A DNA stretch of 36,835 nt. Origin: an uncultured Selenomonas sp. (lineage in GTDB: Bacteria > Bacillota > Negativicutes > Selenomonadales > Selenomonadaceae). The notes beneath the pieces were generated by a model, which saw nothing but the letters and a program-made list of their open reading frames with translations, made no database searches and had not been told where the DNA came from. Positions 1 through 36,835 of this stretch are shown one piece after another (the first letter of the stretch is position 1; each line of letters opens with the position of its first letter). The position numbers and the translations under genes are program-made. The stretch is taken from assembly GCA_902766095.1 (NCBI GenBank), contig CACXCN010000077.1:1-36835 (forward strand), in the 5' to 3' direction.

Positions 1-107
1 GAAAGTACTTTCCGCGGGAATGCTTGATAGGGAAAAATTTGATTTCTTGACGCCAACCCACGACGCTCCATTCCGGAACCATGCCTGTCGCTGCTTATCA
101 TAACAGT
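1..107. repeat. Right half of a long fold-back (inverted-repeat) element
   Basis: Bases 1-46 are identical to 36790-36835 at the other end of the window. Bases 71-107 (ending in the arm ggaaccatgcctgtcgctgc) resemble the right arm of the small hairpin at 13463-13492. Its inverted partner, accgcggcaggcatagttcc, lies at 36683-36702. If the two window ends are laid over their shared 46 bases they form one element of about 215 bp with imperfect arms running its whole length, so this is the distal half of a MITE-like or fold-back repeat. No coding capacity is seen. Bases 108-182 hold nothing I can identify. Confidence 0.75.
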
Positions 108-182
108 TGTATGCATTTCAGGCACTGGCAGGTATTTCGTTACAGCCCCTGGATAACCAGCAGGAAAAATGACAGCCTGGCA

Positions 183-761
183 TCAGCGTATCTTGTTGTT
201 CGCTATATCGTAGACGAGGCTGGTGGCCGCATGCTCTTTGCCGTCTTTGCTGACATAGAACACATGGCCGGTGAAGGTGACGAGCTGCGAGCTCCAATCG
301 TAGGTCATGGAGTCAGAATGTATGGCGAGGCCGGGACGCTTCATGCCGCAGCGGTGGCCGAAGAAATAGGCCAGGCTTTCCGTCGATTGCACGTAAAGGG
401 CATCGCCCTGGAAAACGTATTCACTATAGGTCAGTGTGGCAGCACCCTGGGCCCATATCTGCAACGACTTGTCCATCTGGGCCTGGTCGGCCTTTATGAG
501 GCGCGGGCCGATCTGGATGGATACATTGCCAGTGAATACATAGCGGCCGGTGTCTTCATTGAATGACGAGCTATCAGCGCTTATCCGGAGATTCTTTATG
601 TTCGGCAGGTCAGCTGTGAAGGAATCTGGCGTCGAGGTCAGCCCGGCCGCTGGTGCTGTGGTGGCGTCAGCAGCCTCGGCAGCCAGTGACGGCGCAGTGC
701 TGCATAGCGCGAGCACGAGCAGAGACGCGAGCAGTTTTCTACCGCTGTTTTTATAAAGCAT
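183..761 (-). CDS. lptA: LptA/OstA-family periplasmic LPS transport protein
   Basis: The 192-residue product has a cleavable signal peptide: basic residues in the first 9 positions, then a Leu/Ala/Val-rich core ending near an A-x-A site around residue 28. After it comes an OstA/LptA beta-jellyroll domain. The repeating pattern is typical of the family: SADSSSFNEDTGRYVFTGNV, later a second repeat with LVTFTGHVFYVSKDGK. LptA bridges LPS from the inner-membrane LptBFG exporter to LptD, so it argues for an outer membrane. I place the start at the ATG complementary to 759-761, which has an AAGAAGG Shine-Dalgarno 8 bases upstream. A GTG at 770 is in frame but lies inside that spacing. It is transcribed away from dgt. 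lptB/lptC partners would lie outside the window. It could be a different OstA-like paralogue rather than LptA itself. Confidence 0.8.
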   Translation of the reverse strand: MLYKNSGRKLLASLLVLALCSTAPSLAAEAADATTAPAAGLTSTPDSFTADLPNIKNLRISADSSSFNEDTGRYVFTGNVSIQIGPRLIKADQAQMDKSLQIWAQGAATLTYSEYVFQGDALYVQSTESLAYFFGHRCGMKRPGLAIHSDSMTYDWSSQLVTFTGHVFYVSKDGKEHAATSLVYDIANNKIR

Positions 762-799
762 GGGGGTCACCTTCTTATTGGTCAGGATCGTATATCTAT

Positions 800-828
800 A
801 TTTTAGCGCAGACTGGTTTATTTAGCAA
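800..828 (-). promoter_or_regulatory. Putative sigma-70 promoter of the lptA-like gene
   Basis: On the minus strand TTGCTA (complement of 823-828) and TAAAAT (complement of 800-805) are separated by exactly 17 bases. They lie about 40 bases upstream of the start codon. No comparably good promoter is seen for the divergent dgt in the same gap. Confidence 0.6.
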
Positions 829-863
829 ACGTATCGTAGTGTTTGGGCGAGGAGGATGCAGAT

Positions 864-1880
864 ATGGAGCTGAATGTGCGTGAACGTACGGAGGCACTCG
901 AGTATGAGATGCTGGAGGCGGACGCGGCCAAGAGCCGGGAGGCTGTGCGGTCATTCCCGATGCAGGAGGATTCATTCCGGACGAAGTTCCAGCGCGATCG
1001 CGACCGGATCCTGCATTCGAAATCGTTCCGTCGGCTCAAGCATAAGACGCAGGTCTATATAACGGCGGGCGATCACTACCGCACGCGCATGACGCACAGC
1101 CTCGAGGTGTCGCAGATATCGCGAACCATAGCGCGCGGACTGAGGCTCAACGAGGACCTCGTCGAGGCAATCGCCCTGGGCCATGATGTCGGTCACACAC
1201 CGTTCGGTCATGTGGGCGAGGAGGCCCTGAACAAGATCACGGGGCATTTCCGTCATAATGAGCAGAGTCTGCGCGTGGTGAAGTACCTCGAGCGCGACGG
1301 CCAGGGGCTGAATCTCACGACAGCCACCGAGGATGGCATCGCGCATCACAGCGGCGATGTGAAGCCATTCACGTTGGAGGGACGCATCGTCCATACGGCT
1401 GACCGCATCGCGTACCTATGCCATGATTTTGATGATAGCCTGCGCGCCGGACAGCTCCGCGTGGAAGACCTGCCCGGGCGTGTGCAGGAGCGTCTGGGCA
1501 CGACGACGTCGCAGATGATCACGAGCATGGTCTCTGACATGATCATGACCTCGCAGAAATATGGTGGCGTGACGATGTCGGCCGAGGTGGAGTCCGTCAT
1601 GAATGAATTCCGCAGTTTCATGTTCGAGCGTGTCTACCATTCGGAGGCCTTGGCGCATGAGCGCCGCCAGGCTCGCTTCGTGGTCCAGCAGCTCTATGAG
1701 TACTACATCGAGCACTTCGACTGCCTGCCGGACAGCTTCCGGGCTCGCGAGGAGAATTGGGGGCAGCAGCAGGTGGTCGTTGATTATATCGCCGGGCTGA
1801 CGGACAGCTATGCCGTCCATTTGTTCATGCAGATATTCGTCCCGCCGGTCGGGGTGATGGTGCCGGACGTGCACCGCTGA
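864..1880 (+). CDS. dgt: HD-domain dGTPase-like protein (deoxyguanosinetriphosphate triphosphohydrolase family)
   Basis: The 338-residue product contains an HD phosphohydrolase domain. An N-terminal segment (RDRDRILHSKSFRRLKHKTQ) matches the dGTPase family signature. The metal-binding His follows in RTRMTHSLEVSQ, and the paired HD sits in LGHDVGHTPFGHVGEE near residue 112. A later conserved Asp lies in HTADRIAYLCHDFDD. The family hydrolyses dNTPs to deoxynucleosides and triphosphate. This length fits the shorter Firmicute dGTPase-like group, whose substrate range is not always proven. The start is the ATG at 864, preceded by GAGGAGG at 849-855; an in-frame TTG at 843 lies upstream of that Shine-Dalgarno. 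It precedes dnaG-rpoD, a recurrent neighbourhood in Clostridia and Negativicutes. Confidence 0.85.
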   Translation: MELNVRERTEALEYEMLEADAAKSREAVRSFPMQEDSFRTKFQRDRDRILHSKSFRRLKHKTQVYITAGDHYRTRMTHSLEVSQISRTIARGLRLNEDLVEAIALGHDVGHTPFGHVGEEALNKITGHFRHNEQSLRVVKYLERDGQGLNLTTATEDGIAHHSGDVKPFTLEGRIVHTADRIAYLCHDFDDSLRAGQLRVEDLPGRVQERLGTTTSQMITSMVSDMIMTSQKYGGVTMSAEVESVMNEFRSFMFERVYHSEALAHERRQARFVVQQLYEYYIEHFDCLPDSFRAREENWGQQQVVVDYIAGLTDSYAVHLFMQIFVPPVGVMVPDVHR

Positions 1881-1919
1881 ATGCAATCTGGACAAAGCAG
1901 GTACTTTTATCCGATGCTA

Positions 1920-2020
1920 AGGGGCGCTAAGACTCCCGCCTCTTCAGGCGGGAGATAAGCGCCCCTAAAGCCCTGGGTAAGTTCGACTAAATTCAGAGGG
2001 AGTAAAAACTCCCTCTGAAT
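1920..2020. mobile_element. Paired strong palindromes, possible IS200/IS605-type remnant or end
   Basis: The first palindrome has an outer stem aggggcgct/agcgcccct (1920-1928 with 1958-1966) enclosing an inner stem actcccgcct/aggcgggag(a) around 1932-1955. The second is a perfect 13-bp stem with an AAAA loop: attcagagggagt (1991-2003) and actccctctgaat (2008-2020). Neither is followed by a T-run, so they are poor rho-independent terminators. Subterminal hairpins of this style, without inverted termini, are typical of IS200/IS605 ends and their non-autonomous derivatives (PATEs). No transposase or TnpB fragment is present, so this would be a solo end or decayed copy. Identification is by resemblance only. 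Confidence 0.4.
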
Positions 2021-2140
2021 AAGTCTCACTTTATGACCAGCTGAAATTTTTTCCTGCTTAAAAAAGGAAATAGCCTGTATATGGTGAATATATATTATCG
2101 TAGGCCCGGAGAATGTTCCGGTGTTCACGGTGAGAGAAGG

Positions 2141-2169
2141 TTGACAATCATAGGCTTATGTGATATACA
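2141..2169 (+). promoter_or_regulatory. Consensus sigma-70 promoter for dnaG-rpoD
   Basis: TTGACA at 2141-2146 and TATACA at 2164-2169 are 17 bases apart, with an extended -10 TG at 2161-2162. It lies 55 bases before the dnaG start and downstream of the palindromes, so dnaG-rpoD can be transcribed independently of dgt. The rest of the 1881-2223 gap holds only the palindromes and AT-rich sequence. Confidence 0.8.
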
Positions 2170-2223
2170 TAAATGTCTATAGCCAATTTTTGGGAAGGAA
2201 TATTTTGAACGGAGTAATGGCGC

Positions 2224-4137
2224 ATGGCATGGAATAATCCTGAACTCGGCGAGTTCGTTGAGAATGTGCGCCAGCAGACCGACATCCTCGATGTGGTGCG
2301 GCAATATGTACCGCTGAGCCGCAAAGGCGGACGTTACTGGGGCTGCTGCCCGTTTCATCATGAAAAGACACCTTCGTTCTCAGTCGTACCGGAAAAAGGC
2401 TTTTTTTATTGCTTCGGCTGTCATGCCGGTGGCGATGTTTTCAAATTTATATCCCAGATCGAGAATGTCACGTATTTCGAAGCTGTAAAGCTGCAGGCCG
2501 AGAGGGTCGGCATCCCATTGCCGGCCAGACGGCAAAAGACGTCGCAGGAGATAGCGAGAGATAAGGAAATGGAGTCTCTGCGCCAGGTGAATGAGCTGGC
2601 CCAGAAGTTCTTCTATAATTGCCTGACAAAGACGTCTTATGGACAGACAGGCCTGCAATACTTCGCGGGGCGCGACATATCGCGGGAGACGATCGATGAA
2701 TTCCGGCTGGGCTTCGCCCCAGATGCCTGGGACAAGCTGTCGGTCGCCTTTCAAAAGCGCGGCGTGCCGCCAGAGCTGCTGCTGAAGGCCGGTCTGTCCG
2801 GTACGCGGCAGAGCGGCGGGCTGTACGATCGTCTGCGCAACCGGGTGATCATACCGATTGCCGATGAGAATGGCCGCGTGGTGGGATTTGGCGGCCGACG
2901 CATCGTTGATGATGCGACGGCAGAGAAGATTCCGAAGTATTGGAATACGCCAGAGACGATACTATTCAACAAGCGGCGGATACTGTTCGGCCTGGATCGT
3001 TCGCGCCAGGCCATACGCGCCAAGGGCTATGCCATCGTCGTCGAGGGCTACATGGATGCGATATCGGTGTTCAGCGCTGGCATACATAATGTCGTAGCCT
3101 CGCTGGGGACGGCCTTTACCATCGATCACTGTAAGAAACTGATGCGGTATGCTAAGAAGATATATTTTTGCTATGACAGTGACGAGGCAGGGCAGAAGGC
3201 GACCATGCGGGCCCTTTCCATTGTGGAGCAGTCAGGAGCCGAGGTGCGGGTGCTCATCGTACCCGATGGCAAGGACCCCGATGAATTCGTTCGCAAGCAC
3301 GGGCCGGAGGCTTTCGAGGCTCTCGTGGAGAGGGCGTTGCCGCTTTGGGAGTACTGCCTGCAATATGTGCTGAAGCATATCAGGCACGATACGCCGGAGG
3401 GCAAGATGCAGGTGCTGCGGGCGCTGCTGCCACTGCTGAAGTCGACGTCCGACAAGACGGTGCAGACGAGCCATATCAGACAGCTGGCCAGCCTGCTGTT
3501 GCTCGATGAGGGCGATATCAGGTCTGAGCTGGCGGGATTCGCCAGAAAGGGAGCTTCGTATCCGGAGGATAGGGCCGGCAATGACTTCGTCGTACCAGCC
3601 GGGCGGTCTGCACCTGTCCGGTCGGCAAGTGGGCAGCGTCGGCGCGTCAGAGAGAAGCAGAACGCTCAGAGTACGGCGGCGCGCGTCCTGATCGGACTTA
3701 CCTGGCAGAATCCGCCACTGCTGCTCCATGCCGAGACCATCGTACCGCGCCCCAATCTGGCGGCTACAGCGGCTCAGGATGAAGTCTTTGCCTATATCGA
3801 GGCCTGTGCTGAGGCTGGCGAGGAGCCGGATGAGACGGAGGCGTTGGCGCAGCTTTCGGAGGCGGCCGGCGAGGAATTGAGCCGGGCAATCGTCAGCGCG
3901 GCTGATGGCGAGGATGCAGATGAGGATATCACGCAGGTGTACACCGTGAATCTGCGGTTCCTGCATATCGCTTATCTGAGCAGCCAGTATCAGCAGCACA
4001 GCCAGGCCAGCCAGCAGCTGGGACAGGCTGGCGATACCGCAGGAGCTCTGCGGGAACTGAAGCTGGCACAGGACCTGCTGGCCCGACGCACCAAGCTGGA
4101 GCAGGAGCAGCGTCAGGCGGAGGGACGTAAGGTATGA
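2224..4137 (+). CDS. dnaG: DNA primase DnaG
   Basis: The 637-residue protein is the replicative primase, which makes RNA primers for DNA replication with the DnaB helicase. The N-terminal CHC2 zinc finger is complete: C42-P-F-H45 with C63 and C66 in YCFGCHAGGD. A TOPRIM catalytic core follows, with VVEGYMDAIS near residues 271-280 and YDSDEAGQKA near 318-327 carrying the acidic metal ligands. The C-terminal 180 residues form the more variable helicase-interaction domain, rich in Ala, Glu and Gln. Length is normal for Firmicutes (about 600-640). The ATG at 2224 has GGAG at 2211-2214. It is followed by rpoD after an 84-base gap, the classical macromolecular-synthesis pairing. Confidence 0.97.
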   Translation: MAWNNPELGEFVENVRQQTDILDVVRQYVPLSRKGGRYWGCCPFHHEKTPSFSVVPEKGFFYCFGCHAGGDVFKFISQIENVTYFEAVKLQAERVGIPLPARRQKTSQEIARDKEMESLRQVNELAQKFFYNCLTKTSYGQTGLQYFAGRDISRETIDEFRLGFAPDAWDKLSVAFQKRGVPPELLLKAGLSGTRQSGGLYDRLRNRVIIPIADENGRVVGFGGRRIVDDATAEKIPKYWNTPETILFNKRRILFGLDRSRQAIRAKGYAIVVEGYMDAISVFSAGIHNVVASLGTAFTIDHCKKLMRYAKKIYFCYDSDEAGQKATMRALSIVEQSGAEVRVLIVPDGKDPDEFVRKHGPEAFEALVERALPLWEYCLQYVLKHIRHDTPEGKMQVLRALLPLLKSTSDKTVQTSHIRQLASLLLLDEGDIRSELAGFARKGASYPEDRAGNDFVVPAGRSAPVRSASGQRRRVREKQNAQSTAARVLIGLTWQNPPLLLHAETIVPRPNLAATAAQDEVFAYIEACAEAGEEPDETEALAQLSEAAGEELSRAIVSAADGEDADEDITQVYTVNLRFLHIAYLSSQYQQHSQASQQLGQAGDTAGALRELKLAQDLLARRTKLEQEQRQAEGRKV

Positions 4138-4221
4138 GTCAGCGGCTTGCCGACGGATATTCGGTCGGCGTAGTCGGTTTCTTTGTAGATTTTGATGTTG
4201 ATGACAGGAGGGAGCAGCTGC

Positions 4222-5334
4222 ATGGCTGAGAAGAAAGAGAAAGTGACGGAAAAGGCACCTAGTACGACTACGATCGTCACTGCTCTGCTGGCCCAAGGCA
4301 AGAAGAATGGCGGTACGCTGACTTATGCGGAACTCGCCGAGGCCTTACAGGAGCATGAGCTATCGCCAGACGAGATCGAGCAGCTGTATGATAAATTCAG
4401 CAAGAACGGCATAGAGATCGTCGACGATTCGAAAAGCGGCGAAGAAATAACTGATGACGACGATAAGGAAGAGGTAGAGATCGATCTCTCCGTGCCGGAC
4501 GGCGTGGGCGTCGATGACCCGGTGCGCATGTATCTGAAAGAGATCGGGCGCGTGCCGCTGCTGACGGGCGAGCAGGAAGTCGAGCTGGCGAAGCGCATGC
4601 AGGAAGGTGATATGGAGGCTCAGAAAGAGCTGGCTGAGGCCAACCTGCGTCTCGTCGTCAGTATCGCCAAGCGCTATGTGGGGCGTGGCATGCTGTTCCT
4701 GGACCTCATCCAGGAGGGCAATCTCGGCCTCATAAAGGCAGTCGAGAAGTTCGACTATACGAAGGGCTATAAGTTCTCGACGTATGCTACCTGGTGGATT
4801 CGTCAGGCCATCACGCGTGCGATTGCTGATCAGGCCCGTACCATCCGCATTCCGGTCCATATGGTCGAGACGATCAACAAGCTCATCCGCGTCTCCCGTC
4901 AGCTGCTGCAGGAACTGGGGCGCGATCCGAAGCCGGAGGAGATTGCGAAGGAGATGGATACTTCGGTCGAGCGGGTACGCGAGATCATGAAGATCGCTCA
5001 GGAGCCGGTATCGCTCGAAACGCCGATCGGCGAGGAGGAAGATTCTCATCTGGGCGACTTCATCGAAGATCACGATGCGCCGGCTCCGGCCGAGGCGGCA
5101 TCCTCGACGCTCCTCAAGGAGCAGCTCGAGGAGGTCCTCGATACGCTGACACCGCGTGAGGAAAAGGTGCTGCGGCTGCGTTTCGGCCTTGATGATGGCC
5201 GGGCTCGCACGCTGGAGGAGGTAGGCCAGCATTTCGGCGTCACGCGTGAGCGCATCCGCCAGATCGAGGCCAAGGCTTTGCGCAAGCTGCGTCATCCGAG
5301 CCGCAGCAAGAAGCTCCGCGATTTCCTGGATTGA
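4222..5334 (+). CDS. rpoD: RNA polymerase principal sigma factor RpoD (SigA)
   Basis: The 370-residue protein is the housekeeping sigma-70. Its length matches Firmicute SigA, without the large non-conserved insert of proteobacterial RpoD. Visible in order are a region 1.1-like acidic N-terminus (about 20-90), region 1.2 ([17 protein letters not shown]), and region 2 ([18 protein letters not shown], then [18 protein letters not shown] and the -10-recognising [18 protein letters not shown]). Region 3 follows, and region 4 has the -35-binding helix-turn-helix ([20 protein letters not shown]). I use the ATG at 4222 because AGGAGGGAG at 4206-4214 lies just before it; an upstream in-frame ATG at 4192 has no such site. 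It is followed by a terminator. Confidence 0.97.
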
Positions 5335-5349
5335 TTATGATGCGATGCG

Positions 5350-5381
5350 AGCGTGGCAGTTTATCAGCTGCCACGCTTTTT
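5350..5381 (+). terminator. Rho-independent terminator after rpoD
   Basis: A perfect 10-bp stem, agcgtggcag (5350-5359) with ctgccacgct (5368-5377), has an 8-base loop and is followed by five T. It closes the dnaG-rpoD unit. Confidence 0.9.
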
Positions 5382-5396
5382 CCGTCAACAATTCTT

Positions 5397-5425
5397 TTGT
5401 ATTTAAGCACTTTTTATGATAAAAT
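5397..5425 (+). promoter_or_regulatory. Putative promoter of the tgt-yajC operon
   Basis: TTGTAT at 5397-5402 and TAAAAT at 5420-5425 are 17 bases apart, right after the rpoD terminator and 38 bases before the tgt start. Confidence 0.65.
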
Positions 5426-5429
5426 GTAG

Positions 5430-6629
<1,200 letters not shown>

Positions 6630-6677
6630 GTCGGTCTCTTCGTTGAGACTTTATGATTTTATTATGGAGGTATTATT

Positions 6678-6953
6678 ATGAGTCCGGAAATGCTGGGTAC
6701 GTGGGTACCTATAATACTGATGATCGCGATATTCTATTTCCTGCTGTACCGTCCGCAGAAGATAGCCAGCAAGAAGCGTCGCGATATGCTCGACAACCTC
6801 AAGAAGGGCAACCGGGTGCTGACAATCGGCGGCATATACGGTACGATCGTCGAGCTGAATGAGAAGAGCCTGAAGCTCAAGGTGGCGGACAACGTCATCG
6901 TCGAGGTATCGCGTGCGGCCATCAACGCCAATGTAACGGATGCCAAGGAATGA
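6678..6953 (+). CDS. yajC: Preprotein translocase subunit YajC
   Basis: The 91-residue protein has one N-terminal membrane helix (about 6-24, WVPIILMIAIFYFLLYRPQ) followed by a cytoplasmic domain with the family pattern LKKGNRVLTIGGIYGTIVE. YajC associates with SecDF and YidC at the Sec translocon. A strong GGAGGT lies just before the ATG. The stop overlaps the next start (ATGA). It sits upstream of secD-secF, separated here by two genes. Confidence 0.93.
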   Translation: MSPEMLGTWVPIILMIAIFYFLLYRPQKIASKKRRDMLDNLKKGNRVLTIGGIYGTIVELNEKSLKLKVADNVIVEVSRAAINANVTDAKE

Positions 6954-7540
6954 TGACGGCTGACATCGAGCAGGATAAGAAATCGCTGCGCAGCCGGATG
7001 CTGGCCTGCCGTCGGTCACTGCCGGCGGACGAGCGGAGGCAGAAAAGTGCGTCCATGCTGGCTCGGCTGCTGGCCCTGCCGGAATATCAGGCGGCTCGTT
7101 GCCTGTTCGCCTATGCGTCTATGCCGGATGAGCCAGATCTCGATGGTCTGCTCCGCCGGGCACTGGCAGACGGGAAGACCGTCTGCCTGCCTCATATCGT
7201 GGGGCGGGGACTGATGCAGGCCGTGCAGCTGCGTGATATGCAGGACCTGGTCACGGGCGAGTTCGGCATCCGCACGATTGCCGAGGCGGAGATGGTGCCG
7301 GTTGCTCCCGATACCATCGATCTCGTCATCGTGCCCGGTGCGGCTTTCTCGGTGACGGGAGAGCGGCTGGGACTCGGCGGCGGCTACTATGACCGCTATC
7401 TGGCTCAGACATCGGCGCTGCGGGTGGCATTGACGTTCGACTGTCAGGTCGTACCCGTGGGGCATATTGCGATGGAGCCACATGATGAGCGGGTGGATAT
7501 TTTGATTACCGAGACTCAGTCGGTACGCTGCAGCGGCTGA
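6950..7540 (+). CDS. 5-formyltetrahydrofolate cyclo-ligase (MTHFS family)
   Basis: The 196-residue protein converts 5-formyl-THF to 5,10-methenyl-THF with ATP. It has the basic N-terminal nucleotide-binding segment (DKKSLRSRMLACRRSL) and the glycine-rich signature RLGLGGGYYDRYL near residues 138-150, just after the conserved DLVIVPGAAFS strand. Length is typical (about 180-200). The ATG overlaps the yajC stop by 4 bases, implying translational coupling. A second in-frame ATG directly follows the first, so the true start could be 6953. Confidence 0.92.
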   Translation: MMTADIEQDKKSLRSRMLACRRSLPADERRQKSASMLARLLALPEYQAARCLFAYASMPDEPDLDGLLRRALADGKTVCLPHIVGRGLMQAVQLRDMQDLVTGEFGIRTIAEAEMVPVAPDTIDLVIVPGAAFSVTGERLGLGGGYYDRYLAQTSALRVALTFDCQVVPVGHIAMEPHDERVDILITETQSVRCSG

Positions 7541-7565
7541 GTACGGTACAGCAAGGTGTGATATT

Positions 7566-8288
7566 ATGGAGATCAAGCTGGGTATTGCGCGAACCAAGAA
7601 ATATACAGCTGAGACGTGTGGCGATGCCTTCGATATCGTCGAGCGTCCGCTGGGAGGCATAACGGCCCTGCTGGCGGCTGCTCAGGGAAACGGAGTCACC
7701 GCCAAGCGCATATCGTACACGGTTACGAACAAGGCGGCAGAGCTGCTGTCGCAGGGGACGCGGGATGATGCTGTGCCACGCATGGTGCATGATTATCTTT
7801 ATGAGCAGCACGAGCACAAGGTCTCGTGCTCGCTGACGATGCTGACGGCTGATACGGAGAAGGAAACCATATTCATCAGCCGCAACAGCTCCTGCCCGGT
7901 ACTCGTCAAGACGGACGAGTATGACTGCGTGTATGATGACGGTGTAGAGCCGATCGGCCAGAACAAGCACATGAAGCCGCAGACCTATGAACTGCCGCTC
8001 GAGCCGGGACTCGTCCTGGCTGCCTATACGGATGGCGTAGCTCATGCCGGGCATCGCGAGACGAGCCACTATGCCGATGTAGAGAAATACATGCAGATCC
8101 TGCGGGACAACCCGCCGGCTGATAGCCGCTATATGGCGCGGGCCATCCTCGAACAGGCGCTGGCCTTTGACAAGAATCATGCCGACGAGGATATGACAGT
8201 CATCGTCATGTCAGTCACGGAAGGACAGGATGTTTCTCTGGCTGACGATGTCAAAATAGACCATATGACGCTCGTTCATCGTTTTTGA
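7566..8288 (+). CDS. SpoIIE/PP2C-type serine phosphatase domain protein
   Basis: The 240-residue soluble protein consists of little more than a SpoIIE/PP2C-like phosphatase fold. Early motifs are GDAFDIVERPLGGITALLAAAQGNG, where the usual metal-binding D-G is replaced by A-Q-G-N-G. The later strand LAAYTDGVAHAG (about 151-162) and the C-terminal DEDMTVIVM (about 207-215) match the PPM motifs that supply metal-ligand Asp residues. Such enzymes dephosphorylate anti-anti-sigma or related signalling proteins, but no partner kinase or STAS gene is in the window. It sits between the cyclo-ligase and secD with short gaps, so it is probably co-transcribed. Target unknown. Confidence 0.75.
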   Translation: MEIKLGIARTKKYTAETCGDAFDIVERPLGGITALLAAAQGNGVTAKRISYTVTNKAAELLSQGTRDDAVPRMVHDYLYEQHEHKVSCSLTMLTADTEKETIFISRNSSCPVLVKTDEYDCVYDDGVEPIGQNKHMKPQTYELPLEPGLVLAAYTDGVAHAGHRETSHYADVEKYMQILRDNPPADSRYMARAILEQALAFDKNHADEDMTVIVMSVTEGQDVSLADDVKIDHMTLVHRF

Positions 8289-8352
8289 GCCCTGGGCCAA
8301 AAACTGGACACGGCGCTGTATAGCAATCAATATAGAAGGGATTGAACGATTC

Positions 8353-9606
8353 TTGAGAAAAGACAGCCTTATGAAGCTGCTCGGATGCGTGATCGCCATT
8401 GTGGCGATATTCATCGCTTTCGTGCAGCCCTTGGCTAACTCGATCCGTCAGGGCCTGGACCTGCAGGGCGGCACGCATGTCGTCCTCGAGGCCGAGGACA
8501 CGGATATCGCCAAGGTCAATGATGATGCCATGAACCGCGTAGTCACGATCATGGAAAAGCGTGTCAACGCGCTCGGCCTCACAGAGCCAATCATACAGCG
8601 TGAAGGCGAACGCCGTGTCATTATCGAACTGCCGGGTGTAAAGGATCCGGATGCGGCGATAAAGACGATCGGCAAGACGGCTATGCTGGAGTTCAAAGAT
8701 GAGGAGGGCAACACGGTCCTGACTGGTACGGACCTCAAGGATGCACAGGCATCTACGAACCAGCAGAACGGCCAGAATGTCGTCAATCTGGAGTTCACCG
8801 ATGAGGGCGCCAAGAAATTCGCTGACCTCACCACGAAGAACGTGGGACGCACGATATCGATCCTGCTCGATGGCGAGGTGCTAACCGCTCCTAATGTCCG
8901 TGAACCGATCCTCGGCGGCAAAGCCGAGATATCCGGCCAGCGCAATCTGGAGGAAGCCCAGAATCTGGCTGTCGTGCTGCGCAGTGGTGCTCTGCCGGTC
9001 AAGGTCAACATCATCGAGACGCGCACGGTCGGTCCGTCCCTCGGACAGGATTCGAAGGATAAGTCCGAGTTTGCTTTCGCGATAGGCCTCGGCGCCGTAC
9101 TGGTGTTCATGATACTGTTCTATCGTCTCTCTGGCTTTATCGCGGATATCGCGCTCATGGCTTACACCATGCTCCTGCTCGGAGCGCTCTACCTGCTCGA
9201 TGCTACGCTGACCCTGCCGGGCGTTGCAGGTATCATATTGTCCATAGGTATGGCTGTCGACGCGAATGTGCTGATATTCGAGCATTTCAAAGAGGAATAC
9301 CGCATCCAGGGCAAGACGCTGCGCCTGTCGATGGACGCGGGCTTCAAGCGCGCTTTCACGACGATATTCGACTCCAATATAACGACCATCATCGCGGCCG
9401 GCGTACTGTTCTTCCTCGGAACCGGTACGATACGCGGCTTTGCAATCACGCTTGGCCTGGGAACGCTGCTCTCGATGTTCACCGCTATCACGCTGACCCA
9501 GTACATGCTGAAACTCCTGATAGCTTCGAAGATCACAGAGAACCCCAGTGCTTATGGTGCGAATGGTTTTATGCTTTGGACGAAGGAGGATTTGAAGAAT
9601 GCCTAA
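8353..9606 (+). CDS. secD: Protein translocase subunit SecD
   Basis: The 417-residue membrane protein works with SecF, using the proton-motive force to complete protein export. It has an N-terminal membrane helix (about 8-27) and the SecD signature GLDLQGGTHVVLEAE. A periplasmic P1 domain follows (about 50-230), then five membrane helices including VAGIILSIGMAVDANVLIFEHFKEE, where the conserved Asp of helix 4 lies. Length is normal for Firmicutes. The start appears to be a TTG at 8353; AGAAGGGA at 8334-8341 is somewhat far, so a start at the ATG 8371 is possible. It overlaps secF by 8 bases. Confidence 0.95.
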   Translation: MRKDSLMKLLGCVIAIVAIFIAFVQPLANSIRQGLDLQGGTHVVLEAEDTDIAKVNDDAMNRVVTIMEKRVNALGLTEPIIQREGERRVIIELPGVKDPDAAIKTIGKTAMLEFKDEEGNTVLTGTDLKDAQASTNQQNGQNVVNLEFTDEGAKKFADLTTKNVGRTISILLDGEVLTAPNVREPILGGKAEISGQRNLEEAQNLAVVLRSGALPVKVNIIETRTVGPSLGQDSKDKSEFAFAIGLGAVLVFMILFYRLSGFIADIALMAYTMLLLGALYLLDATLTLPGVAGIILSIGMAVDANVLIFEHFKEEYRIQGKTLRLSMDAGFKRAFTTIFDSNITTIIAAGVLFFLGTGTIRGFAITLGLGTLLSMFTAITLTQYMLKLLIASKITENPSAYGANGFMLWTKEDLKNA

Positions 9607-10513
9607 GTTCAATATAGCAGGCCATCGCAAGATATGGTTTCTGATCTCAGCTCTCGTCATCATACCGGGCATCATTTGCATGTTCGTGAAGGGCTTCAAT
9701 TTCGGTATCGACTTCACCGGTGGTACCATCATCGACCTCAAATTCGCAGAGCCGGTGACCATTGTCGAGGTGCGCAGCAGTCTGGCTCGCTACGACCTCG
9801 ATGGCAGTACGATCCAGCTCTCGGGTGAGACATCGGGTGTGTCGTCCTCGAATGATGTCATGATCCGCACGGTCGACCTCGAGGAAGACAAGCGTAAAGA
9901 AGTCATGGCTTCACTCAAGGAGGATGTCGGTGACTACACCGTACTGCGTGAGGAGAAGGTCGGTGCCACCATCGGCGGCGAGCTCATAACTAATGCGGTC
10001 ATGGCGCTCGTCATATCCTGGGCCCTCATCATACTCTATGTAGCTTATCGCTTTGAGTGGCGTTTCGGCGTTGCTGCCGTGGCTGCCCTGATACACGATA
10101 TACTTGTAGTCCTGGCGGTATTCTCATTGACCCAGCGCCAGATCGATTCCTCGTTCATCGCGGCTCTGCTGACCATCGTCGGCTACTCGATCAACGATAC
10201 CATCGTCATATTCGACCGTATCCGCGAGAACATGAAGCTGCATTTCCGTCGCGGGGGAGATATTGACAGGCTCGTCAATACGTCGGTCTACCAGACGCTG
10301 ACCCGTTCGTTGTACACGGTGTTCACAGTCTTGTTCACGACGTTTGCACTTTACTTCTTCGGCGGCGAGACGACGAAGGATTTCGCGTTCGCTCTGCTGA
10401 TTGGTTTCGGCAGCGGCTGCTATTCGTCGATATTCATCGCGAGCCCGCTCTGGATCATCATGCGCAATCATACCGAGAAGAAACATCATACCAAGGTTGC
10501 GACGGCAGAATAA
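9599..10513 (+). CDS. secF: Protein translocase subunit SecF
   Basis: The 304-residue partner of SecD has a first membrane helix at about 14-33, then the family signature FNFGIDFTGGTIIDLKFAEP. A short periplasmic domain follows, then five helices with the VGYSINDTIVIFDRIRENMK motif typical of SecF helix 4. The ATG is inside the last codons of secD with AAGGAGG upstream, so translation is coupled. A strong terminator follows about 40 bases after the stop. Confidence 0.95.
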   Translation: MPKFNIAGHRKIWFLISALVIIPGIICMFVKGFNFGIDFTGGTIIDLKFAEPVTIVEVRSSLARYDLDGSTIQLSGETSGVSSSNDVMIRTVDLEEDKRKEVMASLKEDVGDYTVLREEKVGATIGGELITNAVMALVISWALIILYVAYRFEWRFGVAAVAALIHDILVVLAVFSLTQRQIDSSFIAALLTIVGYSINDTIVIFDRIRENMKLHFRRGGDIDRLVNTSVYQTLTRSLYTVFTVLFTTFALYFFGGETTKDFAFALLIGFGSGCYSSIFIASPLWIIMRNHTEKKHHTKVATAE

Positions 10514-10550
10514 AAATAGTACGGGCTAGGATATATTAATAGGATATATT

Positions 10551-10592
10551 AAAAGGCTGCGAAAAATGTCATGGCATTTTTCGCAGCCTTTT
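10551..10592 (+). terminator. Strong rho-independent terminator after secF
   Basis: A perfect 18-bp stem (10551-10568 with 10575-10592) has a 6-base loop. The stem begins AAAA and ends TTTT, so it could act on both strands. It ends the tgt-secF transcription unit. From here to 10830 I see no gene and no other structure. Confidence 0.9.
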
Positions 10593-10830
10593 CGCCTTTA
10601 TTTATATTTGATTTGTACTTAGGGCGATTGATTTTTGCGCGATACAAGAATGGAAAGCGAGCTTTGTGTGTTTGGAATGCATATAAATATGCTGTTGAGA
10701 AACTTTCCGCTCCGTCAGCTTCAGATAATATGTAATTAAGTAAATGCACGAATACTCGGATATCCTTTCTGCACAGCGGGTCGCATATGATCAGAGCATC
10801 TTCTGACTGTTTGAGTATGTACGTGTCTGA

Positions 10831-10859
10831 TGGACAAAAGTATTAGTTTTATTTAGAAT
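10831..10859 (+). promoter_or_regulatory. Putative promoter of the dcuC-peptidase pair
   Basis: TGGACA at 10831-10836 and TAGAAT at 10854-10859 are 17 bases apart. The -35 continues as TGGACAAAAG, almost identical to the -35 regions at 24989 and 33952. A further TATAAT at 10893-10898 lacks a good -35. Confidence 0.6.
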
Positions 10860-10947
10860 TGAATAGGTATGGCATAAACCTGATTTATCATATATAATAT
10901 ATAGAGTGATATTTATATTATTTATGATTATTTAGGGAGGTTCAAGA

Positions 10948-12219
10948 ATGGTTATCGCAGGTGTCATAGTAGTGGTGCTGGCTTTCGTAGCCATTGTCAA
11001 GAAGTATGAAGCCCGATTGGTGCTTTTCCTGGCAGGTGTCTTGATGTGTTTCATCGGTGGATTGCCGAATGATGTCATAAAGGCTCTGACCAAGGCTATG
11101 ACGAACAATTCACTCGTGCCGACGATCTGTACGGTCATGGGCTTCTCGTACGTCATGAAGCTCACGGAATGCGACAAGCACCTCGTGAACTCGATATCGG
11201 GGCTGCTGCGGCGGGGGCGTGTCGTGCTCGTGCCGATTGCTTTTTTCCTGACCTGGTGGATCAGTCTGGCCATTCCGTCAGCCTCAGGGTGCTCGGCGGC
11301 CGTCGGCTCGATCCTCATACCGACGCTGATTGCCGCGGGCGTGCATCCGGCTATGGCTGGTGCTGTCGTGCTCGCAGGTACCTGGGGCAGTGCAATCAGT
11401 CCGGGCAATGCTCACAACCCGTTCGTGGCGGATCTCGCGGGTACGGACATGATGACGGTCGTCCTGAATGAGACGCCGGCTTCGGTCATCGCCTCAGTGA
11501 CCTGCGTCATCGCCATGACGATCATCGCTGTCGTGTTCCATGAGGGTGCTGATGAGAACCGTCGCGTGGCTTATCTGGCCGAACAAGGGGAATCCGTCGT
11601 AGCAGCGAGGGAGTTCCATGTCAATCCGCTGCGGGCCATCGTACCACTTGTTCCGCTCGTACTGCTCGTTCTCGGCTCGAAGCAGGTCGCTGTGCTGCCG
11701 GAGGTCAGTGTGCCGGCCTCGATGATCATCGGCGTCGTGCTGGGCTTCCTCGTGACATTCCAGGATGCCCAGGAGATATGCCGCCGGTTCTTCCGCGGCA
11801 TGGGCGATGCCTATGCTGATGTCATCGGCCTCATCGTCTGCGCGACGATATTCACGACTGGTATGACGGCCATCGGACTGACGGGGGCGCTGACTGATCT
11901 CATGAAGAATTCGGATACGATGGCGGCCGCGGCCGGCACGTTCGGTCCGTTCTTCATCGCCGTGATATCGGGCTCGGGCGATGCGGCAGCGTTTGCATTC
12001 AATGGGGCAATCACGCCGTTCGCTGAGCAGTTCGGCATGAGCATCATGGATCTGGGCTCGCTGGCACAGATCGCTGGTGCCATGGGACGCTCGATGAGTC
12101 CGGTCGCTGGTGCGGCCATCATCTGTGCTGGTCTGGCACACGTCAATCCGATCGAGCTGGCGAAGCGCAATGCGGTACCCTGCCTCGTAGCAGCGATAAC
12201 GCTGATGATATTGCTCTGA
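10948..12219 (+). CDS. dcuC: DcuC-family anaerobic C4-dicarboxylate transporter
   Basis: The 423-residue inner-membrane protein has about 11-12 hydrophobic helices. The DcuC family pattern is clear in both halves: AIPSASGCSAAVGSILIPTL and AISPGNAHNPFVADL in the first. The second has FRGMGDAYADVIGLIVCATIF followed by the closing GRSMSPVAGAAIICAGLAHV and NPIELAKRNAVPCLV. DcuC proteins export succinate or exchange C4-dicarboxylates during fermentation or fumarate respiration. This copy is about 40 residues shorter than the E. coli protein. Actual substrate is inferred; another organic or amino acid is possible given the peptidase next to it. GGGAGG lies 9-10 bases before the ATG. Confidence 0.82.
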   Translation: MVIAGVIVVVLAFVAIVKKYEARLVLFLAGVLMCFIGGLPNDVIKALTKAMTNNSLVPTICTVMGFSYVMKLTECDKHLVNSISGLLRRGRVVLVPIAFFLTWWISLAIPSASGCSAAVGSILIPTLIAAGVHPAMAGAVVLAGTWGSAISPGNAHNPFVADLAGTDMMTVVLNETPASVIASVTCVIAMTIIAVVFHEGADENRRVAYLAEQGESVVAAREFHVNPLRAIVPLVPLVLLVLGSKQVAVLPEVSVPASMIIGVVLGFLVTFQDAQEICRRFFRGMGDAYADVIGLIVCATIFTTGMTAIGLTGALTDLMKNSDTMAAAAGTFGPFFIAVISGSGDAAAFAFNGAITPFAEQFGMSIMDLGSLAQIAGAMGRSMSPVAGAAIICAGLAHVNPIELAKRNAVPCLVAAITLMILL

Positions 12220-12241
12220 TTGTCATGGGAGGCTATGAATC

Positions 12242-13381
12242 ATGATGGATTGCGAGATCAATGAAAAGAGATTGCTCGATGATTTCTGTGCGCTCGTAGC
12301 GGTGCGCTGCTCGACGCATGATGAGCGCGAGATAGCAGATATACTGACGAGCCGTCTGCAGGCGCTCGGAGCTCAGGTGCATGAGGATGGCGCTGGTGCG
12401 GAGCTCGGTGGCAATGCCGGCAACCTCGTGGCGGATTTCCCGGGGACAGTGACGGGGGCGCCGACAATCATGCTGACGGCACATATGGACTGCGTCGAGC
12501 CCTGTGCAGGTATCCATCCGATCATCGAGAACGGCCTCATCCATACGGATGGTACGACGATTCTCGGTGGCGATGACAAGGCCGGTGTGGCGGCAATCCT
12601 CGAAGCTCTGCGTCAGATCAAGGAGCGTCAGCTGCCGCATGGTCCGCTGCAGGTGGTCTTCACGATATCGGAGGAGGGCGGTGTGCATGGCTCGCAGCAC
12701 CTCGACCAGAGTCTGCTTCATGTGGATTACGGCTATACCTTTGATACGCATGGCCACCCCGGCCTCATGAGCTATGCGGCACCGGGCAAGAATCAGATCA
12801 TCATCCATATCAAAGGCCGGGCGGCCCATGCCGGTCAGTGCCCCGAGAAAGGGTGCAATGCCATCATCGCAGCCGGCAAGCTGCTGGCGGATGCGCCGCA
12901 GGGGCGGATCGATGCGGAGACGACCTGTAATGCCGGCCTGATTACGGGCGGTTCGGCGACGAACGTGGTCGCGGACAGCTGCACATTGCGCTATGAGGCG
13001 CGCAGCCGCGATGCGGCCAAGCTCAAAAAGCTTACCCAGTCGATCGTCGACCATTTCGAGCAGGGAGCGGCGGCGACGGGCTGCACGGTGACGACCGAGG
13101 TCGCACCGGACTATGAGCCCTATCGCATCGCCCAGGATTCGCCGGCCATAAAGCTCGCAACACGTGCCTGCCAGGAGGTGGGGCTGACGGCTCGTCTGGA
13201 GGAATCCGGCGGCGGTTCAGATGCCAGTCACTTCAATGAGTACGGCGTACCGACCGTTGTCATGGGCGTGGGCATGACGAATGCCCATACGACGGAGGAA
13301 CAGCTGCTCGAGCAGGATCTCTATGATGCGGCTCGTCTGGCCCTGGGGCTGATCCTGACGGCCGGCAACGCTAAGAAATAA
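12242..13381 (+). CDS. M20-family metallopeptidase, peptidase T-like
   Basis: The 379-residue cytosolic hydrolase belongs to the dizinc M20/M28 group closest to the peptidase-T-like (YqjE) proteins. Metal and catalytic residues are visible in order: H81-x-D83 in TAHMDCVEP, the bridging Asp in LGGDDKAG (about 114), the catalytic Glu pair in ISEEGG (about 144), Asp in FDTHG (about 169) and the final His in TNAHTTEE (about 350). The dimerisation (lid) domain, starting near IHIKGRAAHAG, lies between. It likely cleaves small peptides. It follows dcuC by 22 bases with GGAGG at 12228-12232, so the two form an operon. The pairing suggests use of an imported peptide or amino-acid derivative, which is inference. 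Confidence 0.85.
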   Translation: MMDCEINEKRLLDDFCALVAVRCSTHDEREIADILTSRLQALGAQVHEDGAGAELGGNAGNLVADFPGTVTGAPTIMLTAHMDCVEPCAGIHPIIENGLIHTDGTTILGGDDKAGVAAILEALRQIKERQLPHGPLQVVFTISEEGGVHGSQHLDQSLLHVDYGYTFDTHGHPGLMSYAAPGKNQIIIHIKGRAAHAGQCPEKGCNAIIAAGKLLADAPQGRIDAETTCNAGLITGGSATNVVADSCTLRYEARSRDAAKLKKLTQSIVDHFEQGAAATGCTVTTEVAPDYEPYRIAQDSPAIKLATRACQEVGLTARLEESGGGSDASHFNEYGVPTVVMGVGMTNAHTTEEQLLEQDLYDAARLALGLILTAGNAKK

Positions 13382-13424
13382 AGTGAGACTCATCGGTCTC
13401 GTAACAAAATAGTATATTGGCCTA

Positions 13425-13492
13425 AGCACACAGTACCGCGGCAGGCATGGTTCCTTCATTGCGGAATCATGCCTGTCGCTGCTTTATCATTA
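13425..13492. repeat. Short hairpin repeat related to the window-end elements
   Basis: A 17-bp stem (13438-13454 with 13463-13479, two G-T pairs) has an 8-base loop. Its left arm and loop (accgcggcaggcatggttcc then ttcattgc) match 36683-36710. Its right arm (ggaatcatgcctgtcgctgc) matches 76-95. Similarity continues a few bases past the arms on both sides (taagca on the left, tatcat on the right). It is thus a short copy lacking the roughly 150-bp interior of the long element. It lies in the gap between the peptidase gene and recJ. Confidence 0.75.
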
Positions 13493-13512
13493 TAGTCGCT
13501 GGCAAAGATGAG

Positions 13513-13555
13513 GAGTTGCGATAAAATGAGAAATCATTTTGTTGCAGCTCTTTTT
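13513..13555 (+). terminator. Rho-independent terminator after the dcuC-peptidase unit
   Basis: A 17-bp stem with a few wobble pairs (13513-13529 with 13534-13550) has a GAAA tetraloop and five T. The remaining 13556-13686 is AT-rich with two TATAAT-like boxes (13606, 13644) that lack convincing -35 partners. Confidence 0.85.
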
Positions 13556-13686
13556 GTATGCCATTATTTTCGTCTGCCTGTGGCAAAAAAATTGAACAAT
13601 GGCGTTATAATTAAAAGGTATTTTCTTTTTCAATACAGAACTGTATAATGGTAGGTATGACTGATGTAAATATCGTGTATGTTAAG

Positions 13687-13715
13687 TGAACAGCTGTACA
13701 CAAGCTGATTATGAT
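13687..13715 (+). promoter_or_regulatory. Possible recJ promoter
   Basis: TGAACA at 13687-13692 and TATGAT at 13710-13715 are 17 bases apart, about 45 bases before recJ. It is a moderate match only. Confidence 0.4.
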
Positions 13716-13760
13716 AAACTGGCAGCCGCAGGGCTGGCCGGGATAAGGATTTGATGGATT

Positions 13761-15794
13761 ATGGTGAAGCGATGGAAGCTGGCGGATGATGAGGTGCCGG
13801 CAGTTGCGCTGGCAAAGCTGGCAGCGGCCTGTGATATACCGGTGCTGCTGGCCCGCATATTATGGCATAGAGGGCTGCACGATGCAGCGGCGGTGCAGTC
13901 GTTCCTGCATCCTGAGGAATATGAGACGGCCGCCCCTCTGGTGATGAAGGATATGCCGCAGGCGGTGCAGCGCGTGGCGCAGGCGATAGAGGGAAAAGAG
14001 AATATCGTCGTCTACGGTGACTACGATGCAGACGGCATGACAGCGACGACGCTGCTCGTGCGCAATATCAGGGAGCTCGGTGGCCATGTCAGCTACTATA
14101 TACCCGTGCGGGCCCGGGAGGGATATGGATTCAATCGGGCGGCATTGCACCGGATTGCCGATGAGGGGGCCGATCTCCTGATTTCAGTGGATTGCGGCAT
14201 CGCTTCCGTGCAGGATGTAGCTGAGCTCAGGGAATATGCGCCGGGGATCGATGTCGTCATCACGGATCATCATCTGCCGGGAGCAGAACTGCCGCCGGCA
14301 CTGGCCGTCGTGGACCCGCATCGTGAGGACTGCCCCTATCCGGACAAGGATCTGGCCGGAGTCGGCGTAGCGCTGAAGCTGGCCCGGGCCCTGTGGCAGC
14401 GTCTGCGTCCGGAGCAGGCCGCTGCCCGTGATGATGCAGCATCGATCGAGCTGGCGACCATCGGCACCGTGGCTGATATCGTCCCGCTATTGGGGGAGAA
14501 TCGTACGATCGTGAAGGCCGGACTGGAGCTCATAGCCCAGCGGCCGATTCCCGGTATCGCTGCGCTGCTCGAGGTCGCAGATATCAGGACGGATAGGAGC
14601 CTGAACGCTGGTACCATAGGGTTCCAGCTGGCGCCGCGTCTCAATGCTGCCGGGCGTCTTGCCGATGCGCGGCTGGGCGTCGAGATGCTGCTGGCCGATG
14701 ACATGAATCAGGCCCGGGTGAAGGCGAAGCAGCTGGATGCACTCAATCGCGAGCGTCAGGATATGGAGCAGCAGATGGCTGAGCTGGCAGAGCGCAAGCT
14801 GACTGAGCAGGGCGACCCTCGCCAGCTCCCGGCCATAGTGACGGCAGGAGCTGGCTGGAATCCCGGTGTCATCGGTCTGACGGCATCTTTTTTCCAGGAA
14901 AAATACTATCGCCCGTCCATCGTGTTCACGATATTGCCCGACGGGACGTATAAAGGCTCCTGCCGCAGCATACCCGGACTTCATATGTATGAGGCCTTAG
15001 AGGCTTGCAGCGAGCATATCATCCAGTTCGGCGGCCATGCGATGGCTGCAGGACTGACGGTCGCTGGCGATGAGTATGAGGCGTTCAAGCAGTCGTTCGA
15101 GGATTATGTGGCGGCGACGCTATCGCCGGAAGATTTCATTCCCGGGATCAACATAGAGGCGGAAGTAAATCCGCAGCGCCTCTCGCTGGAGCTCGTGGAA
15201 AAACTGAATCTGCTCGAGCCCTTCGGCATGGGCAACCCGAAGCCGCTGCTCGGCTGGCGGGCGGTGAAGGGCCACGATGCGATCAGTATCGGCAAGAACC
15301 GCAACCATTTGAAATTCCGTCTGGGACAGGATAAGCAGCAGCTCGATGCCCTGTGGTGGTCGCATGCGGAGCTGGCCGGCGTCGTCAATAATGAAGAGGT
15401 CGACATCGTCTACGCGCCCTCGATCAATGAGTATGCCGGCCGGCGCAATCTGCAGTGCATGATCGAGGATATCGCCCCGGCCGCCAGCGAGCAGCAGCCG
15501 CCGAGCGATGAAACGCTGCGGGCGGTATACCGCTATCTGTATGGCATACAGCAGCGTGAGGGGCGCGTGCCATTTACGCGGGCAGAGCTGGCTGTGGGCT
15601 ATTCCCGACAATGGGGGCATATTTCCCTTTATACATTGTCTCTGGCGCTGGATGTATTCAGCGAGCTCGGATTGTTGAATGAGCGTCAGGACCGGGAGGG
15701 CAGGAATGAGTTTTTCCTGCCGAAGCCATCCCAGAAACAGAATCTGCATGATTCGCCTACGTATCGCTCCATGAGGGGGAAAAATGATGAATGA
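13761..15794 (+). CDS. recJ: Single-stranded-DNA-specific exonuclease RecJ
   Basis: The 677-residue 5'-3' ssDNA exonuclease acts in recombination and mismatch or base-excision repair. The DHH phosphoesterase motifs are visible: VYGDYDADGMTATTLL near residues 85-100, the DCGIAS strand near 150 and VVITDHHLPG near 162-171. The DHHA1 domain carries the NAAGR-like segment LAPRLNAAGRLADA near 291-304 and the glycine motif FGGHAMAAGL near 425-434. An OB domain follows, and the extra C-terminal 100 residues are as in longer Firmicute RecJ. The 3' end overlaps rel by 11 bases. Confidence 0.95.
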   Translation: MVKRWKLADDEVPAVALAKLAAACDIPVLLARILWHRGLHDAAAVQSFLHPEEYETAAPLVMKDMPQAVQRVAQAIEGKENIVVYGDYDADGMTATTLLVRNIRELGGHVSYYIPVRAREGYGFNRAALHRIADEGADLLISVDCGIASVQDVAELREYAPGIDVVITDHHLPGAELPPALAVVDPHREDCPYPDKDLAGVGVALKLARALWQRLRPEQAAARDDAASIELATIGTVADIVPLLGENRTIVKAGLELIAQRPIPGIAALLEVADIRTDRSLNAGTIGFQLAPRLNAAGRLADARLGVEMLLADDMNQARVKAKQLDALNRERQDMEQQMAELAERKLTEQGDPRQLPAIVTAGAGWNPGVIGLTASFFQEKYYRPSIVFTILPDGTYKGSCRSIPGLHMYEALEACSEHIIQFGGHAMAAGLTVAGDEYEAFKQSFEDYVAATLSPEDFIPGINIEAEVNPQRLSLELVEKLNLLEPFGMGNPKPLLGWRAVKGHDAISIGKNRNHLKFRLGQDKQQLDALWWSHAELAGVVNNEEVDIVYAPSINEYAGRRNLQCMIEDIAPAASEQQPPSDETLRAVYRYLYGIQQREGRVPFTRAELAVGYSRQWGHISLYTLSLALDVFSELGLLNERQDREGRNEFFLPKPSQKQNLHDSPTYRSMRGKNDE

Positions 15795-18000
15795 CAAGGA
15801 CAGAGAACCTGTTACCATAGATACCATAGTGAATGCAGTGAAGTCATACCAGCCCCATGCCGATATCAGACTCATACAGCGGGCTTATGAGGTCGCAGAA
15901 AAGGCGCACAAGGATCAGAAGCGCGTTTCCGGTGAAGCCTATATCATCCATCCGCTGCATGTCGCTGAGATACTGACAGAGCTCCATATGGATGAGCCTA
16001 CGATCGCGGCGGCACTGCTGCATGATGTGGTCGAGGATACGACGTACACCGGCGAGCAGATGAAGGAGCTGTTCGGCGAGGAGGTCGCCATGCTCATCGA
16101 TGGCGTGACGAAGCTCGGCCGCATCAAGTACAAGTCGAAGGAAGAGGTGCAGCTCGAGAACTATCGCAAGATGTTCCTGGCCATGGCCAAAGACATCCGC
16201 GTCATCATGATCAAGCTGGCGGACCGTCTGCACAACATGCGCACACTCAAGTACATGCGCGCGGACAAGCAGCAGCGCATCGCGCGAGAGACGATAGAGA
16301 TCTATGCGCCGCTGGCCAACCGGCTCGGCATCTCGAATATCAAGTGGGAGCTCGAGGACCTGTGCCTGCGCTATCTCGAGCCGGAGACGTATTATGACCT
16401 CGTCGAGAATGTGAAGCAGAAGCGCAAAGAACGCCAGGCCTTCATCGACGAGGGCATCGAGCAGATAAGGAAGAAGCTCGACGAGGCACATATCAAAGCA
16501 GAGATCAATGGCCGGGCCAAGCATTTTTACAGCATATACCGCAAGATGAAGCGGGATAACAAGTCGCTGTCGGAAATCTACGACCTGTCGGCGATCCGCG
16601 TGCTCGTCGATACAGTCCAGGACTGCTATGGCGTGCTCGGTGTCATTCACGCTATGTGGAAACCGATACCAGGCCGGTTCAAGGACTATATCGCCATGCC
16701 GAAGTCAAACGGCTATCAGTCCCTGCATACGACCGTCATGACGCGCGGCTATCCGCTCGAGATACAGATCCGTACGTTTGCCATGCATCGCGTGTCGGAG
16801 TATGGTGTCGCGGCGCACTGGAAGTACAAGGAAGCCGGCAAAGGGGCTACGGCTACGAGTGCGATGGACCAGAAGCTGTCATGGCTGCGTCAGATGGTCA
16901 ATCTGCAGCATGATTTCAGCGATCCTAAGGAATATTTCGAGGCCCTGAAGGTCGATATATTCTCCGATGAGGTGTTCGTATTCACGCCGCGCGGCGATGT
17001 CATAGACCTGCCGAAGGGCTCCATACCAATCGATTTCGCCTATCGCATCCATACGGAGATCGGCCATCACTGCGTGGGCGCCAAGGTCAACGGCAAGATG
17101 GTGCCGCTCGAATACAAGCTCAAGAACGGTGACATCGTCTCGGTCATAACGAACAAGGCCAACAACGGTCCGAGCCGCGACTGGCTGAATATCGTGGCCT
17201 CGTCGGATACGCGCAGCAAGATCCGCTCGTGGTTCAAGAAGGAAAAGCGCGAGGACAATATCGAGCGCGGCCGTGACCTCATAAAGGAAGAACTCAAGCA
17301 CCTCGGCTATGCGCCGCGGGAGCTCATGAGCGATGAACGCATGGGTGAGCTGGCGGCCAAGCTCAATATCCCGAGCGTCGATGATCTGCTGGCACGGCTG
17401 GGCTATGGCGGAATCGCTCTGCCCGGCATCGTGCAGAAGCTCATAGAGATCCATAAGAAGTCGCTCAAGCAGAGTACGCCGCCCGATGTGTCGAAAATGC
17501 TGTCGGAGCTCAAGCCGCATACCGGCAATGCGAAGAAATCGAGTCACGGCGTGCTCGTCGAGGGCGAGAGCGGCCTGCTGGTACGGCTGGCCAAATGCTG
17601 CAATCCGATACCGGGCGACCCCATCACCGGCTATATCACCCGTGGACGCGGGGTCTCGGTGCATCGCTCGGACTGCCCGAACGTGCTGAAGGACACCGAT
17701 TACTCGCGCATGATTGAGGTCAGCTGGGATGTCGGTCTGGATAAGGAATACACCGTCGAGCTCGAGATCGTCTGCAACGACAAGAGCGGCATGCTGACGA
17801 GCATCCTCGCCATCCCGTCGGAGATGAAGATCAACATCCGCAATATCAATGCGAGCCCGAACCGCAACAACAAGACATCGACGGTCCATCTCGGCCTCGA
17901 TGTGAAGAATGCCTCGCAGGTAGCTCAGATCATGACGAAACTGCGCCGGCTGAAGGACGTCTTCAGCGTGACGCGCCGCGTAGGCGGGTCGCAGAATTGA
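15784..18000 (+). CDS. rel: Bifunctional (p)ppGpp synthetase/hydrolase RelA/SpoT (Rel)
   Basis: The 738-residue stringent-response enzyme makes and degrades (p)ppGpp. The hydrolase HD domain is intact, with KRVSGEAYIIHPLHVAEIL and H80-D81-V-V-E-D in the ALLHDVVEDTTY helix, so hydrolysis is expected. The synthetase domain follows (RAKHFYSIYRKMKRDNKSL to YIAMPKSNGYQSLHTTV, about 240-320). Next are a TGS domain (VFVFTPRGDVIDLPKGSIP, about 398-416), a conserved CCNPIPGD zinc-type segment near 602-609 and a C-terminal ACT domain. Length is typical. The start is ATG 15784 with a GAGGGGG just upstream, inside the recJ tail. apt, often found between recJ and rel in Firmicutes, is missing. Confidence 0.96.
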   Translation: MMNDKDREPVTIDTIVNAVKSYQPHADIRLIQRAYEVAEKAHKDQKRVSGEAYIIHPLHVAEILTELHMDEPTIAAALLHDVVEDTTYTGEQMKELFGEEVAMLIDGVTKLGRIKYKSKEEVQLENYRKMFLAMAKDIRVIMIKLADRLHNMRTLKYMRADKQQRIARETIEIYAPLANRLGISNIKWELEDLCLRYLEPETYYDLVENVKQKRKERQAFIDEGIEQIRKKLDEAHIKAEINGRAKHFYSIYRKMKRDNKSLSEIYDLSAIRVLVDTVQDCYGVLGVIHAMWKPIPGRFKDYIAMPKSNGYQSLHTTVMTRGYPLEIQIRTFAMHRVSEYGVAAHWKYKEAGKGATATSAMDQKLSWLRQMVNLQHDFSDPKEYFEALKVDIFSDEVFVFTPRGDVIDLPKGSIPIDFAYRIHTEIGHHCVGAKVNGKMVPLEYKLKNGDIVSVITNKANNGPSRDWLNIVASSDTRSKIRSWFKKEKREDNIERGRDLIKEELKHLGYAPRELMSDERMGELAAKLNIPSVDDLLARLGYGGIALPGIVQKLIEIHKKSLKQSTPPDVSKMLSELKPHTGNAKKSSHGVLVEGESGLLVRLAKCCNPIPGDPITGYITRGRGVSVHRSDCPNVLKDTDYSRMIEVSWDVGLDKEYTVELEIVCNDKSGMLTSILAIPSEMKINIRNINASPNRNNKTSTVHLGLDVKNASQVAQIMTKLRRLKDVFSVTRRVGGSQN

Positions 18001-18017
18001 GCGGGCGGTTCCAGAAT

Positions 18018-18046
18018 TTGAATTTTTATAGAGTGTTTGCTATAAT
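18018..18046 (+). promoter_or_regulatory. Strong extended -10 promoter for the Fur-family gene and hemZ
   Basis: TTGAAT at 18018-18023 and TATAAT at 18041-18046 are 17 bases apart, with TG at 18038-18039 one base before the -10. It lies 112 bases before the regulator gene. I see no clear inverted-repeat Fur box over it. Confidence 0.75.
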
Positions 18047-18157
18047 GGAATGTATTTGAGACAGTTGCAAATCAGATTCCAATTGATATATGGTACGCGA
18101 TGGCTATGAGATGATAAGGAACTGAGCATACAACCCTGATGACAAGGAGGGATATCT

Positions 18158-18637
18158 ATGACCAAAACATTTACAATAGATGATTTGCGGCATAAGCTGC
18201 AAGAGAGACAATATAAGATGACACCCCAGCGCAAAGTGGTGCTGCAGATACTGCTCGAGCATCCCGGTGAGCATCTGAGTGCTGAGGACGTGTACGGATA
18301 CCTGCGCAAGGATGACTCGGAAATCGGCCTGGCGACAGTGTACAGGAGCCTGGAGCTCCTGGCCGAGATCGGCATATTGCAGAAAATCGAGTTCGGGGAT
18401 GGCTGCAGCCGCTATGAGGTGAACAATACGGATCCGAATTCGCATCATCATCATCACCTCATCTGCCGCAAGTGTGGCAAGGTCATAGAATTCGAGGAAG
18501 ACATGCTCGAGCAGCTTGAAAAAGATATCGAGGAGAAGCAGGGCTTCATCGTCGAGGATCATCAGGTGAAGTTCTACGGCCTGTGCAAGGAATGTGCAGC
18601 TGCCGAAAAGGCAGGTAAGGCGGCAGCAGACAAGTGA
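18158..18637 (+). CDS. Fur-family metal-dependent transcriptional regulator (Fur or PerR type)
   Basis: The 159-residue protein has a winged-helix DNA-binding domain (about 18-85: KMTPQRKVVLQILLEHPGEH, then LATVYRSLELLAEIGI). A dimerisation domain follows with a run of five His (HHHHHLICRKCGKVIEFEED) and two C-x2-C pairs (CRKC near 107 and CKEC near 145) for structural zinc. It is slightly longer than usual because of an Ala/Lys-rich tail. Fur and PerR cannot be told apart from sequence inspection alone. It overlaps hemZ by 4 bases (GTGA), so regulator and haem-pathway enzyme are co-translated. This hints at iron- or peroxide-linked control of haem or porphyrin metabolism. Confidence 0.93.
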   Translation: MTKTFTIDDLRHKLQERQYKMTPQRKVVLQILLEHPGEHLSAEDVYGYLRKDDSEIGLATVYRSLELLAEIGILQKIEFGDGCSRYEVNNTDPNSHHHHHLICRKCGKVIEFEEDMLEQLEKDIEEKQGFIVEDHQVKFYGLCKECAAAEKAGKAAADK

Positions 18638-20193
18638 AGATACAGACACTGACGATCAACAGCCACCGGGAAGTCATCACGAAAATCATAAAGGAAGTAT
18701 TACTCCTGTTCGATGTGGTCATAACCGGACGCGAGGCAGCTGATTATCCACAGCTGTCGATCGTGAACCGGCTGGCAGAGCCGGTCAAGGACCTGCATAC
18801 CCGGAACTGGGAGGCAGGGCCGGATGGCACAGCAGTGCACATGACGACATCGGTCTATCTGTTCCACTATGATGGAGAGGTCGACGTGTGGCAGCAGGCG
18901 TCAGCAGGCGTCAGCGATGAGCGGGCGGCTGCCGCAGAGAACCGCCTCATAAAGCTGAACCTGTATGACATATTCACCAAGCATCTCGGCGGTCAGCCTG
19001 CGCCATGGGGCATCCTTCACGGCGTGCGTCCGACGAAGATCGTCCATCGCTGGATCGGCTATGGCTGCGATGAGCGGACCTGCATCAGCCGCCTGGAGCA
19101 GGAGTTTGCCTGCTCGGCGGAAAAGGCGCAGGAAATCGTGCCGATGGCTTTCCGCCAGCTGCCGTTCCTGCAGAAGACGTCGCCGCACACGGTGAGCGTC
19201 TATGTGGGCATACCGTTCTGCCCCACGCGCTGCCTGTACTGTTCGTTCCCGTCGAATATATTGCCGGAACGGAAACGGCTGGAGCATTTCATGGCCGTGC
19301 TGCGGCAGGATATCGCTGCCGCACGGGCAGACATGGACCGGTTCGGGTTCGAGGTACAGAATATCTATATCGGCGGCGGTACACCATCTGCCTTGCCGGA
19401 CGATATGTTCCGTGAGCTGCTCGGTATGGTCACCAAGGCTTTCCGCGGTGAGCAGACGCTGGAGTTCACGGTCGAGGCAGGGCGCCCCGATACGATTACA
19501 CCGGCAAAGGTCGCAGCTCTGCATGATTATGCGGTCGACCGCGTCAGCGTCAATCCGCAGACGATGCAGCAGCGCACGCTGGATTTCATTGGGCGCCGTC
19601 ACACGGTAGCCGAGGTCGTGGATATGTTCCAGGCGCTGCGGGCGGCTGGCATCCCGAGCATCAATATGGATATCATCCTCGGTCTGCCGGGGGAGACGGC
19701 TGCTGATGTGGCCGACACCATGCGGCAGGTACTGGCTCTCGGTCCGGACGATGTGACGCTTCATGCCTTGGCGATGAAGCGGGGCTCGCGCCTCAAGAAG
19801 CTCTGGGAAGCGCAGAAGATCAGCTTGCCAGGCGCTCAGGAGACGCGGCAGATGTTCGCTGCCGCCATGCATAGCCTCGCTGAGGCGGGGCTGAGGCCCT
19901 ACTATCTGTATCGCCAGGGCTATATGAGTGGCGATCTCGAGAATGTCGGCTGCTGCCGGCCCGGCAAGGAGAGCATGTACAATATCCAGATCATGGAGGA
20001 ACATCAGACCATCATCGGCATCGGCGGTGCTGCCGTGTCGAAAGTGGTGGATTTCCGGGCGCACCGGCTGCGTTCTGCTTTCCATGCGAAAGACCTCGTG
20101 ACTTATTTGCGCGATATCGATATATACATAGCTAAAAGGCGTCAATTGCTTAATGATACATATGGAGAAAAGGGGGAGTTCCTTTTTGAGTAA
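18634..20193 (+). CDS. hemZ: Coproporphyrinogen dehydrogenase-like radical SAM protein HemZ
   Basis: The 519-residue protein is a radical-SAM enzyme of the HemN/HemZ family. The iron-sulfur cluster motif is C196-x3-C200-x2-C203 in PFCPTRCLYCSFPSN, followed by the SAM-binding IYIGGGTPSALP. A roughly 190-residue N-terminal extension is characteristic of HemZ, as opposed to HemN or HemW. The family has been linked to oxygen-independent coproporphyrinogen oxidation, but several relatives have other roles. The start is a GTG at 18634 that overlaps the regulator stop. The position between rel and hisS is conserved in many Clostridia. Confidence 0.88.
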   Translation: MKIQTLTINSHREVITKIIKEVLLLFDVVITGREAADYPQLSIVNRLAEPVKDLHTRNWEAGPDGTAVHMTTSVYLFHYDGEVDVWQQASAGVSDERAAAAENRLIKLNLYDIFTKHLGGQPAPWGILHGVRPTKIVHRWIGYGCDERTCISRLEQEFACSAEKAQEIVPMAFRQLPFLQKTSPHTVSVYVGIPFCPTRCLYCSFPSNILPERKRLEHFMAVLRQDIAAARADMDRFGFEVQNIYIGGGTPSALPDDMFRELLGMVTKAFRGEQTLEFTVEAGRPDTITPAKVAALHDYAVDRVSVNPQTMQQRTLDFIGRRHTVAEVVDMFQALRAAGIPSINMDIILGLPGETAADVADTMRQVLALGPDDVTLHALAMKRGSRLKKLWEAQKISLPGAQETRQMFAAAMHSLAEAGLRPYYLYRQGYMSGDLENVGCCRPGKESMYNIQIMEEHQTIIGIGGAAVSKVVDFRAHRLRSAFHAKDLVTYLRDIDIYIAKRRQLLNDTYGEKGEFLFE

Positions 20194-21463
20194 GGAGTTA
20201 CTGACGAATGCCCCGCGCGGTACGAAGGACATACTGCCGGACAAGGTGGGCGAGTGGAACTATGTTGAGGCGAAGATCCGCGAGCTCTGCCACCGCTATG
20301 GCTACCAGGAGATCCGTACGCCGATGTTCGAGCATACGGAGCTGTTCCACCGCGGCATCGGCGAGGGCACGGACGTCGTGGACAAGGAAATGTATACGTT
20401 CACCGACCGCGGCGGACGCAGCATAACACTGCGTCCCGAGAACACGGCCTCGGCGGTGCGCGCCTATCTGCAGAACAAGCTCTACGGCCAGTCGTCGCTG
20501 ACGAAGCTGTTCTACATCGGCTCCATGTTCCGCTATGACCGTCCACAGGCCGGACGCATGCGTGAATTCCACCAGTTCGGCATCGAGGCCCTGGGCGAGG
20601 AGAATCCGGCAGTCGATGCCGAGGTCATCATGCTGGCCCTGGACCTGTTCCGTTCGCTGGGGCTGAAAGACCTCGAGTTGAGCCTCAACTCCGTTGGCTG
20701 CCCGCACTGCCGTCCGCGCTACCGCCAGATGCTGCAGGATTATTTCCGGCCGCATCTCGGTGAGCTCTGCGAGGATTGCCAGGACCGCTTCGAGCGGGCA
20801 CCGCTGCGCATCCTCGACTGCAAGGTCGATGCGGACAAGGAGTTCATGGCCGACGCGCCGCAGATCACGGACTCGCTCTGCGATGACTGCCGGACTCATT
20901 TCGAGCAGGTGCAGGCCTATCTGCGCGCTGCCGGCGTCGAGTTCAAGCTCGACCCGCGGCTCGTGCGCGGCCTCGATTACTATACGAAGACGGCTTTCGA
21001 GATCAAGTACACGCCACTCGGCGCGCAGTCAGCCATCGCTGGTGGCGGCCGCTACGATGGCCTCATCGAGGAAATCGGCGGCGATCCGACTCCGGCCGTC
21101 GGTTTTGCTACAGGGCTTGAGCGCGTGCTGCTGGCCATAGAGAAGCAGGGGCTGCTGCCCGACATGGATGATGCGATCGATGCATTTATCGTCGCACTGG
21201 GCGATGCGGCGCAGGCTCCGGCTTTCGAGCTGCTGACGAAGCTGCGTCAGGCAGGGCTTGCAGCGGCTATGGACTATGCCGGACGCTCGATGAAGGCTCA
21301 GATGAAGCAGGCTGGCCGTTCAGGGGCCCGCTATGCTATAATAATGGGCGAGGATGAAGTCAAAGGACGCTATGTCATGCTCAAGGACCTCGAGAAGAGT
21401 GAGCAGGAGCAGGTTCCTTTTGATAATATAATAAACAAGCTATGTGCTGAGGTGAAGTGTTAA
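20186..21463 (+). CDS. hisS: Histidyl-tRNA synthetase
   Basis: The 425-residue class II synthetase charges tRNA-His. It begins with the family's [13 protein letters not shown]. Motif 2 is in [26 protein letters not shown], the histidine-A signature reads [15 protein letters not shown], and motif 3 lies in [18 protein letters not shown]-terminal anticodon domain follows (about 325-425). I choose the TTG at 20186 because AGGGGGAG at 20171-20178 lies 7 bases before it. An ATG at 20153 in the same frame would put that site inside the coding sequence. The start lies 8 bases inside hemZ. Confidence 0.96.
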
Positions 21464-21464
21464 A

Positions 21465-23285
21465 ATGGAAACATTAACAGGCATGAAGCGCACTCATCAC
21501 TGCGGTGAATTACGTACCGCTGATGTTGGTGCCGAGGTAGTGCTGGCAGGCTGGGTATCGCGACGCCGCGATCACGGCGGACTCATATTCGTCGATATGC
21601 GCGACCGTTCGGGTCTGGTGCAGATCGTGTTCGACGAGTCGGCTATGGCTGAGGGGACCTTCCACAAGGCGGAGTCCCTGCGCTCGGAGTTCGTCATCGG
21701 CGTGCGCGGCAAGGTACGGGCCCGCTCGGAGGAGACGGTCAATCCGAAGATGGATACCGGCGAGATCGAAGTCGTCTGCAACGAGCTGCGCATCCTTAAC
21801 ACTTCGAAGACCCCGCCGTTCTATATCCAGGATGGTGTGAAAGTCGATGAGATGACGCGCCTCAAGTATCGCTACCTCGACCTGCGCCGTCCGGAGCTGC
21901 AGAAATGTATCCAGCTCCGCCACAAGGTGACCATGCTCATGCGCAAGTATTTCGATGAGCATGGCTTCCTCGAGATCGAGACGCCGATGCTCTGCAAGTC
22001 GACTCCGGAGGGCGCGCGCGACTTCCTCGTGCCGAGTCGTCTGAACCCGGGCGAGTTCTATGCGCTGCCGCAGTCGCCGCAGATATTCAAGCAGCTGCTG
22101 CAGGTCGCCGGCATGGAGAAATATTTCCAGATTGCCCGCTGCTTCCGCGATGAGGACCTGCGTGCTGACCGTCAGCCGGAGTTCACGCAGCTCGATGTCG
22201 AGATGTCCTTCGTCGATGAGAAGGACATCCAGACGTTGCTCGAGGGCCTCATCAAGGAGCTGTTCGAGAAGCTGCTGGGCCGTGAGGTGCAGATACCGAT
22301 GCGCCGCATGACCTGGGACGAGGCAATGCGCCGCTTCGGCTCGGATAAGCCGGACCTGCGCTTCGGCATGGAGCTGCAGGATATCTCGGAGTACGTGAAG
22401 GGCTCCGACTTCAAGGTGTTCAACAGCGTGCTCGAGCATGGCGGCCAGGTAAAGGTCATCAATGTCGAGGGCTATGCCGACATACCGCGCCGCGAGCTCG
22501 ATGGTCTCGTCGAATGGGTCAAGAACTACGGCGCCAAGGGCCTGGCATGGATTCAGTATGCGGGCGATGACTTCGACTCCATCAAGTCCCCGTTCAAGAA
22601 GTTCTACGATGCTGAGACGTTCCAGAAGATCAAAGAGGCTACGGGCGCCAAGACCGGCGACCTGCTGCTCGTCATCGCGGACAAGCCGCTCGTTGTGGCT
22701 CAGGCTCTTGGCCAGTTGCGTCTCGAGATGGGCCGTCGCCGCGGCCTCATCGATCCGGACAAGCTCGAGTTCCTCTGGATCGTCGACTTCCCGATGTTCG
22801 AGTACAGCGAGGAGGAGAAGCGCTGGAAGGCCATGCATCATCCGTTCACGGCTCCGCGCGATGAGGATATTCCGTATCTCATGAGCGATCCGGGCCGCGT
22901 GAAGGCCAAAGCCTACGATATGGTCCTGAACGGCGTCGAGATCGGCGGCGGCAGCCTCCGTATCTACAACCGTGAGCTCCAGCTCAAGGTATTCGAGGCA
23001 CTCGGACTCTCCGACGAAGTCGCCAAAGAGCGCTTCGGCTTCATGATGCGCGCGTTCGAGTACGGCACTCCGCCGCATGGCGGCATTGCCTTCGGTCTGG
23101 ACCGCCTCATCATGCTCATGGCCAAGCGCCCGTCCATCCGCGACGTTATCGCTTTCCCGAAGACCCAGTCGGCTTCGGATGTCATGAGCGAGGCTCCGTC
23201 GCCGGTAGATCCGAAGCAGCTGCGTGATCTCTATATCCGCACGACGGTGAAGAGCAAGGAAGAGAAGGAGCAGGAAAACAAGTAA
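21465..23285 (+). CDS. aspS: Aspartyl-tRNA synthetase (bacterial type)
   Basis: The 606-residue class II synthetase has an N-terminal OB anticodon-binding domain ([20 protein letters not shown]), motif 1 ([20 protein letters not shown]), motif 2 ([20 protein letters not shown]) and the bacterial GAD insertion (about 290-410). Motif 3 is [15 protein letters not shown]. Length is typical of bacterial AspRS. It begins one base after the hisS stop and shares an operon with it, the standard Firmicute arrangement. An alternative start at 21483 would remove six residues. Confidence 0.96.
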
Positions 23286-23316
23286 GCCTGTTGCCTGACG
23301 GACCATTCACATAAAT

Positions 23317-23362
23317 AAATAAGGCATTGAAGATGCGTTGATATCTTCAATGCCTTATTTTT
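23317..23362. terminator. Bidirectional terminator between aspS and the APC permease
   Basis: A perfect 18-bp stem (23317-23334 with 23343-23360) has an 8-base loop. It is flanked by A-rich sequence on the left and T-rich sequence on the right, so it can stop transcription from both converging genes. Confidence 0.9.
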
Positions 23363-23378
23363 GTGTCCGCTTATTCAA

Positions 23379-24812
23379 TCAGTTGGTTTGGACTTCTGCT
23401 TGGGCTTGGGCCTCGGCCTCTTTCTGTTTCATGTTCTGGCGGTAGAGGTAGTAGACTGGGTCCTCCATCGCCATGACGGTGCGTAGGGGGACGCGTTGGA
23501 ATATGGGCAGATGGAGGCGGACGCGCACCCAGAAGAAAGCATAAACGGCCAGCAGCACCAGCAGGGCCAGTGACAGCAGGAATATCTCGATGCGCTCCGT
23601 CGGATCCGGCGAAATATTATACATCATATAGACCGTCATGATGATGGCGAATATCTGCAGGAACGGGTAGAGCGGAACTTTGTAGGTACGCGGTACGGTC
23701 GGCATGGTGTGGCGCAGGACCATGACATCGATGTGCGTGACGATGTAGGAGATCATCCAGAACAGCGAAGCCGCGAGAATCAGGAACTGTACGGCAGCAC
23801 CGCTCGAGAGACCTGTGGCCTCGATGATGATGGTGGCGATACCGAGCAGCCAGATGACGACGTAGGGAGCGCCGTGGCGGTTCTTGCGCTGGAACACGGC
23901 CGGCAGCAGACCGATTTTCGCCATACCGCAGCAGACTTCGGCCACGGAGCCGATGATGGAGTTCTGCGTGCTGATGGCCGCGAGCAGCGCGGCGAATATC
24001 ATCCAATAGCGACCAAAGGGCCCGAGCACGCTCACGGCATACAGGATGTGCGGCGAGTCGGAGGCACCGGCCTCGGCCCAGGGGACGTAGTTGCTGAAGC
24101 CGAGCACCATGAGCGACTGGATGACGCACATGATGAACAGGCTCAGGAACATGGCCCGCGGGATGTCGCGCTTTGGCTGGGACATGTCCTTGCCGAGCGG
24201 GATGATGAATTCGGAAGCGATGAAGAGCCAGAAAGCCGTAGTTGTCAGCGGCAGGATGTCTGAAAGGCTCGTCGACAGGACCGCCGGCTGGTCGACTTCC
24301 ACGCCAGTGCCGAGTCCGAGGGCGCCGATGAGCGAGAGACCGAGCAGGGAGATGACCATGAACGTGGCCAGGATGCACTGGACGAATGTCGAGAGCGTGA
24401 CTCCGCGCAGGTTGATGTACATGAGCACGATGGTGAGCGTCACGCTGTAGAAGGCAATCGGCAGCCCGTCGCCGAGGAACTCGGCCATGACATTGGCGAA
24501 CATGGCGCCTTCGGCCGGAGCCGCGAATATATTGCTGATGAAGTAGCCGCCGAGCATCGTGACGATCGTCGCAAAAGGACCGAGACCGACGAGCGTATAC
24601 TGGGCGAGGCCGCCGGTCAGGTTCGGCATGAGGGCATTGAGCTCGGCGTTCGATGCCGCTGCAAGCATATTCACGAAGCAGACGAGTATCATCGCGAATA
24701 TGAAGGTAGTACCCACGGCACTGGCGCCGCCAGCGAGCGGAATGAAGCAGCTCGTGGCAATGATCATGCCGACACCCGTCGAGACTGCGCCAAAGAGTCC
24801 GATCTTATTCAT
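23379..24812 (-). CDS. APC-superfamily amino-acid/amine permease
   Basis: The 477-residue inner-membrane protein has about 12 hydrophobic helices. Helix 1 carries the APC glycine motif (LFGAVSTGVGMIIATSCFIPLAGG). The conserved loop after helix 6 and 7 reads FIIPLGKDMSQPKRDIPRAM. The C-terminus is a hydrophilic Gln/Ala/Glu-rich tail. I use the ATG at 24812 because AAAGGAGT lies just before it; an upstream in-frame ATG at 24866 has no site. Substrate cannot be read from sequence. It is divergent from the LuxR regulator of a urea/guanidine carboxylase cluster, so guanidine, arginine-related compounds or another cationic nitrogen source are plausible substrates (inference). Confidence 0.85.
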   Translation of the reverse strand: MNKIGLFGAVSTGVGMIIATSCFIPLAGGASAVGTTFIFAMILVCFVNMLAAASNAELNALMPNLTGGLAQYTLVGLGPFATIVTMLGGYFISNIFAAPAEGAMFANVMAEFLGDGLPIAFYSVTLTIVLMYINLRGVTLSTFVQCILATFMVISLLGLSLIGALGLGTGVEVDQPAVLSTSLSDILPLTTTAFWLFIASEFIIPLGKDMSQPKRDIPRAMFLSLFIMCVIQSLMVLGFSNYVPWAEAGASDSPHILYAVSVLGPFGRYWMIFAALLAAISTQNSIIGSVAEVCCGMAKIGLLPAVFQRKNRHGAPYVVIWLLGIATIIIEATGLSSGAAVQFLILAASLFWMISYIVTHIDVMVLRHTMPTVPRTYKVPLYPFLQIFAIIMTVYMMYNISPDPTERIEIFLLSLALLVLLAVYAFFWVRVRLHLPIFQRVPLRTVMAMEDPVYYLYRQNMKQKEAEAQAQAEVQTN

Positions 24813-24852
24813 AGGAAAGACTCCTTTCGGTAGAAGGAAAAACGATACTGTC

Positions 24853-24881
24853 ATTATACCGTGCACGAGTGTCTATGACGA
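24853..24881 (-). promoter_or_regulatory. Putative promoter of the APC permease
   Basis: On the minus strand TCGTCA (complement of 24876-24881) and TATAAT (complement of 24853-24858) are 17 bases apart, about 40 bases upstream of the start. The stretch 24882-24985 between the two divergent promoters is AT-rich and is where operators would be expected; I see no clear dyad. Confidence 0.55.
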
Positions 24882-24988
24882 TGGACCGAATTACGGTACT
24901 TTTAGTGATAAGTGGAAGACATCATGGAACTTTTTAGGGCTTCGTGGTAGCCAAAAGTATGATATGTGTAAATGAAGTTAACTATAAG

Positions 24989-25017
24989 TAGACAAAAGTT
25001 CGATTAAGATATATAAT
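24989..25017 (+). promoter_or_regulatory. Promoter of the LuxR-type regulator
   Basis: TAGACA at 24989-24994 and TATAAT at 25012-25017 are 17 bases apart. Transcription should begin near 25023, giving a leader of about 105 nt. Confidence 0.7.
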
Positions 25018-25020
25018 GAT

Positions 25021-25120
25021 AGCAAGCTTCCACATGGGAAGCTGCTGAATACAGAACGTCGATGACAATGAAGTCAGTCACAGGGATACTTGTGGCTGGC
25101 TTTTTATTTTTTGCAGGAGG
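25021..25120 (+). promoter_or_regulatory. Structured leader with terminator directly before the LuxR-type gene
   Basis: A 10-bp hairpin with one bulged A (25021-25046: agc-a-agcttcc, loop acatg, ggaagct-gct) opens the leader. A second hairpin, gtcagtcacag (25073-25083) with ttgtggctggc (25090-25100), is followed at once by TTTTTATTTTTT (25101-25112), a good rho-independent terminator. The Shine-Dalgarno GCAGGAGG (25113-25120) abuts the T-run. Hairpin, linker, terminator and ribosome site in this order look like a transcription-attenuation leader. I do not recognise it as a known riboswitch class. Confidence 0.55.
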
Positions 25121-25127
25121 TATCACG

Positions 25128-25895
25128 ATGCTGAAAGAAATGGAATGGTTGACCATCAACAACATACTGCTCGAACTGTACCGCCAGAAAGAGCTCCCGG
25201 CTTTGTCGCAAAAACTCATGCGCGTGCTGCGCATGCTCATTCCGTATACGAAAGGCTACATGCTGCTGCTCGATCATCGCGGTCGTATAAAAGAAGATAA
25301 CAGCTGTTTCATCGGGATGCAGCCCAATGAAGTGGACGCCTATCTGCATAAATATTATTCGCAGGATTACCTCCAGTATCTTTATGAGATCAGCACAGAA
25401 ACCATCGTCTACCGCGATACAGATATCATGGACGATGAGCGTCGGGAGAAGACGGACTTTTTCCGTAAATTCCTGCTGCCCGCGGATATACCGTATGGCT
25501 GCGGTATCATCGTGCGGCACAAGGGGCGGGTATTTGCTGTATTCAATCTGTTCCGCAACAAAGAGCTCGGCGATTTTACGGATAAGGATATCGAGATCCT
25601 GAACATATTGAAGAACCATGTCGAGAATATGCTTGTCGCCCTCACGTCTCTCGACCAGCGTCAGCAATTCGTCGAGCAGTGCTGTGATGAAGCCCGCGAA
25701 TGCTATGGTCTAACCGAGCGTGAGAGCGAGGTGCTGCGCCTGCTCACCGAGGGCCTGTCGAACAGCGAGATCTGCGAGCGCATGACGGTCAGCATATCGA
25801 CCGTGAAGAAGCATATCTATCATCTGTTCGGCAAGATGCAGGTCAAGAGCCGTACCCAGCTCATCCATCAGCTCTATCTGATGCAGGGGGCCTGA
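25128..25895 (+). CDS. LuxR-family (LuxR_C_like HTH) transcriptional regulator
   Basis: The 255-residue protein has an N-terminal, about 180-residue domain reminiscent of a GAF sensor (VRHKGRVFAVFNLFRNKELGDFTDKDIEILNIL). The C-terminal LuxR/NarL helix-turn-helix (YGLTERESEVLRLLTEGLSN, then ICERMTVSISTVKKHIYHLFGKM) spans about 190-250. No receiver domain or autoinducer-binding signature is evident. The start at 25128 is fixed by GCAGGAGG 7 bases upstream. Because it is divergent from the permease and upstream of the carboxylase genes, it is the likely local regulator of this cluster; its ligand is unknown. It is followed by a terminator, so the catabolic genes probably have their own promoter. 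Confidence 0.85.
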   Translation: MLKEMEWLTINNILLELYRQKELPALSQKLMRVLRMLIPYTKGYMLLLDHRGRIKEDNSCFIGMQPNEVDAYLHKYYSQDYLQYLYEISTETIVYRDTDIMDDERREKTDFFRKFLLPADIPYGCGIIVRHKGRVFAVFNLFRNKELGDFTDKDIEILNILKNHVENMLVALTSLDQRQQFVEQCCDEARECYGLTERESEVLRLLTEGLSNSEICERMTVSISTVKKHIYHLFGKMQVKSRTQLIHQLYLMQGA

Positions 25896-25992
25896 CGGCT
25901 GGCGGCGTGCCGGATCGCGGGGAGGCTGTCGGCAGGGGCGCCTGGTACTAATAGACCACTACTGGAACTTTAGGGGAAATAAATTCGCGCTT

Positions 25993-26024
25993 ACGGTCCA
26001 TTGTGAGATGGGCCGTTTTTTTTT
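25993..26024 (+). terminator. Rho-independent terminator after the LuxR-type gene
   Basis: A 9-bp stem, acggtccat (25993-26001) with atgggccgt (26008-26016), has a 6-base loop and a run of nine T. The following 26025-26111 contains a small GC-rich dyad (caggg at 26061 with ccctg at 26077, flanked by gccg/cggc) but no clear promoter. Confidence 0.85.
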
Positions 26025-26111
26025 ATCATAAAAGTGCAAGAAGCAAGCAGGCGTCGCCGGCAGGGAAAAGCCGCTGCCCTGGTTATCGGCTATTGATGGG
26101 AGGAATTCATC

Positions 26112-26831
26112 ATGCAGAAGATATTCACGAAAATTTTCCGTCCCGGTGAGAAGTGGTCCGGGAATATAGGCCGCCATAAATATTTGCATTTCAAGGCACT
26201 CGGCGATGATGCGAACCTGTCGCTGCTGCTCTACAACATGCTCGATACATCGGAGCGCTACAATATGCCGGATACGCTGAAGGCCCAGTACACGGCACAT
26301 CTGACGCAGGGCAACGTGCTCATGAGCGACAACGGCCGCGTGCTGGCCAGCATCACTCAGGACAGCCTCGGCTGGCACGATACGATCGCCGGGTACAGCA
26401 CGCGGGCCATGACGGATGAGAAATACGGCATCAAGACGTACCAGCAGGCCCGTAACGACTACTACCGCTGCGGCGAGGAGAATTTCAAGGTCGAGCTCAT
26501 GCGCAACAACATGGATAAGGGCGATCTCGTGCCATGCGTGAATCTGTTCTCCAAGGTTTATGTGAATCTCGACGGCAGCATGCACTATGACCCGGAACAT
26601 TGCAAAGAGGGGGCTACCGTGACGCTGCGCACCGAGATGGATATCATATTCATCGCCTCGAATACGCCGAATCCGCTGAATCCCTCGACCGAGTATCCGA
26701 CGAGCTCCATCATCATGGATGTCTATGATGCGCCGGCTCCCGACCTCATGGATGAGTGCGTGCAGCATCGTCAGGAGAACTATAGGGCTTTCGAGAATAC
26801 CTGGGACTATTACAATCTGCTGGGCCGCTGA
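26112..26831 (+). CDS. Urea-carboxylase-associated protein 1 (DUF1989), likely carboxyguanidine deiminase subunit
   Basis: The 239-residue protein belongs to the DUF1989/urea-carboxylase-associated family. Typical segments are FRPGEKWSGNIGRHKYLHF, QDSLGWHDTIAGYSTRAM and LVPCVNLFSKVYVNLDGSM. Pairs of DUF1989 proteins next to urea-carboxylase-like enzymes have been shown in other bacteria to form a heteromeric carboxyguanidine deiminase, releasing ammonia to give allophanate. Conserved His and Cys residues (GWHDT, VPCVN) could serve metal binding or catalysis; that role is inferred. GGGAGG precedes the ATG. The second DUF1989 gene follows after 43 bases. Confidence 0.85.
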   Translation: MQKIFTKIFRPGEKWSGNIGRHKYLHFKALGDDANLSLLLYNMLDTSERYNMPDTLKAQYTAHLTQGNVLMSDNGRVLASITQDSLGWHDTIAGYSTRAMTDEKYGIKTYQQARNDYYRCGEENFKVELMRNNMDKGDLVPCVNLFSKVYVNLDGSMHYDPEHCKEGATVTLRTEMDIIFIASNTPNPLNPSTEYPTSSIIMDVYDAPAPDLMDECVQHRQENYRAFENTWDYYNLLGR

Positions 26832-26874
26832 ACCGCAGATGATGCAGATGACCATATAGCGAGGAGGATATAAA

Positions 26875-27522
26875 ATGTACGGACTCATAGAGAAAGAAAG
26901 CAACCTGAAAGAAAGCGATGCCGTGTACAGCGAGACGCTCGGAGCCGGACTCGGCTGGGTGCATCTCCTGAAGAAGGGCCAGAGCTTCCGCATCGTCGAT
27001 ATCGAGGGCAACCAGGCCGTCGATACGACGTTCTACGATGCGGAGGATACGCAGGACCACTACGGCGCGGTCGCCACCATCGTCGCGCAACAGAATATAT
27101 ACCTCACGACCGGCTCAATCTTGCGGGCGGAGTCGGGCAAGCCGATGCTCGAGATAACGGCTGATAAGACGGGCCGTCATGATACGCTCGGCGGTGCCTG
27201 CTCTTCCCAGAGCAATACGGTCCGCTATGCGCGGGAAAAGCGCTACATGCAGAGCTGCCGTGATGACTTCATGCTGGCGCTCGCGAATACGGATCTGCCG
27301 ATACGCAAGCGCGATCTGGCTCCGAATATCAACTTCTTCATGAATGTGCCGGTCACGCCGGAGGGCGGGCTGAAGTTCGACGATGGCGTATCGGCGCCGG
27401 GCAACTATGTCGAGATGAAGGCCCTGCGCGACGTGTACATACTCATCAGCAACTGCCCACAGCTCAACAATCCCTGCAATGCCTATAATCCTACGCCGGT
27501 CAAACTGCTGATCTGGGATTAA
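26875..27522 (+). CDS. Urea-carboxylase-associated protein 2 (DUF1989), likely second carboxyguanidine deiminase subunit
   Basis: The 215-residue partner of the preceding gene shares the DUF1989 fold, with KKGQSFRIVDIEGNQAVDTTFYDAED near the N-terminus. Central GRHDTLGGACSSQSN lines up with GWHDTIAGYST of the first protein. The C-terminal LAPNINFFMNVPVTPEGGLKF lines up with VPCVNLFSKVYVNLDGSM. The two are therefore distant paralogues with a shared H-D-T core. It is 41 bases upstream of the carboxylase, with GAGGAGG before its ATG. Function as for its partner, by family knowledge and context. Confidence 0.85.
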   Translation: MYGLIEKESNLKESDAVYSETLGAGLGWVHLLKKGQSFRIVDIEGNQAVDTTFYDAEDTQDHYGAVATIVAQQNIYLTTGSILRAESGKPMLEITADKTGRHDTLGGACSSQSNTVRYAREKRYMQSCRDDFMLALANTDLPIRKRDLAPNINFFMNVPVTPEGGLKFDDGVSAPGNYVEMKALRDVYILISNCPQLNNPCNAYNPTPVKLLIWD

Positions 27523-27563
27523 GAAAACAACCGGGTTATGTAAATGTAAAGGAATGACAGCTT

Positions 27564-30500
27564 ATGTTCACAAAAGTACTCATAGCGAACCGTGGCGCCA
27601 TAGCTGTACGCATCGAGCGCACGCTGCGCCGTATGGGCGTAGGCAGCGTGGCCGTCTACTCCCAGGCCGACCAGGACAGTCTCCATGTGCGCAATGCCGA
27701 TGAGGCGGTATGCCTGGGCGATGGCAGCGTGCAGGATACATATCTGGCGATTGACAAGATCATCGCGGCAGCCAGGGAGACCGGAGCACAGGCTGTTCAT
27801 CCCGGCTATGGCTTTCTGAGTGAGAATACCGACTTTGCGGCGGCCTGCGCGGCCGAGGGCATCACGTTCATCGGCCCGACAGCGGAGCAGATCAAGCTGT
27901 TCGGCCTCAAGCACTCAGCCCGGAAACTGGCCGCTGAGGCTGGTGTGCCGCTGGCTCCCGGGACTGGATTGCTGAGCGGTGTGGACGAGGCAGCCGGAGC
28001 GGCGTCCCGCATTGGTTATCCGGTCATGCTCAAGAGCACGGCCGGCGGTGGCGGCATCGGCATCCGCATCTGCCATAACGAGGCAGAGCTGCGGGCGGCC
28101 TATGACAAGGTCACATATCTCGCGCGCCGCAACTTCGGCGATGACGGGGTGTTCCTCGAGAAATATGTCGAGCGGGCGCGTCATGTCGAGGTGCAGATAT
28201 TCGGCACGGAGGGCGAGGTCACGGCGCTCGGCGAGCGCGACTGCTCCGTGCAGCGCCGCAATCAGAAAGTCATCGAGGAATCGCCGGCTCCGAACCTGCC
28301 GGACCATGTGCGTCAGGCCATGTATGAGGCCGCAGAACGGCTGGCCGCTGCGGCGTCGTACCGCAATGCCGGCACGGTCGAGTTCCTCTACGATGAGGCG
28401 ACAGAGGAATTCTACTTCCTCGAGGTCAATACGCGCCTGCAGGTCGAGCATGGCATCACCGAGGAGGTCATGGGCGTCGATCTCGTCGAGTGGATGGTCC
28501 GCGAAGCCGCCGGCGAGCTGCACGATATCAAGTCCCTGGTGCCAACGAAGCCACTAGGGCATGCCATAGAGGTCCGCGTCTATGCGGAGGATGCACAGAA
28601 TGATTTCCGTCCCGGCACGGGGCGTGTCGATGACTGCGTATTCGCGGATGATACGCGCGTCGAGACCTGGATTCGCAAGAATGTCGTCGTGACGTCGCTC
28701 TATGATCCGATGCTTGCCAAGCTCATCGTGCACGGGCGCGACCGGGCCGAGGCCCTGCAGAAGATGCAGCATACGCTGGCAGCCACGAAGATCTACGGCG
28801 TCACGACGAATATCCCATATCTCGCGGCCATTATCGCGCGGGCGGATTATCAGGCCGGCCATCTCTATACGAAGATGCTTGATGGCTTCACGGCCGAGGA
28901 GCATCGTCTCGAGGTGCTGGACGGCGGCGTGCAGTCGACGGTGCAGGATTATCCGGGCATGATCGGCTATTGGACCGTCGGCGTACCGCCCTGCGGCGCA
29001 ATGGACAGCTACAGTTTCCGTCTCGGCAACCGTCTGCTCGGCAATGAGGAGGGGGCAGCGGGCATCGAGATGACGATGCGGGGCGGTCGCTATCGCTTCC
29101 GCACCTGCACGAGCTTCTGCCTCACGGGTGCCGACATGGAGGCCGAGCTCGATGGCGAGCCGGTGCCGCGCTATCGCGTGACGCAGGCCGTGGCCGGTCA
29201 GGTGCTGAGCCTCGGTACAGCGAAGACCGGCATGCGGGCCTATCTGCTCGTGGCAGGCGGCATCGATGTGCCGCAGATCATGGGCAGCCGCTCGACATTC
29301 GTCGATGGCAAATTCGGCGGTCACAACGGCCGCGCCCTGCGCACCGGCGATACGCTGACGCTGACGGAGGCCTGCCACAGCAGTACCTGCGCCTCGATGC
29401 CGCTCGAGTATACGCCGGCTATCACGCACGACTGGACGCTTGGCGTGCTGGCCGGGCCGCAGCCGACCGGAGAGTATCTGGCGCCCGAGTATCTGCAGAC
29501 GCTCACGAGTGCCGAATACACCGTGAACTTCAACAGTGCCCGCACGGGTGTCCGCCTCAATGGCCCGGTACCGCAGTGGGTTCGCGAGGATGGCGGCGAG
29601 GCGGGCCTGCATCCGTCGAACATCCATGACAATGCCTATGCCATCGGCACGCTCGATCTCACGGGCGATCAGTCCATATTGCTCGGTCCGGACGGGCCGA
29701 GCCTCGGCGGCTTCGTCTGCCCGGTGACGCTCGCGAAGGCCGAGCTTTGGAAGATGGGACAGCTGCATCCGGGTGACAAGGTCCATTTCCAGCTGCTGAC
29801 GCTCGAGCAGGCAGCAGCGATGCGGCAGGCCATGGCGAAGAATATCGCATTCGACTACACGCGCGTGGAGCTGCCACATACGCCGGCTGATGTAAAGGCC
29901 GATGATGCCATACTGGCGCAGGGCAGTGCCGATGACATGCCTTACTGCGTGCGGCTCGACGGCGAGGAGAACATCCTCATCGAATTCGGCGCGATGGAGC
30001 TCTCGATCGATTCCCGATTCCGCGCGCATATACTCATGCAGCGCCTGGCGGAGCAGAATCTGCCGATCATCGACATGACGCCGGGTATCCGCTCGCTGCA
30101 GGTTCATTTCGACATCGATCAGACGGATGCCCGGGCAATGGCACAAATCGTCGTGGCTGCGAATGAGAAGCTCGGCGATATCGAGGACATCACGGTGCCG
30201 TCGCGCATCATCCATCTGCCATTGTCCTGGGATGATCCGCAAACGCAGCTCGCGGCCCGCCGCTATCAGGAGACGACGCGCCCTGATGCGCCATGGTGCC
30301 CGAGCAATCCTGAGTTCATCCGCCGCATCAATGGCCTTGAGTCGCTCGATGACGTGAAGAACATCGTATTCTCAGCGGACTACCTCGTGCTCGGCCTCGG
30401 CGATGTCTATCTCGGTGCACCGGTCGCGGCGCCGCTCGATCCGCGCCATCGTCTCGTCACGACGAAGTACAATCCTGCCCGGCCTTGGACGCCGGAGAAT

Positions 30501-31169
30501 GCCGTCGGCATCGGCGGTGCCTACCTCTGCGTCTACGGCATGGAGGGGCCTGGCGGCTATCAGTTCGTCGGCCGGACCATCCAGATGTGGAATCCGCTCG
30601 AGACGACAGAGAATTTCCCTGAGGGCAAGCCCTGGTTGCTGAACTTCTTCGATCAGATAAAATTCTATCCCGTCAGTGCCGAGGAAATACTGCGCGACCG
30701 TAATGATTTCCTGCGCGGCAAGTTCCATATCGATATCGAGCCGTCGACGTTCCATCTTGGCGAGTACAAGAAATACCTCGCGAGCATCAAAGAGGAAAGT
30801 GCGAGATTCAAGGCTCATCAGGAAGCGGCGTTCGAGGCGGAGAAGCAGCGCTGGCACGAGCAGGGACTTGATACGTTCGTATCCGATGTACCGGAGGCGG
30901 CCACTCCGGAGGAGGTCGTGCTGCCCGAGGGCAGTGATCCGGTCTGTGCGACGGTGCCCGGCAGCGTATGGAAGGTGCTCGTCGCCGAAGGACAGCAGGT
31001 ACAGAAGGGCGATACGGTCGCCATACTCGAGAGCATGAAGATGGAGATACCGGTCCAGGCCGGAGAGGCCGGCTGCGTGACCGCGCTCTATATGAACCCC
31101 GGTGAGCAGGTGGAGGCAGGCCAGATACTGGCTGGCCTCGAGCAGAGTGAGGAGGCGAAGCGCGCATGA
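27564..31169 (+). CDS. Biotin-dependent urea/guanidine carboxylase
   Basis: The 1201-residue enzyme carries every step of carboxylation in one chain. The biotin carboxylase domain is about 1-445: LIANRGAIAVRIERTLRRMG, the ATP-grasp loop KSTAGGGGIGIRI near 156-168, and EVNTRLQVEHGITEEV near 287-302. The H-G in the last motif, rather than H-P, is typical of urea carboxylases. KipA-like (AHS2) and KipI-like (AHS1) domains follow, about 455-760 and 770-1010, and form the carboxyltransferase with LGLGDVYLGAPVAAPLDPRH. The C-terminal biotinyl domain has the attachment Lys1159 in ESMKMEI. Next to two DUF1989 genes, guanidine is the more likely substrate than urea. It overlaps the hydrolase gene by 4 bases. 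Confidence 0.93.
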   Translation: MFTKVLIANRGAIAVRIERTLRRMGVGSVAVYSQADQDSLHVRNADEAVCLGDGSVQDTYLAIDKIIAAARETGAQAVHPGYGFLSENTDFAAACAAEGITFIGPTAEQIKLFGLKHSARKLAAEAGVPLAPGTGLLSGVDEAAGAASRIGYPVMLKSTAGGGGIGIRICHNEAELRAAYDKVTYLARRNFGDDGVFLEKYVERARHVEVQIFGTEGEVTALGERDCSVQRRNQKVIEESPAPNLPDHVRQAMYEAAERLAAAASYRNAGTVEFLYDEATEEFYFLEVNTRLQVEHGITEEVMGVDLVEWMVREAAGELHDIKSLVPTKPLGHAIEVRVYAEDAQNDFRPGTGRVDDCVFADDTRVETWIRKNVVVTSLYDPMLAKLIVHGRDRAEALQKMQHTLAATKIYGVTTNIPYLAAIIARADYQAGHLYTKMLDGFTAEEHRLEVLDGGVQSTVQDYPGMIGYWTVGVPPCGAMDSYSFRLGNRLLGNEEGAAGIEMTMRGGRYRFRTCTSFCLTGADMEAELDGEPVPRYRVTQAVAGQVLSLGTAKTGMRAYLLVAGGIDVPQIMGSRSTFVDGKFGGHNGRALRTGDTLTLTEACHSSTCASMPLEYTPAITHDWTLGVLAGPQPTGEYLAPEYLQTLTSAEYTVNFNSARTGVRLNGPVPQWVREDGGEAGLHPSNIHDNAYAIGTLDLTGDQSILLGPDGPSLGGFVCPVTLAKAELWKMGQLHPGDKVHFQLLTLEQAAAMRQAMAKNIAFDYTRVELPHTPADVKADDAILAQGSADDMPYCVRLDGEENILIEFGAMELSIDSRFRAHILMQRLAEQNLPIIDMTPGIRSLQVHFDIDQTDARAMAQIVVAANEKLGDIEDITVPSRIIHLPLSWDDPQTQLAARRYQETTRPDAPWCPSNPEFIRRINGLESLDDVKNIVFSADYLVLGLGDVYLGAPVAAPLDPRHRLVTTKYNPARPWTPENAVGIGGAYLCVYGMEGPGGYQFVGRTIQMWNPLETTENFPEGKPWLLNFFDQIKFYPVSAEEILRDRNDFLRGKFHIDIEPSTFHLGEYKKYLASIKEESARFKAHQEAAFEAEKQRWHEQGLDTFVSDVPEAATPEEVVLPEGSDPVCATVPGSVWKVLVAEGQQVQKGDTVAILESMKMEIPVQAGEAGCVTALYMNPGEQVEAGQILAGLEQSEEAKRA

Positions 31170-32521
31170 CGAAGCGTGTACCCGATACATTGACGATAGA
31201 GGGCCTGCATGAGGCCTATGATGCCGGACTGACGCCGGCCGAGGTCATAGCAGCGATCAAGGAGCGCAGTGCCGGACTCACGGCAAAGCATATCTGGATC
31301 ACACCGCCCGATGAAATGCCGCTCGACTCCTATATCGCGGCCCTGCCGGAGCGCGACTATGAGCGCTATCCGCTCTGGGGCATACCGTTTGCCGTGAAGG
31401 ACAATATCGATGTCGCCGGGGTGCCGACGACGGCAGCCTGCCCGGCCTATGCCTACACGCCGGAGAAGAGTGCCACGGTCGTAGCGAAGCTCATGGCGAC
31501 AGGAGCCATCCCGGTCGGCAAGACGAATCTCGACCAGTTCGCGACTGGGCTCGTCGGGACGCGCAGTCCCTATGGCGAGGTAGAGAATGCCTACGTCCCG
31601 GAACGCATCAGCGGCGGCTCGAGCTCGGGCTCTGCAGTGAGCGTAGCGACGGGGCTGGCGGCTTTCGCCCTCGGTACGGATACGGCCGGCTCGGGGCGCG
31701 TGCCGGCGATGCTGCAGGCACTCGTGGGGTACAAGCCTCCGCTCGGGGCCTGGAGCACGCGCGGCGTCGTACCAGCCTGTGCGAGTCTCGACTGCGTGAC
31801 GGTATTCGCACATGACCTCGAGGAGGCAAAGGCCGTGGACCGTATGGCCCGCGGCTATGATGCGGATTGCTGCTGGTCCCGGCATATCGAGCACCAGGCT
31901 GACGCCTTGCCGGAGCGCATACTCATAGCGGACGAGGCGGAACTCACCTTCTTCGGCGTAGCACCCGATGATGCCCGGGCCAAATGGCGGGCGTCCGTAG
32001 CGCGGCTGAAGAAGCTGGGCGTGCCCGCTGAGATCATATCGATCAAAGACTTCATGGACGCGGCCAAGTTGCTCTATGATGGTGCATTCGTCGCGGAGCG
32101 CTGGGCCGATCTCGGTGATTTCGTCCGGTCGCATGGCGATGAGGTGTTCTCGGTCACCAAAGGCATATTGGAGACGGGCGGCAAGAGCGAGTATACGGCG
32201 GCCCGTCTGTTCCTGGATATGCACAAGCTACAGGAATACCGCCATCGGGCAGCCGCTGTCCTGCAGGGGGCAGTGCTTGTCATGCCGACGGCGGGCGGCA
32301 CGTTCACGCGCGATATGGTGCGTGACGATCCGGTGGCCACGAACAGCCAGATGGGGCTTTATACGAATCACTGCAATCTGCTCGACCTCGCGGCCATAGC
32401 AGTGCCCGAGGACAACCAGGGCAGGGAGAATCCTTTCGGCATCACCATATTCGCCCTGCACGAGGCAGAGCACCTCATATGCGGCACGGCTGCCGCCTTC
32501 CTGGCCGGCTCAGGCTGCTGA
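31166..32521 (+). CDS. atzF: Allophanate hydrolase, amidase-domain-only form
   Basis: The 451-residue amidase-signature enzyme hydrolyses allophanate toward ammonia and CO2. The Ser-cisSer-Lys triad is visible: K78 in FAVKDNID, the glycine/serine loop at 150-156 (GGSSSGS), and the nucleophile S176 in LGTDTAGSGRVPA. The last wording is characteristic of allophanate hydrolases rather than GatA. Known AtzF and DUR1,2 hydrolases are about 600 residues, with a C-terminal domain that processes the first product. Here the protein ends after the amidase domain, with a normal stop and no remnant downstream. The ATG overlaps the carboxylase stop (ATGA), so the two are translationally coupled. Confidence 0.9.
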   Translation: MTKRVPDTLTIEGLHEAYDAGLTPAEVIAAIKERSAGLTAKHIWITPPDEMPLDSYIAALPERDYERYPLWGIPFAVKDNIDVAGVPTTAACPAYAYTPEKSATVVAKLMATGAIPVGKTNLDQFATGLVGTRSPYGEVENAYVPERISGGSSSGSAVSVATGLAAFALGTDTAGSGRVPAMLQALVGYKPPLGAWSTRGVVPACASLDCVTVFAHDLEEAKAVDRMARGYDADCCWSRHIEHQADALPERILIADEAELTFFGVAPDDARAKWRASVARLKKLGVPAEIISIKDFMDAAKLLYDGAFVAERWADLGDFVRSHGDEVFSVTKGILETGGKSEYTAARLFLDMHKLQEYRHRAAAVLQGAVLVMPTAGGTFTRDMVRDDPVATNSQMGLYTNHCNLLDLAAIAVPEDNQGRENPFGITIFALHEAEHLICGTAAAFLAGSGC

Positions 32522-32564
32522 GCCTGACTTGTATTCATGTCTGTAAAGAAAAGCGAGGTACACT

Positions 32565-32966
32565 ATGGCAGCAAACAGCAAAGCTAGCGAGGATCAGCTG
32601 GTCCGGGTAGAGATCATCATCAATATGGATCGCATGACGCCGCTCATCAAGCGGCTCTATAAGGAAGGCCTGTACACAGGCGTGACGGTGTTCCAGGCCA
32701 TGGGCTGCGGTGTCGAGAAAGGATCGTTCGAGTTCGAATATGATGATCAGGGCAAGCCGGAGGAATTCCAGTTGCTCCCCAAGACCGTCGTCGTCATCGT
32801 CTGCAAGAAGTCTGAACTGGATAAGCTCATCGAAATCGTGAAGCTCGAGCTTTATTCGGGACATATCGGTGATGGCAAGATATTCGTATCCGATATCGAG
32901 AATGCCATCCGCGTCCGTACCGGTGAGGAAGGTCTGGCAGCCATGCTGCCTTCGCAGGTCGTATGA
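32565..32966 (+). CDS. P-II-family nitrogen regulatory-like protein with divergent T-loop
   Basis: The 133-residue protein has the P-II fold. The nucleotide-binding B-loop is well kept (SGHIGDGKIFVSDIENAI, 98-115), as is the C-loop (RVRTGEEG, 116-123), and LLPKTVVVIV matches the strand after the T-loop. The T-loop itself (about 50-70) differs from GlnB/GlnK: it is about three residues longer, very acidic, and lacks a Tyr at the uridylylation position. A 12-residue N-terminal extension precedes the first strand. It is the last gene of the cluster, 43 bases after atzF, and a terminator follows. It probably senses adenine nucleotides or a pathway metabolite and controls a nearby enzyme or transporter; the target is unknown. 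Confidence 0.85.
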   Translation: MAANSKASEDQLVRVEIIINMDRMTPLIKRLYKEGLYTGVTVFQAMGCGVEKGSFEFEYDDQGKPEEFQLLPKTVVVIVCKKSELDKLIEIVKLELYSGHIGDGKIFVSDIENAIRVRTGEEGLAAMLPSQVV

Positions 32967-32992
32967 TTCCGATGATATAATTGAAAAGAGAA

Positions 32993-33049
32993 CCCTCGTT
33001 CGCGATAGGAGCCGGCGCTTGCGCCGCCATATCGCGGATGAGGGCTTTT
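32993..33049 (+). terminator. Large terminator closing the carboxylase cluster
   Basis: A 14-bp outer stem (32993-33006 with 33031-33044, some G-T pairs) encloses a second GC-rich hairpin (ggcgc/gcgcc at 33013-33024) and is followed by five T. Confidence 0.85.
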
Positions 33050-33101
33050 TAGCGTCAGGGCCGCAGTTTGGAGCAACTTCATACTCTGTCATGCGAATGG
33101 C

Positions 33102-33130
33102 TTGCTTTCTGAGGATTTACATAGTAGAAT
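33102..33130 (+). promoter_or_regulatory. Putative promoter of the WecG/TagA-type gene
   Basis: TTGCTT at 33102-33107 and TAGAAT at 33125-33130 are 17 bases apart, 37 bases before the start codon. Confidence 0.6.
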
Positions 33131-33167
33131 TAAACAATACGATGGCTGTCAGTTAGGAGGAAGAGAT

Positions 33168-33893
33168 TTGGCAGAGAAAGTAGATATCCTGGGCGTCAAG
33201 GTAGATTCGGTGACCATGGCAGAGGCTGTGGCACAGGTCGAGAATTATATGGACGAACGGGCTGGAGTGCTCATCGCTACCGCCAATGCTGAAATGATCA
33301 TGCGGGCTACGCATGATGCAGAACTGCTGAAGATACTGAATGAGGCGGCGCTCGTCGTGCCGGATGGAGCTGGCACGGTGTGGGCGGCTCATCATCTGGG
33401 GGCAGAGATGCCGGAGCGCGTGGCGGGCTATGACCTGGCCCAGCGCCTCATGGCTGAGGCTCCGGCCCGGGGACAGCGGATATTTTTCTTCGGCTCGGCT
33501 CCCGGCGTGGCCGAAAAGGCGAAGCAGAAGGCCGAGGAACTTTATCCGGGCATCAATATCGTTGGTACGCGCAACGGCTTCTTTACGGAGAAGGATGAGC
33601 CGGAGATCATCGCCCAGATCAAGGCCGCGCAGCCGGATCTGCTGCTCGTGGCCCTCGGGGTGCCGAAGCAGGAGAAATGGCTCTGCCAGCATCTGGCTGA
33701 GCTCGCCGTGCCGGTATCGATCGGCGTAGGCGGCACGCTCGATGTCATGGCCGGAGTCATGAAGCGCGCTCCGCGCTGGATGCAGAAGGCGAAACTCGAG
33801 TGGCTGTTCCGGGGCATGATGCAGCCGCAGCGGGCGGGGCGCTTGCTGGCACTGCCGAAGTTCGTGCTGAAAGTTCATCGTCACAGGCATTGA
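33168..33893 (+). CDS. WecG/TagA/CpsF-family glycosyltransferase
   Basis: The 241-residue GT26-family enzyme transfers a sugar, typically N-acetylmannosamine or its acid, to a lipid-linked GlcNAc in polysaccharide or teichoic-acid-like assembly. Family segments are present: ATANAEMIMRATHD, LVVPDGAGTVWAAHHLG, RVAGYDLAQRLM, FFGSAPGVAEKAK, VALGVPKQEKW and the C-terminal RAPRWMQKAKLEWLFRGMMQ. The start is a TTG at 33168, six bases after TAGGAGGA; an ATG at 33102 overlaps the promoter -35 and has no ribosome site. The acceptor and product are unknown. It likely contributes to a surface glycan. Confidence 0.9.
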   Translation: MAEKVDILGVKVDSVTMAEAVAQVENYMDERAGVLIATANAEMIMRATHDAELLKILNEAALVVPDGAGTVWAAHHLGAEMPERVAGYDLAQRLMAEAPARGQRIFFFGSAPGVAEKAKQKAEELYPGINIVGTRNGFFTEKDEPEIIAQIKAAQPDLLLVALGVPKQEKWLCQHLAELAVPVSIGVGGTLDVMAGVMKRAPRWMQKAKLEWLFRGMMQPQRAGRLLALPKFVLKVHRHRH

Positions 33894-33951
33894 TTCGCAG
33901 CGTGTGTATATGTCTATGGCATTGAAATCAAGCATCTCCTGCTAAAAAGCA

Positions 33952-33980
33952 TAGACAAAAGCGTAGTAATCGCTTATAAT
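33952..33980 (+). promoter_or_regulatory. Promoter of the psd-pssA unit
   Basis: TAGACA at 33952-33957 and TATAAT at 33975-33980 are 17 bases apart. The -35 reads on as TAGACAAAAG, identical to that of the LuxR gene. Confidence 0.7.
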
Positions 33981-34024
33981 TTGAATTTGGTGAAATAACA
34001 TAAGACAAAGGAGAGGACAGCTCG

Positions 34025-34660
34025 GTGTATATAGTCAGAGAGGGCTATCCATTCATCTGCTTTTTCGGCCTGCTCGGTCTGCTCGCCTATTGGGCGGGCG
34101 GCTGGGCCTGGGCCGTTGTGCCATTCGTGCTCATGGCGTATTTCTGCTTTTTCTTCCGCAACCCGAAGCGTACGGTCGTACAGGATGCCAAAGCAATCCT
34201 GTCGCCGGCTGATGGGACGGTGCAGGAAATCGTGGCTGTGCCGGATGACTCGTTCGTGGGCGAACCGGCGCACAAGGTCGTCATATTCATGTCGGTTTTC
34301 AATGTCCATGTCAATCGCAGCCCCATCGATGGTGAGATCAAGCTGCAGAAGTATTTCTGCGGCCGTTTCCGGCCGGCCTATAAGGATGAGGTCGGTTTCG
34401 TGAACGAGCATCATCTGCTCGGCATCGAGAATGAGACCATCGGACTGCGCATAACGGTGAAGCAGATAGCCGGCATACTGGCCCGGCGTATCGTGAGCTG
34501 GGTCACGCTCGATGATGAGCTGAAGCAGGGGGAACTGTATGGCATGATCAGGTTCGGCTCGTGTCTCGAGGTCGTGATGCCGGACCGCGTGCAGGTACAG
34601 GTGAAGCCCGGCGATAAGGTCGTAGGTGGCAGAACAGTGATCGGGAGGCTTGATGATTGA
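34025..34660 (+). CDS. psd: Phosphatidylserine decarboxylase (small, PSD-B type)
   Basis: The 211-residue proenzyme makes phosphatidylethanolamine from phosphatidylserine. It has two N-terminal membrane helices (about 10-44), then FFRNPKR and the ILSPADGTVQEI strand. The FMSVFNVHVNRSPIDGEI segment contains the family His. The self-cleavage site is F-G178-S179-C, whose Ser becomes the pyruvoyl group. Size fits the short Psd form found in many Firmicutes and archaea. The start is a GTG at 34025 with AAAGGAGAGG upstream; no ATG is placed sensibly. It is coupled to the synthase that follows. Confidence 0.95.
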   Translation: MYIVREGYPFICFFGLLGLLAYWAGGWAWAVVPFVLMAYFCFFFRNPKRTVVQDAKAILSPADGTVQEIVAVPDDSFVGEPAHKVVIFMSVFNVHVNRSPIDGEIKLQKYFCGRFRPAYKDEVGFVNEHHLLGIENETIGLRITVKQIAGILARRIVSWVTLDDELKQGELYGMIRFGSCLEVVMPDRVQVQVKPGDKVVGGRTVIGRLDD

Positions 34661-35370
34661 TGGATTACAGACGTTTCTTACCGAATTTGTGCACGTCGAT
34701 GAATCTGGTTTTCGGCATGTGTTCGATTCTGGCAACATACAGTGGTTCCTTTTTCTGGGGCTCGCTGTTCATATTGCTGGCGCTCGTAGCCGATGGCCTT
34801 GATGGGCGCACCGCGCGGTTCTTCGGCGTGGCCAGCGAGATGGGCAAGGAGATGGATTCGCTTTGCGATCTCGGCTCGTTCGGTATAGCGCCGGCTTTTC
34901 TGGCCTGGTCGCTCGTACTGCATCAGTATGGACTGCTCGGCGTAGCGGTTGTCATCATTTTCGCCGTCTGCGGCATGTGGCGGCTCGCACGCTTCAATGT
35001 CAATGCCAGTGTCGTGCATGGGTACTTCATGGGGCTGGCCATCCCGGCGGGTGGCAACATCGTCGCGATGTCGACGTTGCTGTTCACGCAAATCGGTTTC
35101 GATATCGCCCGGCTCGGTCTGGCCTATCCGATCATCATGGCGGTCGTGGGCTACCTGATGATCAGCCATGTCCATTATCCGAACTTCAAGGGCGATGGCG
35201 GGGAGCCAATCTACCTCGTCACGAAGATCGCAGCCCTCGTCATATTCGCAGCCATCATCTGGCTCGGACGCGAGGCCATATTGCCGGCCATAGCTATAGC
35301 TGTATTCGGCACGTATGCGATCGCTGGCATCATCAATACGCTTTTGGCACTGTTTGCAAAGGAAGGCTGA
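34657..35370 (+). CDS. pssA: CDP-diacylglycerol-serine O-phosphatidyltransferase
   Basis: The 237-residue multi-pass enzyme makes phosphatidylserine from CDP-diacylglycerol and serine. The CDP-alcohol phosphotransferase motif is complete: D49-G-x2-A53-R-x8-G63-x3-D67-x3-D71. The N-terminal LPNLCTSMNLVFGM is typical of PssA. About seven membrane helices follow. It starts either at TTG 34657 (8 bases after GGGAGG, overlapping the psd stop by 4) or at ATG 34660; the difference is one residue. Together psd and pssA give the phosphatidylethanolamine branch. Confidence 0.95.
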   Translation: MMDYRRFLPNLCTSMNLVFGMCSILATYSGSFFWGSLFILLALVADGLDGRTARFFGVASEMGKEMDSLCDLGSFGIAPAFLAWSLVLHQYGLLGVAVVIIFAVCGMWRLARFNVNASVVHGYFMGLAIPAGGNIVAMSTLLFTQIGFDIARLGLAYPIIMAVVGYLMISHVHYPNFKGDGGEPIYLVTKIAALVIFAAIIWLGREAILPAIAIAVFGTYAIAGIINTLLALFAKEG

Positions 35371-35376
35371 TTCCTC

Positions 35377-36636
35377 TTGAATTATACGTTTGACATCATC
35401 ATGGTGCCAATGCAGATACTTATTTTCCTGTTCACGCTTTATTTCTTCGTCATAGGTTTCTGCGGCATGTGGCGTCGCAAGGAACACAAGATCATGACGC
35501 CGAAGAAGACGTTCGCGGTCATCGTGGCGGCGCATAACGAGCATGCCGTCATCGGCCAGCTCGTCGACAATCTGCAGCAGCTGAACTATCCGAAAGATCT
35601 TTATGATATCTATGTCATCGCTGATAACTGCAGCGATAACACAGGCGAGATAGCGGCAGCCAAGGGCGCCATCGTCGAGACGCGCGTTCATCCGACGAAG
35701 AAGTCGAAGGGCTGGGCGCTGGCCTGGATGTTCGACCGGCTGTTCAAGATGGACAAGCAGTATGATGCGGTCGTCATATTTGATGCAGACAACCTCGTCC
35801 ATCCGCAGTTCCTGATGGAGATGAATAACCGTCTCTGCAAGGGCGATAAGATCATCCAGGGCTATCTCGATGCGAAAAATCCGTACGATACCTGGGTATC
35901 GGGAACATTTGCCATCGCGTTCTGGGTCATCGACCACATCTCGCATCTGGCCAAGACGAACATCGGTCTCTCGGCCTGCCTCGGCGGTACGGGCATGTGC
36001 ATAACGACGGACGTGCTGAAGAAGCATGGCTGGCGGGCAACCTGCCTGACGGAGGATATGGAGTTCACGATGCAGTCGCTGGCCGAGGGCATAAAGACGA
36101 CCTGGGCTCACGATGCCATCGTCTACGATGAGAAGCCGCTGACGTTCAAACAGTCCTGGAACCAGCGCAAGCGCTGGGCTCAGGGGCAGTTCGACGTCGC
36201 GCACCGCTATATACCGAAGATGCTCGTCGAGGGCTGGAAGCAGAAGGATATCCGCATCTGGGATGGCTGCATCTACCTGCTGCAGCCGCATTTCCTGATG
36301 ATATCGACGGTGTTCGTCATCATCAGCTATATCCAGCTGGCGTTTCCGCCGTTCTATACGAATATCTATTCGCTGATGCCATCACAGCTCATGACGGCAA
36401 TCATGCTGGGGCAGTATATCCTGCCGATGATCATCCTGTTCAAGATACGGGCCAAGTGGAAGGCATGGCTCTACATGCTGCTCTATCCGGTATTCATATA
36501 CTCCTGGATTCCGATCATCTTCCTGGGATTCATTCATCGCAATGAGCATGAGTGGAGCCATACGCAGCACACGCGTGCTATGAGCATGGAGGATATCATG
36601 GGGAATGTGAAGAACACGAAAGATCTGGTTAAATAA
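35377..36636 (+). CDS. Membrane-bound GT2-family glycosyltransferase
   Basis: The 419-residue protein has an N-terminal membrane helix (about 8-30) and a GT-A catalytic domain with TFAVIVAAHNEHAVI, VIADNCSDNT, the DAD metal site at about 135-137, TEDME near 225 and QRKRW near 264. The D, D, D, QxxRW set is the processive GT2 pattern of hyaluronan, chitin or poly-N-acetylglucosamine synthases. Three or four C-terminal helices follow (about 305-400). Non-processive relatives share the motif, so the product is uncertain. The TTG start at 35377 has AAGGAAGG ten bases upstream. It lies 6 bases after pssA, so it is probably in the same operon. Confidence 0.88.
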   Translation: MNYTFDIIMVPMQILIFLFTLYFFVIGFCGMWRRKEHKIMTPKKTFAVIVAAHNEHAVIGQLVDNLQQLNYPKDLYDIYVIADNCSDNTGEIAAAKGAIVETRVHPTKKSKGWALAWMFDRLFKMDKQYDAVVIFDADNLVHPQFLMEMNNRLCKGDKIIQGYLDAKNPYDTWVSGTFAIAFWVIDHISHLAKTNIGLSACLGGTGMCITTDVLKKHGWRATCLTEDMEFTMQSLAEGIKTTWAHDAIVYDEKPLTFKQSWNQRKRWAQGQFDVAHRYIPKMLVEGWKQKDIRIWDGCIYLLQPHFLMISTVFVIISYIQLAFPPFYTNIYSLMPSQLMTAIMLGQYILPMIILFKIRAKWKAWLYMLLYPVFIYSWIPIIFLGFIHRNEHEWSHTQHTRAMSMEDIMGNVKNTKDLVK

Positions 36637-36670
36637 GATAGACATCAAAGACTGCAACGCAAGTCAGGCT

Positions 36671-36835
36671 TAAGCATGTATTACCGCGGCAGGCATAGTT
36701 CCTTCATTGCGCTATTGTGGTTTGGCTGAAATAAAATTTTTCCCAATGAATAGGTCCCTTGAAAGTACTTAAACGCGCTGCGCTTGGACGAAAGTACTTT
36801 CCGCGGGAATGCTTGATAGGGAAAAATTTGATTTC
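36671..36835. repeat. Left half of the long fold-back element
   Basis: The segment starts with taagca and the arm accgcggcaggcatagttcc (36683-36702), as in the short copy at 13425. It continues with aaaatttttccc (36734-36745), whose inverted partner gggaaaaattt lies at 36820-36830, and cttgaaagtactt facing aaagtacttt across about 20 bases near 36769-36800. Bases 36790-36835 equal 1-46. Joined through that overlap to the left edge of the window, the element would be a single imperfect hairpin of about 215 bp. No gene is present from 36637 to the end, and no terminator for the glycosyltransferase is seen. Confidence 0.75.

Follow-up and report, generated by a model that had tools for sequence, protein, structure and literature searches.

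A gene cluster from an uncultured Selenomonas sp., a rumen- or gut-type anaerobe, analysed here within a stretch of 36,835 nt (the window), represents a version of the guanidine pathway that recurs among anaerobes; what makes it unusual is how it is controlled, not the permease or the PII protein alone. The pathway itself is known, and the new part is its regulation. We consider it probable that the locus combines the known guanidine carboxylase pathway with activation by a LuxR-type protein, attenuation according to nitrogen status, and a PII protein tied to uptake. More tentatively, and with somewhat less than even confidence, we propose that the LuxR protein of the cluster is a guanidine-sensing transcription factor that stands in for the guanidine riboswitch throughout the rumen and gut anaerobes, and that a single-hexaloop ANTAR attenuator ties guanidine use to nitrogen status.

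Profile matches confirmed all seven genes named in a preliminary description of this DNA (Table 1). The host, taken there for an anaerobic diderm Firmicute, was indeed placed among the diderm Negativicutes, with Selenomonadaceae as its nearest named relatives. The earlier reading as a complete guanidine-nitrogen locus also gains support from the Asp-type residue of the carboxylase and from CgdA and CgdB scores above the family cut-offs. In contrast, the gene combination, which had seemed unfamiliar, is not unique to the window but recurs in more than 20 loci of rumen and gut anaerobes. Because it is found in G024, G048, G240 and many of the 80 named loci, the gene set is not due to chance. The locus suggests that rumen and gut anaerobes may draw nitrogen from guanidine.

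Table 1. Genes and regulatory elements of the guanidine cluster (window coordinates)
Feature	Position	Strand	Basis
APC-superfamily permease, candidate guanidine importer	23379..24866	-	PF13520/PF00324
Weak copy of putative LuxR site, ATGGAACTTTTTAGGG, between divergent permease and luxR	24924..24939	+	By eye, low confidence
Predicted luxR promoter: TAGACA, 17 bp, TATAAT	24989..25017	+	Sequence
Putative attenuator in the luxR leader: TGAC[AATGAA]GTCA hairpin (25063-25076) that overlaps an intrinsic terminator (hairpin 25070-25103, T-run 25101-25112)	25063..25112	+	Fold and scan
LuxR-type regulator, GAF-like ligand-domain fold and GerE HTH	25128..25895	+	PF00196, AlphaFold
Putative LuxR operator TGGAACTTTAGGGGAAAT upstream of cgdA	25963..25980	+	Second EM motif
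Predicted cgdA promoter: conserved CTTACGGTCCATTGTG (25990-26005), -35 TTGTGA (26001-26006), 17 bp, -10 TATCAT (26024-26029)	25990..26029	+	First EM motif and sequence
CgdA (UAAP1, DUF1989), predicted carboxyguanidine deiminase subunit	26112..26831	+	TIGR03425, alignment
CgdB (UAAP2, DUF1989), predicted carboxyguanidine deiminase subunit	26875..27522	+	TIGR03424
Predicted guanidine carboxylase (biotin-dependent)	27564..31169	+	TIGR02712
Allophanate hydrolase of 451 aa, comprising only the amidase domain	31166..32521	+	PRK08186
PII-family protein, altered T-loop, cluster-specific	32565..32966	+	PF00543

LuxR regulator, putative operator and guanidine riboswitches

Rfam searches at the gathering score gave no match in the window, and no guanidine aptamer (I, II, III or IV) was detected there even at a permissive threshold. 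A search of the whole genome for guanidine-I likewise gave no match, and a hidden guanidine riboswitch was rejected on the basis of these scans. None of the LuxR-bearing loci scanned with Rfam harbors a guanidine riboswitch. Outside the gut clade, guanidine-I is located upstream of cgdA or nearby in 14 of the 17 loci scanned, all of which lack LuxR. Control of the guanidine cluster in the rumen and gut anaerobe branch is probably not by a guanidine riboswitch. The guanidine-I clusters of Bacilli (L038, L050, L067, L083 and others) share the gene order cgdA-cgdB-carboxylase-allophanate hydrolase with the window, and their CgdB and carboxylase are 65–71% and about 60% identical to those of the window, but they are under guanidine-I aptamer control, lack LuxR, and have APC permeases from another branch. 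Counting against the proposed LuxR control, some gut-clade loci (L018, L024, L028 and L034) lack both a LuxR gene and a riboswitch within the part in view.

Homologues of the LuxR protein are present in 26 loci, and their common beginning, MLKE-EW, makes the luxR start given in Table 1 the most likely one. The protein carries a C-terminal GerE helix-turn-helix (PF00196, 63.6 bits), and its AlphaFold model (pLDDT 91) has a predicted fold that matches quorum-sensing LuxR and GAF domains. A GAF-like ligand domain and GerE HTH are thus common to the window protein and to RhlR, CviR and SdiA, but the identity to these regulators is 14–19%, the gene is linked to a catabolic cluster, and no synthase was seen adjoining luxR. 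A role as quorum sensor, for which fold matches were the only indication, was set aside. Nor were the pocket residues taken as specific to guanidine: the conserved Tyr/Asp positions recur in a distant LuxR protein near a 5-oxoprolinase-type cluster (G090, L107), and residues common to distant homologues beside other genes give no pointer to such a pocket. We found no paper tying LuxR regulators to carboxyguanidine.

EM over 24 cgdA upstream regions yielded two motifs with log-likelihood ratios of 136 and 133, compared to 45–52 (16 bp) and 54–58 (18 bp) in letter-shuffled controls. A TAGAACTWWAGTAG element upstream of cgdA is common to the LuxR-bearing loci and essentially absent from riboswitch loci. 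Operator matches above the threshold lie mostly at cgdA, luxR or carboxylase starts, and occur a single time in the 343 kb of riboswitch-type loci scanned. The window operator scores 9.1, weaker than most other sites, and stands 27 bp from CTTACGGTCCATTGTG; the weak copy between permease and luxR scores below the scan threshold. Across loci, the computed operator-to-promoter distances cluster at 27, 37, 47 and 58 bp, i.e., at whole helical turns (Rayleigh R 0.94 at 10.3 bp, reached by none of 20,000 random sets), an arrangement that would place the LuxR site and the promoter on one helix face. We predict that the LuxR protein, with its GAF-like ligand domain, binds TAGAACTWWAGTAG and activates cgdA; its ligand is most likely guanidine or a pathway intermediate.

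Alternatively, LuxR and the leader elements could follow general nitrogen status only, with no guanidine-specific control, which we regard as unlikely although it is the strongest competing explanation. LuxR orphans exist, namely a second copy in the same genome (C82) and one in G013, which lacks CgdB, so that guanidine may not be the sole signal of the regulator; moreover, the attenuator described below is shared with amtB-glnK. However, the operator is nearly restricted to guanidine cluster starts, LuxR occupies the place of the guanidine-specific riboswitch of sister loci, and it travels with the cluster: among 250 genomes of the class, CgdB was found in four and strong LuxR orthologues in five, with four shared (Fisher p about 3e-8). 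The LuxR family is put forward as a concrete candidate for a guanidine-responsive activator that is open to testing and found in cultured strains; LuxR-bearing examples are Clostridium tyrobutyricum DSM 2637, Ruminococcus flavefaciens FD-1 and Lactonifactor longoviformis DSM 17459.

Putative hexaloop attenuators in the leaders

The segment 25008-25127, which includes the luxR leader, folds with a z-score of −5.2. In several LuxR-bearing loci, including the window, the leader terminator overlaps an ANNGNN hexaloop, and the window leader shows the A1/G4 hexaloop-on-terminator arrangement of ANTAR target RNAs. In ANTAR antitermination systems (EutV, NasR, AmiR), nitrogen genes are likewise preceded by an A1/G4 hexaloop hairpin that overlaps an intrinsic terminator (PMC3369931, PMC8934654), and a PdtaS-like kinase and a REC-ANTAR regulator are encoded in the genome. 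Classical ANTAR target RNAs, however, contain two hexaloops (PMC3369931), whereas we found only one in the leaders, with no second hexaloop (P1) upstream in the transcribed window leader; the classical dual-hexaloop motif was accordingly rejected, and the protein–RNA contact is putative. Whether ANTAR proteins also use single hexaloops as targets is a question left open by the EutV–RNA structure paper (PMC8934654), and the leaders described here bear on it.

Leaders of the same type front the amtB-glnK and amt-PII genes of the genome. The leader in L136 was discarded as an amtB leader, the gene behind it resembling a corrinoid-binding protein. In some loci, including the window luxR leader, the hexaloop attenuator may add a nitrogen-status check, most likely acting via the ANTAR response regulator encoded in the same genome.

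That these structures are plain terminators with an incidental hexaloop seems rather improbable to us. The presence of a single hexaloop, and the capacity of A-rich 5′ terminator sides to form small hairpins, would fit such an explanation, but hexaloops were computed for 14 of the 56 terminators in luxR and cgdA leaders (25%) compared to 10 of 821 elsewhere (1.2%; p 4e-12), for 2 of 390 shuffles, and for none of 55 cgdA upstream regions of LuxR-less loci. Moreover, the hexaloop-terminators lie 3′ of a predicted promoter, and A1/G4 are kept while the stems vary between genomes, with the reservation that A1/G4 was also the search criterion.

Permease and PII protein

Permease orthologues, 57–77% identical, were identified in a further 11 guanidine clusters with LuxR, or fragments of such clusters, and one more is found in G240, where an APC permease and a PII gene lie near agmatine-degradation genes. 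The APC permeases of riboswitch-type Bacilli are only distantly related (about 26–28%). The PII protein of the window (PF00543, 60 bits) contains the P-II motifs GDGKIFV and RVRTGE in the alignment, has GlnK/PII proteins as its nearest solved relatives, and is the fourth PII of the genome, which has three other PII genes. By analogy to GlnK and AmtB, it probably gates uptake. As in that system, the PII gene adjoins a transporter gene in many guanidine clusters, but the transporter is of the APC or ABC type, the T-loop is altered, and the window cluster has its PII gene at one end and its permease gene at the other. Of the riboswitch loci, only two, the clostridial-type L045 and L053, showed a PII gene.

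Enzymes of the predicted pathway

Schneider 2020 and Sinn 2021 reportedly deal with the guanidine carboxylase pathway. From the genes present, we predict that guanidine is imported by the APC permease and converted by the biotin carboxylase into carboxyguanidine, spending ATP and bicarbonate; CgdAB would deiminate this to allophanate, from which allophanate hydrolase would release two more ammonia and CO2.

The carboxylase matches TIGR02712 with 1703 bits (cut-off 1304) and carries the biotinyl motif ESMKME. An Asp versus Asn at the position of K. lactis residue 1330 separates guanidine from urea carboxylases (PMC11410670, Methods), and the active-site comparison proposed in the preliminary description returned the guanidine-type residue: D698 (29655-29657; TIGR02712 position 701) is opposite N1330 of 5i8i, the urea amidolyase of K. 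lactis, and D947 (30402-30404), within GLGD, lies opposite D1584, the other Asp that is needed. In a column check of 82 sequences, position 698 is D in 78 of the 79 that have a letter there. The lack of urease alpha in the genome was likewise counted in favour of the guanidine pathway. CgdA (TIGR03425, 267 bits, cut-off 206) and CgdB (TIGR03424, 305 bits, cut-off 285) are adjoining DUF1989 subunits of the UAAP1 and UAAP2 types, as expected of CgdAB. Residues C109, C128 and C194 of CgdB align with cysteines of the DUF1989 domain in TMAO demethylase (9q59), and all three are missing from CgdA in the alignment. The alignment also shows that certain relatives have a divergent CgdAB pair in addition to the first.

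The same four enzymes, the Asp signature and a nearby importer gene characterize the gca, cgdA/cgdB and atzF pathway of Pseudomonas syringae, Raoultella, Vreelandella and ammonia oxidisers (PMC11410670; PMC12508155), the importer candidate of the latter also being an APC permease. In contrast to these systems, the window lacks a guanidine riboswitch, harbors a LuxR gene, a putative operator, a putative hexaloop attenuator and a cluster-specific PII, and its allophanate hydrolase lacks the C-terminal domain.

It is distinctly improbable that the actual substrate is a relative of guanidine, for example methylguanidine or some other small guanidino compound, and guanidine a secondary one. Methylguanidine can feed the same pathway in Vreelandella via added genes (PMC12508155), and the agmatine-degradation genes of G240 and the second CgdAB pair point in this direction, but the window cluster contains no gene for a demethylating dioxygenase or lyase, and its core is the plain guanidine set. 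Least probable is an ordinary urea amidolyase pathway of urea carboxylase and allophanate hydrolase with the DUF1989 pair as accessory: the NCBIfam names are urea carboxylase and urea amidolyase associated proteins, and urease alpha was not found in the genome, so that the cell could benefit from another way of using urea, but the specificity position is Asp rather than Asn and both CgdA and CgdB are present and conserved.

The name of the allophanate hydrolase is based on its amidase domain only, which scores above the cut-off for PRK08186 (527 bits) and below the full-length cut-off of 511 for TIGR02713 (480 bits); the best solved relatives, 4gyr (best in the PDB) and 4cp8, are both allophanate hydrolases. 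No AH_C domain (PF21986) was matched in the window protein, and L019 and longer homologues contain one. AH_C is a feature of the long form, not of all allophanate hydrolases; short versions are common in the clade, and the solved chain of 4cp8 comprises 487 aa.

A LuxR-type regulator and its putative conserved site

Beyond what the preliminary description had proposed, our analysis identifies a regulatory variant, in which the place that a riboswitch holds in sister loci is taken by a LuxR-type regulator together with a conserved site in helical phase, and in some loci this regulator is combined with a putative nitrogen attenuator. Rfam scans detected no guanidine riboswitch in the window or in any LuxR-bearing locus scanned, and no guanidine-I aptamer in the window's whole genome. 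Outside the gut clade, guanidine-I is present in 14 of the 17 loci scanned and was not found in the remaining three (L036, L041, and L047). Four gut-clade loci (L018, L024, L028, and L034) show neither LuxR nor riboswitch in view.

Among 250 genomes, LuxR and CgdB occur together in four of the five LuxR-positive and all four CgdB-positive genomes. When the sample was widened to 378 genomes, only the window's own genome had a member of the LuxR subfamily, and two further genomes carry CgdB without it. One genome (G240) has the LuxR-permease-PII part ∼13 kb from the enzyme part on the same contig, and orphan LuxR genes are found in genome G013 and, as a second copy, in the window's genome. Because of this co-occurrence, LuxR is the putative binder of the conserved site. 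Its predicted structure (pLDDT 91) resembles quorum-sensing LuxR proteins and GAF domains, e.g., RhlR (Foldseek E 4e-8) and the ligand domain of VqsR (VIA Z 15.9, rmsd 3.2 over 164 residues); judged from this model, a ligand domain is plausible.

Unsupervised motif finding in 24 cgdA upstream regions, with near-copies removed, yielded a first motif, cTTTcGGaCAATTGta, which in the cases read by eye overlaps the −35 box with the −10 box 17 bp away, and a second motif, TAGAACTAAAGTAG, each scoring more than twice as high as letter-shuffled sets. The two motifs are separated by 27, 36–37, 46–48, or 57–58 bp, corresponding to helical-turn steps. Measured over 20 loci that were picked by eye for a clear copy of the second motif (or of its reverse), the phasing gives a Rayleigh R of 0.94 at 10.3 bp, a value reached by none of 20,000 random sets. 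The site behaves like an activator site. High-scoring copies of the second motif lie mostly at starts of cluster genes, and second copies are located upstream of the carboxylase gene in L032, where this gene is apart from cgdA, and upstream of luxR in L008. Riboswitch-type loci contain one match in 343 kb. In the window itself, the site matches the motif weakly.

Hexaloop-terminator leaders

The window's luxR, most likely starting at 25128, is preceded by a strong terminator hairpin with a T-run, overlapped by a small hairpin, TGAC[AATGAA]GTCA. The same arrangement is found in the luxR leaders of L007, L008, L009, L010, L022, L026, and L087 and in the cgdA leaders of L011 (twice), L012, L013, L014, and L016, with differing stems and A1/G4 loops. 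Hexaloops are present on 14 of 56 terminators in luxR/cgdA leaders, a count including the mutual near-copies L008, L009, L010, and L087, versus 10 of 821 elsewhere in these loci. A1/G4 hexaloops over terminators are the signature of ANTAR regulators, whose targets are mostly nitrogen genes (PMC3369931). The window's genome encodes one REC-ANTAR regulator, adjoining a PdtaS-like kinase, and its amtB-glnK and amt-PII genes carry the same leader type. In contrast to the classical ANTAR target with two hexaloops, the leaders here have only one; a new minimal site with a single hexaloop was defined in the EutV structure paper, which left its use open (PMC8934654).

Coordinates of features in the window and in other loci (G, genome; C, contig; L, locus; G000, genome of the window)
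Feature	Location	Strand	Remarks
Predicted guanidine cluster	window, 23306–33100		between aspS and wecG
luxR leader terminator hairpin	window, 25070–25103		
Allophanate hydrolase	window, 31166–32521		amidase domain only, without AH_C domain
Single-hexaloop terminator	L137 (G000:C1), 2620–2690		before amtB-glnK
Single-hexaloop terminator	L138 (G000:C69), near 5952	−	before amt-PII gene
Same leader type	L136 (G000:C10), 2430–2495		before corrinoid-binding (B12) protein-like gene
Second LuxR orthologue	G000:C82, 4909–5646		adjoins fructose-bisphosphatase-like gene and flagellin; no guanidine genes
Distant LuxR relative and divergent gene cluster	L107 (G090:C4), 8790–13477		divergent to pxpB/pxpC/biotin carboxylase/pxpA-like genes, 5-oxoprolinase-type cluster
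Agmatine deiminase and N-carbamoylputrescine amidase-like genes	L104 (G240:C19), 3172–6894		near permease and second PII type

Predicted substrate and cluster genes

All seven genes named in the preliminary description were found where it had placed them, with strong family matches. By a published rule, residues 1330 and 1584 (K. lactis numbering) are both Asp in guanidine carboxylases, the former separating them from urea carboxylases (PMC11410670), and Asp marks guanidine enzymes and Asn urea enzymes (PMC12186494). The residue comparison suggested earlier revealed the guanidine-type Asp in the window carboxylase, with D698 opposite 1330 and D947 opposite 1584 of K. lactis urea amidolyase (5i8i). 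In an alignment of 82 sequences, 78 have Asp at position 698, one has Asn, and three lack the position. The Asn, the urea-type residue, belongs to the carboxylase of L047 (Adhaeribacter aquaticus), a locus with an intact CgdAB pair. CgdB retains three cysteines aligned with those in the DUF1989 domain of TMAO demethylase (9q59), which presumably bind zinc and are missing from CgdA. No urease was found in the window's genome. Judged from sequence, the earlier pathway reading is correct (family matches, Asp signature), and the cluster is a predicted guanidine pathway.

In L024, L028, L030, and L033, a second, divergent CgdA/CgdB pair adjoins the canonical one, its CgdB carrying CTCHD/CTCQD where canonical CgdB has GRHD; the substrate of this pair may be a different carboxylated guanidino compound. 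Long and short forms of allophanate hydrolase alternate among the relatives.

The window PII gene is the fourth in a 2.34 Mb genome. LuxR-bearing loci harbor either PII and an APC permease, with PII directly preceding the permease in L011, L012, L013, L016, L017, L021, and L029, or two PII genes immediately ahead of an ABC importer, a linkage of PII and transporter genes resembling glnK-amtB. Where riboswitch-type Bacilli have an APC permease, it follows a guanidine-I aptamer of its own (L067 and L083) and is only a distant relative of the window permease.

Distribution and insertion site

Scanning a single genome for each species yielded 80 named loci. The closest belong to Selenomonadaceae, Oscillospiraceae, Ruminococcus, Lachnospiraceae, Treponema, and clostridia, and judging by record titles, many of these come from the rumen and gut. 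The cluster is rare in Selenomonadaceae (3 of 61 family genomes in a first sample) and was found in 4 of 250 class genomes in a second. It was probably inserted between aspS and wecG, since these genes are neighbors in relatives lacking it, with a gap of ∼110–170 bp (L109, L111, L112, and L114) or ∼1 kb (L110). In the carboxylase tree, where the label “neither” takes in some loci outside the riboswitch scan, the window groups with Selenomonadaceae within a clade of LuxR-bearing loci.

Follow-up and report, generated by a model that had tools for sequence, protein, structure and literature searches.

In the GlnK–AmtB system, a P-II gene adjoins the gene of its nitrogen-source transporter and R47 of GlnK plugs the pore of the trimeric AmtB, and in SbtB–SbtA a dedicated P-II-like protein is combined with a secondary transporter, SbtA, that is likewise trimeric. 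P-II proteins belong to the most widely distributed nitrogen sensors, yet direct control by them is known for only a few transporters; the accessible part of a 2023 review names Amt, SbtA and two ABC importers, and no APC permease (PMC10710835). Our own literature search, the coverage of which mostly ended short of subscription journals, brought up no paper in which a P-II protein controls an APC permease. APC-superfamily permeases do occur beside guanidine genes, as in the locus described below: those of comammox Nitrospira are predicted guanidine importers, and PII or GlnB goes without mention in the part of that report available to us (PMC11410670).

Here, we analyzed a stretch of 36,835 nucleotides (hereafter the window, i.e., the whole of the DNA under study), which is contig C77 of a 2.34-Mb, 94-contig genome of an uncultured Selenomonas sp. 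The window carries a P-II gene that had been picked out in an earlier note, made from the sequence alone, as coding for a protein with a long, acidic T-loop and a possible dedicated partner, either the adjacent biotin-dependent carboxylase or a permease. As in GlnK–AmtB, most P-II genes of the clade to which it belongs adjoin the gene of a presumed nitrogen-source transporter, the fold is the same and the nucleotide-binding residues are intact; unlike in GlnK–AmtB, the proposed transporter is an APC/LeuT-fold permease instead of a trimeric Amt, and the Y46-R47-G48 tip of the T-loop is replaced. The likeness to SbtB–SbtA is one of description (a dedicated P-II-like protein with a secondary transporter), and here the trimeric SbtA differs from the APC permease of the clade.

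Results

A P-II gene at the end of a putative guanidine-carboxylase operon

Between positions 23379 and 32966 of the window, a permease gene on the minus strand is followed by genes for a LuxR-type regulator, the two DUF1989 proteins UAAP1 and UAAP2, a carboxylase, an allophanate hydrolase and the P-II protein (Table 1). The P-II gene has the carboxylase operon on one side and, after it, an unrelated WecG-type glycosyltransferase gene on the other, with no link to amtB. Asp698 of the carboxylase aligns with Asn1330 of yeast urea amidolyase (5i8i), and we take this to be the column to which the rule separating guanidine from urea carboxylases applies. According to a review, Asp marks guanidine carboxylases and Asn urea carboxylases (PMC12186494). 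Because of Asp698 and the two DUF1989 proteins, we read the operon from its sequence as one for guanidine assimilation, i.e., as a guanidine-carboxylase operon. A guanidine riboswitch was looked for and rejected: an Rfam scan gave no match in the window and no riboswitch of this type in eight related carboxylase-type loci or in eight permease-only loci. The allophanate hydrolase of the window is short, at 451 aa (relatives, about 446-472 aa) versus about 590-655 aa in most other carboxylase loci; it is devoid of the C-terminal domain that is retained in most of the other carboxylase loci examined.

Table 1 Features of the window around the P-II gene, with the evidence for each assignment.
Feature	Position	Strand	Evidence
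APC-family permease, proposed P-II partner	23379..24866	-	PF13520/PF00324; AdiC-/CAT-like fold; tail at residues 464-476
LuxR-type regulator, divergent from permease	25062..25895	+	PF00196; homologue in L078, L082, L088, L092, L039
Terminator-like hairpin followed by T8, between regulator and operon	25993..26016	+	Pattern scan alone
DUF1989 protein UAAP1, carboxyguanidine deaminase type	26112..26831	+	TIGR03425, 267 bits, over cut-off
DUF1989 protein UAAP2, carboxyguanidine deaminase type	26875..27522	+	TIGR03424, 305 bits, over cut-off
Biotin-dependent urea/guanidine carboxylase, 1201 aa	27564..31169	+	TIGR02712, 1703 bits; Asp698
Allophanate hydrolase, 451 aa, without C-terminal domain	31166..32521	+	PRK08186, 527 bits; TIGR02713, positions 2-411 of 563
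Divergent P-II protein, clade 'a', 133 aa, ATG start codon	32565..32966	+	PF00543, 60 bits; GlnK-like fold; clade support 100/99
T-loop of the P-II protein, E. coli positions 36-58 plus 3-residue insert; acidic, YRG tip gone	32706..32783	+	Alignment, lengths, charges

The P-II protein groups in a discrete clade

The 133-aa protein is a true member of the P-II family PF00543, which it matched well above the cut-off of 25 bits (E = 3e-16); neither PDB nor Pfam nor NCBIfam gave a family narrower than P-II. Its AlphaFold model (pLDDT 79) has the ferredoxin-like P-II fold, and the best structural matches were GlnK1 and other PII proteins, with E. coli GlnK among those listed (best match, E 8.7e-10 and TM 0.68/0.77).

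For the phylogeny, 108 P-II rows were extracted, of which 79 entered a quick tree after 29 had been left out (copies or near-copies of clade rows or of the GlnK-type 'b' rows described below, and near-identical ordinary P-IIs), and 75 entered a careful tree after removal of the wrong-strand rows fam_L012, fam_L021, fam_L029 and fam_L034. In the 75-row tree, the 36 rows from a permease or carboxylase context lay on one side of a branch with a support of 100/99, to the exclusion of all GlnB, GlnK and AmtB-fused GlnK sampled. The clade sits on a long stem, with a single origin in each of the 200 bootstrap trees; its inner branching order is weak because there are only ~113 alignable columns. On this phylogeny, the window protein is a member of a discrete clade and not an ordinary GlnB or GlnK, as the earlier note had anticipated. 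The source genome encodes three other P-IIs, two of them either fused to an ammonium transporter or encoded beside one and the third on C10; its AmtB–GlnK fusion and its amtB-linked GlnK both fell outside the clade. The fusion is a 604-aa frame with PF00909 and PF00543 (G000:C69; L040:10127-11938, minus strand), and comparably long P-II frames turn up again in the family.

All nucleotide-binding residues, K58, G87-D88-G89-K90, R101 and R103 (E. coli GlnB numbering), are present in the window protein, and G87-K90, R101 and R103 are kept in 36/36 clade rows of the alignment, which bears out the description of the B- and C-loops as preserved. Residue 39 is Glu in the window protein; across the clade it is Gln in 27/36 rows and Glu in 9/36. 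Gln39 is part of the 2-oxoglutarate site of P-II proteins, and because this residue is Glu in the window protein, 2-oxoglutarate binding is the uncertain part of its expected behavior as a homotrimer that binds ATP/ADP and 2-oxoglutarate.

The T-loop of the window protein, GCGVEKGSFEFEYDDQGKPEEFQLLPK, is acidic as claimed, with a net charge of -5 at positions 42-54 and a clade mean of -3.6 (36 rows) versus -0.4 for 39 other P-IIs. The other two T-loop traits put forward with it held for the window copy but do not define the clade. Between positions 37 and 58, 30/36 clade rows have the canonical 22 residues, 4/36 have 23 and 2/36 have 25, the last being the window and L088 alone, so the loop is longer in the window protein but not in the family. 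Position 51 is Glu, so there is no uridylylatable Tyr51, but this is nothing special: Tyr51 is scarce in both sets (2/36 clade rows, 4/39 other P-IIs), its loss is common among Firmicute P-IIs, and it does not discriminate because 35/39 of the other P-IIs in the set are also without it. T-loop length and the missing Tyr were both dropped as family-defining traits. Judging from the alignment, the T-loop trait that distinguishes the clade is the lost GlnK tip Tyr46-Arg47-Gly48, replaced mostly by acidic residues: R47 is found in 2/36 clade rows versus 35/39 other P-IIs, and G48 in 1/36 versus 37/39. E44 is invariant in the 36 clade rows, and at position 62, which is E or D in 36/39 other P-IIs, the clade has lost the Glu, with Met in 21/36 rows.

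Most clade P-II genes adjoin an APC permease gene

One scan of named genomes with a six-sequence P-II profile gave 80 loci, from Lachnospiraceae, Oscillospiraceae, Treponema, Sharpea, Pseudoramibacter and one Olsenella bin. A homologue of the window permease was present in 33/80 loci, in 32 of them directly downstream of the P-II gene on the same strand; in L082, the permease lies upstream on the opposite strand. It was absent from 46/80, several of which are on contigs that end near the P-II gene (e.g., L112, L119 and L134). No carboxylase was found in the fetched flank of 30 of the 32 P-II–permease pairs, a count that refers to this flank and includes some short contigs. A carboxylase operon accompanied the P-II gene in 4/80 loci (L081, L082, L088 and L092), where L081 was taken as G275:C19 and L082 as G070:C44 on account of their matching layout.

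The linkage to the permease extends across metabolic contexts. Most of the 30 carboxylase-free pairs are set in a conserved cluster around a cyclodeaminase-like protein, "tyramine oxidase subunit B" in NCBIfam (597 bits, cut-off 362), which also holds sarcosine-oxidase-like alpha and beta pieces, a BFD-type iron-sulphur protein and an AraC regulator. In L093, L098, L103 and L109, the pair is preceded by a putrescine/ornithine-type class-III aminotransferase. The tyramine-oxidase-annotated cluster around the P-II–permease pair is itself widespread in gut anaerobes (L083-L122, e.g., L086:3998-11446).

The reverse search, by permease (at least 47% identity), covered 200 genomes sampled from the family to which the L102 genome (Anaerostipes sp. 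992a) belongs. It yielded 18 permeases in 15/200 genomes. For 17 of the 18, counting the query genome's own, the gene just upstream on that strand codes for a P-II, the gap between the P-II and permease matches being 34-209 bases; in the exception (G470:C71), a cyclodeaminase gene stands upstream in place of the P-II. When a 398-genome phylum sample was searched, permease identity fell after the query to 33-34% and then to 28% or less, and none of the distant permeases with a readable tail (27-28 of 29 fetched loci) had a P-II within about 1.5 kb or the tail motif described below, for which the query's own locus was the single positive. Within the host's class, a permease at 68-74% identity was found in 8/8 carboxylase genomes and in 0/5 carboxylase-free sisters. 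Distances between P-IIs and between permeases were correlated (r = 0.72, 34 pairs, 0/5000 permutations as high), for which shared ancestry alone could suffice. Selenomonadaceae have a different arrangement, with the clade P-II coming after the carboxylase and hydrolase genes and not beside the permease: 7.7 kb lie between the two genes in the window, and the permease of G275 is about 15 kb from the clade P-II and adjoins another, GlnK-type P-II.

The AlphaFold model of the window permease (pLDDT 87) matched AdiC, CAT and LAT structures, and to our knowledge this type of fold is not trimeric in the solved cases. After the last membrane helix, the permease has a tail with a VMAME motif, VMAMEDPVYYLYR (residues 464-476 in the window), which was recognizable with a relaxed pattern in 45/45 permeases of the set and is specific to this subfamily. 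The tail lies outside the PF13520 match (24-417), in a part where the model is unsure (block means of 59-73), and should be cytosolic given the topology of the permease family. Strong conservation in spite of flexibility suggests that it is a binding site, for which P-II is the obvious candidate, or the motif may serve folding or assembly instead. Because the tail follows the permease phylogeny, its co-occurrence with P-II counts as one event and not as many.

Carboxylase loci within and beyond the class

A TIGR02712 search of 380 genomes of the host's class found six carboxylases over the curated cut-off and two more that are split across contigs (G081 and G094). A P-II gene comes after the carboxylase and hydrolase genes in 7/7 testable loci of the class (the window, G024, G048, G070, G073, G081 and G275), G094 being left out of the clade 'a' count as its contig ends inside the carboxylase. 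The P-IIs after these loci are 48-57% identical to the window P-II, and in G275 there is a 4-nt overlap between the P-II frame and the hydrolase stop. No such P-II was found in five sisters lacking the carboxylase (G063, G088, G013, G041 and G058). Since all testable loci end in a clade P-II and the carboxylase-free sisters have none, the co-occurrence with DUF1989-carboxylase loci that the earlier note had put up for checking was confirmed within the class.

Outside the class, we inspected six plasmid loci, chosen among 25 listed of 268 records, from Paenibacillus, Niallia and Pseudomonadota (Novosphingobium, Burkholderia, Azospirillum and Rhizobium). Their operons have the two DUF1989 proteins, the carboxylase and the allophanate hydrolase in the same order as the window; unlike the window, they have ABC-importer genes (5/6) or, in Niallia, an APC permease of another subfamily without the tail, and no P-II in the 23 kb fetched (0/6). 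Two carboxylase genomes were found in a 398-genome sample: G912, which has no P-II gene anywhere, and G952, in which a tandem P-II pair is followed by ABC-importer genes and then by the carboxylase operon. A clade 'a' P-II was thus found at none of eight carboxylase loci without the clade-linked permease (the six plasmid loci, G912 and G952). The tandem pair of G952 (L211:4835-5659; G952:C1, about 769834-770658) adjoins genes of a substrate-binding-protein ABC importer; we take its T-loops to resemble those of the NifI1/NifI2 pair, and it may be another case in which P-II and a guanidine importer were paired independently.

P-II proteins bind biotin carrier proteins and thereby act on acetyl-CoA carboxylase, and the window P-II might similarly control either the allophanate hydrolase or, by way of its biotinyl domain, the guanidine carboxylase, and so fit an ATP-costly breakdown to nitrogen need. 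Control of the enzymes would agree with the place of the P-II as last gene of the carboxylase-hydrolase run in the class, with its overlap with the hydrolase in G275, with the separate P-II that the permease has in five genomes and with the tree, where the eight carboxylase-context rows form one subclade (93/82). That subclade, however, is nested within the 36-row clade, which is tied to the permease where the carboxylase is absent; the clade P-II is missing from the carboxylase loci that are without the permease; and L088 and L092 have the order carboxylase, hydrolase, P-II, permease. We consider a target among the enzymes unlikely. With 30/32 P-II–permease pairs carboxylase-free and no clade P-II at the eight loci above, the carboxylase gave way as partner to the permease, which had been named as the alternative. 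The carboxylase as constant partner was also tried as the main reading and rejected, as the fetched flank of most clade members is free of a carboxylase.

A second, GlnK-type P-II

In G024, G073, G081, G094 and G275, five genomes of Selenomonadaceae type, the permease gene is immediately followed by that of a GlnK-type P-II ('b'). In G275 it overlaps the permease by 4 nt, and the L078 frames 10392-10895 and 10892-12415 are a GlnK-type P-II with the permease. In G048 and G070, 'b' is in tandem after the clade member, so that 7/8 carboxylase genomes of the class have a 'b' copy linked either to the permease or to 'a'. Four 'b' rows grouped weakly with AmtB-fused GlnK domains in the quick tree (81). 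The placement of 'b' speaks in general for a permease controlled by P-II, and the 'b' copies are at the same time the best argument for a clade member that acts on the carboxylase or for a two-P-II system. In such a system, 'a' and 'b' would cooperate, either as a hetero-oligomer or with one acting on the permease and the other on the enzymes, as the linkage in 7/8 genomes, the tandem genes of G070 and G048 and the P-II pair upstream of the ABC-importer genes at the G952 carboxylase locus could be read. The window locus of the source genome, however, has no 'b' copy, and the carboxylase-free pairs have one P-II each, and we regard cooperation between two P-IIs as very unlikely. The least likely explanation is that a fairly ordinary P-II with general targets was captured by nitrogen-scavenging operons, its neighbors reflecting co-expression only, which would suit the fully kept nucleotide residues and the several targets on which P-II proteins commonly act, but not a single clade on a long stem that has a T-loop signature of its own and a near-obligate pairing with one permease type.

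Discussion

We propose, with a probability of roughly 0.65, that the window protein represents a discrete P-II clade dedicated to an APC (LeuT-fold) permease subfamily that imports nitrogen-rich amines, here guanidine. The existence of a dedicated partner is likely from the genomic comparisons, and the permease appears to fit this role better than the carboxylase: because clade genes nearly always adjoin the permease, it is the importer, and not the carboxylase, that is most likely switched by P-II. Gene linkage as such shows a shared pathway and not contact, and we infer the contact, the direction of control, the effectors and the substrate, guanidine or other amines, from gene context. In a nitrogen-rich cell, with low 2-oxoglutarate and high ADP, the acidic T-loops of the P-II trimer would dock on the permease, at its cytosolic face or at the VMAME tail, and stop uptake, and ATP together with 2-oxoglutarate would release the P-II again. 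The mode of action would resemble that of GlnK on AmtB, though with a target that is no trimer. The benefit would be that no guanidine is imported, and no unneeded ammonia released, when nitrogen is plentiful.

A wider proposal is that this P-II branch gates APC/LeuT-fold amine permeases, which are non-trimeric secondary transporters, through contact of the acidic T-loop with the VMAME tail, outside the Amt and SbtA types of target, with guanidine and probably tyramine and polyamines as substrates, and that a GlnK-type P-II was recruited independently in Selenomonadaceae; to us, the odds on it are about even. With the clade signature and the VMAME tail at hand, the idea can be tested right away. 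If true, P-II control would extend to a very large transporter superfamily, the LeuT-fold permeases, which would be a new kind of P-II target and would challenge the need for a trimeric transporter. It would also provide a handle on how gut anaerobes ration the uptake of guanidine and biogenic amines.
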